Shown one piece after another: positions 1-64,000 of a stretch of DNA of 64,000 nt. The notes under the pieces were generated by a model, which was not told the origin of the DNA, ran no database searches, and saw only the letters and a list, made by a program, of their open reading frames with translations. How positions within the stretch are numbered: the first letter of the stretch is position 1; each line of letters begins with the position of its first letter. The stretch comes from Vampirovibrio chlorellavorus (GTDB taxonomy: Bacteria > Cyanobacteriota > Vampirovibrionia > Vampirovibrionales > Vampirovibrionaceae). The position numbers and the translations under genes were made by a program. The stretch covers positions 65,805 to 129,804 of the forward strand of contig CAIPMU010000003.1 in the NCBI GenBank assembly GCA_903866275.1, read 5' to 3'.

Positions 1-2
1 AT

Positions 3-1157
3 AATCTTCCTAAAATTGCCCTGACCCGCAGTTCCGCTGAGCGCATGGATGTCGCCATTAGCCAGTTCGGCAATACATTGCTGTTTGGGTTGGGTGGCAC
101 GGCCATGGATTTGCTCCTGAAGGGGTTTTTTGCCAAGGCACAACAAGCCGCCAGCCATACGGCGACCTATCGCTGGGCGGAAGTGGCTCGCTCGCTGGGA
201 ATTTACAGCACGATGGCCTCAGTGATGTGGGCCATGCCCTTTGTGCGGAATTACATCACCACCAAAAAAACCGGGAGTCTGAGCTTTTCGGATGTGATCC
301 AGTCCGGCGGCGCTCAAAAGGTAAAGACCCCGGCACAGCAAGCAGCTTTGGCTGCCAGCCTGAATGAAAACAAGCGTAAAGCACTGGTGATTCTGGGTTG
401 GGGTGCCGCCGGGGTTGCGTTTCCAGCCGCATTTGCCCTCTGGGCAGGAAAAACCACGCTTAAGACGGGCAAAAAAGTGGGCCAGGATTTACTCGAGAAG
501 CTTTACCATAACAAAATCGCCAAATCGTTTGTGCTGGAGGGCGGTGAGTTCAAGAAGCTGGCCGGGATTCCGTCCCTGCTGTTCTGGGGGCTGCCTGCCT
601 ACTTTGGCTGGTATCAGGCCTCGCGGGATGCCTACGAGAAGCAGGAAGTCGCTATTCGGGCGGCGAATTTCACCTTCTGCTTTTTTGGCCCCGGTATGGT
701 CTCGGACTACTTGCTGCAGAAAAAATTCACCGAAAAGTTTGGCCTCCCGAACATGAGCTTTGCGGCGGTGAAAGCCAGCGCGCTGAATGAGGCCAATCAG
801 AAGGCTGCCCAAAATTTCCTCAAGTGGAAGAATTTGGGCTCGATGGGAGTCTCTGTGGCCTTGTTAGGCATTACGCCCCAGTTGCTCAATATTTATCTGA
901 CTGGGCGTCGGTTGCATGATGACCAATCGAAAGGCAAGCCCTCTGCGGGCCTGCCTGTTGCACCTGCTGTGCCTGCTCAACCTCCGTTGATGTCTACTGA
1001 GTTGATGGCTCCGGGACAGCCTCAACATAAGCCCTGGATTCCGCCGGTCTGGCCTGCGGGGGCTTTTGTCAGTGGGGTTGGGCCTTTGGCTACTGCCGGA
1101 ACCTACGGCTATTCCTTTCCGCCGGTAGTCCTTGGAAGGCCCGCAATTTTTCGGTAG
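3..1157 (+). CDS. Membrane protein of unknown function, 5' truncated by window edge
   Basis: The frame is open from the first complete codon of the window, so the ATG at 45 is probably internal and the true start lies upstream. Counting from that ATG there are 370 residues. Hydrophobic stretches lie near residues 113-135, 172-190, 207-225 and 266-286, separated by basic loops, which suggests a multi-pass membrane protein. The last 75 residues are rich in Pro, Ala and Gly and look disordered. No catalytic motif or known family is recognised. The stop at 1157 is followed after about 50 bases by the thioredoxin-like gene on the same strand, so the two could be co-transcribed. Confidence 0.75.
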   Translation, partial: NLPKIALTRSSAERMDVAISQFGNTLLFGLGGTAMDLLLKGFFAKAQQAASHTATYRWAEVARSLGIYSTMASVMWAMPFVRNYITTKKTGSLSFSDVIQSGGAQKVKTPAQQAALAASLNENKRKALVILGWGAAGVAFPAAFALWAGKTTLKTGKKVGQDLLEKLYHNKIAKSFVLEGGEFKKLAGIPSLLFWGLPAYFGWYQASRDAYEKQEVAIRAANFTFCFFGPGMVSDYLLQKKFTEKFGLPNMSFAAVKASALNEANQKAAQNFLKWKNLGSMGVSVALLGITPQLLNIYLTGRRLHDDQSKGKPSAGLPVAPAVPAQPPLMSTELMAPGQPQHKPWIPPVWPAGAFVSGVGPLATAGTYGYSFPPVVLGRPAIFR

Positions 1158-1210
1158 AATACCGAGTAAGTTACCGCGCTGGCCGCTTGTGCCGCGAAAA
1201 GGGTCTGAGT

Positions 1211-1672
1211 ATGTTTAAACGCAGCTTTATTCTGGTGAGTCTGATTTTTGGGCTGGTATTTGCTTCGGCCTTTGCCTCCCAGCTGTGGATGACCAAGGAC
1301 TTGCCCTCGGCATACGACAACGGGTTGACTATCGAGAAAGCCTTTAAAACCTCCAAAGTCCCGCTCCTGATTGAATTTTATAGTGATACCTGCGGCACCT
1401 GCAAGCGATTGGCTCCGGTGATTCACGCGTTGGAGGACGGACCCTACAAGGGACGGTTGACGTTAGTGATGATGGACGTGAATGAAGACGCCAATCAGGA
1501 TATTGCTCGACTGTTTGGTGTAGATTCACTGCCTGGACTTTACGTGTTTGATCACCGCCACATGAAGAAACATGCCATTCAGGCTGAGGATTTTGCCACA
1601 GAGGCACGCCTGAAGAGCTCTATTGATCACGCTTTGGCGCTGTCAGAACATCCGGTTGTTTCGGCTCGCTAG
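1211..1672 (+). CDS. Exported or membrane-anchored thioredoxin-fold protein
   Basis: This is a 153-residue protein starting at the ATG at 1211. A further-upstream start would put polar residues in front of the obvious signal or anchor segment (MFKRSFILVSLIFGLVF). The mature part has a thioredoxin-fold redox site, Cys-Gly-Thr-Cys, preceded by LIEFYSDT, and a cis-Pro region near DSLPGLYVFD. A dithiol oxidoreductase acting in the periplasm or on the outer face of the inner membrane is the natural reading. It may reduce or isomerise cysteines of exported proteins or take part in cytochrome maturation. The sequence does not identify a substrate. The C-terminal tail is short and there is no second domain. 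Confidence 0.85.
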   Translation: MFKRSFILVSLIFGLVFASAFASQLWMTKDLPSAYDNGLTIEKAFKTSKVPLLIEFYSDTCGTCKRLAPVIHALEDGPYKGRLTLVMMDVNEDANQDIARLFGVDSLPGLYVFDHRHMKKHAIQAEDFATEARLKSSIDHALALSEHPVVSAR

Positions 1673-1999
1673 CGGGTTGGGTTGTTGTTTCGAAGGAATG
1701 CCATGCAGGGCTTACCTGAACCCTCTTTCAAGGTGCCGTTTTTCTTTCGGAAGGGCTTCCTTTTTTAAAGGTAAGTTTGTATAATTATATAAATGTTTCT
1801 TTGGGATGCCCTGTGTCCCCACATCTGTTTCAATCGGTTTCATCGGATCAGGTTCACGAAAGCTCGGCTTTTTTCGGGCGAGATCTTTCAAAAGCCCTGT
1901 CAGCGTGTACAATGGATCCAGAAGGATTGTATTTTACAGTAAGAGAGTTACCCGCAGAAATCATTCTTTTGAATTTTCGGGTGAACCAGGAGGGAGTCC
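1673..1999. other. Intergenic region, 327 bases
   Basis: No convincing gene is seen here; the overlapping short frames have no ribosome site or family resemblance. A short GGAAG...CTTCC stem followed by six T residues at 1749-1766 may terminate the thioredoxin transcript, but its loop is very tight. A TATAAT sits at about 1780. A weak promoter pair, TTTCAA (1886-1891) and TACAAT (1908-1913), could serve the small gene at 2000. Confidence 0.4.
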
Positions 2000-2257
2000 A
2001 TGACCAGACAAGCCGCAATGCCGGATATCGCTTTAGGCAATTCGGTTTTTGCCGAGATTTGTCGAGATTTTCGGGCGACCATTAAGGCCGTAAAGCGTGT
2101 TTTGGGCGATAAGCACATGATGACCACGGTGTGCTTGCACGCCTGTGTCTTTCCCACCGATCGCATGAGCCTCCGTATGGTGTGGGATCAGTTTCAGGCG
2201 TTAGATGTGGCCCAGCGCGCCGATATTTTGCAGGCCTTGCGTAACCGGGCCATGTAG
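2000..2257 (+). CDS. Small conserved-looking protein, 85 aa, unknown function
   Basis: The start ATG at 2000 is preceded by an excellent Shine-Dalgarno sequence (AGGAGGG at about 1989-1995), which is the main reason to accept this gene. The product is a soluble, mostly helical 85-residue protein with three Cys (AEICRDF, TTVCLHACVF) and a C-terminal helix (QFQALDVAQRADILQALRN). It has no signal peptide and no membrane segment. The family is not recognised. It lies alone between two short intergenic regions, so neighbours give no clue to its role. Confidence 0.7.
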   Translation: MTRQAAMPDIALGNSVFAEICRDFRATIKAVKRVLGDKHMMTTVCLHACVFPTDRMSLRMVWDQFQALDVAQRADILQALRNRAM

Positions 2258-2375
2258 CAGCTGCGCCTGAGTCGGCAGCCGTGTTAAGGCGCTCTTCGGC
2301 TATTGTGATTGAAACATGTGAGTGGCATTGTCGTCTGTAAACTCTAGCGTCCTGCAACGTGAGGTATCTTTTATC

Positions 2376-2765
2376 ATGGATACTGTTGATCGGTTTGGAC
2401 TATTTGCCTGTCGGGGGAAACCATTGTGCGGTTTTTGGCTGGCCAGTCTACTGGCTTGCCTCTGTATAGGCTCGGCCATGGCGGGAAGTGTAATCAATCC
2501 GCCCTTACTACTGGCAAGTGCAGGCAATTACGGTGCCTTGGGCGGCAGCATGGCAGGGTATGTACTCAATGCCGAAACCGGGATGAACCGGGTGTATACC
2601 CAAAAACTCAATCAGGATTTGCTAAATCCTGCCAAAAATTTTACAGGTAATCCGGCCACTGAGGAGCCGGTGATTCAATATGTGGGCCCACCCCCGCAAG
2701 CCCCGCCTATTGGCCCGTTGTTTGAGCGCTCGACGCAGGCCCGTCCGCTGTTGCCTCGTCACTAG
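2376..2765 (+). CDS. Small secreted or anchored protein of unknown function
   Basis: The start is placed at the ATG at 2376, preceded by GAGG about 12 bases upstream. The longer frame from 2322 adds 18 residues ahead of the signal-like segment. The product of about 129 residues begins with a basic stretch and then a hydrophobic core (CGFWLASLLACLCIGSAMA) ending in an AMA cleavage-like site. The mature part is short and Pro-rich near its end (YVGPPPQAPPIGPL). No domain is recognised. It is followed by the adenosyltransferase gene after 49 bases and may share its transcript. Confidence 0.6.
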   Translation: MDTVDRFGLFACRGKPLCGFWLASLLACLCIGSAMAGSVINPPLLLASAGNYGALGGSMAGYVLNAETGMNRVYTQKLNQDLLNPAKNFTGNPATEEPVIQYVGPPPQAPPIGPLFERSTQARPLLPRH

Positions 2766-2814
2766 ATCGTTCTGCCGCTGTTCAAATGCGCGTGGATTTG
2801 GTTCAATAGTACAC

Positions 2815-3483
2815 ATGAGAGAAGCAGACCCCACCGACGCAGTTTCAGCAGCAGATCTTGGCGACAATCCTTCTGCCTCGGAAACGAGCGCACAGGCAGA
2901 ACCCTCCGAGTCCGGCTTTGTAAATGAGCTGATTAATCCCAAGTTCTCCGAGCTGGGGTACATTCAGGTCTACACCGGCGACGGCAAAGGCAAGACCACG
3001 GCCAGTCTCGGGCTGACATTTCGCGCCCTGGGGCGTGGCTGGAACGTGCTGGTTATTCTCTTTACCAAGGGTGGCAACGATTACGGCGAGCTTTTCTCCG
3101 CACGCCAGCTCAGCCCGGATATTTCCCGGCAACTGACCATTGTACAGGCAGGGCTAAATCGCATTGTGTTTACCCACAACCTCAAAGCGGAAGATGCCGT
3201 TGAGATCTCCAACGGCTGGGAGATTGCCAAGCGCGCCGTTCGCTCTGGTAAATATCAGATGATCGTCATGGATGAAGCCAATATTGCCATCGATCTGGGC
3301 CTGATTCCGCTGGAAGAGATGAAAGAGTTGCTGGCCAACAAGCCCCGCGAGCTGGAAATCGTGCTTACTGGTCGTCGTGCCCACCCGGAAATCATTGAAA
3401 TGGCCCATCTGGTTTCAGAAATCCGCCCCATTAAGCATTATTGGGACATAGGGGTCAAGGCCCGCAAAGGCATCGAATACTAG
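2815..3483 (+). CDS. cobO: Corrinoid (cob(I)alamin) adenosyltransferase, CobA/CobO type
   Basis: Family members transfer the 5'-deoxyadenosyl group of ATP to the cobalt of corrinoids, giving adenosylcobalamin or its precursors. The 222-residue product has the diagnostic N-terminal P-loop YTGDGKGKTTASLGL, a Walker B-like IVMDEANIAIDLG segment, and the family signature LTGRRAHPEIIEMAHLVSEI followed by the C-terminal H-Y-x(5)-G-V-K-A-R-K-G-I-E-Y. The start at 2815 leaves an acidic, low-complexity leader of about 45 residues before the conserved core. Longer starts overlap the preceding gene. No other cobalamin gene is in view, so salvage and de novo roles cannot be told apart. Confidence 0.93.
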   Translation: MREADPTDAVSAADLGDNPSASETSAQAEPSESGFVNELINPKFSELGYIQVYTGDGKGKTTASLGLTFRALGRGWNVLVILFTKGGNDYGELFSARQLSPDISRQLTIVQAGLNRIVFTHNLKAEDAVEISNGWEIAKRAVRSGKYQMIVMDEANIAIDLGLIPLEEMKELLANKPRELEIVLTGRRAHPEIIEMAHLVSEIRPIKHYWDIGVKARKGIEY

Positions 3484-3588
3484 GCGCACTGCATCGTATT
3501 GCCGCCGGAACCCATGACCTAACCGGGCAACAATCCTCTGAAATGCTTGCTGTGCTTCGATCTGAAAAGCTTTGCTAGTGAGCGCTCT

Positions 3589-4455
3589 TTACAGATCCAT
3601 ATTATCGATCAGGCGAACCTGATTGACATAGGCGGCGATTAGCAGTTTCACGCCCGGTTTTAACGTGTCTGCCGGGGCAAAGCTTTGTTTATGCACGGCT
3701 TCCAGGTACTGCAGCCGCACCGAAACGCCTTGATCGGCCCAGGGAGCGAGGATGTCCTCACTGATACGCTGGAGTGTGGTTTGGGCGGGCAAGGGTTCAG
3801 CGGCGTTCTGAACGGCGGCGCGTACCTGATTCAGGATGCGGGAAAGGCTTAACGCGGCCTGCTGCTCGGCCTCAGTCCTCAGGTAGCGGTTCCGGGAGCT
3901 CATGGCTAGCCCACTGGCCTCGCGCACCGTGGCTTGGGGGATGATTTCCACGGGCAGGTGCAGATCGCGCACCATCTTTTGAATCACCATGAGCTGCTGG
4001 GCATCTTTTTCCCCAAACACGGCCACTTGGGGCTTTAAAAGGTTCAATAATTTTAGCACCACAGTGGCCACGCCCGTAAAGTGCCCTGGACGAAACGCGC
4101 CGCAAAAGCGCTCAGTCAAAGCCGCAGGCGGCACCACTGTAGTGACTTGCTCTAGTCCTTCTGGGTAAAACACTTCCACGCTGGGGGTGAAGAGGGCATC
4201 CACGCCCAATTGTTCACAGATGGCCCGGTCCTGCTCAATGGGGCGAGGATAGCTCATCAAGTCTTCTTGTGGCCCAAACTGCAGCGGGTTCACAAAAATG
4301 CTGACTACCACAATATCGGCGAGTTCTCTCGCTCGGCGAATCAGGGCCATGTGTCCCTCGTGCAGCGCACCCATGGTGGGCACCAAGGCCACACGTTGGC
4401 CTGCCCATTGCCGATAGAGGGCGTTATAGTCCGCCGAGGTAGAAACGACATGCAT
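3589..4455 (-). CDS. panC: Pantothenate synthetase (pantoate--beta-alanine ligase)
   Basis: PanC condenses pantoate with beta-alanine using ATP, the last step of vitamin B5 synthesis. The 288-residue product from the ATG at 4455 shows the nucleotidyl-transferase signature PTMGALHEGHMALI near residue 25, the FVNPLQFGPQEDL segment, GEKDAQQLMVIQKM, and the MSSRNRYL loop. All are typical of the family and the length is normal. A longer frame to 4530 adds 25 non-conserved residues and was not chosen. It lies 120 bases downstream of panB on the same strand, the usual pairing. Confidence 0.95.
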   Translation of the reverse strand: MHVVSTSADYNALYRQWAGQRVALVPTMGALHEGHMALIRRARELADIVVVSIFVNPLQFGPQEDLMSYPRPIEQDRAICEQLGVDALFTPSVEVFYPEGLEQVTTVVPPAALTERFCGAFRPGHFTGVATVVLKLLNLLKPQVAVFGEKDAQQLMVIQKMVRDLHLPVEIIPQATVREASGLAMSSRNRYLRTEAEQQAALSLSRILNQVRAAVQNAAEPLPAQTTLQRISEDILAPWADQGVSVRLQYLEAVHKQSFAPADTLKPGVKLLIAAYVNQVRLIDNMDL

Positions 4456-4575
4456 TGCTGAGGCGCCTTTTATAGTCCGGGCTGGCTTGCTGCCAAGCTG
4501 TGGGGGATTGCTTGGGGCATTTTCCCACAAAGATAATGCATGCGTTTAGCGTGACTCAATTTTTTGTGCGGATTG

Positions 4576-5568
4576 TTAAACCAGTTTTTCAAACAAAAGT
4601 GCCAGATCGGGCACCAATTCTTCGGGGAAGCCAAAGGCCTCGGTGTCGTTGTTGGGGAACTCGCCGCTGCGAATATCGGCGGCATAGGCGCTCACGGCCT
4701 CATGAATGAGCTGGCTGGATTTCATGTAGCGGCGCACAAAGCGCGGCGTCAGCTCACTGTAGCGGCCTAGCAGGTCATCCACCACCAGAATCTGCCCGTC
4801 GCAGACATTCCCCGCGCCGATGCCAATGGTGGGAATACGCAAGCGCCGCGTGATCAGGGAGGCCACGGGCACCGGCACCATTTCCAGCACCAGCGCGCAA
4901 ACGCCCGCCTCCTGCAGCCGGAGCGCGTCGCCGATCAGCCGCTTGGCGTCTTCCAGCGTTTTGCCCTGAATTTTAAAGCCCCCCAGGGTGTTCACGGATT
5001 GCGGTGTAAAGCCCAGATGCCCGATCACGGGTATCCCAATCTCCACCAGATGCTTGACTACGCCCACAATGCGTTCAGAAGCGCCTTCCAGCTTGACCGC
5101 CTTTGCCCCGCCCTCTTGAATAAAGCGCCCCGCGTTCTTAACGGCCTCAATGGGGTCAGCCTGATAGCTCATAAAGGGCATATCCGCCACCACCATCGCA
5201 TATTTTGTACCGCGCGCCACGGCTTTCACATGGTGCAGCATTTCTTCCATCGTTACCGACAGGGTGTTGGGGTGCCCCAGCACGGTCATGGCCAGCGAGT
5301 CCCCCACCAGCAGCATTTCCACGTTGGCGTCATCCAGAATGCGGGCGGTGCTGTAGTCGTAGCAGGTCAGGGTGACAATCTTTTCGCCCTTCTCCTTTTT
5401 GCGCTTGAGTGAGCCTACCTGATGCGTGGTGCGTTTGACTGCGGCTTCGGCGTTGGGGCCAGCGGCAGCGTCTTGAACATGAACGGACACGGGCGAGTCC
5501 TCTTGGGTTGGGGCCAGCAGATGAGTGAGCGGGTTCGACCAAGGGTACGAATAAGGATACGAATTCAA
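4576..5568 (-). CDS. panB: Ketopantoate hydroxymethyltransferase
   Basis: PanB transfers a hydroxymethyl group from methylene-tetrahydrofolate to 2-oxoisovalerate, the first committed step to pantothenate. Conserved segments include KIVTLTCYDYSTARILD, MLLVGDSLAMTVLGH, ADMPFMSYQ, KLEGASERIVGVVKHL and PVIGHLGFTPQSVNTLGGF. The frame to 5568 begins with TTG and gives an N-terminal extension of about 55 residues rich in Pro, Ser and Ala before the conserved core. A GTG within that extension could be the true start, so the 5' end is uncertain. It precedes panC on the same strand. Confidence 0.93.
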   Translation of the reverse strand: MNSYPYSYPWSNPLTHLLAPTQEDSPVSVHVQDAAAGPNAEAAVKRTTHQVGSLKRKKEKGEKIVTLTCYDYSTARILDDANVEMLLVGDSLAMTVLGHPNTLSVTMEEMLHHVKAVARGTKYAMVVADMPFMSYQADPIEAVKNAGRFIQEGGAKAVKLEGASERIVGVVKHLVEIGIPVIGHLGFTPQSVNTLGGFKIQGKTLEDAKRLIGDALRLQEAGVCALVLEMVPVPVASLITRRLRIPTIGIGAGNVCDGQILVVDDLLGRYSELTPRFVRRYMKSSQLIHEAVSAYAADIRSGEFPNNDTEAFGFPEELVPDLALLFEKLV

Positions 5569-5702
5569 TCCACGCCAATTCTAGTGGTCATGGGGGTGGG
5601 CTGGCAAGTGCAGCTGAAACAATTCTTCCCAGAGCACCTCTGATTTTATCCTACAGTTCACTGTGTCGACTGCTCTGGTTGAGGCAATAAAACGAAGTGA
5701 GC

Positions 5703-7100
5703 CTACTGGGCGCTGGCTGTGGTGGGCGGAATATCCAGATCCACGGCAGGCGGTGCGGGCGGTTCGGTATCCGTGGGGGGCGGCAGGGGGGAGGGGGCCA
5801 GCTTGAGCTTGCTGTTGTATTCGCGCTTGAACCAGTGAATGATGGCGCGGGCCAGCTGGGCCGGGTTGTGACGTACCACCGAGTGTTCACTTTCGTCCAC
5901 CAGCAGTTTTTCCACCACTTGTACCCCCAGACTAATGCAGCGTTCGCGGTCCAGTTCCACCGGCTTGTAGCCGTGGCTCAGGTACTTTTCCAGCAACTGC
6001 TCGGGGAGCCAGTTGTTCACCACCACGCCGTTGATCATGTTGGGATACGGGCAATGATCCAGAATGGCCGCCAGGTGATCGCCCACCGAGTAGCCGTCGG
6101 TTTCGCCGGGCTGGGTCATGATGTTGGCAATATACAGCTTGGGTGCCTTGCTTCGGGAAACGGCTTCGGCGATTTCCTTGATAAGGAGATTTGGCATCAC
6201 GCTGGTATAGAGGCTGCCCGGCCCTAAGATAATCAGTTCAGCATGATGCAGGGAGTCCACCACTTCGGGCAGGGTCTTGGGGGATTCCGGAATGCACTTG
6301 AGGCGCTTGATCTTGCCTTTGGCCTGCGGGATGAGGGATTCTCCGATCACCACGGTGCCATCGTCCATTTCGGCGGCCAGATTAATGTTTTCCAGCGTGG
6401 AAGGCAGCACTTGTCCGCAAATGTTGAGTACCTTGGAAGAGCCCTTGATGGCTGAGTACATATCGCCCGTAATATGGCACATGGCCGCCAGAAACAGGTT
6501 GCCGAAGCTGTGCCCGATCAGGCCCGATCCGGTTTTAAAGCGGTACTGAAAGAGTTCGGTGATCAACTGTTCTTCGTCAGCCAGCGCGGCAATGCAGTTG
6601 CGAATATCACCGGGGGGGATGATGCTCTGCTCTTCGCGCAAGCGCCCGGAGCTGCCGCCGTCATCGCCCACGGTCACAATGGCGGTGATGTTGGAGGTGT
6701 ATTTTTTCAGGCCGCGCAACATGGTGGACAGTCCCGTACCGCCGCCAATGGCTACAATCCGGGGGCCGTGGATGAGTTTGTTTTGCCGGTAGAGGGCTTC
6801 CAGCAGATCGGAGTCGCGCCCTTCCTGTTGCAAGGCCGCTTTAACGGTGGCGTAAGCCCGTCGAAGGCCCAGATAGGACAAAATTAAGCCCACACTGAGG
6901 GCAATGGGGCCGCTGATATGAGCGGGGAAGATCCGGGCCAGAAACTTCAAAAAGTCGATCACCATGGTGATCGGTTGCAGGTTCAGGATGAGTGCGGCTC
7001 CCACAAACACCAGCGTTAAACCGGCGGAAGCAATGCCAATCCAGCGTTTAATCGATAAACCCGGCATGAGCCAGGTGGCTAAACGCGGAAACTTGAACAT
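5703..7100 (-). CDS. yvcK: YvcK/CofD-like gluconeogenesis factor with N-terminal membrane anchor
   Basis: The 465-residue protein has two hydrophobic segments near residues 20-41 and 58-78. These are followed by a YvcK-type core: VAIGGGTGLSTMLRGLKKYTSNITAIVTVGDDGGSSG (described in pieces as the GGGTGLS and DDGGSSG motifs), PPGDIRNCIAALA, and GHSFGNLFLAAM. The last 40 residues are Pro/Thr-rich. YvcK proteins of Firmicutes bind UDP-sugars such as UDP-GlcNAc and influence carbon flow into the cell envelope; they are related to the F420-pathway enzyme CofD but are not known to make F420. The ATG at 7100 overlaps the rapZ stop codon by one base, so translation is probably coupled. The membrane anchor is unlike the soluble Bacillus protein. 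Confidence 0.9.
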   Translation of the reverse strand: MFKFPRLATWLMPGLSIKRWIGIASAGLTLVFVGAALILNLQPITMVIDFLKFLARIFPAHISGPIALSVGLILSYLGLRRAYATVKAALQQEGRDSDLLEALYRQNKLIHGPRIVAIGGGTGLSTMLRGLKKYTSNITAIVTVGDDGGSSGRLREEQSIIPPGDIRNCIAALADEEQLITELFQYRFKTGSGLIGHSFGNLFLAAMCHITGDMYSAIKGSSKVLNICGQVLPSTLENINLAAEMDDGTVVIGESLIPQAKGKIKRLKCIPESPKTLPEVVDSLHHAELIILGPGSLYTSVMPNLLIKEIAEAVSRSKAPKLYIANIMTQPGETDGYSVGDHLAAILDHCPYPNMINGVVVNNWLPEQLLEKYLSHGYKPVELDRERCISLGVQVVEKLLVDESEHSVVRHNPAQLARAIIHWFKREYNSKLKLAPSPLPPPTDTEPPAPPAVDLDIPPTTASAQ

Positions 7101-8032
7101 CAGGCCGAAACGTCTCCTACTGAACAGGCGGCTTCTGTGGCTGCCAGTTTACCCCATCTTAGCATTTCGCGGTGAGAAATGATGATGTGGTAGGCGGGGT
7201 GATGTTTTTTCAGGTAAGCGGCCAACTCTTCGCCCATACAAACAGAGCGGTGTTTCCCGCCAGTGCAGCCCACTGCCAGTGTCAGGCGGGTTTTGCCTTG
7301 TGCCTGATACAGGGGTAACATTTCGGCCACCAGATCGGCCCACTTGTCAAAGAAGCTGCGGGCGTGATCCAGATTGAAGATGAAATCCCGCACGGGCTTG
7401 TCTTTCCCGGTGAGGGGGCGCAACGACTCATCATAGAAAGGGTTCGTCATAAAGCGCATGTCGAAGATAAACTCGGCATCCTGTGGGGCGCCATATTTAA
7501 AGCCAAAGGTGTTGATATAAATCGTGAATTCCTGATTATCGATGGGCAAGCCCAGCACCCGCGCAATTTTATGGCGCAATTCCACGGCAGTCGTGGTGCT
7601 GGTATCGATGGAATAATCCTTGAGGTCTTTAATTGGCCCAAAGAGTTTCTTTTCGGCGGCAATGGCCACTTGCAAGCCCGTGTTGACGGCGTTCTCAAAG
7701 GGATGCTTCTTGCCGGACTGCATGTAGCGTTGCACCAGAATATCTTCCGGGGCATCTAGCGCCAGAATCTTGAGCGCGGGTAGATTCTGCTTCAGGGCCG
7801 TAATGGCTTGCACCACCGCCGCATTGTCTGTCTCCGGGCGAAGCCGAAGCGAGAAGGCCACCGGCGCTTCGCCAGCCGTCAGGGGCACAATGGTGTTGTG
7901 CAACTGCTCGGGATCTACCCCGGCCACGGTCAGAAAGCCAAAATCGGAATAAATATCCAGCGCGGTGGTCACGCCTGCGCCACTGGTGCCCAGAATCAGG
8001 AAATGGTCGTATTTTTGAGTGCCTACAGCCAT
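7100..8032 (-). CDS. rapZ: RapZ-family protein with degenerate P-loop
   Basis: RapZ (YvcJ) proteins pair an N-terminal P-loop domain with a C-terminal domain that in E. coli binds small RNA and senses glucosamine-6-phosphate. In this 310-residue product the N-terminal motif reads GTSGAGVTTAL (residues 15-25), where the family has GxSGAGKSxAL. The Walker A lysine is therefore replaced by Val. The Walker B region (LKILALDAPEDILVQRY) and a following KKHPF are recognisable. The C-terminal signature VGCTGGKHRSVCMGEEL and ISHREM is intact. The start ATG at 8032 overlaps the end of the upstream pxpA-like gene by 10 bases, and the stop overlaps the yvcK start, forming a tight three-gene unit. Confidence 0.9.
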   Translation of the reverse strand: MAVGTQKYDHFLILGTSGAGVTTALDIYSDFGFLTVAGVDPEQLHNTIVPLTAGEAPVAFSLRLRPETDNAAVVQAITALKQNLPALKILALDAPEDILVQRYMQSGKKHPFENAVNTGLQVAIAAEKKLFGPIKDLKDYSIDTSTTTAVELRHKIARVLGLPIDNQEFTIYINTFGFKYGAPQDAEFIFDMRFMTNPFYDESLRPLTGKDKPVRDFIFNLDHARSFFDKWADLVAEMLPLYQAQGKTRLTLAVGCTGGKHRSVCMGEELAAYLKKHHPAYHIIISHREMLRWGKLAATEAACSVGDVSA

Positions 8033-8847
8033 CCGGAAGCTCCTATATCCGTCAAAGAGAGAGAGACGGGCTGAATTAACATCTGGCCCACGCGATCGGC
8101 CACTTCCACGCACTGGGGCAGGGTGGGGCTGACGTGCAGGGTTTTGAACTTCAGATTGACCGTCTTGCCGTCTTCCGCGGTGAGGGCGTTGTGGTGAATC
8201 AGCTGGCGGGCCTGATCCATGACCCCTTGCGGTGGTAGGAAATCCTGCATGCGATTGGTCGAAAGCTGGCCTTCGCTGGTGTACCGCTTGCCCAGATAAA
8301 CTTCCGGGGCGGTGCGCAGGCCAATTTCTTTTTCGACCCGTTCCAGAATGGGGCCAGCGGGCCCCATCAGCAGGAACCACGAGCTCATCTTGTGCAGGGC
8401 CTTGGCCACGGTGAGGGCGACTTCTGGGTTGTTGATGAATGCGGTGTACAACGCGCCATGCGGGCGAATGTGCACAATGTCCATGGCTTCTGAACGCAGA
8501 AGCGCCTGAAAGGCGCCCATCTGCACATAAATCCAGGCGGTTAAATCTTCTTCGCTCAGTTGCATGGGCTCGTAACCGTAGCGGGCGGGATCGGGGTAGC
8601 CAATGTGCGCCCCAATACTGCAATTAAAGCGCTTGGCTTGCCGAATCGATTCCAGCAAATCCTTGGGATCCCCATCGTGCACCGCGCAGGGAATGTTCAC
8701 GGAGCTGACAAAGTTCAGCAGCTCGTAGTTGGTCTTCTGAAAGTATGCCTGATCCCGGCTTTGGCCCAGATCGGTGTTCAGGTCCACAAAGTGTTTCACC
8801 TTGTTGCTGATCAGGATTTTTTTCGCTAAGTCTACAGATTTGGGCAT
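8023..8847 (-). CDS. LamB/YcsF (PxpA)-like protein, divergent
   Basis: The 274-residue product resembles PxpA, subunit A of the bacterial 5-oxoprolinase. It has FVDLNTDLGQ in place of the family's IDLNCDLGE, SVNIPCAVHDGDP, CSIGAHIGYPD, a VHIRPHGALYTAF segment, and an EVYLGKRYTSEGQL region. The core metal/catalytic-type residues (Asp and His of these motifs) are therefore largely kept, but several normally fixed positions differ (Cys to Thr and Glu to Gln in the first motif). PxpA normally acts with PxpB and PxpC, and neither is present here. Instead the gene overlaps rapZ by 10 bases. The function could still be oxoproline cleavage with partners elsewhere, or something new linked to RapZ/YvcK. 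Confidence 0.82.
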   Translation of the reverse strand: MPKSVDLAKKILISNKVKHFVDLNTDLGQSRDQAYFQKTNYELLNFVSSVNIPCAVHDGDPKDLLESIRQAKRFNCSIGAHIGYPDPARYGYEPMQLSEEDLTAWIYVQMGAFQALLRSEAMDIVHIRPHGALYTAFINNPEVALTVAKALHKMSSWFLLMGPAGPILERVEKEIGLRTAPEVYLGKRYTSEGQLSTNRMQDFLPPQGVMDQARQLIHHNALTAEDGKTVNLKFKTLHVSPTLPQCVEVADRVGQMLIQPVSLSLTDIGASGWL

Positions 8848-8915
8848 GAAGTACCTATTCTCAAATTCTTCTCAAATTTATCTAATAGTAGTGGAATCGG
8901 GCTGTTTTTAAAAGC

Positions 8916-9629
8916 TCAGTAAAGCGCAAGGCTCAGCAGCAGGCGGGTCAGCCGCACGGCACACAGCAGACTGGCGGTGGCCAGCAGGTCGTAAGGGAAA
9001 GTTTCCACGCTCAGGCGTAACATCCAGCCGCCGAGATCGCTGAAAGGGACCTGATGGGCCAGGGTTAGGCCAATCAGATAGGCCAGCCCAATCCCATGCA
9101 CCAGGCCGATGGCCGCCAGGGCTTGAGTGAGGACCTTGAGCGAACGGCTTCCTTGACCGGGGCGTTGAAATGCCTTGTGAAAGCAGCTACTTAAGGGGTA
9201 AGCCATGATCAACACGCCCAACAGATACCCAAATCCGGGTTGAAAGAGATAGGCCAGGCCGCCACCATTTGCAAACAGGGGAAAGGCAAACAGGCCGAGC
9301 CCGATAAAGAGGAGTACGGCGGCTGGCCCCATATAGGGTCCCAGCACGGTGGCCACAAATAGGGCCATTGGCAATTGCAGGCTATAGGTCATCATCGGTC
9401 GGGGTTCGGGGTTAGCCAACCCCAATGGGCTGGGCAGGGTCAATGGCAAAAAGCCGGACACCACCAGCAATATCGTGGCCAGCAGGCAGAGCAGGAGCCC
9501 ATTCAGGCTGATTCTGGGCGGGTGGGCCACTTTCTGGAACCAGGAACGCTGACCAAAGAGGTTTAACCCCTCGTTGGCATCGGCTTCCCAGGGGCGTTCC
9601 AACCCGGAAATCGATATCACTTCAGACAT
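8916..9629 (-). CDS. bioY: BioY family biotin transporter (ECF S-component)
   Basis: The 237-residue membrane protein has a polar N-terminal extension of about 40 residues and then five to six hydrophobic segments. The BioY hallmark is clear: PMMTYSLQLPMALFVATVLGP, then GLGLFAFPLFANGGGLAYLFQPGFGYLLGV. BioY proteins capture biotin and import it, either with the ECF energising module (BioM/BioN or shared EcfAA'T) or alone. No ECF ATPase or T component is visible in the window. The start ATG at 9629 lies two bases from the rimI stop, so the two genes are almost certainly co-transcribed. Confidence 0.88.
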   Translation of the reverse strand: MSEVISISGLERPWEADANEGLNLFGQRSWFQKVAHPPRISLNGLLLCLLATILLVVSGFLPLTLPSPLGLANPEPRPMMTYSLQLPMALFVATVLGPYMGPAAVLLFIGLGLFAFPLFANGGGLAYLFQPGFGYLLGVLIMAYPLSSCFHKAFQRPGQGSRSLKVLTQALAAIGLVHGIGLAYLIGLTLAHQVPFSDLGGWMLRLSVETFPYDLLATASLLCAVRLTRLLLSLALY

Positions 9630-9630
9630 C

Positions 9631-10212
9631 TCAGGTCCCGTATCCTTTGGGTAGTCCGTTTAGGCGTTTGTCCAGCTTTTGCTTCAGGTCCTTGCATAGC
9701 TGGCGGTATTCTGCTGAGGAAATATTGGGCGTGGTCATGATCAGGGCGTCTTCCTGATTGTCCTGATAGTATTTGGGGCGGATGCCCATGGAGGCAAAGC
9801 CGTACTTGTAATAAAGATTCTGCGCGCTGTAGTTGCTCACGCGCACTTCCAGCGTGACCCAATGAATGGTGTGTTGGGCGCAACGATCCAGACAGTGCCC
9901 GATCAGAAGTTCGCCCAGTGCATTCCCCCGATACTCCGGTTTCACGGCCACCGTGGTGATGTGGGATTCATCGGCAATCAGCCAAAAGCCCAGATAACCC
10001 ACCAGTTTATTAATATCTGTGTGAATGAGGGCGTAATATCGGCCCACCTGATTGTTCATCTCGTTGTAAAACGATTCCTCGGACCAGTGATGCCGCCCAA
10101 AGGAGACGGACTCAATCTCCATGATGTCCGGGACATCTTGCGCACGCAGACGACGAATCTCCAGGTTGGCCGCCTGGAGTTTAATCTGGCTCGGTTCCGA
10201 AGATGAAAGCAT
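9631..10212 (-). CDS. rimI: GNAT N-acetyltransferase, RimI-like
   Basis: The 193-residue product is a GNAT-fold acetyltransferase. It has an N-terminal LEIRRLRAQDVPDIMEIESVSF strand-helix, LVGYLGFWLIADESHITTVAVKPEYRGNALGELLIGHCL containing the acetyl-CoA loop (R-G-N-A-L-G), and a C-terminal LEVRVSNYSAQNLYYKYGF motif typical of RimI (acetylation of ribosomal protein S18 or related N-termini). The C-terminal tail of about 35 Lys-rich residues is an extension. It is the first gene of the minus-strand run rimI-bioY. Exact protein substrate is inferred from family resemblance only. Confidence 0.85.
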   Translation of the reverse strand: MLSSSEPSQIKLQAANLEIRRLRAQDVPDIMEIESVSFGRHHWSEESFYNEMNNQVGRYYALIHTDINKLVGYLGFWLIADESHITTVAVKPEYRGNALGELLIGHCLDRCAQHTIHWVTLEVRVSNYSAQNLYYKYGFASMGIRPKYYQDNQEDALIMTTPNISSAEYRQLCKDLKQKLDKRLNGLPKGYGT

Positions 10213-10489
10213 TCGCGAATGTGTATCAAATTGTGGAAGGTGTAACCCATTGGCGTTGAAAACGCTTCTTTATTCTATCTTAGATACGTTGAGAATCTAG
10301 TGATGTTCCTGTGGGGATATACGGGAAGGAAAGCCTGATGCAAGGCCGGGTGGACGTTTGCTCCTGAATTTTGGTGGGGCTCGGAAGGTTGAGTTGGTTT
10401 TGCGGGGTCAGCTTTCCAGGTCTGTCGGCGGGTTCTTTTCGGGTTCTGTAACTGGGGAATTTTTGGTAAAATGCGGATGTTAGCAATGT

Positions 10490-11959
10490 TTGGGATGCTG
10501 GATTATTCCCCTGAAGCCTGAAAAACGATGGGACGAGGAGCCCTTGGCGGAAGTTTCCGCATCCGCGCCCATTCCAGACGTTGACCGTCAGAGTGCTGAG
10601 CCCACCCGGCATATTCAGGTGACCCTGCCTGATGAGCGTTACCGGGAAGCGCCCCTTTTGTTTAAAATTCCCCAGTGGGAAAATCTGGCCGCTTCGGCCA
10701 ACCGCCTGCTCAAGTTTGAGTTTCCCCCGGCACGGGAAGTCCGGGTGTTTGAGCGGTTTATCAAGACCAATGGCATCTCGTCGGGTCTTTCCAAGCGGGT
10801 GCTAGAGGCCTTGCCGGTGCCCTGGCTGGAGACCATCTACCGTGAGCTATGGCAGCCGGTGTGTGACGGGCCGTGTTCTCCTCAAAACGATTGGTTGACC
10901 CTGTTTTTGCTGGTGGAAGAACTGGCCGAGTTTGACGTCGCCGCCTGGGTGCTGCAAGACATTCAGCTGATGGGTGAGCGTGATACCGGTATTATGCATA
11001 GCTATTACTACGGCGGCACGATGTCTCGGGATAATTTGTTGGCGCTGCTGAAAGGCCACGGTTATCGTACCGACTTTCTGGAGGCACTGGATGAGGCCTC
11101 TGCTGAGGTTGTCGAGATCTTGCAGTTGGCTTATCTGGCCTGTCGAAGACTGACTCGGCCGTTCCCCTGGGTGGAACTGCTGGAGCGGCTTGGGCCAGCG
11201 GACGGCATCAAGTTTCCCCGGCTGGCCCGCCTGAAGGGAATTCGGACCCTTTTAAATGCCCAGCCCTCTGCATTGGGTGTCTTGCTGCCAGAGTCGTTAC
11301 AGGACGCCGTGACTGTTATGCAGGCTTTGCTGCACTCGGCGGAAGTGGCTGAAGTGGCTGCCATTGCCGTGATCCCCCGTCCGGTGAAAGAGCTGGTGCT
11401 GGTCGAGGGTGAGACCGAAAAGCTTCTCTTGCCTCTGTTTGCCGAAGCGATGGGGCTGGATTTCAATGCCCTGGGTATTGCAGTCTTGCCAGCCGGGGGC
11501 AAGAACCATGTCTTGTCGCTGTATCGGGAGTATGCCCGCCACTTGCGGGTGCCCATTTGTGTGGTTTTGGATAGCGATGCCGAAGCGATTGTCGACGAGC
11601 TGAGCAGCAGCCCGCGCCCACAGGATTATATTTTTCACATCGCCGAGGGCGAGTTTGAGGACATGTACGATCTGGCGCTCATTTTGCAGGTGATTAATCA
11701 GAATTACCAGCCCTACCCGGAACTCACGTTGGCCGGTTTTCAGGAACTGGCCCGTTCCAGCAACGCCAAGGGGCGGGTGCACATGTTGCGGGTGGTCTGG
11801 CAGGCCTATAATCTGGGCTCTTTCGATAAAATTGACTTTGCGGGCAAGTATGCCGAATGCTTTAAGCCCCAAGATACTGGCATGTTCAGTGCTCAGGTGC
11901 CGCCCGCCATTCAGGCGCTGGTGGAAGTCATTCTGCAAGTGAGAAACAGGTTGGGCTGA
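10490..11959 (+). CDS. Stand-alone OLD-type TOPRIM domain protein
   Basis: The C-terminal half carries a TOPRIM fold of the OLD-nuclease type: LVLVEGETEKLLLPLF (Glu near residue 306), a Gly-rich PAGGKNHV turn, the CVVLDSDAEAI acidic pair (361-363) and IAEGEFEDMYDL (388-393). These acidic residues would bind divalent metal for phosphodiester cleavage. OLD proteins normally have an N-terminal ABC-type ATPase. Here the N-terminal 290 residues contain no Walker motif and are mainly helical and of no recognised family. The frame begins at a TTG at 10490; no better-placed ATG exists, so the start is uncertain. The stop is four bases before the pabC-like gene, indicating one operon. Confidence 0.75.
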   Translation: MGCWIIPLKPEKRWDEEPLAEVSASAPIPDVDRQSAEPTRHIQVTLPDERYREAPLLFKIPQWENLAASANRLLKFEFPPAREVRVFERFIKTNGISSGLSKRVLEALPVPWLETIYRELWQPVCDGPCSPQNDWLTLFLLVEELAEFDVAAWVLQDIQLMGERDTGIMHSYYYGGTMSRDNLLALLKGHGYRTDFLEALDEASAEVVEILQLAYLACRRLTRPFPWVELLERLGPADGIKFPRLARLKGIRTLLNAQPSALGVLLPESLQDAVTVMQALLHSAEVAEVAAIAVIPRPVKELVLVEGETEKLLLPLFAEAMGLDFNALGIAVLPAGGKNHVLSLYREYARHLRVPICVVLDSDAEAIVDELSSSPRPQDYIFHIAEGEFEDMYDLALILQVINQNYQPYPELTLAGFQELARSSNAKGRVHMLRVVWQAYNLGSFDKIDFAGKYAECFKPQDTGMFSAQVPPAIQALVEVILQVRNRLG

Positions 11960-11962
11960 GGC

Positions 11963-12832
11963 ATGTTTCTGGAGTTGCTCAGTCCCGTTGGATCACGTGG
12001 GGTTCACGCTTCGGCTCCGCCCTGCTTTTTGCCGTTGGCTGATTGTCCCGCGGGGTTGATGTACGGCATGGCCGTATACACCACCTTTCGTTTTCCACTG
12101 GCGGATTGCTGGTGGAATGCTCACCTGACGCGACTCAAGGAGAACGCCGCGCAACTGGGGTTATCCCTGCCTTTTCCGGCGGATGTCATTCGTCTGGCCC
12201 TGGAAGCCTTAATAGAAACAGAAGGCTGCACACAATCGGTGTTTCGATTGACCGCCATCGCCGATGTGCAGGAGTATGGCGATTTTTACACCGGGACTGA
12301 AAATGGGTTGAAACCGGCCAGACTGTTACTTTCAGCGAGGAAATCGGGAACGAGTGTACTCTCCTCTGCGGGGCCGTTACAGTCTCCGGTTGCGGTCAAG
12401 GCGGTGGATGCCATTCGCCCCCTGCCTTTAATCAAGCATAGCGGCATGGCGGATGTGATTCGGCTTAAGCAGGCGGCCCTGCTTTCGGGGTTTTCGGAAA
12501 TTTTGCTGGCCCAAAATGGCATTTTACGAGAAGCCAGTACCTCCAACATTTTTCTGATTCAGGCGGGTCAGCTGCTCACGCCAGATCCGGTTCGGGATGG
12601 CTGTTTGCCCGGCATAACCCGTCAGCGGGTGTTGCTGACGGCCAAAGGTCTTGGGATTCCGGTGGCGGAAACGGGACCCCTGTTGATGCGCGATCTTCCA
12701 CACTGGGATGGTGCATTTCTGACCAACGCGGCTCAGGGGATTCGACCTGTCTCTCGCATCGATCAGCATGCGTTGCCCTGGCCTTCGGAGGCGAAGGGCT
12801 GGATTCAGGCGCTGGCGGAGTCTCTCCGCTAG
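11963..12832 (+). CDS. pabC: Aminodeoxychorismate lyase-like class IV PLP enzyme
   Basis: The 289-residue protein is a fold-type IV PLP enzyme related to branched-chain aminotransferase and 4-amino-4-deoxychorismate lyase. The segment PLPLIKHSGMADVIRLKQAAL contains the expected PLP lysine, GILREASTSNIFLI is the conserved E-x-S-T-S-N phosphate-binding motif, and TPDPVRDGCLPGITRQRVL matches the T-P-x-x-x-G-x-L-P-G-I-T-R signature. Family choice between PabC (p-aminobenzoate for folate) and a small aminotransferase cannot be settled by eye. The isolated position without ilv genes and its size favour PabC. Start ATG at 11963 follows the TOPRIM gene stop closely. Confidence 0.82.
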   Translation: MFLELLSPVGSRGVHASAPPCFLPLADCPAGLMYGMAVYTTFRFPLADCWWNAHLTRLKENAAQLGLSLPFPADVIRLALEALIETEGCTQSVFRLTAIADVQEYGDFYTGTENGLKPARLLLSARKSGTSVLSSAGPLQSPVAVKAVDAIRPLPLIKHSGMADVIRLKQAALLSGFSEILLAQNGILREASTSNIFLIQAGQLLTPDPVRDGCLPGITRQRVLLTAKGLGIPVAETGPLLMRDLPHWDGAFLTNAAQGIRPVSRIDQHALPWPSEAKGWIQALAESLR

Positions 12833-12870
12833 GGCATGACAAGAGGGGCTGGCTTGCTGGATTAGGCGGT

Positions 12871-13716
12871 CTACTCTTCTTTTTCCGGGTGGAAGGCTTT
12901 GATGGAGGCTGATTGCACCCCTTGAATCGCGTTAAGCTTTACTGCCAGGCTGTTCACGTTGGCTTGCAGCCCGTGCATATCCACGGTGTAGTTCATCACA
13001 ATGGATTGATCTTCGCTCACGTGCTGGGTTTTTGCTTCTACGGTCTTGTTGGGAAAGTGCTTTTCCAGCCATTGCTCCAGCGCAGGCAGGCTGTGTTCTG
13101 CCGCCGTAATCTGAATTCGCAACAGGGTATATTTTTTCAGGTATTTCTTGAACATGGTGCGTTCCATCGCGCCGATGATAAACAGCACCAGGAACGAGAA
13201 GAAGGTGGCCACGACGGCCAACTGATACGAACCAACCCCCACGAGCATTCCGATGCTGGCCATGACCCACAGGCTGGCTGCCGTGGTGAGGCCCCGGACG
13301 TTGGTGCCATGCCGCAACACGGCGCCGCCACCAATAAAGCCAATCCCGACCACGATTTGTGAAGCAATCCGGGCCGGATCGCGCACCATCCGAAAGTTGG
13401 TCAACATGTCAGCGGGGTTGCCCAGACTGGCTGCGTGGCTGTAGACCACCCCGGAGGTAATATCCGAAATGGAGATCATGGTAAAAATGGTCGCGCCCAG
13501 ACACACCAGAATGTGGGTGCGTAAGCCAGCCGACTGCTGGATGTATTCGCGCTCCATGCCCACAACAGAGCCCAGCAATAAGGCCAGAAAGAGTCTTAAA
13601 ATCTGCTCATGCAGTTCCAAACAAGTCCGCTCCAACTCTTGGTAAACACCGGGATATTGATGGATGAATGTTGCTGGTTCAGGATTTGAAAAGGCCCATT
13701 GAGTCGACTGGCTCAC
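12871..13716 (-). CDS. MgtC/SapB family membrane protein
   Basis: The 281-residue product has the MgtC/SapB membrane domain: LRLFLALLLGSVVGMEREY, AGLRTHILVCLGATIFTMIS, DPARIASQIVVGIGFIGGGAVL, and GLTTAASLWVMASIGMLVG, in the usual order. A cytoplasmic C-terminal ACT-like region of about 90 residues follows. MgtC proteins affect magnesium homeostasis and, in pathogens, the F-ATPase; bacterial housekeeping members are poorly defined. The frame starts at a GTG (13716), which gives an unusually long polar N-terminus of about 37 residues; a later start is possible. It converges with pabC. Confidence 0.88.
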   Translation of the reverse strand: MSQSTQWAFSNPEPATFIHQYPGVYQELERTCLELHEQILRLFLALLLGSVVGMEREYIQQSAGLRTHILVCLGATIFTMISISDITSGVVYSHAASLGNPADMLTNFRMVRDPARIASQIVVGIGFIGGGAVLRHGTNVRGLTTAASLWVMASIGMLVGVGSYQLAVVATFFSFLVLFIIGAMERTMFKKYLKKYTLLRIQITAAEHSLPALEQWLEKHFPNKTVEAKTQHVSEDQSIVMNYTVDMHGLQANVNSLAVKLNAIQGVQSASIKAFHPEKEE

Positions 13717-13753
13717 GGGCGTTTATAACAAGATTGTAGCAGTTCTTCCGGGT

Positions 13754-15178
13754 TTAGAGGAAATGATGCTGTTCGTGCTGCGCTTCCTCTTCTGCCGCTT
13801 TTTTAAAGTAGTTTTCGGTCAGGCTGTTCATGCTATTTCTCAGGATTTGATGGTTGCGGAACATGTGATCGGTCCCGCTGATCTCATCCTTCATTTCCTG
13901 ATAGAGAGGCATTTGCCGTTTGAAATCGATCCGGGCCGCGCGGGCTTTGGCCACCAGCAAACTCCCGGAGTAACTAATGCCGGAAGGTTCGGATGGTGTC
14001 AGCACGGGTTTCGAGGGCGATACAACAGGGGGTGTCGAAGGCTTCGCAGCTACTGGCTTTGAGGCATGGGGTTTTTGATGGCGGGGTTTTTCGGTCAGTT
14101 TGCCGTCAAACACGCCAGGAATAAATTCGGAGTAATCGGGTTCAGCGCTGGTATCGGAAGGTTTTGCCACATAGGGCGTCGGGCTGATGGTTTTGACAGC
14201 TTCAGTCGCTGATGTTTTGGCCCGGTTGTAAACCGAGGCCTGTAATTCTTCAAAATCCTTCAGCGCGATTTCCAGTTTTTCCTGTTTGATTCGGTTCTGG
14301 TGGGAACGGGAGTTTTTGAACAAGGCATCCGGCTCATAAGGATCGCTCGGGATCAGCAGGTGGTCATCCTGTGTTTGGGGTTTGATAGACTTTGTTTTGC
14401 TGGTCGTTGTTGGCACAGCCCTGCTGGTTTCAGTGCGCGACGATTTTTTCCAGTTGGCGACACTGGTATGTTGAATCTTTGCCAGTTCCGGCTCCCCGGC
14501 AAACAGATCGCCAACCGGACGGGTATAAATGTCATCCAGTCCCCGGCTAGTGTCATTTGGCGATGCTGTTCCAAAGAGCTTGGCATGCGCCTGCTTTTTC
14601 TTGCGGGCGATTTCTCTGGCTTTCAGTGCTTCTTTGCTGTACTTGGGCAGCGGGAGCACGCATTGCTGTTTTTTGATTGAATGCAGCCACGGGTTGAGAG
14701 GCACTGCGTTTGTGTTGTTCTGCTCCGTGCTTTGTTGAATGGGTTGAATGCCGAGGACAGCACTGGTTTCCCGTGCTGCAGTTGAGTGAGGGTGTACTTT
14801 GTGTAAGTCCAGATGGGTATCGATGGCAAGGGATGGTTTAGTCTGGACTGTTACTGAACCCTGTGCTGACTGAGCGGTCAGCGCATCAAAGGCATCCATG
14901 GTATTTGCGGAAATGGGTCGATTAGGCCATGAGGCTGGACTTTGGAATGTTGTTTGTTGCTGTTTCTCTGCGTTGAATAATTGCGTCAGGCTGCGCCAGC
15001 TATGTGCAAAACTGTCACGAAACAGAATCAGGCAGGTGTCGCAAAGCAGTGTCCAGATCGGTTGAAAAAATTCCTGCCAAAGGCTTTGCCCTTGGGTATC
15101 GTCCATAGGCTGAGTTGCTTGCCGGGTCTCCCAAGGCAACGTTGCAATCACTTCGGATTCGGGGATGGACTCGTTCAT
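13754..15178 (-). CDS. Large Ser/Thr/Lys-rich protein of unknown function
   Basis: The start is taken at the ATG at 15178, which has GGAG at a suitable distance, giving 474 residues. Near residue 50 there is a short hydrophobic stretch (FFQPIWTLLCDTCLILF) that may contact the membrane. The remainder is polar, low in hydrophobics and rich in Ser, Thr, Pro, Lys and Gln, with short repeated-looking Pro/Ser/Lys segments around residues 370-400 (KPVAAKPSTPPVVSPSKPV). It looks largely disordered. The last 50 residues form a charged helix ending in a His-rich tail (EEAQHEQHHF). No family is recognised. Confidence 0.75.
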   Translation of the reverse strand: MNESIPESEVIATLPWETRQATQPMDDTQGQSLWQEFFQPIWTLLCDTCLILFRDSFAHSWRSLTQLFNAEKQQQTTFQSPASWPNRPISANTMDAFDALTAQSAQGSVTVQTKPSLAIDTHLDLHKVHPHSTAARETSAVLGIQPIQQSTEQNNTNAVPLNPWLHSIKKQQCVLPLPKYSKEALKAREIARKKKQAHAKLFGTASPNDTSRGLDDIYTRPVGDLFAGEPELAKIQHTSVANWKKSSRTETSRAVPTTTSKTKSIKPQTQDDHLLIPSDPYEPDALFKNSRSHQNRIKQEKLEIALKDFEELQASVYNRAKTSATEAVKTISPTPYVAKPSDTSAEPDYSEFIPGVFDGKLTEKPRHQKPHASKPVAAKPSTPPVVSPSKPVLTPSEPSGISYSGSLLVAKARAARIDFKRQMPLYQEMKDEISGTDHMFRNHQILRNSMNSLTENYFKKAAEEEAQHEQHHFL

Positions 15179-15477
15179 TGAGACTCCAGAACTCACTCAC
15201 CAGGCTGGCTTATAGAAAGACACACACACTCGTTATCAAGGGATTAAGCTGAATTGAATATTGCCCGTTGGTCAACAAAATTCCCGATTTTGAACCAATC
15301 TCATTCTATAGTTGTGGCTAGAATGAGCCTATCCTCCAAATGCTGTATTTCAGAATGGTTGCCTAACCTAAAAAAATGGATCTAGTAATATTTTACCCTA
15401 AACTGTCCAGCAGGATCGTTGGCAGGGGCGTATGGGAAGTTTTCCGGATGCTTGGTTTGCTTTGCCAGCCCCTGGTT

Positions 15478-16203
15478 TTAATCGGTAAAACGAAACTTTA
15501 CCAGGGCTTTTAAGGCCCACAGGCCGTCCACCCAGGTGATTTTCTTGCCCTCATGAAAGGCCCTGCCATTATAAGAGATCGGTGCTTCGGCCAATCGACA
15601 TTTTTGCTTGAGGACTTTGGCGGTGATCTCCGGCTCAAAGTCAAAGCGGTTGGAGCGAATCTTGATGCCCTTCAACACGTCCGCCCGAAAAGCCTTGTAG
15701 CAGGTTTCCATGTCGGTAATGCGGGTTTGGTAGAGCATGTTGGTGACCAATGTCAGTAGTTTGTTCCCCAGGTAATGCAGTCCTGCAAAGGCTTCGCTGT
15801 TGGCCCCCGGGGTCAATCGGCTGCCATAAACCACATCGGCCTGGTTGTCCACAATGAGCTGAATCAGCGGCGGGTAATCCTGGGGGTCGTATTCTAAATC
15901 GGCATCCTGAATGGCCAGAATGTCCCCCGATGCTATATCGATGGCAGTGCGCAGGGCTGCACCCTTGCCCATGTTCTGGGTGTGATAAACCACCCGATAG
16001 TTCGGGTGCTGCGCCTCCAGTCGGCTTAAAATCTCTCGGGTGCCGTCCACGGAGCCGTCATCGACGAGGATGATCTCTTTCTCCAGTCCACAAAAATCGA
16101 CCGCTTCCACACGATCCAGCAAGGCTTCCAAGGATGTGACCTCGTTATAGACGGGAATCAGCAGGCTAAGTTTTTTAGCCTCTTTATAGGTGCGCTCTCT
16201 CAT
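15478..16203 (-). CDS. Glycosyltransferase family 2, polyprenol-phosphate type
   Basis: The 241-residue product begins at the ATG at 16203; the longer frame adds a non-conserved hydrophobic leader. It has a GT-A fold of the dolichol/polyprenol-phosphate hexose synthase group: LSLLIPVYNEVTSLEALLDRV, IILVDDGSVDGTREIL, NMGKGAALRTAI, and DILAIQDADLEYDPQDYPPLI with the metal-binding D-A-D, then TDMETCYKAFR. There is no C-terminal membrane segment, as in soluble DPM1-type enzymes. Such enzymes load a sugar onto a polyprenyl phosphate on the cytoplasmic side, as donor for integral-membrane glycosyltransferases such as the GT39-like proteins seen elsewhere in this window. Confidence 0.88.
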   Translation of the reverse strand: MRERTYKEAKKLSLLIPVYNEVTSLEALLDRVEAVDFCGLEKEIILVDDGSVDGTREILSRLEAQHPNYRVVYHTQNMGKGAALRTAIDIASGDILAIQDADLEYDPQDYPPLIQLIVDNQADVVYGSRLTPGANSEAFAGLHYLGNKLLTLVTNMLYQTRITDMETCYKAFRADVLKGIKIRSNRFDFEPEITAKVLKQKCRLAEAPISYNGRAFHEGKKITWVDGLWALKALVKFRFTD

Positions 16204-16486
16204 GGGGATCTCTAACTGCCAGTGCCTTAAACAAAGCAATAGCATACCGCAGAAAATTTGGAATGGGAGCAGGGGTTGTGCCAAACTTGATTTTCAGGAA
16301 CGTAAAAATTTCCCCCGAAAATTGTTACAAGGCTTCGACGGCCAGTGCTGAATAGGTCTAAATCCCTTTCAGGTGCTTGGTTTTCTTGGGTGCTCTGCTT
16401 GTTTTTGGCGAGCCAGGGAAGGGCAATTCTTTCAGGAGATCGTCGTTTATACTGGAACGCCAATCGCGCTGGGGAAAAACTTTTTC

Positions 16487-16514
16487 TTGAAAAGTCCAGC
16501 TGATTCCGTAAAAT
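16487..16514 (+). promoter_or_regulatory. Candidate promoter of the polyamine operon
   Basis: TTGAAA (16487-16492) and TAAAAT (16509-16514) are separated by 16 bases and lie about 95 bases upstream of the first speD start, inside the 406-base divergent gap between the GT2 gene and the operon. This is a sigma-70-type match seen by eye. The rest of the gap holds nothing else recognisable. Confidence 0.4.
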
Positions 16515-16609
16515 TTTAGTTCCCTAACTTTTTTTCCCGATACCCTCCCGGTTCACTATACCGCCTCCTCGTTATTACGCCGCTTTAACCAGAAAGGGAT
16601 CCCACCGAA

Positions 16610-17089
16610 TTGAACGTGAAAGCTGATTCCACGGTTGTCAACTTGGGACGCCACCTCTTGGCAGAGTTCTATGACTGCAACTCCAACATCCTGAACAACG
16701 CCCAGATTATCGAAGAGGTGATGACCGAGGCCGCGATTGCTTGTGGCGCAACGGTTGTCGAGAAACGATTCCACCACTTCAGCCCCTTTGGCGTGAGCGG
16801 CGTGGTTATTATTTCCGAGTCCCATCTGGCCATCCACACCTGGCCCGAATACGGCTACGCTGCCGTGGATTTGTTTACTTGCGGCAACAGTTGCGATCCC
16901 AAAGTGGCCTACGATTACCTGCAAGAGAAGCTTCACGCGGGTTCAGCGTTCTACTCCGAGCTGAAACGCGGCTTGATGAACCTGAATACCCAGAAAATGA
17001 TTGAATCTCCGTTTCATCTGGAGGCCCAAATGGCCACCAGTGCCGCAGGCGCTGCTATTATTGGATCTCAAGTTGGGGAGGGTTGTTAA
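16610..17089 (+). CDS. speD: S-adenosylmethionine decarboxylase proenzyme (SpeD1)
   Basis: SpeD makes decarboxylated S-adenosylmethionine, the aminopropyl donor for spermidine. The product matches the short class 1b proenzyme closely: [51 protein letters not shown] (in parts: the ISE|SHL self-cleavage site with Ser near residue 71 giving the pyruvoyl group, His near 76 and Cys near 91). The C-terminal tail beyond the core is about 35 residues long. The frame opens with TTG at 16610, preceded by AAAGGGAT; a GTG at 16616 is an alternative. It is first in the order speD1-speD2-orf-speE-speB. Confidence 0.93.
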
Positions 17090-17092
17090 GCC

Positions 17093-17518
17093 ATGACTGT
17101 TGTTCGTTCTGAATTTGGTCCTCACCTGATGCTGGATTGTCGGGGCTGCGATCTGGAAAAAATCAGCAATCTGGAATACGTGTTTAACTTCCTCAATGAG
17201 TTGCCCGGTCGCATTGGCATGACCAAGATCACCCAGCCCTATGTGTTCCCCTACGAAGGCTTGATCCCTGAGGACAAGGGCATCACCGGCACCGTGATCA
17301 TTGCCGAATCACATATCACCTTTCATTCGTTTATCGATAAAGATTACTTCTTCTTTGACGTCTTCAGCTGCAAGCATTTTGATGTGGATCGCGTGGCCCA
17401 ACTGGTGCAGGAAGCCTTTGGCGTCCAGCATATGGAACGCCACGAAGCCCGTCGCGGCATGGATTTCCCCCGCAGCCTGGAAGAAAGAGTGCCCCTGGTG
17501 GCGCTTCAGTCAGTCTAG
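17093..17518 (+). CDS. Second SpeD-like pyruvoyl proenzyme, diverged
   Basis: This 141-residue protein starts three bases after speD1. It keeps the self-processing site in TVIIAESHITFHSF (Glu72|Ser73), the following His78 and Cys93 in DVFSCK. It differs elsewhere: the TWPEYGYAA segment of true SpeD is replaced by SFIDKDYFF, and the N-terminal part (FGPHLMLDCRGCDLEKI) is unlike SpeD1. It should therefore still form a pyruvoyl enzyme, but its substrate may not be S-adenosylmethionine. SpeD homologues with arginine or ornithine decarboxylase activity are known in bacteria. Because speB (agmatinase) lies in the same operon and no other arginine decarboxylase is visible, agmatine production is an attractive inference. 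Confidence 0.85.
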   Translation: MTVVRSEFGPHLMLDCRGCDLEKISNLEYVFNFLNELPGRIGMTKITQPYVFPYEGLIPEDKGITGTVIIAESHITFHSFIDKDYFFFDVFSCKHFDVDRVAQLVQEAFGVQHMERHEARRGMDFPRSLEERVPLVALQSV

Positions 17519-17526
17519 GCACAGGC

Positions 17527-18174
17527 ATGGTTAATCTTAAGAAGGTTCTTTGGGTGGGCATACTGCTCAGTTGCATTTGTGTGACCAGTATGTCGTTTAG
17601 TGCTGCTAAAAAGCCTCAATATCCTTTAATCGCTCAGCTTGAGAGTCTAACGACTCAAAAAGAAAATGCGCTTGAAGGCATGCTGGAGGCCATCATTATG
17701 CTTCAGAACGCTCCTCAGGATCAAAATAAAATTCTAATTCCTTGGCTTCTGCAAAAACAAAAAAAGGATACTTTACTGGCCCCCTTCACGATGCAATTGG
17801 GGAGTCGTTTGTTTCCTAATAACCATAAAGACGGCCTGCGCTGGTTTACGCGTGGGCGTGTTCGTTTGAGTTATGATGCGTCGCGTTGTGCAGATCCAAC
17901 TGCTTCACAAGTCGCTGTTGAACTGAGTGTCTTGTATGGTGGTGCGCTTTGGCAGTATGCAAATACTCATATGGAAGAGTTTTTGAATGCTTGGCAAGAC
18001 GCCATCACATGGGAAAAGAAACATCCCTACTCTGCAAGCCCTATTTGGCTTTGTGTGCAGGGTGAGAAACTTAACATGATACCCGAGAAAGAATGGCTGA
18101 CAATTCGCACCCAAACCTTACAACAATCACAAGATGTCTTAAAAAAGCACTTCGCAGAACTCAAAAAGCAATAG
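17527..18174 (+). CDS. Secreted protein of unknown function within the polyamine operon
   Basis: The 215-residue product starts with a clear signal peptide (MVNLKKVLWVGILLSCICVTSMSFSAA, hydrophobic core around 8-24). The mature part is helical with charged repeats-free sequence; no motif is recognised. Base composition is visibly more AT-rich than the flanking spe genes and codon choice differs (many AAA, TTA, AAT). The gene sits between speD2 and speE with short gaps (8 and about 80 bases), so it is probably transcribed with them although an export role does not obviously fit polyamine synthesis. It may be a recent insertion. Confidence 0.75.
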   Translation: MVNLKKVLWVGILLSCICVTSMSFSAAKKPQYPLIAQLESLTTQKENALEGMLEAIIMLQNAPQDQNKILIPWLLQKQKKDTLLAPFTMQLGSRLFPNNHKDGLRWFTRGRVRLSYDASRCADPTASQVAVELSVLYGGALWQYANTHMEEFLNAWQDAITWEKKHPYSASPIWLCVQGEKLNMIPEKEWLTIRTQTLQQSQDVLKKHFAELKKQ

Positions 18175-18255
18175 AAATTTAAGTCTTTAGTGGAAATTGG
18201 GCCGTATTTTCGCTATCCTCCTGTAATAGTGCCAATCAAAGTGGAGAATGCAATC

Positions 18256-19116
18256 ATGGATCTCTGGATTAGAGAACGTTTTCAGGACCGTACCGAGCTG
18301 GGTTATAAGGTTTCGGACGTGTTGCACCATTCCCAGTCTGAGTTTCAGGAAGTGGACGTGGTAGAAACTGTGGCCTTGGGGCGCATGCTCCTGCTGGATG
18401 GCATGGTAATGACTTCTGAACGCGATGAGTTCATCTATCACGAGATGATTGCCCATATTCCCATGCTGGCGCACCCCAATCCCAAGACCGTTCTGGTCAT
18501 TGGCGGCGGCGATGGCGGCACCATCCGCGAAGTGCTGAAGCACCCCGCCGTGGAACGTGCCGTGCTGTGCGAAATTGACGGCGAAGTGATTGAAGTCTGC
18601 AAGAAATACCTGCCCAGCATCGCGGGCAAACTCGATGATCCCCGCGTGGAGATTGAAGTGCGCGACGGGGCGGCCTACATCGCCGAGCACCCCAACACCT
18701 TCGATGTGATCCTGATTGATTCCACCGACCCCATTGGCCCCGGCGAGAAGCTCTTCACGGAGGCGTTCTATCGTAATACGCTGGCCGCCCTCACCGAGAA
18801 CGGCATTATGGCCTGCCAAAGCGAATCGCCCGTGGCCGTGCCGCAAGAGTGTCTGCGCATTAACAAACTGCTGAAGTCGGTGTTCCCTTTTGTGCAGCCT
18901 TACACGGCTTGCATTCCGTCCTATCCGGGCGGTCAGTGGACCTGGAGTTTCTGTTCCAAAGGCATCAAGCCCTTGGACGCCATTAACGAGCCCGTGGCCG
19001 ATGAACTGAGCAAAACTTGCCGCTATTTCAACCGCGAGATTCATCGCTCAGTCTTTATTCTGCCGAACTATGTGAAAGCCGTGTTTGCCCCGGAAACTGC
19101 CGGAGTCACAGGGTAA
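18256..19116 (+). CDS. speE: Spermidine synthase
   Basis: SpeE moves the aminopropyl group of decarboxylated S-adenosylmethionine to putrescine. The ATG at 18256 has GGAG upstream and gives the family's usual first residues (MDLWIRERFQ), with a 286-residue length. Signatures include MLLLDGMVMTSERDEFIYHEMIAHIP, VLVIGGGDGGTIREVLKH with the nucleotide-binding GGGDGG, CEIDGEVIEVCKKYLP, and VILIDSTDPIGPGEKLF with the catalytic Asp. The stop codon shares one base with the ATG of the agmatinase gene (TAATG), indicating coupled translation. Confidence 0.96.
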   Translation: MDLWIRERFQDRTELGYKVSDVLHHSQSEFQEVDVVETVALGRMLLLDGMVMTSERDEFIYHEMIAHIPMLAHPNPKTVLVIGGGDGGTIREVLKHPAVERAVLCEIDGEVIEVCKKYLPSIAGKLDDPRVEIEVRDGAAYIAEHPNTFDVILIDSTDPIGPGEKLFTEAFYRNTLAALTENGIMACQSESPVAVPQECLRINKLLKSVFPFVQPYTACIPSYPGGQWTWSFCSKGIKPLDAINEPVADELSKTCRYFNREIHRSVFILPNYVKAVFAPETAGVTG

Positions 19117-20027
19117 TGCTGCGCGGCCCCTTTCTTTCGCGCAACTGGATGGGCGCTTGCGAAGACTTTGAGCAAGCCGACTGGGTCATCGTGGGCCTGC
19201 CCTTCGATGGCACGACCTCGAACCGTCCCGGCGCGCGCTTTGGCCCGGAAGCCATTCGTCCGGCCAGCTGGGGGCTGGAAACCTATTCTCCGTTGCAAAA
19301 CGCGGACCTTTCCACGGTGAGTTATTACGATGCGGGCGAGCTAGAATTCCCCTTGGGCAACCGGGACGCCATTTTGGCGCTGATCAATCAAAACGCCCGC
19401 GACGTTCTGGCCGCTGGCAAACGCTGGTTGGGTCTGGGCGGTGAGCATCTGGTGACCCTGCCTGTGATTCAGGCCTATGTCGAGAAATACCCCGATTTGG
19501 CCGTGCTGCACTTTGATGCCCACGCTGACCTGCGGGATGATTATCTGGGTGAAAAGCTCTCTCACGCCACGGTTTTGCGCCGAGTGACCGACTTGATCGG
19601 CCCGGAACGGCTGGTGCAAATTGGCATTCGTTCCGGCCCGCAAGAGGAATTTGCGTGGATGCGCGAGCATGGCACCCTGCTGGAAGACCCTAGCGAGATC
19701 CCTCGTGGCTTGAACCGTTTGGCGGGTCGCCCGGTCTTCCTGACCGTGGATTTGGACGTGCTGGATCCTTCGATCCTCAGCGGCACTGGCACCCCCGAGC
19801 CCGGCGGCATGACCTTCAGCACCTTCGTGGAATGGTTGCAGGCCTTCAAAGGGCTCAACTTTGTGGGCGCGGACGTGGTGGAGTTGGCGCCTCATTATGA
19901 CCCCACCGGTGTCTCCACAGCCGTCGCGGCCAAAGTGGTTCGTGAAGTGTTGTTGTTGGCCTCGTCCCCGTCGAAGTCTGTCACTTGCGCCAACGCAGAG
20001 TCTGCCTCTGTGGGTTCTCACGCTTAA
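19116..20027 (+). CDS. speB: Agmatinase (ureohydrolase family)
   Basis: SpeB hydrolyses agmatine to putrescine and urea. The 303-residue product from the ATG at 19116 has the ureohydrolase metal-binding signatures GGEHLVTLPVIQ, VLHFDAHADLRDDY and FLTVDLDVLDPS, which hold two Mn ions, plus GTGTPEPGGMTF and ADVVELAPHYDPTGVSTAVAAKV. The family also contains arginase, formiminoglutamase and guanidinobutyrase, but the operon with spermidine synthase and SpeD genes supports agmatinase. It completes a route agmatine - putrescine - spermidine in one transcript. Confidence 0.92.
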   Translation: MLRGPFLSRNWMGACEDFEQADWVIVGLPFDGTTSNRPGARFGPEAIRPASWGLETYSPLQNADLSTVSYYDAGELEFPLGNRDAILALINQNARDVLAAGKRWLGLGGEHLVTLPVIQAYVEKYPDLAVLHFDAHADLRDDYLGEKLSHATVLRRVTDLIGPERLVQIGIRSGPQEEFAWMREHGTLLEDPSEIPRGLNRLAGRPVFLTVDLDVLDPSILSGTGTPEPGGMTFSTFVEWLQAFKGLNFVGADVVELAPHYDPTGVSTAVAAKVVREVLLLASSPSKSVTCANAESASVGSHA

Positions 20028-20260
20028 GCGATCAGTCTGATCTATCTTTCGAAGCACATTGCTGGATGTTGTCCGCTTTCTGTTTTAATTTGAATCCAGA
20101 TCATTGCTTAAGAAATAAAAAGAATGTTTAAGAAATTGTAACTCGGGGTATTACTCTGTTGTCCTCCTGAGGGGCTTTGTTTCAATCAAGCGACTCAGGG
20201 GCTCATTACCCAAATACCCTACAGTATTGTTTGCCACTCAAAATCATTCACGATACATAA

Positions 20261-20283
20261 AGCCCTGATGTCTCATCGGGGCT
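20261..20283 (+). terminator. Rho-independent terminator after speB
   Basis: AGCCCTGATG and CATCGGGGCT form a 10-bp stem (one G-T pair) with a three-base loop, followed by TATTCTTT. It lies between speB and the convergent GT39-like gene. Confidence 0.65.
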
Positions 20284-20306
20284 TATTCTTTGGCGGTTGA
20301 TCCGGT

Positions 20307-22040
20307 TCAATGAGTCTGAAACTGATACACCTTTAAAAAACCATGGGGCGCGGTGTACACGGCGCGAAAATCCGGTATGGCTTTCTGCATGAGGAGCGTG
20401 GCCACCGGGTTTTCCGGGGCTTGAACTTGCTGATTGACGATAAACGGCTCAACCACGATATATTGCACCCCGTAATGCTCTAAAGAAGCATGTAATCTAC
20501 GAAAGGATTCCGGCGTGACCTGTCCATGAAAGGGTTGCAGGCTGGAAGCAAACAGTCCAAAGCCGGGATGATTGGTGTAGAGGTAAAATATGGGATCCCA
20601 AATGCCCGCCACGCCAGCAGTGGGAGGTGTTTTTGTTTTCAGGAACGCGAAAGTCGATTGATAATCTGCCCAAAGCGGTGCGGTTTGCCCCGAAGGCTCA
20701 ATCCAATGCTGTCCCCGCATGCGGGCCAGCAGATGGTAGCCCCCCACGCTGGGCCAGAGCAGGAATGCGCCAATACCCATCAGGGCTAAAGCGCTTCCCC
20801 AGCGGGAGAGTGTTTTAGGCATGGCGTTTTGGAAGCGTTCTAGCCGATCAGGGTTCATAAAGCCAGCGATTGCCCGGAAGCTGGCCAGCCAGAGCCAGGG
20901 CAAAATCACTACCGAAAAGCGAATGGCCTGATTGGGATACATCCACAGGGCTACCCCGATGAGGTAGCAGGCGATATATAAGCCCGAGGCGCTGAAGGCT
21001 TGTGTTCGGAGTGCCCGAATGCCTTGCAGGATTAGCAAACTGGCCAGCCCCAGCGAGAGCAGGGTAAAGCCCAACGGGCTCCCGCCCAGCCAATAGCCCA
21101 CTTGCGGTAACAGGAGATTGACCAGATTGTTGATGATGGGCTCAACACCCTTGCTCATCAGGGCTTGCAGGTACAGGCCTAGCGAGGCAGGCGAATTGAT
21201 GCCGTATTCGATGCCATAACCGCCATAAACATAAGCCATTGGGTAGTTGAGCGCATTCAGTGGCATGGCATGCGTCTTCACCCAAAGCAGCCAGGGAAGG
21301 ATTGTCACTCCGGAAGTGATTCCCAGATAGAGCCCGGCGGTTTTCCACTGTTTGCGTAGTAAAAATAGCAGGGTGATCGCCCCGATTAAGGCCAAGCCAA
21401 TGGTGCGGGTATGAAAGGCCAGCACGGAGGCCAGAATGATTCCGCCCAGTCGGCGTTTGGAGGGCTGTTTGCCGCCCGTTTCTGCCAGCCACAGCGTGAG
21501 CAGGCTAAAAAAGAAATAGGGAGCCTCCGACATCAGTGATGTGGCGTAGTAAATGAAGTGAAAATTTGCAGCCACCAGCAGGCTGATCAGGCCTGCCAAG
21601 CCCTTGCCACACTGCTTGATCTGCCGCAGGTAGATATACAGCAAGGGAATGGCCAGCGCGGCAAAGGAGATGGTCAGCCCATGCAGGGCGGACAGGTTTT
21701 GCGGGAATCGGGGCTCCCAAAGCCAACCCAGGCTTAAAATGAGCGGGTAGAAGATAGGATACTTGACTTGAAACGGCAACCCCGGCAAGTTGAGCAGGCG
21801 ATAGCCCTGCCCTTGGGCCAAGGCCTTGGCGGTGATGGCATACACCCCGTCATCGTGCAGAAACCCCATCATCTGAGGGTCGGTCACATGCTGATAAATC
21901 TCGAAAATCACTGCGGCCACGCACAGGAAAACTGCCCCGCTCAGCCAAAACGGGTCGTTCCTGCTTTGCTTGGGTTGGGGCGTGTTAGGTTGCTCTGGCT
22001 CTTTACCTTCACTTGCCCAATTTTCGGGATGCTGATTCAT
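20307..22040 (-). CDS. GT39-like integral-membrane glycosyltransferase
   Basis: This 577-residue polytopic protein has a Pro/Gln-rich cytoplasmic N-terminus, a first membrane segment near 32-50, and a first periplasmic loop containing MGFLHDDGVYAITAKALAQGQGY, an acidic pair typical of ArnT/PMT-type (GT39/GT83-like) enzymes that use polyprenyl-phosphate sugars. About ten further hydrophobic segments follow and the C-terminal 130 residues are soluble. It most likely transfers a lipid-linked sugar to a protein or lipid on the outer face of the inner membrane. A close paralogue lies at 38071-39933. Acceptor and sugar are unknown. Confidence 0.82.
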   Translation of the reverse strand: MNQHPENWASEGKEPEQPNTPQPKQSRNDPFWLSGAVFLCVAAVIFEIYQHVTDPQMMGFLHDDGVYAITAKALAQGQGYRLLNLPGLPFQVKYPIFYPLILSLGWLWEPRFPQNLSALHGLTISFAALAIPLLYIYLRQIKQCGKGLAGLISLLVAANFHFIYYATSLMSEAPYFFFSLLTLWLAETGGKQPSKRRLGGIILASVLAFHTRTIGLALIGAITLLFLLRKQWKTAGLYLGITSGVTILPWLLWVKTHAMPLNALNYPMAYVYGGYGIEYGINSPASLGLYLQALMSKGVEPIINNLVNLLLPQVGYWLGGSPLGFTLLSLGLASLLILQGIRALRTQAFSASGLYIACYLIGVALWMYPNQAIRFSVVILPWLWLASFRAIAGFMNPDRLERFQNAMPKTLSRWGSALALMGIGAFLLWPSVGGYHLLARMRGQHWIEPSGQTAPLWADYQSTFAFLKTKTPPTAGVAGIWDPIFYLYTNHPGFGLFASSLQPFHGQVTPESFRRLHASLEHYGVQYIVVEPFIVNQQVQAPENPVATLLMQKAIPDFRAVYTAPHGFLKVYQFQTH

Positions 22041-22246
22041 GGAGTCCCCATTGGCTCTCTCTCCGATGCCGATTGGCTTGGCCTGTTGCTCTTTTCCAGT
22101 ATACCGGAGGTCTGGGTTGCGGTGGGGAATGCTGCTTCCAGTGACCCGCTGACAGGCTCGCTATTCTGTGGTTTCGGCCCTTTCGTTTGGTGCTTTATGA
22201 CGGTCCCATTTTGGATTATGCTGACCGTAGGAAAGGGAGACTGCCC

Positions 22247-23404
22247 ATGCACTTGTCATTGAGCCCGATTGAGTTGGAACAGTATAGCCGCCATTTGACG
22301 CTGCCCGGCTTTGGGGTGGAGCGGCAACTCGCTCTGAAGGCTGCCAAGGTGCTGCTGGTGGGTGCGGGTGGGCTGGGCTGCCCAATAGGCCTGTATCTGG
22401 CTGCGGCGGGCGTTGGCACCCTTGGCGTGGTCGATTTTGACCGGGTGGAGCGCAGCAACTTGCAGCGCCAAGTGGCCCATACCGTGGAACGGCTGGGTCA
22501 GCCCAAGGTGGAGAGCCTGATAACCACCATGCAGGCGCTCAATCCGCTTCTGAATTATGTGCCGCATGCCTGTCGGTTGAGTGAAACCAATGTGCAGCAG
22601 ACCATTGCGGGTTACGATCTGGTGATCGATGGCTCTGATAATTTTACGACCCGCTTTCTACTGGCTGATGCCTGCCATCTGTCTGGGATACCCCTCTTGC
22701 AAGGCGCGATTCATCAATATGAGGCCCAGATTAGTTTGTTTGTGCCGGGGGATGGCGCTTGTTATCGCTGCGTGTTCCAGCAACCTCCCCAGCAAAGCGC
22801 CTTGGCCCCGTGTGCCGAAGTGGGCGTGTTGGGCGTGATGCCGGGCACCGCGGGCCTAATGATGGCCACGGAAGCGATTAAGTTCCTGACTGGCCTCCCC
22901 ACGCCAGCCCACGGGCACTTGTTGCGTTACAATGCCCTTTCTCAAACGCTGCGCCAGCTGGCGATTTCGGCGGATGAAAACTGCCCCCTCTGTGGCCCCC
23001 ACGCCACCATCCGGGAAGCCTGCGAGCAAGTTGTGCATTGCCCTTCGGGAATGGGTCAGGAGGTAATGGGCGACGCGCAAAGTTCCGTAGATGCGGGCCT
23101 TTCAATGGTCTTGAATGCGCCTGAGGCGCAAGCATTGGTTGAAAAAGGCGCATTATTGCTGGACGTGCGCGAATGGTTTGAGTTTGAGGCGGGACATTTG
23201 CCTCAGGCGTTGCATTTGCCCTTGGGTCAGGTGAGCGTAAAAGCTAAAACGATGATTCCTGAGCCATCAACGCCGATGGTGGTTTATTGCCAGCGGGGCC
23301 AGCGAAGTCTGGAGGCCGTGCGCCAGTTGCGCGCCCTGGGGTATGCCCAAAGCTACAGCCTTACCGGGGGGATTGGCGCTTGGGGTGCGGCAGTAGAAGC
23401 CTAA
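22247..23404 (+). CDS. ThiF/MoeB-type adenylyltransferase fused to a rhodanese domain
   Basis: The start ATG at 22247 has a strong GGGAG site, giving 385 residues. The N-terminal E1-like domain has VLLVGAGGLGCPIGLYLAAAGV for ATP, VDFDRVERSNLQRQV, the D-G-S-D-N-F-T-T-R loop, and the active-site PCAEVGVLGVMPG cysteine, plus two zinc-ligand pairs (GACYRCVF and ENCPLCGPH). The C-terminal domain is a rhodanese with catalytic Cys in VVYCQRGQRSLEA. Such MoeZ-like fusions activate and then thiolate the Gly-Gly end of ThiS or MoaD. Its convergent neighbour is the thi operon that includes thiS, so sulfur loading of ThiS is the best guess; dual use with MoaD is possible. Confidence 0.9.
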   Translation: MHLSLSPIELEQYSRHLTLPGFGVERQLALKAAKVLLVGAGGLGCPIGLYLAAAGVGTLGVVDFDRVERSNLQRQVAHTVERLGQPKVESLITTMQALNPLLNYVPHACRLSETNVQQTIAGYDLVIDGSDNFTTRFLLADACHLSGIPLLQGAIHQYEAQISLFVPGDGACYRCVFQQPPQQSALAPCAEVGVLGVMPGTAGLMMATEAIKFLTGLPTPAHGHLLRYNALSQTLRQLAISADENCPLCGPHATIREACEQVVHCPSGMGQEVMGDAQSSVDAGLSMVLNAPEAQALVEKGALLLDVREWFEFEAGHLPQALHLPLGQVSVKAKTMIPEPSTPMVVYCQRGQRSLEAVRQLRALGYAQSYSLTGGIGAWGAAVEA

Positions 23405-23432
23405 GCGTATAGATTTGTTTGGGAATCCCCAT

Positions 23433-25061
23433 TCAACAGAGCGCTGGGGTAGGGTTGGCTTCTGTTTTGCCGGGCGAGATGGATGCTTGTGGCTGAGCTT
23501 GGCCTTGATGCGTTTCAAATAAAGCCAGCCATTGGGCCACGCGCTTGGGTAAATCTTCGGCCTGGGTGATGTCGCGGACCACGGCGAGGGCATCCACGCC
23601 GGTGGCCAATACTTCCGGGGCGTTGTCCAGAAAAATCCCTGCGATAGCCACCAGCGGGTAAGGTAAGGTGCGCCGCCAGCGCCGAACGGCTTCTAGGCCT
23701 TGAGGGGCAAAGCGCATGGTTTTGGTGGTTGTGCTGAACACAGGCCCCACGGCCATGTACGAAGGTCGAATGGCCAGCGCTCGAGCCACTTCCGCATAGC
23801 AGTGGGTGCTGAGACCCAAGCGCAGGCCCGCGCGGGCGATGGCCTGCAACTTGGCGCTTTCTAAATCATCTTGTCCCAGATGAACGCCATAGGCGGCGTA
23901 TTTTAGCGCCAATTCCCAGTAATCGTTGATGAATAGCCGACAGTTGAAGGTTTTGGCATAGGCTGAAGCTCGGGCGATTTCGCGTTCCAGCGCTTCGCCG
24001 CTGAGGTCTTTAATGCGCAACTGGACGGTTTTCACGCCTAAAGGCAGCAGTTTTTCGAGCCACTCAGCGCGGTTGACGATGGGGTAAAAGCCCAAGGGCT
24101 CCGGGCCGCAATCGGGAAAGGTCAAGCTTTCCCGGCCTGCTGGCGCTGTGGGCGTGAGCCACGGCATATCCGCCGGGGTTTCCGGCCAGCCGAGATGTGC
24201 CAGCGGGCCATGTCCTGCCCCCAAGCCGGGCGCGCAGCGAATGCCCTGATTAATGTAGGCCTTGGCGATGACAATGGCATCCAACGTCTCGTAGCCCAGC
24301 GCCTTGCAAGCGGTAATTGCGGCCGATAGAGTGCAACCCGTCCCATGCGTGCTGGTGGAGGCTTGCCTTGGGCTGGTTAGCCATGCCTGACGCTGGCCAT
24401 CCGTCCAGTAATCCTGACAATAGGCCGCTGGCTGACGAGGATTGTGGGGCGTTTCGGGTGTATTTTCGGTTTCAGTGATTGTTGTGTCTTCAAAGTGGCC
24501 GCCTTTGATGAGCACCGATTTTGCGCCCATCTTGAGGAGATCCAGCGCGGCCAACTCAATCGCCTCGGGGGTGGAGAGCTGGCGTTGGGTCAGTTGTTCG
24601 GCCTCTTGCAGGTTTGGGGTGATTAAGTCCACGATGGGCAATAGATGCTCAATCATCGCCGTGACAGATTCAGAACGGCTCAGGCTATGCCCGCTGGTGG
24701 ACACCATGACCGGATCGCAGATGAAAAAGGCGCTGAGGGTTTTCAGGGTCTTTGCAATGACTTCAATGGATGAAGCCGGGCCGAGCATGCCCAGTTTCAC
24801 GGCCACGGGGGGCAAATCGGCGGCGAGTATGTCCAGTTGAGCTTGTAGCATGGGCAAACTCGGATACTCCACCAACGAAACCGCAGTAGTATTTTGTGCG
24901 GTGAGGGCGCTAATCACGGCGCAAGCGTGCACGCCCAGGGCGTTCATGGTCTTGGTGTCGGCTTGAATGCCTGCACCGCCGCCGGGATCGGAACCGGCAA
25001 TGGTCCAGGCGATGGGGCTTTTGTTTCGGGGGCTGTCATTGGAAGAGTCAGAGGTACTCAT
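23433..25061 (-). CDS. thiDE: Bifunctional HMP(-P) kinase / thiamin-phosphate synthase (ThiD-ThiE)
   Basis: Residues 1 to about 300 form a ThiD-type ribokinase-fold HMP/HMP-P kinase: [76 protein letters not shown]. From about 330 on a ThiE domain follows: [60 protein letters not shown], and [27 protein letters not shown]. Together they make HMP-PP and join it to thiazole phosphate. The ThiD half carries an insertion of about 35 residues around 190-225. The start overlaps the thiG stop by four bases (ATGA); it is last in the operon. Confidence 0.94.
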
Positions 25062-25885
25062 GCGGGTAGATGCTCCTGTGCGGTGTCTGGATTGGTATGG
25101 CTGGATGCGGCTTGGTGCCAGAACGGCGTGCCCAATGTGGGCGTACTGGGGATGGCAATATCCCGTTGCAGCATGGGCCCTGCCTGATAGGCCAGCGCCC
25201 CGGCCTCTACGGCCAAGGCAAAGGCGGCGGCCATACGGGTGGGGTATTCGGCCTTTGCGATGGCGGTGTTCAGCAGTACCCCGTCAAAGCCCAGCTCCAT
25301 CACTTGGGTCGCATGCGACGGCAAGCCAATGCCCGCATCGGCAATGAGCTGAACCTGCGGGAAGCGCGCCCGCAGAATCTTGAGGGCATAGGGATTCATC
25401 GGGCCGCGTCCGGTGCCAATGGGGGCTGCCCAAGGCATCAAGATGTTGCAACCGGCTTCCACCAGCCGTTGGGCTACAATAAAATCCTCGGTGGTGTAGG
25501 GAAACACCTCAAAGCCGTCCTCAATCAGGATGCGGCAGGCTTCCACGAGCGCGAACGGGTCGGGTTGCAGGTTGAAATCATCGCCAATCACTTCCACTTT
25601 AATCCAGTGGGTGTTGAAGAGTTCGCGGGCCATATGCGCCGTAGTCACGGCCTCTTTCACTGTGCGACATCCGGCGGTGTTGGGCAGCAATCGGACGTTC
25701 AGGGATTGAATCATCTCCCAGAACCGCTCGCCCCCCTGATTACCGGGATCTTGTCGCCGGAGGGACACCGTGATCACTTCGGCTTTGGATGCCCTTAGCG
25801 CGCCCAGCATTTGCTCCGGGGAGGGATAGAGGGCGGTGCCCACCATTAGGCGGCTGTTCAGGGTTTGTCCACCAATGTGCCACAC
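25058..25885 (-). CDS. thiG: Thiazole synthase
   Basis: ThiG builds the thiamin thiazole from deoxyxylulose phosphate, dehydroglycine and the sulfur carried by ThiS thiocarboxylate. The 275-residue product has the TIM-barrel family signatures: [63 protein letters not shown] with the Schiff-base lysine, and a C-terminal [29 protein letters not shown]. It starts with GTG at 25885, five bases after thiS, which matches the family's usual N-terminus. A short tail of about 20 residues follows the conserved core. Confidence 0.94.
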
Positions 25886-25890
25886 AGTCG

Positions 25891-26097
25891 CTACCCTCCC
25901 TGCATGGGGGCGACGACTTCCAGTTCCTGGGAATCATCGTCGGTGATCATACAGCTAATATACTGATGCCGCGGCACAAAGCGCCCGTTGAGCGCCACCG
26001 CAATCGATTTCGGCTCGTAACCCAGTGTCTCTAGCAAATGGTAAAGGCTTTGGGGCGATTCAAGGGGGTGAGGTTCCCCGTTAATGAGCAACGGCAT
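25891..26097 (-). CDS. thiS: Sulfur carrier protein ThiS
   Basis: This is a 68-residue ubiquitin-fold protein ending in Gly-Gly (VVAPMQGG), the residues that are adenylated and thiocarboxylated by ThiF. The core [23 protein letters not shown] and [13 protein letters not shown] match the family. It overlaps the 3' end of thiO by 17 bases and precedes thiG by five bases, the standard thiO-thiS-thiG arrangement. Confidence 0.93.
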
Positions 26098-27340
26098 AGG
26101 TTGGCTCCTCCGTTTTGTCTGTCTCTGTTTGAGTAATTAAACTTTCATAGGCCGCATCCGTCTCGTTCAGACTACCTGTGGCGATGAGGCCGCACACCAA
26201 CTCCGCCAGTTTGGGAGAAATCAGGAATCCATGACGATACAGGCCATTCACCCGAATGAGTCCGCTGTTTATTTCAATGCGCGGCAGATTATCCGGCAAT
26301 GCAGGGCGGCAATTGACCGCCATCTCTTGTAACGTGGATTCCGCAAAGCCGGGATGCACGGTGAACGCCGCTGAGAGCAGCTCCATCGCGGATTGCACGG
26401 TCATGGGGCGGAAATCTTCGCTCTCCAGCGAGGTAGCCCCGATGAGGTAATGCTGATTTTCTCGGGGCACCACATACAGTGGATGTCTCGGGTGCATCAG
26501 CCGAATGGGCCGGTTGAGTTGAACTTCGGGGGCATGCACGCGGATGATCTCGCCGCGCACCCCGCGCACTTGGGTCCAATCGCTGTTCGCGCCCAGCCCC
26601 CGGCAATCGAGTACCCAATCAAAGTGGTGCGATTGCTGTGCGTCCTCAATTTCATGCGGGGCGATGCTTAAAACTGGGGTATTGCTGTGCCAGGGAATGC
26701 CTTGTTCTTTCAGCGCTTGGGCTAAAGCGGGCATGAGTTGTCGGTTATCAATCTGACCTTCCTCGGGGAGGAAAATGCCCGTACGGAAGCGCTCGCCCAG
26801 TTGCGGCTCCAGCGCGCTCAGTTCCTCGGGAGCCAGGCGCCAGCGGATGGCGTCCCCAGTTTGCATGGGCTTAACCCACGGCTGAAGCGTTGGATCGGCG
26901 AGTTTACCTTGCAGCATCCTCGCAAAATGGCTGAGTTCGGGCGCATCCAGATGGTGCGCCACGGCCAATGTTCCCTCCCGTTGAAAGAAAACCGGCTGGC
27001 TCAAGCGCCCCAACAGGCTTTCCCATAAATTCAGCGATTCAAAGCCCAGTTGCCCAATCATGGGCTCCGAGGATTCCAGTTCGGCCACGGGGGAGAGCAT
27101 GCCCGCCCCGGTGTGGCCGCAACTTTGATGACCGTCTGCGTGATCGCGATCAAACAGGGTGACGCGCCAGCCTTGCTCGCTCAGCCGCAAGGCCAACAGG
27201 CGACCCATCAAGCCTGCCCCCACAATGCCCACCGTGCCCAGTCGTCCGGTGGACGAATTGGCGGACGCACGGCCAGCGGCTGGCGTGTCCGGTTTGCCTT
27301 GTGAGGAATGGCTGGATGGGTTCGCTGTTGGCTTAGGCAT
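26081..27340 (-). CDS. thiO: Glycine oxidase ThiO
   Basis: ThiO is an FAD-dependent oxidase that converts glycine to iminoglycine for ThiG, the oxygen-using alternative to the radical SAM enzyme ThiH. The 419-residue product has an N-terminal leader of about 35 polar residues, then the dinucleotide fold VGIVGAGLMGRLLALRLSEQGWRVTLFDRD. It also has a GAGMLSP segment, DWVLDCRGLGA, RGVRGEIIRVH and a C-terminal GLYRHGFLISPKLAELV. The extra N-terminal residues are Ser/Pro-rich and probably not catalytic. The use of ThiO rather than ThiH implies aerobic or micro-aerobic thiamin synthesis. Confidence 0.92.
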   Translation of the reverse strand: MPKPTANPSSHSSQGKPDTPAAGRASANSSTGRLGTVGIVGAGLMGRLLALRLSEQGWRVTLFDRDHADGHQSCGHTGAGMLSPVAELESSEPMIGQLGFESLNLWESLLGRLSQPVFFQREGTLAVAHHLDAPELSHFARMLQGKLADPTLQPWVKPMQTGDAIRWRLAPEELSALEPQLGERFRTGIFLPEEGQIDNRQLMPALAQALKEQGIPWHSNTPVLSIAPHEIEDAQQSHHFDWVLDCRGLGANSDWTQVRGVRGEIIRVHAPEVQLNRPIRLMHPRHPLYVVPRENQHYLIGATSLESEDFRPMTVQSAMELLSAAFTVHPGFAESTLQEMAVNCRPALPDNLPRIEINSGLIRVNGLYRHGFLISPKLAELVCGLIATGSLNETDAAYESLITQTETDKTEEPTYAVAH

Positions 27341-27388
27341 GGTTGCGTAACTCTCTGTATAATTCGCTGTTTGACTGGTTGTGCGTCC

Positions 27389-29559
<2,171 letters not shown>

Positions 29560-29727
29560 GATTATTACGGTTGTTCAACCCCGTTTTCGAGTTGACGCGG
29601 TCATCATAGATTAAATGTTTTGCTTTGGCAATTGGCGTATTTTTGGGGATTAGATGCGGCTCCTTGCTTTGCTTCTCTGCGTCTTTGCTTTATCTTGAGG
29701 AAATCATCCCTTAAAATAAATCGTAAG

Positions 29728-30906
29728 ATGAACGTCAATAAACCCCTTCTTTCTGCCAAACGCATTGTCATCAAACTGGGAACCCAGGTGGTGATCGAGT
29801 TGGCTGGACAATCGGCGGATCAGTTTGCCTCCGAGCGGCTGGCGCACCTGACCCGCCAGTGTGCGGCGCTGGTGCAGTCCGGCAAGGAAGTGATTCTGGT
29901 GTCCTCCGGCGCGGTGGGTTTGGGCCGACAAGCCTTAAAGCTGACCGGCACCCTCAGTCTGAATGAAAAACAGGCCTGCGCCGCCGTGGGGCAAAGCCTG
30001 CTGATGAATGCCTACCGGGAACTTTTTGCCCAGTCGGGCTTGTTGACGGCTCAAGTGCTGCTGACGGCCACCGATTTTGCGGATCGCAAGCATTACCTTA
30101 GCGTGCGGCAAACGCTGGAAACCTTGCTCAAGCTGAACGTGGTGCCCATCATCAACGAGAACGACACTACCTCCACCATGGAATTGCAGGAAGAACGCTA
30201 TACCAAGGGCTTTGGGGATAACGACATGCTCTCGGCGCTGGTGGCGGCCAAGCTGGATTCTGATCTATTGGTGATTTTAACCAACGTGGACGGTATTTAC
30301 ACCGATAACCCCACCACCAATCCCAACGCCCAGCGTGTGACGCGGATCGAGCATTTTCAGGAACTCCAACAGATTGACGCCACCGGGCAATCCGCCCTGG
30401 GGCGTGGCGGCATGTCTTCCAAGCTGGAAGCCGCTCGCATTGCGGCCATCAGCGGGGTGTATACCTTTATCACTTCCGGCATCAACCCGGAGCCTCTGAC
30501 CCCTTTGTTGCAACCTCTCACCGGGGAGATGCCGGGAACGCTGGTGCTGCCTCAAGCCTCCCTGCGCGGCAAAAAGCGCTGGATTGGTATGGCCTCGGGC
30601 TATCACGGCATCGTGGTGGTGAACGAAGGCGCGCGCAAAGCCTTAGTGGAGAATCATGCAAGCCTGCTGCCCATTGGGGTGGTGGCAGTGCAGGGTCAAT
30701 TTGCCGCTCAGCAGGTGGTCAGCTTGCAGGATGAGCGTGGCATGGAGTTGGGCCGGGGCCTAACGCACTTTTCCTCTGAGGAGATTGAGAAGATCAAGGG
30801 CCTGCACGGCGAGCAGATTGCTTCAGCCCTGAACTTGTCCAGCCCGGATCGGCACGAACTCATTCACCGGGACAATCTGGTGATTTTTGAAGAATACGGA
30901 GTGTAA
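29728..30906 (+). CDS. proB: Glutamate 5-kinase
   Basis: ProB phosphorylates glutamate at the gamma position, starting proline synthesis. The start ATG at 29728 gives 392 residues; the longer frame from 29620 adds a Cys/Phe-rich leader that looks untranslated. Features are RIVIKLGTQVV, VSSGAVGLGRQAL, QSLLMNAYRELF, PIINENDTTSTMELQEERY, GFGDNDMLSALVAAKL, LTNVDGIYTDNP, and GRGGMSSKLEAARIA in the kinase domain, followed by a C-terminal PUA domain (about 300-385). A four-base gap separates it from proA. Confidence 0.95.
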   Translation: MNVNKPLLSAKRIVIKLGTQVVIELAGQSADQFASERLAHLTRQCAALVQSGKEVILVSSGAVGLGRQALKLTGTLSLNEKQACAAVGQSLLMNAYRELFAQSGLLTAQVLLTATDFADRKHYLSVRQTLETLLKLNVVPIINENDTTSTMELQEERYTKGFGDNDMLSALVAAKLDSDLLVILTNVDGIYTDNPTTNPNAQRVTRIEHFQELQQIDATGQSALGRGGMSSKLEAARIAAISGVYTFITSGINPEPLTPLLQPLTGEMPGTLVLPQASLRGKKRWIGMASGYHGIVVVNEGARKALVENHASLLPIGVVAVQGQFAAQQVVSLQDERGMELGRGLTHFSSEEIEKIKGLHGEQIASALNLSSPDRHELIHRDNLVIFEEYGV

Positions 30907-30910
30907 TCCC

Positions 30911-32233
30911 ATGTCCTTACCCCCTTCGTCCTCGACCCCTTCGGCCCTGAATATTGAGAGCACTCTGCAAGCGGGCAAGACCGCCTTTTTGGGCATGGCC
31001 ACCCTCTCTACGGCGCAAAAGAATGAGGCGTTGGCCCAATTCGCCGAGATCATTGCCCAACATGCGGATTTGTTGCTGGCCGAAAACCAGAAAGACATTG
31101 CGCAAGCCGAGGCGGATGCACTCACGCCTAGCCTCTATCAGCGCCTCAAGCTGGATGCCGGTAAAATTGCCCAGTTGGTGCAAGGCATTCGTGATTTAAT
31201 CCAGCTCCCCGATCCGGCGGGTCAGGTGCTGGGGCGCACCCAGTTGGATGACGGCTTGATTTTGGAAAAAATCACCGTGCCCTTGGGCTTGATTGGTATT
31301 ATCTTTGAATCCCGCCCGGACGTGATCCCCCAGATTCTCTCCCTGATTTTGAAAAGCGGGAACGCGGTCGTGCTCAAGGGCGGTCGCGAGGCTACTCAAA
31401 CCAATCAGGCCTTTATGCAACTGGTGGACAAACTCAACGCCGCTTGCCCCTGGCTCCCACCCCATTGGGCCACCTTGCTGGACGGGCGCGAGGCCGTGCA
31501 GCAGATGCTCCACTACCCGCAATTTGTGGATTTGATTATCCCGCGCGGATCGAATCAGTTGGTGCAATCCATTATGTCCAATACCAAAATTCCGGTGTTG
31601 GGCCATGCCGATGGCGTTTGCCACTTGTACGTGCATCCCAGCGTCAAGCTGGATCAAGCGGTGGCCGTGGCCGTCGATGCTAAAATTCAGTACCCCTCGG
31701 CTTGCAACGCCCTGGAAACCCTCTTGGTGGACAAGGCCATCGCCTCCAGCTTTTTGCCCCGCTTTGCCCAGGAGGCCCAAGCCGCAGGCATCACTCTGCG
31801 CGGTTGCAAGGATACTCTCTTGCTCTTGCCTCAAATTGACCCGGCGAGCGACGCCGATTGGCGCACCGAGTACGGCGATTTGACGTTGTCGATCAAAGTG
31901 GTGCCCTCGCTGGATGCGGCCATTCAGCATATTAATCAGTATGGCTCCCATCACACCGACGCCATTTTGGCCCAAGATCCCGCCGTGCTGGAACATTTTT
32001 TAAACGCCGTCGATTCCGCCTGCGTCTTTGCCAACGCCTCCACCCGCTTTGCCGATGGGTTCCGGTTTGGCCTGGGTGCGGAAATCGGCATCAGTACCGC
32101 GAAAACCCACGCACGTGGGCCGGTGGGCCTAGAGGGTTTAGTAATTTACAAGTACAAACTGCGCGGTCAAGGCCACATCGTGGCCGACTATGTGGGCACC
32201 ACGGCCAAGCCGTTTCAGCATCAGGCGCTGTAA
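30911..32233 (+). CDS. proA: Gamma-glutamyl phosphate reductase
   Basis: ProA reduces glutamyl phosphate with NADPH to glutamate semialdehyde. The start ATG at 30911 follows proB by four bases, giving 440 residues. Segments include PLGLIGIIFESRPDVIPQI, SGNAVVLKGGREA, LIIPRGSNQLVQSI, PVLGHADGVCHLYV, YPSACNALETLLV with the catalytic Cys, and FANASTRFADGFRFGLGAEIGIST followed by GPVGLEGLVIYKYKL. The length is about 20 residues above the typical size because of a Ser-rich N-terminus. proC is not in the window. Confidence 0.96.
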   Translation: MSLPPSSSTPSALNIESTLQAGKTAFLGMATLSTAQKNEALAQFAEIIAQHADLLLAENQKDIAQAEADALTPSLYQRLKLDAGKIAQLVQGIRDLIQLPDPAGQVLGRTQLDDGLILEKITVPLGLIGIIFESRPDVIPQILSLILKSGNAVVLKGGREATQTNQAFMQLVDKLNAACPWLPPHWATLLDGREAVQQMLHYPQFVDLIIPRGSNQLVQSIMSNTKIPVLGHADGVCHLYVHPSVKLDQAVAVAVDAKIQYPSACNALETLLVDKAIASSFLPRFAQEAQAAGITLRGCKDTLLLLPQIDPASDADWRTEYGDLTLSIKVVPSLDAAIQHINQYGSHHTDAILAQDPAVLEHFLNAVDSACVFANASTRFADGFRFGLGAEIGISTAKTHARGPVGLEGLVIYKYKLRGQGHIVADYVGTTAKPFQHQAL

Positions 32234-32282
32234 ATTTCAAGCTGTAAATTTTAAAGTGAATATTTAAATTTAGCACTAAGCA

Positions 32283-32313
32283 AAAGTGGCTTCCCAAACG
32301 GGAAGCCACTTTT
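32283..32313. terminator. Bidirectional rho-independent terminator between proA and the GntR-type gene
   Basis: AAAAGTGGCTTCCC and GGGAAGCCACTTTT form a perfect 14-bp stem around AAAC. It is A-rich on one side and T-rich on the other, so it can terminate proA on the plus strand and the convergent regulator gene on the minus strand. Confidence 0.88.
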
Positions 32314-32330
32314 GAGTATGGGGAGTTGGG

Positions 32331-33644
32331 TTAATTCAGGGTCGTGGCCACGGCCTTGTTGGCGCGGTAGGTCTTCACGGTTTCCGGGTTGATGGACACC
32401 CAGGTGAAGGTTTGGCCGGTGGTGCTTTCGCCCTCGGGGGCTTCCGGCACGCGGGTGACATAAGTTCCGCCGTAGCGACCGCGCGAGAAGCTGACCATTT
32501 TTTCCTTGGCCAGATTTTGCAGGGCCTTGCGAATGGTATTGCTGCTCACGTCCAGTTCCTTGGAAAGCAGACCCATTGCGGGCAATTTGTCGCCGACCTT
32601 GTGATTCTCGCGAATCATGGTTTTCAGGTGGCGTTCCACTTTTTCGTAGTTGTAGAAGGTCACTTCCTCGGCGGGCACGAAGATGCTGGTATCCAGCGGC
32701 ATCAGCTTGGAAGCGTCCGGCTTTCGAACCACGTAAGTCCCGTAGCGACCCCGCTTGGAGCGCAGAATGCCCTGTTCGGCCAGGCGGCGCATGGCATCAT
32801 GTACGGTTTTGATGCTGACCTTGAAGATTTCCGACAGCTCCAGATGCGACGGCAGTTTGTCGTTTAGCTCAAAGCTTTCGGCCACCATCTTTTTGAGATC
32901 GCGCTCCAGTTGGTCAATTAGCGTCTCGGACTCAATGGCGCAATTGTTGCCCGCTTCCACTTCCGGGATCACACGGAGCGCCCAGTTGGCCTTGTTGCCC
33001 CGGTTGCCCAGGCTTTTCAGGATGCCAATGCCGGAGAGATATTCCAGCGCCAGACGGGTTGTGTTGGGCGCGGAATTGATGGTTTTGGCAATTTCACGGG
33101 CCGAGGGCAGCGTTTGCGCGGGCTGGAAGCCGCTTTCCACAATGTAATTCTTGATGGCCAAAACGGCTTGATCCCGTTTGGAGGTTTGCTTGCGCATGCG
33201 CTGACCGGAGTGATCCGCGTTGCGGAGCAGGGTACCAATGCGTTGCTTGGATTCCACGTGGCCTTCGTCTTCGATATATCGAATGGCGTTTTGCACCGTG
33301 CCCACGCTCACGCCCAAATAGGTGGCGATTTCGCTTTTCTTGGGCAACAAGTGGCGTTCCGTGGCAGCGCCGGATTTTAAGGAGGCCATGATCCAGTTGC
33401 GGAGCCATTCGGCGATCAGGGTGTCTTTGGTGGCGCCGGGTGCCTGAAAATCAGGAATTTCGCGGGGGAGTTGGCTGATTTCCACGCGGAGCAGGCCCGC
33501 TTTGCTGACATTTTCCAAATCCGCGTAGCCGAGGGCTTCCTCGACGGTCATGCCAAAATCGTTGGGGAGGACCAAGTCTTCGCCCGGGATGGTTGCATTG
33601 TTGTTGACGGATTGTTTGCTTACGCCAGTATTTGATAAGACCAT
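32331..33644 (-). CDS. Regulator with four tandem GntR-type winged-helix domains
   Basis: The 437-residue protein has four winged-helix repeats of GntR type. Approximate positions are 75-142 (LPKKSEIATYLGVSVGTVQNAIRYIEDEG), 157-226 (LPSAREIAKTINSAPNTTRLALEYLSGIG), 241-309 (LPSHLELSEIFKVSIKTVHDAMRRLAEQG) and 332-400 (LPAMGLLSKELDVSSNTIRKALQNLAKEK). Repeats three and four both end in a matching wing (R-G-R-Y-G). Typical GntR regulators have one such domain plus an effector-binding domain. Here no effector domain is seen, only about 70 residues before and 35 after. It is a transcription regulator or DNA-architectural protein with an unknown target; the 585-base upstream gap could carry autoregulatory sites. 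Confidence 0.85.
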   Translation of the reverse strand: MVLSNTGVSKQSVNNNATIPGEDLVLPNDFGMTVEEALGYADLENVSKAGLLRVEISQLPREIPDFQAPGATKDTLIAEWLRNWIMASLKSGAATERHLLPKKSEIATYLGVSVGTVQNAIRYIEDEGHVESKQRIGTLLRNADHSGQRMRKQTSKRDQAVLAIKNYIVESGFQPAQTLPSAREIAKTINSAPNTTRLALEYLSGIGILKSLGNRGNKANWALRVIPEVEAGNNCAIESETLIDQLERDLKKMVAESFELNDKLPSHLELSEIFKVSIKTVHDAMRRLAEQGILRSKRGRYGTYVVRKPDASKLMPLDTSIFVPAEEVTFYNYEKVERHLKTMIRENHKVGDKLPAMGLLSKELDVSSNTIRKALQNLAKEKMVSFSRGRYGGTYVTRVPEAPEGESTTGQTFTWVSINPETVKTYRANKAVATTLN

Positions 33645-34229
33645 AAGCGCCTGTGTCCTCCCCTAAGGTGTCATGCTATGAGATAGATCCGATAGAGTGT
33701 CTAGCCGTTCCACGGGTGACGTGGTTGGACCGGAGTTAAACTTGTTCTGTCGTGTGTCCCTTGTCCCTATCAATTCTTGTTTATATTAAAACAGTGGGGG
33801 ATAAATTGTTGCTAGTTTACCCGGTTTTCAATGAAGAGACGTTACAAAGGATGGGGCTAACCTTCCACTTTCCAGTCGGGGGCCATTTCACTTGAAGGGT
33901 GTGTCTCCAGATTATTTGAAACAGAGTGGGTTTTACATCTGGCATGTTCAGTCCGTCCAGTCAGAGCGGGTGATCCAGCGTTCAAACCATTCAATGTACT
34001 AACCAGGAATCCGTACCAAAACTGTAACAACAAGAATTTAAAATAAGGTGGAACTGTTTGGGTGAAATTACCTAGTAAGTGTAAGAAAAACGGTATTGGG
34101 TTGCAAGCACTTTACGTGAAAAAACAACATAAAATTTTTAGAACTTTCAAGAGGCTCGAAAACGGCATAAAAGCTTGCACAAAAACCAAAAAACACCAGT
34201 CTTTATTTCTTCAATATTTTAGTGACAAA
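33645..34229. other. Intergenic region, about 585 bases, upstream of the four-winged-helix gene
   Basis: AT-rich and without a supported gene. A Lys-rich 63-codon frame at 34062-34253 lacks a good ribosome site and ends inside a terminator hairpin, so it is not called. The size of the region suggests a long leader or regulatory zone for the minus-strand regulator. No clear palindrome was found by eye. Confidence 0.4.
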
Positions 34230-34259
34230 AGCGCCTCATTTGAATATAAATGAGGCGCT
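34230..34259 (-). terminator. Rho-independent terminator after PHP gene
   Basis: AGCGCCTCATTT and AAATGAGGCGCT form a perfect 12-bp stem with a six-base loop; on the minus strand TTTTGT follows. It lies about 40 bases beyond the stop of the PHP-domain gene. Confidence 0.8.
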
Positions 34260-34300
34260 ATATCGATATATGCTATTGAGGAGATTTGGGTCTGTTAGGC

Positions 34301-35167
34301 TTATGACGCTTTGAATGCGGACATTTGCAGGCGTTTGCGTTCCGCGTGCAGTTCCCGGTAAACGGCTGGCGGCATATGCACCCGTTCCAGCGCCTTGCTG
34401 TAGGCATCGACCAAACCATGAAAATCTGTGCCACCCGTGACGATCAGGCCCAGTTTTTCGGCCAGGGAGCAATGAAACTCAATCAGCGCCGGGGAGTGGC
34501 TTCGGTGGTAAGCTTCCAGCCCGCGCAAGCCATAGTTCATCAGGTCTTCCGCCAGTTCTTCCACGATTTCCATATCACCAGGGTGAGCAATGACGGCAAT
34601 GCCGCCGCTTTCGTAAATGGCTTCCACTGCTTCATGGGGCGGGACTGTCTTGCGACGGACATACGTTTCAGATTTGGGGTTCAGGTACTTGCTGAACGCT
34701 TGAGAAATGGTTTGCGCGCCGCCTTTTTCCACAATGGCCTTGGCCACGTGGGGACGCCCGATGGTGCCGGTTTCACTGGCCTGCCGCACAATATCTTCAA
34801 AGCTGATGTTCAGTTTGCCCTTGATCTTGAGCTTTTGAGCCATTTCCTGCATCTGGATCACGCGGGATTCTCGGTGGGCGTTGATCACGGCTTGCAGGCT
34901 GCTGTTTTCCGGGTCGATGTAGTAGCCCAGAATGTGAACTTCTTTTTCTTTCCAGACCGTGTTCAGTTCAATGCCGGGAATGATCTCCAGCGGCTGGCCT
35001 TCAATGGCACGCTCGGTGGCTGCTTTTTGGGCGTGGCAGAGCGATTGGGTGGTATCGTGATCCGTAATGGCGATGGCTTCCAGTTTATTGTCCAGCGCCA
35101 GTTGCACCAGATCCTCGGGTAAGACCGAGCCATCGGAAAATACGGTGTGCATATGCAGGTCAATCAT
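34301..35167 (-). CDS. PHP-domain phosphoesterase
   Basis: The 288-residue product from the ATG at 35167 starts with the PHP metal motif MIDLHMHTVFSDGSVLPEDL, then AIAITDHDTT, IIPGIELNT, and near residue 195 GIAVIAHPGDMEIVE, with a later GGTDFHGL. These His and Asp residues bind two or three metals. Family members hydrolyse phosphomonoesters, including nucleoside 3',5'-bisphosphates and the 5'-end of oligonucleotides (the TrpH/RnaseAM-type branch, which this resembles in length and motif order). The exact substrate is not clear from sequence. A terminator closes the gene. Confidence 0.88.
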   Translation of the reverse strand: MIDLHMHTVFSDGSVLPEDLVQLALDNKLEAIAITDHDTTQSLCHAQKAATERAIEGQPLEIIPGIELNTVWKEKEVHILGYYIDPENSSLQAVINAHRESRVIQMQEMAQKLKIKGKLNISFEDIVRQASETGTIGRPHVAKAIVEKGGAQTISQAFSKYLNPKSETYVRRKTVPPHEAVEAIYESGGIAVIAHPGDMEIVEELAEDLMNYGLRGLEAYHRSHSPALIEFHCSLAEKLGLIVTGGTDFHGLVDAYSKALERVHMPPAVYRELHAERKRLQMSAFKAS

Positions 35168-35329
35168 GGCGAAACGTCCTACTTCATTGCTGTTTGGGAT
35201 GTTCGGAAGCAAAGTTGGGCGTGACAGCGCCACGCGGAAAGCCAACAAAAACCGAGCAGGCCATTGAGGCCAGACTCCTCGTCTGTTTCCGCGTTTATTG
35301 TGGCGAATTTAAAATGTGCAGAATAGTCA

Positions 35330-35461
35330 TCGCAAAATACTCATTACTTCCTTGATACCAGAATAACCGATTACCGAACCTGTTTCCAGTGGTTCCGGCT
35401 GAATTCCCCTAAGTTGTCGATCAACGACCTGGTAGTAGTCATCGCCTGACCTTTTTGCCAT
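35330..35461 (-). CDS. Possible very small protein, 43-44 aa
   Basis: An ATG at 35461 opens a short frame (MAKRSGDDYYQVVDRQLRG...), while a longer version from a TTG at 35533 would overlap the end of the upstream gene. Composition is protein-like, with a hydrophilic N-terminus and a C-terminal helix. No strong ribosome site is seen. It fills the otherwise empty gap between two minus-strand genes. Low confidence. Confidence 0.25.
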
Positions 35462-35513
35462 GCCGGATTGAAAACCATTAGCAGAGTGTCTTTCAGGTGG
35501 TTTGATATACGGA

Positions 35514-35897
35514 TCAGTCCCGATTCTCTTCAATGAAATCCAGCAAGCAGGCCGGATCGCTAATCAGGCGAACGCTGGAGACATATTCATCCAGATGCCA
35601 AACCCCTTTGGCGTCCTGATGATTCTTATAGATGTCGTAACCCACCACTTCGGTTTCGTTCAGGGTTTTTCGGGAGCGCAAAATGTACTCAAAGTGGGTT
35701 TCTCCCTCAGCTTTTTCGTTCCAGACATCTTCCAGATAGAGTTCAAAGTGGGGGTAGTGCTGGTTGACCCAGTCTCTCAGGGCGTTGAGTTGTACATAAA
35801 TATCGTCAGAGCTTTGCAGACAGGCTTGCATGGCCGTATAAGCACTCTGGCGATCCGGCTCGATGGGCTCGGTCGTGGTATCGGGAAAGGTGTTCAT
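35514..35897 (-). CDS. Small acidic protein of unknown function, 127 aa
   Basis: The start ATG at 35897 gives MNTFPDTTTEPIEPDRQ, and the longer frame reads into the intergenic region. The protein is soluble and acidic, with a compact alpha/beta pattern (YVQLNALRDWVNQHYPHFELYLEDVWNEKAEGETHFEY, in parts) and a C-terminal LISDPACLLDFIEENRD helix. No known motif is recognised. Divergent to folE2 with about 310 bases between. Confidence 0.65.
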   Translation of the reverse strand: MNTFPDTTTEPIEPDRQSAYTAMQACLQSSDDIYVQLNALRDWVNQHYPHFELYLEDVWNEKAEGETHFEYILRSRKTLNETEVVGYDIYKNHQDAKGVWHLDEYVSSVRLISDPACLLDFIEENRD

Positions 35898-36017
35898 AGG
35901 TTCAGTGTAACCGGAACTCTTGAGAACGAAAAGACGCGATTGGGCTGGCAAGCAACCCATTTGGCTTGCCTTGGACTAATTGGGTAAGAGACGTGTATTG
36001 CGGCTGTTGTGTTTGTA

Positions 36018-36029
36018 TACCGATCGGTA
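36018..36029. promoter_or_regulatory. Perfect 12-bp palindrome in folE2 upstream region
   Basis: TACCGATCGGTA is self-complementary over all 12 bases and resembles operators of TetR-family repressors (ACCG...CGGT). It lies in the 311-base divergent gap between the 127-aa gene and folE2, about 180 bases before the folE2 ATG. No TetR gene is in the window. Confidence 0.35.
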
Positions 36030-36208
36030 AAGTGTGACCTAGACGTAAATGTTACTTTGGGTTAGTATGGCGGTGCAGAGCCATGCAAATTGCCCTATTT
36101 CTCACTCAGTCGTGCTTCTTTCTTACTTTCATTTTCACCTCGACTGCTCTGTGTTTTGGCACTTTCGGGTGCTTACTTCACCAAACCAAGCTATGGAAAC
36201 CGTTCATA

Positions 36209-37069
36209 ATGACTGACATCGTCCCGACCCCTTCCGCCCAAGCCCAAGAAGGCTTTTCGACCCTGCTGGATGTGCAAGGTCTGGCCGACAAGCGGGGCGT
36301 CACCCTCAATCAGGTTGGGGTGAAAAACGTGGAAATCCCCATGCAGGTCATCCAGAAGGACGGCAAACTGCAAACCGTGCAAGCGTTGGCCACCATGAGC
36401 GTGGGTCTGCCTGCCGAGTTCAAGGGCACCCACATGTCCCGGTTCATTATTCAACTCAGCGAGTGGAGTCAGAACAAGACCCTTTGCCTGGACTTCCGTG
36501 AATTCTTGCAAGAGGCCAAGGGCCGGCTGGAAGCGCCTTCTGCGTTTGTGGATCTGAAGTTTCGTTATTTCATCAATAAAGTAGCCCCGGTGAGTGGCCA
36601 GAGTGCGCCCATGGCTTATGAGTGTTCCTTTAAAGGCAGTCTGGACGAGCAAGATAACTACCGTTTGCTGCTCTCCGTGGTGGTGCCCTGTGCTACCCTT
36701 TGCCCCTGCAGCAAGGCTATTTCCGATTACGGCGCGCACAACCAGCGGGCCAATATCTATGCTACCGTGATCATCGATCCCGAGGCCGCCAGCCGTGTGG
36801 TCTGGATTGAAGACCTGGTCACCGGACTGGAAAATACGTCTTCTTGCCCGGTTTATCCCTTGATTAAGCGGGTGGACGAGAAGTTTATCACCGAAAAGGC
36901 CTACGACAACCCCAAGTTTGTGGAAGACGTCATTCGCGAATCCACCCTGTTGTTGCGGGAAACCAAAGGCATTACCGGATTCAGTCTGGAAGTGGAAGCG
37001 CTGGAAAGCATCCACGCGCACAACGCCTGGGCTGCACACGCCGAGAACTTCCTGACTCCGGCTGTCTAG
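36209..37069 (+). CDS. folE2: GTP cyclohydrolase FolE2
   Basis: FolE2 converts GTP to 7,8-dihydroneopterin triphosphate, like the unrelated FolE1, for folate, queuosine and biopterin-type cofactors. The start ATG at 36209 gives 286 residues, the family size; a longer frame from 36083 adds a hydrophobic leader not seen in FolE2 and was rejected. Typical segments are VKNVEIPMQV, VPCATLCPCSKAISDYGAHNQRA with the metal-ligand Cys, and CPVYPLIKRVDEKFITEKAYDNPKFVEDV. It is followed after 10 bases by the first PTPS-like gene. Confidence 0.93.
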   Translation: MTDIVPTPSAQAQEGFSTLLDVQGLADKRGVTLNQVGVKNVEIPMQVIQKDGKLQTVQALATMSVGLPAEFKGTHMSRFIIQLSEWSQNKTLCLDFREFLQEAKGRLEAPSAFVDLKFRYFINKVAPVSGQSAPMAYECSFKGSLDEQDNYRLLLSVVVPCATLCPCSKAISDYGAHNQRANIYATVIIDPEAASRVVWIEDLVTGLENTSSCPVYPLIKRVDEKFITEKAYDNPKFVEDVIRESTLLLRETKGITGFSLEVEALESIHAHNAWAAHAENFLTPAV

Positions 37070-37079
37070 GGGCTTTGTT

Positions 37080-37562
37080 GTGTCCTCTGTTGCCGACACT
37101 GTTGAAAAGCCGTTGCCTGTCCCCCCTACTACCCGCGTGACGGTGATTCGCAGGGCGAAGTTCGCAGCGGCCCATTTCTTGCGGCTGCCTGAACTCTCTG
37201 AAGCGGAAAACCTGCAACGCTTTGGGGCGAGTAGTAATGCACTGGCACATGGTCATAATTACGAGCTGGACGTGCAAGTGGCTGGCCTCATCGTTCCGGA
37301 AACGGGTATGGTGGTGAACCTGAAGGATCTTAAACAGATTCTCAATCAAGAGGTCGTGGCGCCGCTGGATTTTAAAAATCTGAATTTGCAGGTGGACTTT
37401 TTTCAGGATCGGCTGACTACGCTGGAAAATCTGGCGCAGTACTTGTGGGCGCGTTTAAAGCCCCGGCTGGATTCCTTGTCGCTAGAGCTGATCGGTTTGA
37501 AAATCGCCGAGAGCGATGATTTGTACGTGGAATATTACGGTGGTGGAGACCTTCCGGCATGA
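37080..37562 (+). CDS. PTPS/QueD-family paralogue lacking catalytic Cys and His
   Basis: This is a 160-residue protein of the 6-pyruvoyl-tetrahydropterin synthase/QueD fold. The zinc histidines are kept (KFAAAHFL and ALAHGHNYEL). The catalytic triad is not: the Cys position reads Ser51 (FGASSNALAHGHN) and the Asp-His pair reads Asp97-Phe98 (PLDFKNLNL). The next gene has Cys41 and Asp87-His88 at the same places. It is therefore probably catalytically inactive in the PTPS sense or has a different chemistry. It starts with GTG at 37080, and its stop overlaps the ATG of the next gene by four bases, so the two proteins are made together and may form a mixed oligomer. Confidence 0.88.
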   Translation: MSSVADTVEKPLPVPPTTRVTVIRRAKFAAAHFLRLPELSEAENLQRFGASSNALAHGHNYELDVQVAGLIVPETGMVVNLKDLKQILNQEVVAPLDFKNLNLQVDFFQDRLTTLENLAQYLWARLKPRLDSLSLELIGLKIAESDDLYVEYYGGGDLPA

Positions 37563-38005
37563 CCCAAGCACATTCCCCCAATTGGACTTTTTTAACCCGG
37601 AAGTATGACTTTCCGGCCAGCCATCGGCTGTTTAACCCGGACTTCAGCGATGAAGAGAACGTGCGGGTGTTTCGTCAATGTAACAACCTGAACGGGCATG
37701 GCCACAACTACGAACTGGAAGTGACCGTGAAGGGGACACCCGATCCCCGCCTGGGCATGGTTGTGGATATTTACGAGCTGGATCAAATTGTGCAGCGCGT
37801 GATTCTGGAGCGTGTGGATCATAAGAACCTGAATCTGGATGTGGACTTTATGCAAGGCCTGATTCCTACTGCCGAGAATATGGTCTGGGCATTCTGGCAG
37901 GAGTTGGCACCACATATTCCCGCACCTGCCCAATTGGCCAGGTTGCGTCTGGTGGAAACCCGCAACAACTTTGTCGAGTATCGTGGCGAAGCATTGACGG
38001 TCTAG
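37559..38005 (+). CDS. queD: 6-pyruvoyl tetrahydropterin synthase/QueD family enzyme
   Basis: The 148-residue product has all family features: KYDFPASHRLF with a zinc His, CNNLNGHGHNYELEV containing the catalytic Cys41 and two further zinc His residues, MVVDIYELDQIV, and RVDHKNLNLDVDF with Asp87-His88. The end ETRNNFVEYRGE carries the usual substrate-binding Glu. Members act on dihydroneopterin triphosphate to give 6-carboxytetrahydropterin (QueD, for 7-deazaguanine) or pyruvoyl-tetrahydropterin. FolE2 just upstream supplies the substrate. Which branch cannot be decided here; no queC or queE is in the window. Confidence 0.92.
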   Translation: MTQAHSPNWTFLTRKYDFPASHRLFNPDFSDEENVRVFRQCNNLNGHGHNYELEVTVKGTPDPRLGMVVDIYELDQIVQRVILERVDHKNLNLDVDFMQGLIPTAENMVWAFWQELAPHIPAPAQLARLRLVETRNNFVEYRGEALTV

Positions 38006-38070
38006 ACTTTAACCCGAGCAGGATGGGGCAGGAGTGCCTGGGGCTTTTTGGTCGGTTGGGTTGCCTGTGT

Positions 38071-39933
38071 TTAGTCGGGTACGATCTTATAGATGTTAAT
38101 GGCTCCATTGGGAGACGAATAGACCGGCTCAAAACGATTGGGGAACGCTTCCAGCAGTTGCCGGGCCACTTCGTTTACGGGCTTACGAATCACGCGGGCG
38201 GTCATATGGGGTTCGGCCACCAGATATTGAATGTGGTGCGCGTCCAGACTTTGCATTAGCAAGGGAATTGAGTCCTTGGTGAATTGCCCGTTCACTTTTC
38301 TCAGGCTGGCAAAAAAGATATAAAAGGTGGGCCGGTTGGTATACAGGTAAAAGACGGCATCCGAGTTAACCGCCAAGCTGGCGTTTGAGGGGAGGGTTTG
38401 CTTGATCCAGGCGAAGACTTGCTGGTACTCATGCCACATCCAGCGGTAGCGGCCGGAGTCTACCCAGTGCTGGTTGCGAGAGGTATAGACCGTTTTGTAA
38501 CTGCTGGGGGCCAGCCATAAACTGAGTGTGGCCGTTAGTATCACGCCGGTCAGCGCTAAGCCTGCCCGGATACGCTGAGCAGGCCAGGCACGACCAAACT
38601 CCGGCAGTGAAGACACCCAGGGCTTGAAAAAGTATAACCACAGCAGGGGCGTGACGGCCGTTAAGAACCGGGACATCTGATCTTCATAGTTCCATAACGT
38701 GATCATCAGGATATAAAAGAAGAGATAGAGTCCTGAAATCGAGAATGATTGAGCCTGAATTTTTGTGAGACCCTGTTTGATACTGCGCAGGAGGGTTTGA
38801 ATACACTGCATCAGGTAATAGCCCAGCGTGCCGTAAAGCCCAATGACAGTGGCAATTGCGACGCTGGCCGTGATGTAACTGTCGTTCATCAGCTTGGGGT
38901 AAGCGGTTTTAAAGTTGGGTATGACCGGAAACAGTTGTCCCAGCAGGGCAAACATCAGGCTCATTAAATCGCCGGGAAGTGTGGCGAGGTAATTGGCTCC
39001 GCGTAGGTTATGAAAAAACTCCAGCCCGTAGTTGCTGTAGGTGTTGACCAAGGGATAGTTCATCGGGGTGATGGTTGGCGTCTGGCATTTTACCCAGAGC
39101 ATCCAGGGTAAAATACCGAAGCAAAAGCATCCCAGACCATAGCGCAGGGCGTTCTTCCATTGTCCCTGTAGCAACAGCCAGACCCCAATCGCGCCCATCA
39201 TGGTGACGCCTGGAATGCGGGTTAAGAAGGTGATGCTGGATAAAACGATCAGGCTGCCGAGGGCTTTGGGGGTTAATGCGGACCCATCCTGCGTGGCTTT
39301 GTAGGCCATCCAGAGCGTCAACATGCTGAAAAACAGGTAGGGCCCTTCCGACATCACGGTGCTGAAGAAGTACATGAAGAAAAAGTGGGCCGTGGTGAGA
39401 ATGACCACCAATAAGGCCAGCCAGCCGGGGAACTGTTTGGCTCGTTTCAGGTACAGATAAATGAGGCCACAGGCCCCCAGGGTGAAAGCAATGGTGATGT
39501 AGTTCAGCGCGGGCAGGTTTTCCGGGAAGTGCGGGTTGAACAGCCAGACCAAAGATAGAATGGCCGGATACACAAAGGGGTACTTGATTTGTGCCGGTTG
39601 CCCCACCACGTGTAAGAGGGTAAACCCTTTCCCGGTGGCCAGTGCTTTGCCCACAATGGCGTAAACCCCGTCGTCATGAATAAAGCCCATATTCTGGGTG
39701 TCAATTACACGGACGTAAAACCAGCCCACCAACGCAACCAGAAGGAAAGCCAGCCCGTTGTAGATTTGATCAACAGACGTAAAAGAAGATCGGGGCGTTG
39801 GGAGCGGCTGGCTGGAATCCGGTGTGGGCTCAGGGGCGGCGGGGTCGGTGGTCACGGTTAGGTTCTCTGCGGTTGGGGTGTGATTTTTTAAGGGGGCTGC
39901 GGAAAGGGCTGAATCGGAAAAAGCCTGGAGCAT
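38071..39933 (-). CDS. GT39-like integral-membrane glycosyltransferase, second paralogue
   Basis: This 620-residue polytopic protein is a paralogue of the protein at 20307-22040. It shares the first-loop MGFIHDDGVYAIVGKALATGKGF, about ten hydrophobic segments, and a soluble C-terminal third. A Thr/Pro/Ser-rich cytoplasmic leader of about 55 residues precedes the first membrane segment. The ATG at 39933 lies in the loop of a strong hairpin that looks like the terminator of the upstream gene. The real start may be downstream, for example at the GTG at 39855. Acceptor and sugar are unknown. Confidence 0.82.
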   Translation of the reverse strand: MLQAFSDSALSAAPLKNHTPTAENLTVTTDPAAPEPTPDSSQPLPTPRSSFTSVDQIYNGLAFLLVALVGWFYVRVIDTQNMGFIHDDGVYAIVGKALATGKGFTLLHVVGQPAQIKYPFVYPAILSLVWLFNPHFPENLPALNYITIAFTLGACGLIYLYLKRAKQFPGWLALLVVILTTAHFFFMYFFSTVMSEGPYLFFSMLTLWMAYKATQDGSALTPKALGSLIVLSSITFLTRIPGVTMMGAIGVWLLLQGQWKNALRYGLGCFCFGILPWMLWVKCQTPTITPMNYPLVNTYSNYGLEFFHNLRGANYLATLPGDLMSLMFALLGQLFPVIPNFKTAYPKLMNDSYITASVAIATVIGLYGTLGYYLMQCIQTLLRSIKQGLTKIQAQSFSISGLYLFFYILMITLWNYEDQMSRFLTAVTPLLWLYFFKPWVSSLPEFGRAWPAQRIRAGLALTGVILTATLSLWLAPSSYKTVYTSRNQHWVDSGRYRWMWHEYQQVFAWIKQTLPSNASLAVNSDAVFYLYTNRPTFYIFFASLRKVNGQFTKDSIPLLMQSLDAHHIQYLVAEPHMTARVIRKPVNEVARQLLEAFPNRFEPVYSSPNGAINIYKIVPD

Positions 39934-39950
39934 TCAAGGCCAGGCTTTTT
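39918..39950 (-). terminator. Terminator-like hairpin at the 5' end of the second GT39-like gene
   Basis: AAAAAGCCTGG and CCAGGCTTTTT form a perfect 11-bp stem around an 11-base loop. On the minus strand it follows the 62-aa protein gene by about 35 bases and ends in five T residues. The ATG at 39933 of the next gene lies in the loop. Confidence 0.75.
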
Positions 39951-39986
39951 CTGAAAATTGAAAAGGTTCAAAGGGGGTCGGAAAAA

Positions 39987-40175
39987 CTAGAGACCCAGGC
40001 CGACCTTGCGCTTTTCGGGATCCGGAATCACGGCGTCGATGGTGTTGAACACATCCGTGAAGATTTTTCCGATTTGATCGGGAGAGATATTCTTGGCGCC
40101 TTCTCCTTTGAGGAAACTGGACACGATGTCCTTGGCGGCGGATAATTTTTGCTCTTTCGATACACGATCTTCCAT
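39987..40175 (-). CDS. Small helical protein, 62 aa, adjacent to tRNA-Ser
   Basis: The ATG at 40175 has GGGAG upstream and yields a 62-residue protein (MEDRVSKEQKLSAAKDIVSSFLK...), ending PEKRKVGLGL. The longer frame runs into the tRNA and is rejected. The sequence forms two or three helices and resembles, loosely, the N-terminal dimerisation region of Ros/MucR-type regulators, but the zinc-finger part is absent. The function is unknown. It sits 56 bases downstream of tRNA-Ser on the same strand. Confidence 0.7.
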   Translation of the reverse strand: MEDRVSKEQKLSAAKDIVSSFLKGEGAKNISPDQIGKIFTDVFNTIDAVIPDPEKRKVGLGL

Positions 40176-40230
40176 GAACGTCTGCTCTCCCTTGCTATTC
40201 GGCTGTTTGTTCCTAAAACTGGGCTGGAAA

Positions 40231-40310
40231 CGGAAGGGACAGGATTCGAACCTGCAACCCTTGCGGGCGACCGCTTTCAAGGCGGCTTCCTCACCATCCG
40301 GACCCCTTCC
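40231..40310 (-). tRNA. tRNA-Ser (anticodon TGA)
   Basis: On the minus strand, GGAAGGG pairs with CCCTTCC as the acceptor stem, and G73 is the serine discriminator. The anticodon arm GCCGC-CTTGAAA-GCGGT reads TGA (decodes UCA and others). A class II variable arm CCC-GCAA-GGG is present, and the T arm is GCAGG-TTCGAAT-CCTGT. CCA is not encoded. The D arm is short and position 8 reads G rather than the near-universal T. Confidence 0.92.
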
Positions 40311-40577
40311 TTATCGTAGTGTCCAGCCTGCATTCATTTTCGTACAGATTGGCTTCAGGGTCAATTCTAATTCATAGCCGTTTCAGCTGGTCCGTTGCGA
40401 AAGCAAGTTGGGATGGGTAGACATGAATCTACCCGATCGATGAGTTTACAGGTCAGCTTACTAATTTCATAATCAAATTTCTGGAGTCGATGTGTTTATT
40501 TTCGCGGATTTGTTTTTAGTTTGGCTTAATTTAACAAAATTGTTGCTTTTGGTTTGCATTGAGAGGTAAGAGATTCA

Positions 40578-41903
40578 ATGAAAGAAATTGCCGTTCTGGG
40601 TTTGGGCTATATTGGTCTGCCTACCGCTAGTATTCTGGCGACGCATGGCTTTATGGTGCATGGGGTCGATATTTCTCCCACGGTGGTGGAGATTATTAAT
40701 AAGGGAGGCATTCATATTGAAGAGCCCGGATTGAAAACGCTGGTTCAGGCTGCCGTCAATTCAGGAAATTTAAAAGCCTACACGCAGCCTCAAATGGCGG
40801 ATGTGTATATTATTGCCGTTCCCACACCCATCACCGAGGAAAAACATGCGGATTTGTCCTATGTGGAATCGGCGGCGCGTTCGATTTTACCATTGTTAAA
40901 GCCGGGGGATTTAGTCATTCTGGAATCAACTTCCCCGCCTGGTACCACGGTGGATTTCCTCTGCCCGATTCTGGCTGAATCCGGTCTGGAACTGGGTCGA
41001 GATTTGTTGGTGGCGCACTGTCCCGAGCGGGTATTGCCCGGCAAAATTATTAAAGAACTCATTCAGAATATTCGCATTATTGGGGGCATTCAGGAAGAGT
41101 CTGCCCGCAAGGCAAAAGAGATTTATGCGACTTTTGTGGAGGGGGAGATTCATCTCACTGACGCGACAACGGCCGAGATGGTCAAGATCATGGAGAACAC
41201 CTACCGGGATGTAAATATCGCGCTGGCCAACGAGTTGGCGCAAATTGCCCCGGCATTAAAAATCAACGCCTGGGAAGTGATCCGCTTTGCCAATTTGCAT
41301 CCTCGGGTGTCTATTCATCAGCCAGGGCCCGGTGTTGGCGGGCATTGTATCTCCGTCGATCCCTGGTTTGTGGTTGAGAAATTCCCCGATACGGCCCAGT
41401 TGATTCATCGTGCGCGTTGCATCAATGATTTTATGCCGCAATATACATATCAGCTGGTTTTAAATTTGTTGAAAGGCATTCAACACCCTAAAGTAACAGT
41501 GCTAGGATTAACCTATAAACCGGATGTGGATGATATTCGCGAGGCACCGGCGCTTAAAATTCTGGACTTGATGTCCCAGAATCCGGATCTGGAGGTGGCA
41601 GTCTACGATCCTCACGTCAAGCACTCTGACTGTGAGCTATCGGGCCTGGAGTCTGCCCTGCGTGGCTCCGATTGCGTGTTACTGACGGTCGATCACGCGG
41701 AATTTAAGTTTATTCATCCTCGGCAGGTGGCTAATTTAATGCGTACCCGGCAAGTGATTGACACGCGTAATGCCCTGAATGAATCCGAGTGGACTGCGGC
41801 GGGTTTTACCTATTGCCTGTTGGGACGAGAAGGGTCGGGTGAGCCGGTGCCAATGTTGTCCTCGTTGGCGTATGAGTCAGATTTTATGCTGATGCCGTTG
41901 TAG
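40578..41903 (+). CDS. wecC: UDP-N-acetyl-D-mannosamine dehydrogenase (WecC type)
   Basis: WecC oxidises UDP-ManNAc to UDP-ManNAcA in two NAD-linked steps. The 441-residue product has the N-terminal Rossmann fold VLGLGYIGLPTASILATHG, VYIIAVPTPITEE, STSPPGTTVDF, HCPERVLPGKIIKEL, AEMVKIMENTYRDVNIALANELAQI, PGPGVGGHCISVDPWFV with the catalytic Cys, and the C-terminal VLGLTYKPDVDDIREAPAL. The VLPGK and ENTYRDVNIALANE segments fit the ManNAc rather than the glucose branch. The epimerase WecB is not in the window. A terminator directly follows, so it is a separate unit from the main operon. Confidence 0.92.
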   Translation: MKEIAVLGLGYIGLPTASILATHGFMVHGVDISPTVVEIINKGGIHIEEPGLKTLVQAAVNSGNLKAYTQPQMADVYIIAVPTPITEEKHADLSYVESAARSILPLLKPGDLVILESTSPPGTTVDFLCPILAESGLELGRDLLVAHCPERVLPGKIIKELIQNIRIIGGIQEESARKAKEIYATFVEGEIHLTDATTAEMVKIMENTYRDVNIALANELAQIAPALKINAWEVIRFANLHPRVSIHQPGPGVGGHCISVDPWFVVEKFPDTAQLIHRARCINDFMPQYTYQLVLNLLKGIQHPKVTVLGLTYKPDVDDIREAPALKILDLMSQNPDLEVAVYDPHVKHSDCELSGLESALRGSDCVLLTVDHAEFKFIHPRQVANLMRTRQVIDTRNALNESEWTAAGFTYCLLGREGSGEPVPMLSSLAYESDFMLMPL

Positions 41904-41924
41904 AATATTCAAATTAATTTAAAA

Positions 41925-41961
41925 CAAAGTCCTTCCGATGACATCCATCGGAAGGACTTTG
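41925..41961 (+). terminator. Rho-independent terminator after wecC
   Basis: CAAAGTCCTTCCGATG and CATCGGAAGGACTTTG form a perfect 16-bp stem around a five-base loop, 21 bases after the wecC stop. The trailing T-run is short (TTTGTC), so it may be a very stable hairpin with weaker termination. Confidence 0.82.
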
Positions 41962-42220
41962 TCTGAGTGGTCATTCGATGGGGTGGTTTTAGGGATTAAA
42001 TCGGGCACTTCTTTACAAGTAGCCTGTTTGTTTTTCAAGAGTATCGAACTGGCTAGTGTGACAGAAAAGTTTAAAATCGTTTCAATCAGTGATTTCTGGG
42101 GATTTCTGAGATTGTTTTTGCACGGCTGAGCTTTTTTTTATGCTGTGTTCGGGTTAATAACTAGACCAGGAGGATTAAACGCTGAGGTTCATAATTAGTA
42201 GCGATATGGCGTTCACGTAA

Positions 42221-42262
42221 TCAGTTGGGCAGGGCAACCTAGTCACTTGGGCAGGGCGATCT
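42221..42262. repeat. Two 20-bp direct repeats, 22-bp period, upstream of the polysaccharide operon
   Basis: TCAGTTGGGCAGGGCAACCT (42221-42240) and TCACTTGGGCAGGGCGATCT (42243-42262) agree at 17 of 20 positions. The 22-bp period is two DNA turns, placing both copies on one face. They lie about 90-130 bases before the export-protein ATG, a reasonable place for an activator or repressor. Confidence 0.6.
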
Positions 42263-42293
42263 ATAGAACCTTGTGCAATTGAGGGGCTCTTGT

Positions 42294-42329
42294 GTTGAGC
42301 GCTTAATGTTGGGGTTTACTGCGCTCAAC
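42294..42329 (+). promoter_or_regulatory. Hairpin in the leader of the polysaccharide operon
   Basis: GTTGAGCGC and GCGCTCAAC form a perfect 9-bp inverted repeat with an 18-base loop, 22 bases before the first gene. It may be an operator or an RNA hairpin. Confidence 0.4.
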
Positions 42330-42351
42330 GGATGAGGGTTGGTTATCCTGT

Positions 42352-43572
42352 ATGTATAAACGCATTTTAATTTCGATGGGTCTGGCGACTTCAATTTACT
42401 TGCTAACTCCCACATGGGCGGCTGAACAACGTGGGACGGCACCAGCATCGGCCAAATCCGCTGTTCAGTCTACTCAACTGCTTAGCCTGGGGCAGCCTGC
42501 GATTGAGCAAGTTGATGGGCCTGCATTAAACGCCAGAATTATGGCCAACTATACGGGCCGTAAATACCGGCTGGGGCCGAATGATGTGTTGTCCGTGGCG
42601 GTGTATGATTCGCCTGAATTTTCCCAGCAGGATTTACTGGTGCAACCGGATGGCAATATTACGCTGGCCCCGTTTGGTTCGGTTCCGGTGGCAGGTTTAA
42701 CCATCGAAGATTTGCAAACCGATTTGACCGAGCGGTTGAAATATTATTTGAAACAACCGCAAGTGACCGTCAAGATTGCGCACACCAAGCCATTTCAGGT
42801 GTATGTCACCGGGGCGGTGCTGCATCCGGGGGCTTACGAAATGGTTACGGACATGATGCGTATGCAGATGGTCAATAACGCCAATCAAGGCTTTCAGGGC
42901 TTGCTGGTGGAGCGCAAGTTGCCGCTGCTGACCAACGTGTTGGTGGGTGCCGGGGGGCTTCGCTACGATGCGGATATGGAGCATGTTAAAGTACATAACC
43001 GCTTTGATGGCTCCAGTTATGAAATTAACTTGCTGGATCTGTTGCAAGGCAATAACGCCACGCAGGATTTGTTCCTGATTGCCGGGGATTCCATCGAAGT
43101 GCCTAAATTGCCAACGGCGTATGCGGTGAGCGATGAGAAGTACAAAGCCATGCTGGGTTCCACGGTTTTTCAGAAGGAAATTCCGGTGCGGGTATTCGGA
43201 TATGTCAACAAACCCGGCCTGATTATGCTGGATGGGGCTCAGTCGGCTAATTTGAACTCGGCCATCAGTGAGGCGGGCGGTTATTTGTCCACGGAGGCCT
43301 CTTACGCCCCGACGCGTATTTACCTCAGTCGGGTGGATGGCAGTGGTCATATGACCAGCCGGGAAGTGGATCCGCGGCATGAAGATGTCGCGTTGCGGCC
43401 CAACGATGTGATTTACATTCCCAACAAAATCACGCCACGGGTGGGTCATGCCTTCGATTATCTGGCTCGGGTGGTGGTCCCCTTGGGCGCCATTGCCGCA
43501 TCTAGCAACAGCTGGGCGTTGCTGTTCAATCCTACCCGCTACACGGTGCAGTCCAGTCAGCCCCGCCCCTAG
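42352..43572 (+). CDS. Polysaccharide export outer-membrane protein (OPX, Wza-like)
   Basis: The 406-residue protein has a signal peptide (MYKRILISMGLATSIYLLTPTWAA, no lipobox Cys), a poly-export domain YRLGPNDVLSVAVYDSPEF...VQPDGNITLAPFGSVPVAGL (about 65-145), then two SLBB-type segments (FQVYVTGAVLHPGAYEM and VRVFGYVNKPGLIML). The C-terminus has a hydrophobic stretch that may cross the outer membrane. It exports capsule or exopolysaccharide across the outer membrane. A 22-bp-period repeat and a hairpin precede it. It is the first gene of a packed operon running to 55520. Wza itself is a lipoprotein; this one is not. Confidence 0.9.
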   Translation: MYKRILISMGLATSIYLLTPTWAAEQRGTAPASAKSAVQSTQLLSLGQPAIEQVDGPALNARIMANYTGRKYRLGPNDVLSVAVYDSPEFSQQDLLVQPDGNITLAPFGSVPVAGLTIEDLQTDLTERLKYYLKQPQVTVKIAHTKPFQVYVTGAVLHPGAYEMVTDMMRMQMVNNANQGFQGLLVERKLPLLTNVLVGAGGLRYDADMEHVKVHNRFDGSSYEINLLDLLQGNNATQDLFLIAGDSIEVPKLPTAYAVSDEKYKAMLGSTVFQKEIPVRVFGYVNKPGLIMLDGAQSANLNSAISEAGGYLSTEASYAPTRIYLSRVDGSGHMTSREVDPRHEDVALRPNDVIYIPNKITPRVGHAFDYLARVVVPLGAIAASSNSWALLFNPTRYTVQSSQPRP

Positions 43573-43631
43573 TCTGTCTTTATTTGGCATTTTCGCTTTT
43601 GCAATAGGAATTGAGAGGATTCAAAGCCCGT

Positions 43632-46574
43632 ATGAATATGGAAGAATTTCGAGCCAACCGGTTTATTCGTAGTTTTATCCGGGATAAATGGCTGATTGTG
43701 GCCTCAACCAGTGTGTTGATGCTGTTTGCTGTGATCTATGTGGCCTTTTTCTACAAGGCCCCCTGGCAGTCGGAAGCCAAGGTCTGGATCAAAGACACGG
43801 CCACCCGCAATTTTGTTTCGCAGGGTCAGGAAGAACCCGGTTATTTAAGCTCTTTGACGGCCTCCAGCAATCCCTCGATGGTGCAATCGGAAATTTTAAC
43901 CTCCAAGGAGATGGAAGGCTATCTGGCCGATTATATTCGCCAGACGCAGCCCCGGAAGAATTGGGGGCCAGTAACGCGGGAGGGCGAACCGGATACGCAC
44001 GATATTCTCAAGGTGAAAACGGAACCCAACACCGATATTCTGACTGTGAAACTCCGCTGGGAAAATGCCGAAATGAGCCGGGTTTTGCTCAGTGAAGCGC
44101 TGGCGAAGCTGGATCAAACCAACATTGCCATTAACCGGCAAATTTTCACCAAAAAGCGCGAGTACATTGATCAGCAACTGCGCGAGATTAATGACAAATT
44201 ACAGGTGATTCGCAATCGCATTAAAAACTTCCAGTCCGGACATCTGGCCATTGATATGGACACCCAGACCGCTGAACTGGTTCGCCTGAGAAGCCAGTTG
44301 GTGCAACAGCTGGAATCCGCAATGGCTTCTCGAAGTAATCTGGCGGGCAATGCACGCTCCTTGCAGAGTCAGTTGGCCATGAATCCTAGAGAGGCTTTAA
44401 TGGCGGTGGCTTTGGGTTCCGGGAATACCAACCTGGTGAAAATGCGGACGGATTTATCCACATTAAAACAGCAATATGCGCACGATAGCGTTAAGGAATC
44501 GGAAACCAATCCGCATCTGGTGGCGCTGAAGGATCAAATTACCCTGCTGGAATCGCAAATTCAGGAAGAATCCCAGCGGACAGCAGGACGACTGACCCGC
44601 AAGGCCCCCATGATTTTTGATACCGTTCGGGGGGAATTGGTGCAGGATATGGCTTCCTCGCAAGCGAAATCCCGGGCGATGGGTGCGGAAGTTTCCAGCT
44701 TGACGGCGGCCATTGCCCGAGTGGATCAGGGCTTGCGCGCGATTCCTCAAAATCGGTACACCCTGAACGGCCTGCAAGAGGAAGAACGCGCCCTGTCACA
44801 GGCTTACGATGAAATGCGCAAGCGTCAAATTGAAACCAGCATTAAAGAGGCGGAAACGCCCAGCAACGTGTTTGTGGTTGATCCGCCGGATTTGCCGAGG
44901 CGTGCCTCTTTCCCCACCGGGACGCACATGTTGGCACTGTCCATGATACTGGGGCTGGGGGCCAGTCTGGGGCTTTCTGTCCTCAAAACACTGGCTGAAG
45001 ACCTCTGCGAGGGGGCCGATGCGGTGGCTGAAGCCACGCATGCCAAATTATTGGGTGTCGTGCCCTGGGTGAACGATCCGGTTATTCCCCGCAGTCAGGA
45101 TGAATCCATGTTTGCCCACAACGATGTGGCCTGCAAACATATTATTTCGAATTTGCGATTGGAAGCGGCCCGACAAGCCGCGCAAGTGGTGGCATTTACC
45201 TCCACTTCACTGAATAAGCCAAAATCAGGTGGGGCTTATCATTTGGCGCAATGCATGGCGGCCGTGGGTCAAACCGTGGTCTTTATTGATGCCGATTGGC
45301 GGGTGTCGAACACAGCGGAGCGACCCGCCGACGGAATGGAACTGAGTGATCTGATCCTGGATGCGGATTTGAAATTGCGAAACGGTCAACCCGTCTTCCC
45401 GGAGGATGTTTTGGCGGGCTTGGTGCGCGATGAACACGGTATTTTTGTATCGATTAATCGCAATCCGATGACCAATGCCTTTGATTATTTTTCCAGTAAA
45501 GGCTTTCGGCACGTCATTAACGTTTTAAAAGAGCAGTTTGAGTGGGTGTTTGTAAATACCCCCTCTGCGGCCATTGCGCCTGAGTTTCTGCCCATTGCCA
45601 ATCTTTGCGATGGCGTGGTGCTGTTTGTGGATAAACGTGCCACTTATGGCACCCTGCGAACCATCGTCTCCCGAGTGGAGGAGGCTCAGGTTCCGATGCT
45701 GGGCACCATTGTGCGTGAAGAAAACGGGCGCATTGAATGGGAGTATGAAACGTACAGCAACTGGCGTGGGCCGGGCAGTGGAGGCGCTCTGGTGGGGGCG
45801 GGCAGTCGTCGTCCCGAGCGGAAGCGGGTTGAGTTCATGGGCGCTAAAATTGACGCCCTGACCATGCAGGAAACCCTGGATTATGTCTCCGAGCGAATTA
45901 AGAACCGCCAGCCCGTTCAGCATGTGGTGGTGAACGTGGCGAAACTGATGACCATGCGCCGCGATCGCCGACTGCGGGAGATGGTCAACAGCAGCGATCT
46001 CATCAACGCTGATGGCGCTGGCGTGGTGCTGGGGGCCCGGTTGCTCGGGGTCAATATCCCTGAGCGCGTGGCAGGCATTGATTTAATGCACCGTCTGGTG
46101 GAGTTGGCCAGTCGCTGTAATTACCGGATTTTCCTGCTGGGGGCTGAGGAAGATGTTGTGCGGGATGTGGTGGCCGCGTATAAAAATCAGTATCCCCATT
46201 TGCAAATTTGCGGCTACCAGAATGGTTTTTTCAAGCCGGAAGAAGAGATCACGGTGGCGCATAAAATTCGTCAGGCCCAGCCGGATATTCTCTTTGTGGC
46301 AATGAGTACGCCCAAGAAGGAGCGGTTTATCAATCAGTACAAAACATTGATGAATGTGCCGTTTGTGATGGGCGTCGGCGGCAGTTTTGACGTCGTGGCC
46401 GGGAAAGTGAAGCGGGCCCCTCTGTGGATGCAAAGTGCGGGTATGGAATGGTTCTACCGACTGGCCCAGGAACCGCGCCGCATGTGGAAACGCTATTTAA
46501 TGACGAATCTCGAATTTGGGTGGGCTCTGGCCAATCAGGCTGTCAGCATGAGGTTGCGTCCGGCCAATGGCTAA
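43632..46574 (+). CDS. Wzz-like / degenerate BY-kinase / WecG-type glycosyltransferase triple fusion
   Basis: The start ATG at 43632 gives 980 residues. Residues 10-455 form a Wzz chain-length (PCP) protein: membrane segments near 20-42 and 430-453 flank a long coiled coil. About 475-710 resembles a BY-kinase (CpsD/Wzc) domain: VVAFTST, VVFIDADWR (Walker A') and WVFVNTPSAAIAPEFL are present. But the P-loop reads NKPKSGGAYH instead of GEGKST, so ATP use is doubtful. About 735-970 is a GT26 (WecG/TagA) domain: KLMTMRRDRRLREM, NADGAGVVLGARLLG, RVAGIDLM, FVAMSTPKKERF, GVGGSFDVVAGKVKRAP. The glycosyltransferase Thr of WecG (V-T-L-N) is Val here. WecC upstream could supply UDP-ManNAcA for it. Confidence 0.9.
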   Translation: MNMEEFRANRFIRSFIRDKWLIVASTSVLMLFAVIYVAFFYKAPWQSEAKVWIKDTATRNFVSQGQEEPGYLSSLTASSNPSMVQSEILTSKEMEGYLADYIRQTQPRKNWGPVTREGEPDTHDILKVKTEPNTDILTVKLRWENAEMSRVLLSEALAKLDQTNIAINRQIFTKKREYIDQQLREINDKLQVIRNRIKNFQSGHLAIDMDTQTAELVRLRSQLVQQLESAMASRSNLAGNARSLQSQLAMNPREALMAVALGSGNTNLVKMRTDLSTLKQQYAHDSVKESETNPHLVALKDQITLLESQIQEESQRTAGRLTRKAPMIFDTVRGELVQDMASSQAKSRAMGAEVSSLTAAIARVDQGLRAIPQNRYTLNGLQEEERALSQAYDEMRKRQIETSIKEAETPSNVFVVDPPDLPRRASFPTGTHMLALSMILGLGASLGLSVLKTLAEDLCEGADAVAEATHAKLLGVVPWVNDPVIPRSQDESMFAHNDVACKHIISNLRLEAARQAAQVVAFTSTSLNKPKSGGAYHLAQCMAAVGQTVVFIDADWRVSNTAERPADGMELSDLILDADLKLRNGQPVFPEDVLAGLVRDEHGIFVSINRNPMTNAFDYFSSKGFRHVINVLKEQFEWVFVNTPSAAIAPEFLPIANLCDGVVLFVDKRATYGTLRTIVSRVEEAQVPMLGTIVREENGRIEWEYETYSNWRGPGSGGALVGAGSRRPERKRVEFMGAKIDALTMQETLDYVSERIKNRQPVQHVVVNVAKLMTMRRDRRLREMVNSSDLINADGAGVVLGARLLGVNIPERVAGIDLMHRLVELASRCNYRIFLLGAEEDVVRDVVAAYKNQYPHLQICGYQNGFFKPEEEITVAHKIRQAQPDILFVAMSTPKKERFINQYKTLMNVPFVMGVGGSFDVVAGKVKRAPLWMQSAGMEWFYRLAQEPRRMWKRYLMTNLEFGWALANQAVSMRLRPANG

Positions 46575-47988
46575 GCCTGAACGATTGACGAGCGCCTCGT
46601 GGGCCGAAGCCTCTCGGCTTAAACTTTGGCAATGGGGGGGGCTGTTTCTGGGCGTGGGAATTCTGTTGGGCTTGGCCCAATTTGTGATTCCCAGTTACTG
46701 GATTATGGCCTTGTTGATCAGTTTGGCGCTGTTGGTCTATTTGTCTTTACGGCCCCATCTGGTCTTTTATTTGACGATTTTTACCATTCCATTTACTGAC
46801 CGGGTGCGCGTGCTGCCCATTAGTTTTTCCTTGAACGAATTGGTGTTGTTGTATTGCGTGGTGCTGTGTCTGGTGCATATGCTACTGCGCAATCAGCGCG
46901 TCAATTTTAAAACCGGATTGGAACCCTGGTTAATTCTGCTAACGCTGGTGTATTTTCTGGCCGGTTTTTTCTCAGCCAGTGACACCGGGCTGTTGGGTTT
47001 CTCTAAGGTGTTTGAGGCTTTTATTTTCTATTACGTCACCATTTATTTTCTCAAAACCAAACAGGTGACCCGTGCGCAAGTCTTGCGCGTGCTCCTGTGG
47101 ACTGCCCTGTCTCAGGCTGCGTTGGGGATTTTTCAATCCGTGACCGGCATTGGTTCCGACTTTCAATCGAGCCGGGGTTATTTGGGCTATCTCGGGCTGG
47201 GGTCGAACATGGTGTGGCATGGCCGGGGTACGACTTGGCATTTCAACACCCTGGGTAATTATTTAGCGACCAATGTGGCGATGTTTTTGCCGTTGTATTT
47301 CTTTTGTTTCAAACAGAAGAAAAAGGCGCTCTGGATGGCCACAATCCTGATGCTGGGCATTGTTACCACATATTCCCGCGGCAGTTTGTTGGGTTTATCG
47401 GCTGCGGTGATCTTTTTTCTGGCGGTCAGTCAACCCACCGTGAAGCGGTCGCTGGTGTTCGTGCTGACCTTCGTGGGCATGGTCATCTGGCCCGCGGTGT
47501 CCTTTTTTGGCAATTCACCCTATGCGCAAACAGTCAGTTACGAGGAACGCTTAATTATCTGGCAGGTGCCGATGGCGGCCATTATGCGCAATACTAAAAC
47601 CCTGTGGCTGGGCTCGGGGATTAACTCCTATGCCGAGGTGGCCTGGCCTTATATTCCGGCCTGGGTACCCCCGGATCAGTTTCGAAACTGGTTTGCGCAC
47701 AACTTTTATCTGCTCACCGTAGAAGAGATGGGCCTGGTTGGCGCCTTCATACTCTTCAGTTTTTTAATGTTTCTCTGTGTGGACGGCTTGCGGAAATTCA
47801 GGCAGTGTCATGGCTTTCAGCGCATGTACGGGTTGTCGATCAGCACGGCCATGATTGCGATTTTTTTTGTAAGTATTTTCGATCACACGTTTGGTTCTCC
47901 TCACTTTAAAGTCTTTGTATTCCTGTTATTGGGGTTACTCTATGTCCAACGCGATACCTCTGGTAAAGCCCGTCAAAGGACGGCTTAA
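46567..47988 (+). CDS. O-antigen ligase/polymerase-like membrane protein (Wzy/WaaL type)
   Basis: The 473-residue product has about 11-12 hydrophobic segments and a Wzy_C/O-antigen ligase-like region: NTLGNYLATNVAMFLPLYF, TYSRGSLLGLSAAVIFFL, a large periplasmic loop with ERLIIWQVPMAAIMRNTKTLWLGSGINSYAE, and AHNFYLLTVEEMGLVGA. Together with the Wzz-like fusion it fits a Wzx/Wzy-dependent pathway, most likely as the polymerase. Ligase use cannot be excluded. It overlaps the triple-fusion gene by eight bases. Confidence 0.86.
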   Translation: MAKPERLTSASWAEASRLKLWQWGGLFLGVGILLGLAQFVIPSYWIMALLISLALLVYLSLRPHLVFYLTIFTIPFTDRVRVLPISFSLNELVLLYCVVLCLVHMLLRNQRVNFKTGLEPWLILLTLVYFLAGFFSASDTGLLGFSKVFEAFIFYYVTIYFLKTKQVTRAQVLRVLLWTALSQAALGIFQSVTGIGSDFQSSRGYLGYLGLGSNMVWHGRGTTWHFNTLGNYLATNVAMFLPLYFFCFKQKKKALWMATILMLGIVTTYSRGSLLGLSAAVIFFLAVSQPTVKRSLVFVLTFVGMVIWPAVSFFGNSPYAQTVSYEERLIIWQVPMAAIMRNTKTLWLGSGINSYAEVAWPYIPAWVPPDQFRNWFAHNFYLLTVEEMGLVGAFILFSFLMFLCVDGLRKFRQCHGFQRMYGLSISTAMIAIFFVSIFDHTFGSPHFKVFVFLLLGLLYVQRDTSGKARQRTA

Positions 47989-49270
47989 GCTTGCCCCACT
48001 GGTTAAAAACCTAAGCATTACATTCAGCGAAAATGTAATGACCAAAGGCTTGAGCTTTTTAACTATCCTGATGCTGACCCGGACGTTGGGTCCCGGTGAT
48101 TATGGGAAATATTCCTTTGTCTTTGTGACGGTGGCCATGTGCAGCGCCCTGTTTGACTTTGGCATGGAAAATACGGCGGTGCGTTTTGCGTCAAAAGATA
48201 AGGCATTAATCCAACCCATTTTTGGCTTGTATCTATTGGTGAAACTGGGAACGCTGGCGGGTCTGGTGCTCTTTTTTACGTTGGCGGGTCCCTGGTGTTT
48301 TGAACTCATGCACAAGGGGGAAATGAGTCAGTATTTACCCTACATTATTACGGGCCTTATTGGTGAATCTCTCTTTTTTGTGAATGATACCTATTTACAA
48401 GCCCGTCAGCGGTTTCAATTTCGGGCCGCTTTGAATATTGCCCGAGCCAGCGTGGTTTTGGTCTATGTGGCGGCTTTGCTGGGGGGGCATGGGTTGTCAT
48501 TGAACACGGTGTTTTTCATCTATCTGATTCCGCTGCTTTTTTCGGTGCTGTTTTTGGGAAAGTACGCGGGCTTTGTGCGCTCATTCCTCAGTAACGCCCT
48601 GAAGCCTCCTTTTTTACAAGAGTTAGGGCGTTACGAACGTTGGATGTTTGTTTACTCAACGGCTTACAATTTGCTGGGGCGTATGGATTTTTTCATGCTG
48701 GGTTTTTGGGTGCAGTTTCAGCAGTTGGGGATATTTAACGCAGCCTATCAACTGTGTTCCATTGTGTCGTTTTTGCCCATGTGTTTGGGGAAAGTCTTAT
48801 TGCCTGCCCTGTCTGAATTATCAGAATCTGCGGTGTTTGAGAAGACGAAAAAACTCATTCGCGTGACCGGGTTCATTTGTCTGGCGGCGACCCTGTTGAT
48901 TCCCATGACGGCTTGGGTGGTTCCTGTGTTGCTGGGTAGTGAGTATGTTTCTGCCATTCCAATATTGCAAATTTTGTTGCTGGCGTTCATTTTGGGCTTG
49001 CTGAGCATGCCCTATGAGCAGTCGCTTTATTCGCTGGGACGCCCCAAGGTGTTGAGTGTGGGGCGTTATCTCCAGTTGTTTCTGATTGTGGGCTTGAATC
49101 TGATTTTATTGCCCAATCTGTCGATGAGGCATCGCGTCTTTGCCGTTGCGTGGACGGGGCTTGCGGGTCGTTTGTTATACCTGTTTTATGCAAGGTATTT
49201 TTATTTGGCTTATGAAAAAAGTGTCATTCGGCAACTGAAAACGCCTCGGCTGATGGAGCATGTCGGATGA
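47942..49270 (+). CDS. Polysaccharide flippase (Wzx/RfbX type)
   Basis: The ATG at 47942 gives 442 residues and overlaps the preceding gene by 47 bases. Twelve or more hydrophobic segments follow an amphipathic N-terminus (LSITFSENVMTKGLSFLTILMLTRTLGPGDYGKYSFVFVT, in parts). The TRTLGPxDYGKYSF motif is typical of the MOP-superfamily PST flippases that move undecaprenyl-PP-linked repeat units across the inner membrane. Its stop overlaps the next gene's ATG by four bases. Confidence 0.9.
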   Translation: MSNAIPLVKPVKGRLKLAPLVKNLSITFSENVMTKGLSFLTILMLTRTLGPGDYGKYSFVFVTVAMCSALFDFGMENTAVRFASKDKALIQPIFGLYLLVKLGTLAGLVLFFTLAGPWCFELMHKGEMSQYLPYIITGLIGESLFFVNDTYLQARQRFQFRAALNIARASVVLVYVAALLGGHGLSLNTVFFIYLIPLLFSVLFLGKYAGFVRSFLSNALKPPFLQELGRYERWMFVYSTAYNLLGRMDFFMLGFWVQFQQLGIFNAAYQLCSIVSFLPMCLGKVLLPALSELSESAVFEKTKKLIRVTGFICLAATLLIPMTAWVVPVLLGSEYVSAIPILQILLLAFILGLLSMPYEQSLYSLGRPKVLSVGRYLQLFLIVGLNLILLPNLSMRHRVFAVAWTGLAGRLLYLFYARYFYLAYEKSVIRQLKTPRLMEHVG

Positions 49271-50466
49271 GCCCTGACGTTTTGCGCGTAATGCATTTGA
49301 TTTCCTCCCTGCAGGTGGGCGGTTCAGAGAAGCTGTTGGTCGATTTTCTGGCGGCTTGCCGGGATGATGATCGGGTTAATTTCACCGTGGTGGTGATGAA
49401 TCAGGCGGTGCACCCCGACATGCGGGAACGATTGGAGCGCCTGGGGGTGAATGTCTATTATCTGGATCGCCCGGAAGGGCATCAGCACCCCCAGTATGCG
49501 TGGCAGTTGTTTCAGATTATTCATCGTCATCGGGTGCAGGTCATCCACGCCCATAATACGGGGAGTAAATGGTGGGCTATGCTTTGTAAATTGTTCCTGC
49601 CTTCCCTGAAGCTGGTGTTTACGATCCACGAAACCCAGACCTTTCCTCGACTCTCCGGGTTACAGCGCTGGTTACATCGTCACTGGATTGATATGCATAT
49701 TGCCATTTCCAAAACCGTGGCAGGCTTATGTCAGCAACAAGCCATCTGGAATTTCCGGCAGATTTATAATGGGATTTCGTTGCAAGCCATGCGTCATCCG
49801 GATCGGGTGAGTCTGAAGGCGCGGTGTCACATCACCCCTTTTGCCGAGCGTTCGCTGCAGCTTTTGCATGTGGGGCGGATGGATTATTCGGTCAAGGGGC
49901 AGGATATTCTGGTGCGGGCGGTGTATTGTTGTCGGCAGATGGGGCTCAACGTTCGATGCACGTTGATGGGGGGTGTTTATCCTTACAATCAAAAACATTT
50001 TGACGAATTGAAGGCGTTGGTTAAAGCGCTCAACCTGGACGACCATATTGAGTTTCATCTGAACCAGATGGATGTGGCTGCCCAGATGGCGCAGGCCGAT
50101 GTGTTCGTGTTGCCCTCGCGTGCTGAAGGGCTGGGCTTGGTGGTGCTGGAGGCGATGGCCGCAGGCTTGCCGGCCATTGCCAGTGATACGGAAGGTCCGC
50201 GTGAACTGGTGCAGCACGGCGTCACTGGCTTATTGTTTGAAAATGGAGAGCCAGAACAATTGGCCGCACAAATTCGGGTGATTTATGAACATCCCGAACG
50301 GGCGGATGAGATGCGGAATGCCGCCAGTCGTTGGGTTTTGCCGTTTGATATAGCCCAGATGAAGCAGGAGTATTACACATTATATGAGTTCCTGATTGTT
50401 TCGCCTGCGTTGGCGGAAATCAAGCAGATAAACGTGGGGAGATTAACCAATGAAGCCCGTGTTTGA
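49267..50466 (+). CDS. Glycosyltransferase family 4
   Basis: This 399-residue GT-B protein begins MHLISSLQVGGSEKLLVDFLAA after a short leader (the family's Gly-rich acceptor-side loop). It has LLHVGRMDYSVKGQDILVRAV at the start of the donor half and ADVFVLPSRAEGLGLVVLEAMAAGLPAIASDTEGPRELV with the E-x(7)-E motif that binds the nucleotide sugar. It adds one sugar to the repeat unit on the cytoplasmic side. Sugar identity is not predictable. ATGA overlap with the flippase gene. Confidence 0.92.
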   Translation: MSPDVLRVMHLISSLQVGGSEKLLVDFLAACRDDDRVNFTVVVMNQAVHPDMRERLERLGVNVYYLDRPEGHQHPQYAWQLFQIIHRHRVQVIHAHNTGSKWWAMLCKLFLPSLKLVFTIHETQTFPRLSGLQRWLHRHWIDMHIAISKTVAGLCQQQAIWNFRQIYNGISLQAMRHPDRVSLKARCHITPFAERSLQLLHVGRMDYSVKGQDILVRAVYCCRQMGLNVRCTLMGGVYPYNQKHFDELKALVKALNLDDHIEFHLNQMDVAAQMAQADVFVLPSRAEGLGLVVLEAMAAGLPAIASDTEGPRELVQHGVTGLLFENGEPEQLAAQIRVIYEHPERADEMRNAASRWVLPFDIAQMKQEYYTLYEFLIVSPALAEIKQINVGRLTNEARV

Positions 50467-51790
50467 GCTGAAATGTTGGGTCAAAAAATTATATCGTCAG
50501 GGGGGGAAGTTTCGCGCTTATCTGGATGAGTTGGAGCATACCGAAACAATGGCGCTTTATGAATTGCAGCGCCTCCAGAATCGACGCTTGCGGCGCATGG
50601 TGGATCATTGTGTTGCCAATGTTCCCTATTACCGGGATTTATTCCATGCCCTGAAACTCAGGCCCGAGGACATTCAGACCCCCGATGACTTGCAACAATT
50701 GCCGCTTCTGGATAAGCAGACCGTCAATCAGAACTTTGAGCGGCTGATCGCCCGAAATCATCAGAACTGGTTGTGTCAGATCGCGAAAACCAGTGGCACC
50801 ACGGGGAGTCCCGCTAAATTTATTCGGGATTTCAATGCCATCAATTTTGAGAATGCCGCCATTTGGCGCCAATGGCGTAAAGGCGGTGATTTTGGAAAAA
50901 AACGTGTCACGTTGCGAGGCGGTATTATTGCGCCGGTTGCACAGACCGAACCGCCTTTCTGGCGCCATAATCCGGCCAACCGTGAGTTGCAGATGTCCAG
51001 CTTTCATTTGTCTATGAAAAATAGTCGCGCCTACGTGGATGAGATCTTGCGATTTCAGCCGAAGGTGCTTTACTGTTTGCCGTCTTTGGGTGCGTTGCTG
51101 GGACGGTTTTTTCGGCATCATGGGGTGTCTTATCAGTTCGATCGCATTTTCACCTCCTCAGAATCCTTAGAGCCAGATACTCTGGCATTTTTGGAAGAGA
51201 CCTTTCAAACCCGCGTGGTGGACTGGTATGGTCAGACCGAGCGTGTTGCAGCCATTGGTCAATGTCATCTGGGCCGCTATCATATTCAGGAAGATTACGC
51301 CATTGTGGAGTTGTGGCCCAGTAACGATGCGGATACTTACGAATTGGTGGGCACGCACCTGCATAATTTCGTGATGCCCTTGTTGCGTTACCGAACGCAT
51401 GATTTTGTGACGGTAGATCTATCCAGTTGTGCTTGTGGCTCAGTGTTTCGACCCGTCCGGGAAATAGTGGGCCGAAGCGGAAAAACGCCCATTATTACGC
51501 CGGAAGGCTGCCATATTACGATTACGGCTCATATCACTTGCGGTATCAATAACTTGCTCGAGACGCAATTTCAGCAGGAAAAGCCGGGTGAAGTCATTCT
51601 GAATGTCGTGACCAATGGCCAGTTTAGCGAATGGGATAAAGCGCAGCTGATACAAAATACGTTGCAATATACATCGCCCTTGATGAGAGTAGAAGTAAGA
51701 AAGGTCGATGAAATCCCACGGGGTCCCAATGGCAAGTTTATCAGCATTGTGAACTCCGCGGGCATGGAAAGGCAGGGTAGTGTCGTATGA
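50450..51790 (+). CDS. CapK/PaaK-like adenylate-forming protein, copy 1
   Basis: The 446-residue protein belongs to the phenylacetate-CoA ligase-like adenylate-forming group that occurs in capsule loci (CapK). It has the AMP-binding motif KTSGTTGSPAKFIRDFNAINF, FTSSESLEPDTLAFLEETF, VDWYGQTERVAAIGQC, LLRYRTHDFV and the C-terminal IPRGPNGKF with the late catalytic Lys. CapK-type genes are found with polysaccharide clusters, but the acyl or other acid they activate is usually unknown; a decorating group of the polymer is a fair guess. The start overlaps the GT4 gene by 17 bases, and copy 2 follows with an ATGA overlap. Confidence 0.88.
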   Translation: MKPVFELKCWVKKLYRQGGKFRAYLDELEHTETMALYELQRLQNRRLRRMVDHCVANVPYYRDLFHALKLRPEDIQTPDDLQQLPLLDKQTVNQNFERLIARNHQNWLCQIAKTSGTTGSPAKFIRDFNAINFENAAIWRQWRKGGDFGKKRVTLRGGIIAPVAQTEPPFWRHNPANRELQMSSFHLSMKNSRAYVDEILRFQPKVLYCLPSLGALLGRFFRHHGVSYQFDRIFTSSESLEPDTLAFLEETFQTRVVDWYGQTERVAAIGQCHLGRYHIQEDYAIVELWPSNDADTYELVGTHLHNFVMPLLRYRTHDFVTVDLSSCACGSVFRPVREIVGRSGKTPIITPEGCHITITAHITCGINNLLETQFQQEKPGEVILNVVTNGQFSEWDKAQLIQNTLQYTSPLMRVEVRKVDEIPRGPNGKFISIVNSAGMERQGSVV

Positions 51791-53127
51791 AGAATTTATT
51801 TGGACTGCAATGCTGGTTAAAAAAATTCTACCGTCGCGGCGTGCGCTTTCAGCAATATGCCCGTTTGTTGTCCACGACGTATGGTTATTCTGCCCAGGAA
51901 CTCAAGGTTTATCAGAATAGCCGCCTCACCAAAATGATTCGTCATTGTTATGACAATGTACCTTATTATCGTGAAATGTTTCATTCATTGGGTTTAAAGC
52001 CCCAGGGAATTCAGACGGCTGAGGATTTAAAACTGCTGCCGCTTCTGGATAAGCGAACGGTTCAGGCTGATCTTGAAAAATTTATTTCAAAAAAACACTA
52101 CAATGTTTTGTGTAGTGAAGGCAAAACCAGTGGCAGCACCGGAATGCCAGGTAAGTTTATTCGGGACTTTGATTCGATTAACTTTGAACATGCCTGTGTG
52201 TGGCGCTACTGGCAAAATGCGGGGGATCACGGACGTCGGCGCATCTCATTGCGGGGGGATATTATTGTGCCTTCCTCGCAAGGAGAGCCGCCATTCTGGC
52301 GTTATAATCCAGCCAATCAGGAGCTGCAAATGTCGAGCTATCATTTATCGCGACAAAATAGCATTCATTACATACAGAAAATTCTGGAATTTCAGCCCGA
52401 GGTCTTGTTTGCAGGTCCGTCCATGGCCTATGTACTGGCTAAATTCTTTAGCTTGCATCGAGTGTCCTATCAGTTGAAGGCGGTGTTTACTTCGTCTGAA
52501 TCTCTGGATCCGGAAGTGCGACACTTCATCGAAGATGTTTTTCAATGCAGAATTTTTGACTGGTATGGTCAGGCGGAACGGGTGGCGGCCATTGGTCAAT
52601 GCTCGGCAGGCCGCTATCATATTCAGGAAGATTACGCCATTGTTGAGCTGATGCCCGGCCCTGATGCGGGTAGCTTTGAGCTGGTAGGAACCCAGCTGCA
52701 TAACTATGCAATGCCGTTGCTGCGGTATCGAACACAGGATTCGGTTTATCTGGAATCGGCTGAGCAGGCTGAAATGTCGTGCGTTTGTGGCTGTTCGTTC
52801 CGCTCCGTGGATCGGATTCTTGGACGATCCTACGGGTATTTGCTCACGCCCGAGGGCTATCACATCGCCATTACAGCCCATATACCGATTGGGGTAGATA
52901 ACGTGATTGAGGCGCAATTTTATCAGGAGCGTCCCGGTGAAGTGATCCTGAAGGTCTTGGGCAACGGGCAATTTTGCGCCCTGGATCGGGAACGGCTCAT
53001 CCAGAATACCCGCAAGCACACGTCTCCCCGCATGAATGTGATTGTGGAAGAGGTGGACGAAATTCCACGGGGACCGAATGGGAAATTTATTAATATTATT
53101 AACAAGGTGCCAACGGCCCTCAATTAA
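51787..53127 (+). CDS. CapK/PaaK-like adenylate-forming protein, copy 2
   Basis: This 446-residue paralogue of the preceding protein has exactly the same length and the same motif order: KTSGSTGMPGKFIRDFDSINF, FTSSESLDPEVRHFIEDVF, FDWYGQAERVAAIGQC, LLRYRTQDSV and IPRGPNGKF. Both keep the acid-activation residues, so neither looks inactive. Differences cluster in the middle (for example residues around 190-260), where substrate specificity would lie. The two arose by tandem duplication. It is followed after 28 bases by another GT4 gene. Confidence 0.88.
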   Translation: MKNLFGLQCWLKKFYRRGVRFQQYARLLSTTYGYSAQELKVYQNSRLTKMIRHCYDNVPYYREMFHSLGLKPQGIQTAEDLKLLPLLDKRTVQADLEKFISKKHYNVLCSEGKTSGSTGMPGKFIRDFDSINFEHACVWRYWQNAGDHGRRRISLRGDIIVPSSQGEPPFWRYNPANQELQMSSYHLSRQNSIHYIQKILEFQPEVLFAGPSMAYVLAKFFSLHRVSYQLKAVFTSSESLDPEVRHFIEDVFQCRIFDWYGQAERVAAIGQCSAGRYHIQEDYAIVELMPGPDAGSFELVGTQLHNYAMPLLRYRTQDSVYLESAEQAEMSCVCGCSFRSVDRILGRSYGYLLTPEGYHIAITAHIPIGVDNVIEAQFYQERPGEVILKVLGNGQFCALDRERLIQNTRKHTSPRMNVIVEEVDEIPRGPNGKFINIINKVPTALN

Positions 53128-53155
53128 GTAGGGTTTGTTGGGAAGGGAGACTGCC

Positions 53156-54265
53156 ATGTCGCACAAAGCCCAGGTATTGATGGTGGGTCCGGAGATGACC
53201 GCCAAAGGCGGTGTTTCTTCCGTGCTGCGTTTATATCAGGAGGCCGGGCTGTTTGAACGGGTTCAGGTGATGGCTTCTTATCGGGATGGATCGGCGGTTC
53301 AAAAAGTCAGTTATTACCTTCGCTTTTTGGCAAAATTTGTGACTGTTTTAATGACTCAGCCTCAACTGCGGGTGGTGCATGTGCATATGGCCTCCTATGG
53401 CAGTTTTTTTCGAAAATCTTTGGTAATTTTGTTCGCGCGGGTCTGTGGTAAGGCAGTGATTATCCACATGCATGGCGCTGGTTTTATTCAGTTTTATCAA
53501 CGAATGCCCGCCGGGGGGCAGTGGTTCATTCGTTTCGTGCTGCGGGCTTCGACCGTTTTAATCGCCTTGTCGACGCAATGGCGAAATGACCTGTTTGCGC
53601 TTTGTCAGCATCCGGATATTCGGGTATTTTATAACCCAACGGTCTTAAAACTTCCCATGTTTGATACGAATAAAGATGACCATAAAATCAATGAATCCCG
53701 GCCACCCGTGAGGGGTGAGGATGGAGCTCCGGTGAGATTTTTATTTATGGGTCGATTGGGGCAGCGCAAGGGCGTGTACGACATTATTTCGGCGATGCGC
53801 CATTTGGGCGGTCACCCTATTCGGGTTGATTTGTATGGGGACGGTGAGGTGGCGCCGATTGAGCATGAAATCTTGACGGCAGGGGTTGGCGATCAAGTGA
53901 CCGTGCATGGTTGGGTGGATGGGTCGCATAAAGACACTATATTCCGGCAGGCCGATGCCTTGCTGTTGCCGTCGTATCATGAAGGCTTGCCCATTTCAGT
54001 GCTGGAAGCGATGGCGTATGGCTTGCCGGTGGTCGCGACGAATGTTGGCGGTATCCCGGAAGCGGTTGAAGATGGTTTGAATGGGTATTTAATTCAGCCT
54101 GGAGCCTGTGAAGCCTTGCGTTTACGAATGGCCCAGCTGGCCGGTTCTGCCGAATTACGGCAGCAAATGGGAAAAGCGGGGTATCAATTGGCTGCCATAA
54201 AGTTTGATCTATCCGTCATTGTGAAGCAACTGGAGACCCTGTATGCGGAAGTTATTGGAAGATAA
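53156..54265 (+). CDS. Glycosyltransferase family 4
   Basis: The ATG at 53156 has a GGGAG site. The 369-residue GT-B protein has VLMVGPEMTAKGGVSSVLRLYQEA at the start, VVHVHMASYGSFFRKS, IHMHGAGF, RFLFMGRLGQRKGVYDIISAM in the donor half, and ADALLLPSYHEGLPISVLEAMAYGLPVVATNVGGIPEAV with E-x(7)-E. It adds another sugar to the repeat. Close spacing makes it part of the polysaccharide operon; its 3' end overlaps the next gene by 23 bases. Confidence 0.92.
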   Translation: MSHKAQVLMVGPEMTAKGGVSSVLRLYQEAGLFERVQVMASYRDGSAVQKVSYYLRFLAKFVTVLMTQPQLRVVHVHMASYGSFFRKSLVILFARVCGKAVIIHMHGAGFIQFYQRMPAGGQWFIRFVLRASTVLIALSTQWRNDLFALCQHPDIRVFYNPTVLKLPMFDTNKDDHKINESRPPVRGEDGAPVRFLFMGRLGQRKGVYDIISAMRHLGGHPIRVDLYGDGEVAPIEHEILTAGVGDQVTVHGWVDGSHKDTIFRQADALLLPSYHEGLPISVLEAMAYGLPVVATNVGGIPEAVEDGLNGYLIQPGACEALRLRMAQLAGSAELRQQMGKAGYQLAAIKFDLSVIVKQLETLYAEVIGR

Positions 54266-55520
54266 CGGCTCTAATCTCGGGGTTGAGCCCTTGAATGAGC
54301 AATGGCCTGAACCGATGGAGGAGCCCGCAATTCTGCCCTCCTGCTTGCATCAGGGTACCCTAATGCAACCTTTGCAAAAACTGATCCGGTATGTGCGGGA
54401 TCGAAATTATGAAGGCATTGATCTGTTTGATGGCCTGAACAGCTTACTATTCAAGTTCACCCCGCTTTATCAGAGCCGCTTGTTTCGGTTGGCGTTGATC
54501 CAATTCTGTAAGCTCTCGCCAATAAATTTTCGTCCGCTATTGCTGGTGAAGGGCGGCTTTAACCCCAAAGCGGGCGCCTTGTTTTTAATGGGGAACCTGA
54601 ATTTATTTCGATCAACCGGTCAGGAAGTTTATGCCAATGATGCATACATCCTGTTTCAGAGACTCAAGCATATTGGGATTCCACGAAAAGTGGGGCTGGG
54701 CTGGGGGTATAATTTTGATTGGCAGGCCCGCGCGTTTTTTGTGCCTCAGGGAACACCCAATATGGTGACTTCCGTGTATGTGGGACGCGCACTGCTAGAC
54801 TATCACCACCAGTTTAACGATGCTGAAGCGCTGCAAATGGCCATCCAGATTTCAGCGTTTATACTGGATGAAATGATCCAGTATGAAGATGTGACGACAC
54901 TCTGCTTTAACTATATTCCGGGACAGAATGCGGAAGTGCATAATGCCAACCTGCTGGCTGCATCCTATCTGGCACAGGTTTTACCGTATGTCTCCCCGGA
55001 GCGACAGGCTGAAATGAGACAAAAGGTACTCAAGTCTACCCGGTTCTCGGTGGAAGATATTAAGGTAGACGGCGCCTGGCCTTATGGCACCAAGCCCTTT
55101 CATCGCTGGGTGGATAATTTTCATACAGGTTTTAACATTGAGAGCCTGGTGACGATTTCCGTATTGCTGGAAACGGATGAGTTTATCCCGATTTTAATGA
55201 AGGTACTGGAGTATTATTTAATGCATCTTTTTACGGAAGAAGGGATTCCGAAATATTATAATCAATCGGTATATCCCATTGATGTTCATGTTTTGGCCGA
55301 AGCGATTGTGGTGTTTCAACTGCTCCGCAACTGTAATATGGCGTGGTTCCCGGTGCGGATTTTAAAGCTGGAACGCGCCATGCTGGACTTGGTGGATGTC
55401 TTTCAGGATCCCGAAAAAGGATACTTCTATTACCAGAAAACGTATCGAAGCTGGAATAAAATTTCGTATATGCGTTGGGGGCAGGCCTGGATGTTTTACG
55501 CTTTGTCGAGCTGCTTGTAA
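54243..55520 (+). CDS. Alpha-helical protein of unknown function, possibly six-hairpin type
   Basis: The 425-residue protein is helical throughout, with Trp/Tyr/His-rich segments such as NFHTGFNIESLVTISVLLET, VDGAWPYGTKPFHRWVDN, NAEVHNANLLAASYLAQVL and YYNQSVYPIDVHVLAEAIV. These resemble alpha/alpha-barrel (six-hairpin) glycosidase or epimerase folds found in polysaccharide loci, but no active site is certain. It has no signal peptide, so it would act in the cytoplasm. The first 40 residues before MQPLQ are not conserved-looking, and a start at 54363 is possible. It is the last gene of the operon. Confidence 0.72.
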   Translation: MRKLLEDNGSNLGVEPLNEQWPEPMEEPAILPSCLHQGTLMQPLQKLIRYVRDRNYEGIDLFDGLNSLLFKFTPLYQSRLFRLALIQFCKLSPINFRPLLLVKGGFNPKAGALFLMGNLNLFRSTGQEVYANDAYILFQRLKHIGIPRKVGLGWGYNFDWQARAFFVPQGTPNMVTSVYVGRALLDYHHQFNDAEALQMAIQISAFILDEMIQYEDVTTLCFNYIPGQNAEVHNANLLAASYLAQVLPYVSPERQAEMRQKVLKSTRFSVEDIKVDGAWPYGTKPFHRWVDNFHTGFNIESLVTISVLLETDEFIPILMKVLEYYLMHLFTEEGIPKYYNQSVYPIDVHVLAEAIVVFQLLRNCNMAWFPVRILKLERAMLDLVDVFQDPEKGYFYYQKTYRSWNKISYMRWGQAWMFYALSSCL

Positions 55521-55657
55521 CCAGACAGTAATCAGACATTTTCGTGTTAGTGCCTGCCGTGAATGACTGATGGGTCTGTACGGATAGGGTTCTACTTTAT
55601 TATTTTGAGAGCGGACTTTAAAGTGATCCGGCTTTAGTCAGATGGTTTTGAGCGGAC

Positions 55658-56413
55658 TTAGGCTGTGTCCATGCCGCCCAATACGACGGGAATGGTTTTT
55701 AAAAGTAATTTGAGGTCCAGCATAATATTCCATTCTCGAATGTATCGAAAGTCCATGCTGACTACGGTGTCAAACTCCTGAATCCGGGAACGTCCGCTCA
55801 CTTGCCAAATGCCGGTTAGGCCTGGCAGGGTATTGAACCGTAAGTAATGCCAGCGCTCGTAATGCTTTAACTCGCGATCAATGGGCGGTCTTGGGCCCAC
55901 AAGGCTCATATCTCCTTTAAGCACGTTGAGAAGCTGGGGCAGTTCATCGATGCTATATTTGCGAATAAACCGGCCCACTTTGGTAACGCGTGGGTCGTTA
56001 AACAGTTTGAACATCCCTTTGTTGGTCTGATTCTGATCCAGAAGTTGTTCCAGCAAGTCATCCGCATTGGGGTGCATGCTCCGGAATTTATACATTTTAA
56101 ACAGTTTTCCCTTGAGTCCAACCCGTTTTTGCATGTAGAGCACGGGACCTTTACTCTCCAGGTGAATAGCCAGCGCCACCAGTAAGAGCAATGGCGAAAG
56201 TCCCAAAATGCCCAGAGCGCTTGCGGTAATGTCTAAGGTTCGTTTCAGAAACCACTGAAAGGGTTTTTGGTCGCAGAGCGCCAGGCCATGCTCATGGGCC
56301 AGTTCAGGGCTGAATGTGAAGGATTGTGCAGAGTGTAAGGGAAATGGCTCGGTGCGGGATGTTAAAATATCCAGTTCGGACAATCTTGTTTTTTCCAGGC
56401 TTTGTGTTGACAC
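55658..56413 (-). CDS. Polyprenyl-phosphate sugar-1-phosphate transferase (WcaJ/PglC type)
   Basis: It primes repeat-unit synthesis by putting a sugar-1-phosphate onto undecaprenyl phosphate. The GTG at 56413 has a perfect AAGGAG site; the TTG frame further up (56431) was rejected. The 251-residue product has one membrane hairpin (LDITASALGILGLSPLLLLVALAI), then YMQKRVGLKGKLFKMYKFRSMHPNAD, RVTKVGRFIRKYSIDELPQLLNVLKGDMSLVGPRPPI and LPGLTGIWQVSGRS. The short form lacks the extra N-terminal membrane helices of WcaJ. It is convergent with the operon. Confidence 0.93.
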   Translation of the reverse strand: MSTQSLEKTRLSELDILTSRTEPFPLHSAQSFTFSPELAHEHGLALCDQKPFQWFLKRTLDITASALGILGLSPLLLLVALAIHLESKGPVLYMQKRVGLKGKLFKMYKFRSMHPNADDLLEQLLDQNQTNKGMFKLFNDPRVTKVGRFIRKYSIDELPQLLNVLKGDMSLVGPRPPIDRELKHYERWHYLRFNTLPGLTGIWQVSGRSRIQEFDTVVSMDFRYIREWNIMLDLKLLLKTIPVVLGGMDTA

Positions 56414-57128
56414 GTTGCGTTCTCCTTTCAACCCTTCAGTGAATGTTTTTGTCGGTGGAATGCAGTGATTTCAGGGGAAGACGATGCGGTGATCGTGTGG
56501 GCATACAGGTTTATCCTCTGAAAATTACTGCCAATTCCCGTGGAATGCCAAGTGTTGAGAACCTGGTTAGGGTGGGTTCTGGATTGTTTCAGGCCAATTC
56601 TGTTCTGGCATAAAGTTGAAGTCTTTATGCAGACTATGTAAAACAGGGCGTGCAAAGAATCACCTGTTCGATTATTTTGTACCGACCAGTTGGGTGACTT
56701 GTTATACATTGGCCTTCAAAACCAGTGTTTGGTGAAGGAAATGTCATTGGGTTAGAATTAATTGAGCGTTTTAGTGAGGGGTATTAGCAGCATTTCAAGC
56801 TTTTGGTCTGGGTTGCGGTTGTGAGTGTTATGTTAAAAGATATGAATCTGAGCCGTAACTGCTTTAGTGAAGCGGTCTGGTTGCAATTGGTGGTGCGTGA
56901 AGGCTTTATGAAGGCGAATTGTGGTTGAGTAGGGCTATCTTTTTACTGTATGGCTGTGCTTGCTAAATTGAACAAAGATTCTTATGATTGTGGCTGGTAA
57001 GTAGTTACCCGGATGGGCACCCCTGTCTGGGGAATTGATTCATGGTTGCTTGAGTAGTTTGTGTTAGTTGTGCCAAAAAGGCAAAGACAGTCTTTGTCAT
57101 TCATGGTCTAGAGATAGGGATTTTAACG
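56414..57128. other. Intergenic region, about 715 bases
   Basis: This gap separates the minus-strand priming transferase from the plus-strand gene at 57129 and holds no supported gene. It is unusually long for this window. Only a possible promoter near 56960 (listed separately) was seen; short frames here have no ribosome site. Confidence 0.4.
56960..56988 (+). promoter_or_regulatory. Candidate promoter for the gene at 57129
   Basis: TTGCTA (56960-56965) and TATGAT (56983-56988) are separated by 17 bases. The -35 box is only a partial match. Distance to the ATG would be about 140 bases. Confidence 0.3.
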
Positions 57129-57587
57129 ATGCATTGTTTCGTTTTCGCTCGCTTGAAGGTATTGCCAATTATGTTGAGCGTATTGTTTGCTTCTGAGTTT
57201 TGCGTATCAGCATCTCAACAGTGTTTTGCCAGTGATTGGGTTGATTTGCTCAAACCGCTGGTGACGAATGTGATTGTGCCCGGTGCTTCAATGGGCATGA
57301 AAAAATTGATCCAGCATGAAGAGCGGGTACACCCCGAGTTGACGGGTAAACTGGATACCAAAGGCACTTCTGCTTCCAGCCTGACTGAAACCGGGAAGCC
57401 GTCCAGTACTGCCAATGCTCAGTTTTTTGAGAATAATGTTCCCGACGCCTCATTTTCGTCACCGGAAGAACCCATTAGTTCAAATGTGAACGGGGCCTCA
57501 AGTTCTGAATATTGGGCCGCCGTTCATAATACATCCGCTTCCGAACCGGCTCCCCCCCCACCGCCCCCTGTGAGTACACCGGATTAG
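57129..57587 (+). CDS. Secreted protein with Pro-rich C-terminus, unknown function
   Basis: The 152-residue product has a signal peptide (LKVLPIMLSVLFASEFCVSAS) and a mature part that begins with a possible amphipathic helix (DWVDLLKPLVTNVIVPGASMGMKKLI), then a Ser/Thr/Asn-rich disordered stretch, then a Pro-rich end (APPPPPPPV). Such Pro-rich ends often mediate contact with other proteins or with the cell wall. No family is recognised. It is followed by a strong terminator, so it is transcribed alone. Confidence 0.65.
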   Translation: MHCFVFARLKVLPIMLSVLFASEFCVSASQQCFASDWVDLLKPLVTNVIVPGASMGMKKLIQHEERVHPELTGKLDTKGTSASSLTETGKPSSTANAQFFENNVPDASFSSPEEPISSNVNGASSSEYWAAVHNTSASEPAPPPPPPVSTPD

Positions 57588-57603
57588 CTTGAACGAGTAC
57601 TTT

Positions 57604-57640
57604 AAAAAGCACTCCCTGTGTTGTCATTGGGAGTGTTTTT
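57604..57640 (+). terminator. Rho-independent terminator
   Basis: CACTCCC (57610-57616) pairs with GGGAGTG (57629-57635), with flanking A-run and T-run extending the stem, 17 bases after the gene ending at 57587. Confidence 0.82.
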
Positions 57641-57842
57641 GTCTGGGTGAAAGGGATGGAGGCCTTTTTCTATTGATTCCTGCCTGAGTGGATAGGTTTT
57701 GATTCTGTTGCTATTTAGACCATTGGCTAATATCCTGGATATTTTGCTTGAATAACAATTGAGTTGTGAACGAGTTTCCCTGAAGTCAGCAGTTACTGAT
57801 CCGTTTTGAGTATTGTAATTTAAAAACCGATGGGTGGCAGTT

Positions 57843-58058
57843 ATGCAACAAACTCAATGTCATCACTGTGCAAGCACAGACGTTCGAGTGAAGGAAATTG
57901 AAATTCGGCATATTAATTCACATACCATGGCGTTGAATGGAACTGAAAAGGTCCGTGAGCTGGAGTGTCTTAGGTGCGGCTGGGTGATTTCGTTGGGGGT
58001 CATGCCAGCACCGCGTAGTCCATTTCTCGGGGTGGACGAGGTCGCCCTCAGGCTTTGA
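57843..58058 (+). CDS. Small zinc-ribbon protein, 71 aa
   Basis: The start ATG at 57843 gives a 71-residue protein with two Cys-x-x-Cys knuckles (TQCHHCAS and LECLRCGW) about 40 residues apart, a zinc-ribbon arrangement. Between them lies KEIEIRHINSHTMALNGTEKVRE. Small zinc ribbons of this kind often bind nucleic acid or protein, but no specific family is recognised. A GTG nine bases upstream is in frame and could be used. Confidence 0.65.
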   Translation: MQQTQCHHCASTDVRVKEIEIRHINSHTMALNGTEKVRELECLRCGWVISLGVMPAPRSPFLGVDEVALRL

Positions 58059-58224
58059 TTGATCGCATGGAAACTCTCCTCGGCGTGAATGTTGATGCTT
58101 TGATCAGGGGCCTCAACGTAGTGTGTGGAAAAACCGCTTCTGGGTTGAGAATCCTGGGCTGAAGGGTTTGTGGAATCTTTCGCTTCGGGTTTTAGGAACT
58201 CACGGTTTGAGTCATTATGCAGCC

Positions 58225-58255
58225 AAAAGCCATCCCGCTTATCAGGATGGCTTTT
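58225..58255. terminator. Bidirectional rho-independent terminator
   Basis: AAAAGCCATCC and GGATGGCTTTT form a perfect 11-bp stem with a nine-base loop between the zinc-ribbon gene and the convergent exoprotein gene. A- and T-runs on both sides suit both directions. Confidence 0.82.
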
Positions 58256-58275
58256 GTGGTGGGTAGAATCGTTTT

Positions 58276-61170
58276 TTATTTTAGATCAACCGTGCCGTTG
58301 AAGCTGGTTGCTGCCGGGAAGATATTCTGGTTGAACCGTGCGCCGTCGGCTTCGTTGGGACTAAAGAACGCGTTTCCTGCGGCGGACACTATACCGGTGT
58401 TACTGGTGGCGCCCGTATTACTTCTGCCGATGACGATCCCTCCTATCGCCAACGCCGGATTTTGCCCGCCAATTGCACCATTTCGGTAGGTCAGCGCATC
58501 GGCTCGAACCAGGCCATTATTCACCAGATTGCGTCCAGCAAGCAGGTTCAGGGTTGCGCCAATTTGAGCACCATTCAGGAAGCGCGGCCAATCAATGGGC
58601 GGATTTTGGTTGAGTGGCGGGTGAATATCGAAGAAGATCAGGTTGCTGGCCAACTTCCCTGAATTGCTGTTAATCACATCCCGTCCGCCTTTGAGGATGA
58701 GGCTACCGGCATGGGATGAGTCGTATTTGGGCCCTGTCACCGAGAACCCGGACAGGAGTTCCTTGAACGGGGCGATATTGATAAAGTCACTATTATTAAC
58801 AACGTCCTGAGTGGCGGCCACGTGTGTGGAGCCCCCCGTCCAGAGGCCTCGGGTAATCACAATTTTATTATTGGTGATAGTGCCGTTGGCCAGCCACGAG
58901 ATATGTCCCCCACCGACGGCCAGTTCCAGATCATGGAAACCGGCCCCGACCAGATGAACACCCGGTGTCCACAGCATATTGTTGGTGAAATTCCCGTTGT
59001 TGGATACCGTGAGTGTGTTGAGATTAAAGAATAACGGATTAATGTTGGCATTGACCAGATCGGTGTCCAGGGCTTGAGGGGTGGTGCTGGCGATGATAAA
59101 GTTGCTCGCCCCCTCGGCATCGGCCAGTGCATCTGCATTAGTACCGCCCGGATTGTTGACGGTGCGGACCAACGCATCGCTAAGTCGGCCACTCATCGTG
59201 ACGTTATTGGTACCAGCCCCTGTGTTCTGGCTGAATAGGATGGCCGTATCTTCGTGGCTAATGTAATCGTTGCGTCGAGTGGCCAGAATGGCCGTATTGT
59301 TTCCGCTCGTTGCGGAACCGGGAGCAACCGGTGAATTATTGGTCGTGGTTGCCAGCACACCATTGGTAATGGCGATCTGTCGTGATGCCCCACTGCCGCT
59401 GTTCCCCAGTCCGCCATTTTTTGCGGAGAAGATCTGTCCGGTAAAGCTGCCTGGGTTGGGGGCGATCACGGTGCCAGCCAGGCCGCCGTTGCCGCCAGCT
59501 CCTTTGTTGGAAACTGCAATGGCGGAGGGAACGCCGATATTGGAGCTGGCTTGTGCGTCAGCCCAGGCATTTCCCCCTCTTCCACCCTGGCCGCCATTGG
59601 CGCTGGTGCTACCGCCGCCACTGGGGTTGCCATTCCCGCTGAAGAGAATCAGGCCGCCTCGGCCGCCATTTCCACCGTTTCCAGCATTGGTTGTGGCTCG
59701 GGCGATAGGATTGGGATTGCCTGCTGTCGCTCCTTCGGTATCAAAGCTGTTGCCGTGCCCTCCATTGCCGCCAATGCCACCATTGGCTTGGAGGTTGCCG
59801 GTATTGGTCAGTGTTCCCCCGCTGCTAAAGGCCAGCACGCCACCTTGCCCCCCGGTGCCTGCCGTGCCATTGACGTTGGCGATGGCGTTGGCGCCGCTGC
59901 CGGTTACAATGGAGACGTTTTGAGAGCGCGCCCCCTGTCCGCCGTTGGCTTGAATGTTGCCGGAGTTAGTGATGGCGTTTGCCGCGGTGATCACAATGGT
60001 GCCGCCATTGCCTGCGTTCGCGCCGCTACCATTGGGGCTAAACACGCCATCCACACCGTCACCGCCCAGAGCCCGGATGGTGGCGCTGTTGACCACATTG
60101 CGTGCAGCTGCCAGAATGATGGTGCCTCCGTTTTTGCCCAGCGTGCCATCTGCGACCAGTGAGCCTCGGTTCAGGACATCCCCGATATTATTTTGGGTTA
60201 ATGTGGCATTTCGGGTGATGAGTGTGCTTTTGTCCGTGGCGCTTAAGATGGCGCTATCGGCTGCGTTAATGATGTCAGCGGTGGGCTGATCCTGTCCCGC
60301 TGCGACCAGCCGAATCACGCCCCCTCGAAATGCGGTATTGGGAGGGATTTCAAAGAGAATATTCGACATCGTGGCCGTGTCGTGGGTTCCGTTGCCTGCG
60401 CTGATGGGGGCTGGAACCGAATTATTGGCCAGTTGTGGATTGTTGGCCATGACCTGTGCATCCCCGTTGTCGGGTTTTAAATCCTGCCCGAATGCACCAT
60501 TGGCCCGAATGATGCCCTGATTGTTGACGACACTGCCTTCGATATTAATGATGTTGGTATCAATGGTGCCTGCCACTTTGCCCGATGTGTCCACGATGGA
60601 GCCGGTTTGCAGATCGACGCTGCCGGGTGAGTTGATGTTGATGCTGCCCCCGTTGCCGCCAAATCCCTGTGCGGTGATTTTGGCGTTACTGCCGAGGGTC
60701 ATGCCGCCCACGTTAAATTGCACTAAGCCACCGTTTGACCCATTGGCAAAAACGTTTCCGTTTTGAAACAGGTAACCGGAATCGACGAAGACTTTTCCGC
60801 CGTTGCCGGTGTATAGGGCGCCATTGCGGACCGCGCTGACATCAATGTTGCCATCGAGTCGCACCACGTTACCCGGTGCTCGAAAGTATAATGTTCCCCC
60901 GTTGCCGTTTGGTGTTTTGTTAATACTGGATTCCAGTCCCCGGACGAGATCTCCGGCATGCAGCCAAAGCCCGCCACTGGGGTTCGTAAAGGTCGTGCGG
61001 GAGCCGGGGGTGTTAAAGTAAGTGCCGCCGGTAATATCCCGACCCGTATTGATGGAGTTGACATCCCCCGGTGCTGCGACTGCAGTGATGGGAATGGATA
61101 GCGCGGTCAGGCTTACTGCTGCGCTTAACAATGCATAAATTGGACTGGTTCTGGTGAAAACTGCGGTCAT
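58276..61170 (-). CDS. Large secreted Gly/Asn-rich beta-helix protein, probable TpsA-like exoprotein
   Basis: The 964-residue protein has a signal peptide (LLSAAVSLTALSIPITAVAA) and a clear AAGGAG before its ATG. The rest is Gly-, Asn-, Thr- and Ala-rich with repeated short strands (for example TNSGNIQANGGQG, TNTGNLQANGGIG, and GGNGGRGGLILFSG), the pattern of a right-handed beta-helix. The divergent neighbour is a TpsB transporter, so this is most likely its secreted partner. Unlike typical TpsA proteins I do not see NPNGI or NPHL motifs in the first 250 residues. It may act as an adhesin or surface layer. Confidence 0.8.
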   Translation of the reverse strand: MTAVFTRTSPIYALLSAAVSLTALSIPITAVAAPGDVNSINTGRDITGGTYFNTPGSRTTFTNPSGGLWLHAGDLVRGLESSINKTPNGNGGTLYFRAPGNVVRLDGNIDVSAVRNGALYTGNGGKVFVDSGYLFQNGNVFANGSNGGLVQFNVGGMTLGSNAKITAQGFGGNGGSININSPGSVDLQTGSIVDTSGKVAGTIDTNIINIEGSVVNNQGIIRANGAFGQDLKPDNGDAQVMANNPQLANNSVPAPISAGNGTHDTATMSNILFEIPPNTAFRGGVIRLVAAGQDQPTADIINAADSAILSATDKSTLITRNATLTQNNIGDVLNRGSLVADGTLGKNGGTIILAAARNVVNSATIRALGGDGVDGVFSPNGSGANAGNGGTIVITAANAITNSGNIQANGGQGARSQNVSIVTGSGANAIANVNGTAGTGGQGGVLAFSSGGTLTNTGNLQANGGIGGNGGHGNSFDTEGATAGNPNPIARATTNAGNGGNGGRGGLILFSGNGNPSGGGSTSANGGQGGRGGNAWADAQASSNIGVPSAIAVSNKGAGGNGGLAGTVIAPNPGSFTGQIFSAKNGGLGNSGSGASRQIAITNGVLATTTNNSPVAPGSATSGNNTAILATRRNDYISHEDTAILFSQNTGAGTNNVTMSGRLSDALVRTVNNPGGTNADALADAEGASNFIIASTTPQALDTDLVNANINPLFFNLNTLTVSNNGNFTNNMLWTPGVHLVGAGFHDLELAVGGGHISWLANGTITNNKIVITRGLWTGGSTHVAATQDVVNNSDFINIAPFKELLSGFSVTGPKYDSSHAGSLILKGGRDVINSNSGKLASNLIFFDIHPPLNQNPPIDWPRFLNGAQIGATLNLLAGRNLVNNGLVRADALTYRNGAIGGQNPALAIGGIVIGRSNTGATSNTGIVSAAGNAFFSPNEADGARFNQNIFPAATSFNGTVDLK

Positions 61171-61571
61171 GATTCGATTCTCCTTCGTTGCCTGCTTCCC
61201 AATATTGCGTTTTTGCCTGGATGTTTTCAGCGTGAATGATGCTATGACTCAACTAATCGGTGACGTGTTCAGGTACTCAACTCTGCCAATCGGCTGATTT
61301 TTGGATGCCAATGGTCTAGATTTTCTGCCATCTTTCGACTGGACTTTGGCAGAAAGGGATTAGGATTGCTATTCTCTAGTTGTGTATTAGACACCGGAAT
61401 AAAGCATTGCGGCTTTTATAGCCGAGCCATTAGTTTCTTTTGGGGGGCGACTCGCGTATAACTCCTCTACTGCCTGTCCATCAATTTCCTGTGGGATGTG
61501 CTCCAATGTGCAAGCTGTCAGGAAAAGGCGTTTCTGGTTGCGTATTGGTGGAGTGGTGAGGAGGCTTTTTG
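61171..61571. other. Divergent promoter region of the two-partner secretion pair, about 400 bases
   Basis: No gene is supported here. ACTCAACT occurs twice (61247-61254 and 61275-61282), 28 bases apart, on the exoprotein side. No clear -10/-35 pair was found. Both flanking genes have strong ribosome sites. Confidence 0.35.
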
Positions 61572-63383
61572 ATGGTGCAACTGATGCCATGTCGTGTCAT
61601 ACTTGGACTTATTTTTCTGTGTGTTCTGATGGGGTTTGGGCTGAGTGTTGATGGGCTGGTGCCGTGCTGGGCGCAATCGGGCCTGAATGGTCAAACGCTT
61701 CCAAACCAACAAAATCCGGGGTTGTTAATTGCACCTGCTCTGGGTGCCAGGGATGTTCGCCAAAGACCACAAAGCCCTGCATTGCCACTGGATGAAGTGC
61801 AGTTGGAGTTGCCTGTTCCGCGCAAAAATGCAGATGCAATTTCCCCGGTGACCCTTTTTCTGAATGAGGTTCGGCTGGAGGGCGTCACGGTGTTTCCCGC
61901 CAGGGACATTCAGGCGGTCCTGGCCGCTTTTGTGGGTCAGTCCCAAAGTATGGCGCAACTCAATCAGATGACCCGTTTGATTACCGATCTCTATCACCAA
62001 CGGGGATATTTAACGGCAGAAGCTTTTATTCCGCCTCAAGATCTTGTGAATGGTGTGCTCACCATTCGGGTGAGGGAAGGCACTATTGGTAAAATCACCG
62101 TAGAGGGGTCACATTTTTATAAGGCCCGCCTGATCCGGCATGCGTTGCGTCAAGGGTCGGGCCAAGTGCTCAACTTCCAGGTGCTGGAAGGTGATTTGAA
62201 TCGCATCAATCGCCTGAATGACGGTTATCAGGTGAAAGCTTTTTTAAGTGCCGGTGATCATCCCGGGCAAACGGATTTGACAATTCGCATGGCGGAGCGA
62301 CAACCCTGGCAGATTTCTGCTGTCGCCGACAATCAGGGCCGCCCGTTTATTGGGATGGCTCGGGGGGGGGTGGATGTTCGTCAGGATAGTGTGCTTGGGG
62401 TGGGGGATCGGTTTGTGGGCAGTTGGCGTGCGGCGTCTCATTTACAGTTGGCGATGGCTTCTTATACCTTGCCCTTGAATCGCTTTGGCACTGAATTATC
62501 GACCAATGCTGCCTTCAGTCATGTGAATGTGATGTTGCCGGTGCAAAATCCACCGGACATTGTGGGGCAATCGTTCAACACGGCCATCACGCTGTCTCAG
62601 CCGTTGGATCGGGGACGTCACGTCGTATTGGACACCGGTGTGTTGTGGGGTCGAGTGACCAGCTTTTTTGATGGGGCTCAAACCAGTTTGACGGACGTGC
62701 GTGCCTTGCAAACCGGTTTGACCCTGAGCGCTTATGATCGTTGGGGCTATACATTTAATCGCACTCAAAACACGGTGGCCCTGGGCGGTCTTGGCGGCAA
62801 TTCACAGTTCTGGAAACTGGAAAACTATTTTAATCGTCTGTTTTTTCTACCCAAAAATAACCTGCTGATTCTAAGGGGTAACGCCCAGATGACGCCTCAT
62901 GCCCTGCCCGCCTCCCAGCAGTTTCAAATCGGGGGAGAAAACAGTGTGCGCGGTTTTACCGAAGGCCTGCTGATTGGCGATCGTGGGGTTAATTGGGGCA
63001 TCGAACATCGTTTTCCGGTGCCGGGGTTGCATCGGTTGAGCCCTCGGCTGGCCTCCAGGGTGCAGTTGGCCTGGTTTTATGATTACGGGCGAGTGTGGCT
63101 GGATCGTACAAATCCAGCCTTTGTGAAACACATTTCCACATTGCCGCAGCGGACGTTGCTACACAGTGTGGGGTTTGGCGTTCGACTGCAACTGACCCGA
63201 TTGTTGCAGGGGTTTATCGATGTGGGTTTTGGCCTGGGCGATCGCAAGGATGTTGAGCCCTTGCGTCATCAGCCCACCGCCCGGGTGCATGTGGGCATTC
63301 GTAGCGACTTTTTGCCTTCGTCGTATCGGATGCGAAACAGTGTGCCCGTGATGGTTGTGCCTCCGGTCAGATTAAAGTCGTAG
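61572..63383 (+). CDS. Two-partner secretion transporter (ShlB/FhaC/HecB family, TpsB)
   Basis: The 603-residue protein starts at the ATG at 61572, with GAGGAGG upstream. It has a signal peptide, a plug-helix/linker of about 80 residues, two POTRA domains (LFLNEVRLEGVTVFPARDIQAVL... and HFYKARLIRHALRQGSGQVLN...), and a C-terminal beta-barrel. The barrel carries the conserved QIGGENSVRGFTEGLLIGD strand, the usual V-R-G-F tip of the barrel loop L6, and a DYGRVWLDR region. TpsB proteins export a large beta-helix protein to the surface. The partner is presumably the divergent gene at 58276-61170. Confidence 0.92.
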   Translation: MVQLMPCRVILGLIFLCVLMGFGLSVDGLVPCWAQSGLNGQTLPNQQNPGLLIAPALGARDVRQRPQSPALPLDEVQLELPVPRKNADAISPVTLFLNEVRLEGVTVFPARDIQAVLAAFVGQSQSMAQLNQMTRLITDLYHQRGYLTAEAFIPPQDLVNGVLTIRVREGTIGKITVEGSHFYKARLIRHALRQGSGQVLNFQVLEGDLNRINRLNDGYQVKAFLSAGDHPGQTDLTIRMAERQPWQISAVADNQGRPFIGMARGGVDVRQDSVLGVGDRFVGSWRAASHLQLAMASYTLPLNRFGTELSTNAAFSHVNVMLPVQNPPDIVGQSFNTAITLSQPLDRGRHVVLDTGVLWGRVTSFFDGAQTSLTDVRALQTGLTLSAYDRWGYTFNRTQNTVALGGLGGNSQFWKLENYFNRLFFLPKNNLLILRGNAQMTPHALPASQQFQIGGENSVRGFTEGLLIGDRGVNWGIEHRFPVPGLHRLSPRLASRVQLAWFYDYGRVWLDRTNPAFVKHISTLPQRTLLHSVGFGVRLQLTRLLQGFIDVGFGLGDRKDVEPLRHQPTARVHVGIRSDFLPSSYRMRNSVPVMVVPPVRLKS

Positions 63384-63455
63384 GCATGGCGTTCGCTGCT
63401 CAGGGTTGTCGTTGGTTGATACCCGGGCGTGTGTTCGCGTGTGGCGGTTCAGGGC

Positions 63456-63461
63456 TATAAT
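63456..63461 (+). promoter_or_regulatory. Candidate -10 box before DUF421 gene
   Basis: A perfect TATAAT lies about 70 bases before the GTG of the next gene, but no good -35 box is seen at 16-18 bases upstream. Confidence 0.3.
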
Positions 63462-63531
63462 AAAGGAATTAGCATTCCCCTTAGGGTGCAGCCAGGAACG
63501 GCGTGTTCGTTCTCAGTCGAGAGGTTTTGCG

Positions 63532-64000
63532 GTGATTCTTACGGACTTGTTTCATGTTGAAGTACCCATTCTGGAAAAGGTGATCCGGCCCATTCTGGTC
63601 TATTTTTTTCTGGTCATCGTGCTGCGTTTGGCGGGTAAGCGGGAGTTGGCCCAGATTAATACGTTTGATCTGGTGGTGCTGCTGACCCTGTCCAATACGG
63701 TGCAAAATGCCATCATTGGTAGTGATAACTCCCTGCTGGGCGGTGTGATTGGGGCGGTTACCCTGCTGGGGGTGAATGCGCTGGTGGTTCGGTTTCTGTA
63801 TGGGCACCCCCTATTATCTAAAGTGCTGGAGGGCGAAGCCGATCAGCTCATGGTGAACGGGGTGATTCAGGAAGCACGCATGCAGGCGGAAGGGATTACC
63901 GTCGATGAGCTGACCGCCGCCGCGCATCGCCAAGGCTTTGCCTCCTTGAACGTGGTCGATCAGGCCACGCTGGAGGCGGGTGGGGCCATCAGTTTCATTG
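63532..64000 (+). CDS. DUF421/YetF-family membrane protein, 3' truncated by window end
   Basis: The frame from the GTG at 63532 (GAGAGG upstream) runs off the window after 156 codons. It has membrane segments near residues 17-33 and 45-85 and the family signature LRLAGKRELAQINTFDLVVLLTLSNTVQNAIIGSDNSLLGG (in parts), then a soluble part containing LEGEADQLMVNGVIQEARMQAEGITVDELTAAAHRQGF. YetF-like proteins are widespread but poorly understood; related proteins affect germination or envelope traits in Bacillus. Nothing can be said of the missing C-terminus. Confidence 0.85.
   Translation, partial: MILTDLFHVEVPILEKVIRPILVYFFLVIVLRLAGKRELAQINTFDLVVLLTLSNTVQNAIIGSDNSLLGGVIGAVTLLGVNALVVRFLYGHPLLSKVLEGEADQLMVNGVIQEARMQAEGITVDELTAAAHRQGFASLNVVDQATLEAGGAISFI

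Follow-up and report, generated by a model that had tools for sequence, protein, structure and literature searches.

Fusion of a Wzz-type co-polymerase, a BY-pseudokinase and a VpsK-like GT26 glycosyltransferase domain in a single Vampirovibrio protein

How the synthesis of repeat units in the cytoplasm is coordinated with their polymerisation outside is an open question in Wzx/Wzy pathways, whose proteins are assumed to associate as separate proteins, through contacts that are difficult to demonstrate. In a 64,000-nucleotide stretch of Vampirovibrio chlorellavorus DNA (the window), one plus-strand gene (43632..46574) encodes a chain-length co-polymerase (PCP), a BY-kinase fold and a GT26 glycosyltransferase in one protein. 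That a co-polymerase and a repeat-unit transferase are naturally fused is evidence from evolution that they operate next to each other, and the fusion offers a single protein in which coupling can be tested. The individual parts are known already; their combination was found neither in our surveys nor in the open literature searched. The surface polymer concerned is that of an epibiotic predator of algae, V. chlorellavorus, a relative of the cyanobacteria, being a predator of Chlorella (PMC4451040).

A sequence-only reading of the window had proposed a triple fusion in one 980-residue chain, and this was borne out by an uninterrupted frame and by Pfam, NCBIfam and Foldseek matches to all three parts. 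The ORF begins with ATG, encodes 980 amino acids without an internal stop, and specifies, in order, a Wzz-type PCP with two transmembrane helices, a BY-kinase fold, a Gly-rich linker and a full GT26 domain. Pfam searches detected the Wzz (PF02706) and Glyco_tran_WecG (PF03808) domains, the kinase region being recognised instead by weak matches to NCBIfam BY-kinase models. In phmmer searches of the PDB the protein matched TagA (1e-43), and the middle domain was matched, over residues 362-698, by solved Wzc (3e-6) and also by VpsO. The cytoplasmic half was modelled with AlphaFold at moderate confidence (mean pLDDT 56, four close sequences); the model, whose GT26 part is poor and whose domain packing is uninterpretable, retrieved TagA (E 4e-10) as well as Wzc, VpsO and CapAB (E 2e-7 to 1e-5) in Foldseek. 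A frameshift or assembly error behind the fusion is excluded because the same fused frame occurs in five separate assemblies, among them that of the isolate V. chlorellavorus NCIMB 11383; in one assembly the copy runs off the contig at its 5' end.

The N-terminal part has the features of a PCP-2a protein. Pfam places the Wzz domain at residues 12-94 (E 7e-8, above the cut-off; 43665..43913, plus strand), and hydropathy indicates one transmembrane helix at residues 19-45 (43686..43766, plus strand) and a second at residues 432-454, into which a GNVR region runs (44772..44993, plus strand); the GNVR match itself, at residues 381-453, has an E-value of 4e-5, just under the Pfam cut-off. Because there are two such helices, the pseudokinase and GT26 parts are predicted to be cytoplasmic. 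The protein therefore joins a Wzz domain with two transmembrane helices to a cytoplasmic BY-kinase fold, the latter recognised by sequence and by Foldseek with the moderate-confidence model. E. coli Wzc and Vibrio VpsO share this layout, including the GNVR region, and the operon context of OPX, Wzy and Wzx genes, but the fusion differs from them in its degenerate kinase motifs and in carrying a linker and a GT26 domain where their Tyr-rich tail stands. In a tree with long outgroup branches the PCP part clusters with the order's own PCPs and, on this grouping, is native to the order. A different Wzz-type co-polymerase, conserved in Vampirovibrio, lacks a kinase domain; in its place stand about 400 cytoplasmic residues that are rich in Pro and apparently disordered (L031:9181-11826, L032:5048-7867, L033:6130-8826 and L039:4536-7289).

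The middle domain (residues about 470-700; 45039..45731, plus strand) was delimited by NCBIfam, sequence matches to the PDB, motifs and Foldseek. It has no Pfam kinase match and only weak NCBIfam ones, to TIGR01007 at residues 617-698 (E 7.6e-8) and to TIGR03018 at residues 504-687. The degenerate P-loop pointed out in the sequence-only reading, NKPKSGG (residues 528-534; 45213..45233, plus strand), is degenerate in all five orthologues, the other four reading DKPKSGG, EKPQAGG, EKPLVGG and EKPLVGG: the Gly preceding the P-loop Lys is Pro in 5/5 proteins, and the Lys and Ser of GK[ST] persist in two, the other three having Gln-Ala or Leu-Val in their place, so that none has the Walker A motif of a catalytic BY-kinase. 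Walker A' does remain, as had been claimed (FIDAD, residues 551-555; 45282..45296, plus strand), and is retained in four of the five orthologues, the window protein included; what the claim lacked is that Walker B (FVNTP, residues 640-644; 45549..45563, plus strand) has also changed, its Asp being Asn at residue 642 in the window protein only and Asp in the other four. A Tyr-rich C-terminal tail is absent, its place being taken by the Gly-rich linker, which contains one or two Tyr and leads into the GT26 domain. By motifs and Foldseek the domain is thus a BY-pseudokinase, a kinase fold devoid of catalytic motifs.

The residues that survive (Walker A' and the Walker B Asp in 4/5 proteins each, the P-loop Lys in 2/5) would suit a middle domain that is still an active, nucleotide-using regulator exerting allosteric control over the GT26 domain. 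We consider this improbable in view of the invariant Pro in the P-loop, the loss of Lys and Ser/Thr in three proteins, the Asn in Walker B of the window protein and the missing Tyr tail. The same motif loss also marks the order's other PCPs with a kinase domain: every one that we inspected has lost its P-loop, and the canonical BY-kinase model TIGR01007 scores above its cut-off in no Vampirovibrio genome. Degeneracy of the kinase is therefore a property of the lineage and not of the fusion, and kinase function appears to have been lost widely in this lineage. The degenerate P-loop that had been singled out as an oddity is real but not special: it is common to the kinase-domain PCPs inspected from the order, and pseudokinase partners of PCPs have been published. 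Stand-alone BY-kinase-like proteins that keep a GKS P-loop numbered only two, in genomes G010 and G016 (L047:6671-7465 and L080:3329-4111), whose PCP-fused kinase domains have lost the P-loop; at L047 a GT26 gene lies close to the stand-alone gene, on the opposite strand.

The BY-pseudokinases EcpK and HfsB have been proposed to serve as phosphorylation-independent scaffolds for their PCPs (PMC12004946). Like the Vampirovibrio domain, the pseudokinases of the Myxococcus EcpK/EpsV and Caulobacter HfsB/HfsA pairs are kinase folds without catalytic motifs or Tyr tail and are associated with a PCP from a Wzx/Wzy pathway (PMC12004946). They are separate proteins, whereas the Vampirovibrio pseudokinase is fused to its PCP and carries a GT26 domain, and Walker A', kept in the window protein, is not kept in EcpK. 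With the Vampirovibrio protein, the group of phosphorylation-independent PCPs gains a fused member.

Does the third part look like a working transferase? Alignment with TagA and subgroup motifs place the GT26 domain at residues 731-980 (45822..46571, plus strand). Glyco_tran_WecG (PF03808) is matched at residues 788-955 over its full length (model 1-168/168, E 1.4e-63), and in NCBIfam the GT26 reach is residues about 725-965, with 178 bits for TIGR00696 (cut-off 69) and 144-148 bits for the WecG equivalog model NF002980, short of its cut-off of 323. With TagA/TarA and WecG the domain shares the catalytic Asp, Asn and Arg, the C-terminal Arg cluster and, as far as the moderate-confidence model goes, the TagA fold; TagA itself is about 34-36% identical in a structural alignment and has no fusion partner. 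N768, D794, R812 and E897 correspond to TagA N39, D65, R83 and E168, and R943, R950 and R954 to R214, R221 and R224, so that both the catalytic Asp and the C-terminal Arg expected of a GT26 enzyme are present in the alignment, and two TagA positions are changed, to V766 at T37 and to K896 at Q167. Asp65 is the general base of TagA, whose activity of 1.5 uM/min falls to 0.41 in Thr37Ala and to 0.052 in Asp65Ala, and which needs membrane association for activity (PMC6493773). Since the Thr37Ala enzyme retains that much, replacement of this Thr by itself would not imply an inactive enzyme.

The Val at the Thr37 position had been taken for the replacement of a WecG Thr and for an oddity. The Val is real, but the residue that it replaces is TagA Thr37; in the ManNAcA transferase WecG of E. 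coli the corresponding residue is Ala, and Gln is kept at the Gln167 position. Nor is it peculiar to the fusion: free-standing GT26 proteins of Vibrio, Pseudoalteromonas, Burkholderia and Paraburkholderia (the last from plasmid loci) have both the Val and the Lys at 51-52% identity, and the Lys also occurs in free-standing GT26 proteins of Streptomyces, Lactiplantibacillus and Sinorhizobium. The former, which we call VpsK-like from the gene order of a Pseudoalteromonas Vps-type cluster and not from comparison with a characterised VpsK, have in common with the fusion (QHVVVNVAKL and SPKKE) the motifs VNVAKL and PKKE/PRKE and come from similar clusters, but are proteins of about 245-257 amino acids in their own right. 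Judged by these alignments, Val is the signature of a multi-phylum VpsK-like GT26 subgroup and not a lone defect.

Trees from three samplings placed the fusion GT26 inside the VpsK-like subgroup or its wider group (support 100/97, 94/90 and 93/86) and apart from every other GT26 gene that the order has, with identities of about 36% or less to these. Derivation from the order's own GT26 genes is rejected on the strength of the trees and of these identities, set against the 51-52% within the subgroup. A more precise donor lineage is unsupported: with changes in sampling, support for a sister relationship to a proteobacterial group was 98/94, then 82/88, and finally the grouping broke up; one member of the subgroup was seen in another cyanobacterial lineage (G095). 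The five Vampirovibrio genomes carry several other GT26 genes without a PCP fusion, and no separate copy of the VpsK-like subgroup was found in them. The two halves thus differ in history, since one belongs with VpsK-like transferases and the other with the order's own PCPs, and the GT26 domain would most simply be an acquired VpsK-like transferase joined to a native PCP-pseudokinase.

The gene is the second of a compact plus-strand set separated by short overlaps or gaps: an OPX (Wza-like) export protein (42352..43572; Pfam, NCBIfam), the fusion, a member of the Wzy-type polymerase/ligase family whose first 8 bases are shared with the end of the fusion gene (46567..47988; Pfam), a Wzx-type flippase (47891..49270; Pfam), a GT4 glycosyltransferase (49267..50466; Pfam), two tandem PaaK-like adenylate-forming enzymes (50450..53127, as 50450-51790 and 51787-53127; Pfam, NCBIfam), a second GT4 glycosyltransferase identified by domain search (53135..54265) and a 425-amino-acid protein with no Pfam or NCBIfam match (54243..55520). 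Upstream lies a nucleotide-sugar dehydrogenase whose best NCBIfam match is the UDP-ManNAc dehydrogenase WecC (40578..41903, plus strand; 449.6 bits, cut-off 459), and convergently downstream a priming phosphoglycosyltransferase (Bac_transf by domain search; 55658..56431, minus strand). The ORFs match in size and order in V. chlorellavorus and in two further Vampirovibrio genomes; the block from OPX to GT4 keeps its gene order in V. chlorellavorus and a second species, and in a third species synteny starts at the fusion. In one otherwise syntenic species Wzx is seemingly absent between Wzy and GT4, by ORF sizes and overlaps (L026:4089-4252). An ORF of similar size to that of the 425-residue protein stands at its position in other genomes of the genus. 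Downstream of the cluster, on the minus strand, is a 964-residue ORF without a Pfam match (58276-61170), and L116 has a 958-residue ORF at a similar place.

The clusters of the GT26 relatives bear on the sugar that the domain might transfer. Around the Pseudoalteromonas relative is a Vps-type cluster that has separate genes for wecC, a PaaK-like protein, GT4, a priming transferase, OPX and a canonical tyrosine autokinase; the Streptomyces relative adjoins wecC with wecB nearby; and that of the other cyanobacterial lineage directly follows a priming transferase. Presence of wecB/wecC and/or a priming transferase in these clusters supports a role early in repeat-unit assembly, with a uronic acid derived from ManNAc as the donated sugar, and a WecC-like gene and a priming transferase occupy the same cluster as the fusion, as they do near the free-standing relatives, which favours addition of ManNAcA to an Und-PP-sugar. 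Homologues of wecB are present in Vampirovibrio genomes, none within the window. UDP-ManNAcA is the most likely donor on this gene content, though the assignment is weak because WecG, itself a ManNAcA transferase, keeps Gln where the fusion has Lys. The tandem PaaK/CapK-like pair in the exopolysaccharide operon has a PaaK-like counterpart in the Pseudoalteromonas cluster (L086), and its occurrence in both suggests acyl or amide decoration of the polymer.

The fusion is found in frame in 5/5 Vampirovibrio genomes examined (58-64% identity), in 0/13 other genomes of the order and nowhere in the relatives set, in keeping with the earlier remark that such an architecture would be unusual. Nor did it prove common elsewhere: outside the genus no PCP-GT26 fusion was seen among the best matches listed from a 386-genome sample of the phylum, where the long GT26 frames checked were GT4-GT26, pyruvyl transferase-GT26 or the ORF of a 387-amino-acid GT26 protein; none occurred in 72,556 plasmid records (280 matched, none covering 80% of the query), nothing was found in viral contigs, and a contig scan with the fusion family's own motifs returned Vampirovibrio only. 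As far as the phylum sample, plasmids and viral contigs extend, the fusion is clade-restricted. Searches of the open-access literature yielded no report of a PCP fused to a glycosyltransferase domain. Computed domain by domain, dN/dS values for the PCP, pseudokinase and GT26 parts lie at 0.05-0.16, with synonymous sites near saturation for the most distant pair, which indicates purifying selection. GT4-GT26 proteins of about 630 amino acids were seen in another family of the phylum (L044:1016-2908, L045:2267-4168), and a 601-amino-acid polysaccharide pyruvyl transferase-GT26 protein in a member of the same class (L111:3930-5735).

What, then, might the fusion accomplish? On balance we favour a phosphorylation-independent PCP-2a scaffold bearing a VpsK-like transferase for an early repeat-unit sugar, tied in this way to chain building. 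The Wzz part and the two transmembrane helices would form a PCP oligomer working with Wzy and the OPX protein, and the pseudokinase would act as a cytoplasmic scaffold without phosphorylation, by analogy with the proposals for EcpK and HfsB. From its Gly-rich linker the GT26 domain would hang under the membrane beside Wzx/Wzy, use a UDP-sugar, most likely UDP-ManNAcA, and attach an early sugar of the repeat unit to the Und-PP-sugar that the nearby priming transferase produces; the fusion itself would supply the membrane association that TagA-type enzymes need. Several transferase copies, up to eight if the oligomer resembles that of Wzc, would then sit beside the flippase/polymerase complex, and covalent fusion would couple repeat-unit supply to polymerisation. 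The changes at TagA Thr37 and Gln167 count against this proposal, though they are uniform in the closest relatives, and so do the variable linker described below and the presence in the same genomes of several GT26 genes without a PCP. That chain-length control is physically coupled to sugar addition, as the sequence-only reading had supposed, can soundly be inferred from the covalent joining of the two; the oligomeric state, the transferase activity and its donor, and the working of the coupling we infer from the comparisons above. In Staphylococcus aureus, CapAB stimulates CapM about 4-fold (PMC6441080), so that there, too, a PCP-kinase complex influences a transferase from the same pathway, but by phosphorylation between separate proteins and on the priming enzyme, whereas Vampirovibrio has a covalent tether and no kinase. 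One extension of the proposal, which we regard as doubtful, is that the PCP ring controls the tethered GT26 domains: its oligomeric state would decide whether they are paired and inactive or active as membrane-bound monomers, so that chain extension in the periplasm would set the supply of repeat units in the cytoplasm.

A simpler account would have each half act like its free-standing relatives, the fusion being one of convenience that fixes only stoichiometry, co-expression and membrane attachment of GT26, without coupling. We hold this to be possible, though rather unlikely. A membrane-protein partner could provide the membrane association that enzymes such as TagA require; GT26 is evidently a readily fused domain, since it is also joined to GT4 and to pyruvyl transferase in the phylum; and the linker is flexible. 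Retention of the fusion in all five genomes, with no separate GT26 of the subgroup in the genus, argues the other way, as conservation and not as proof of coupling. The linker (residues 701-730; 45732..45821, plus strand), Gly-rich and without a Tyr cluster on inspection, is more variable than the neighbouring parts in two of four species pairs compared, as would be expected if the halves need only tethering and no geometric coupling. Within it, codon 721 of the window gene is a GTG with a GGAGG ahead of it, a possible internal translation start, through which (or through proteolysis) the halves might separate in the cell and the fusion be only genetic; we think this highly improbable, because the candidate start is not conserved, one species having GTT, and Gly codons of a linker readily give rise to GGAGG.
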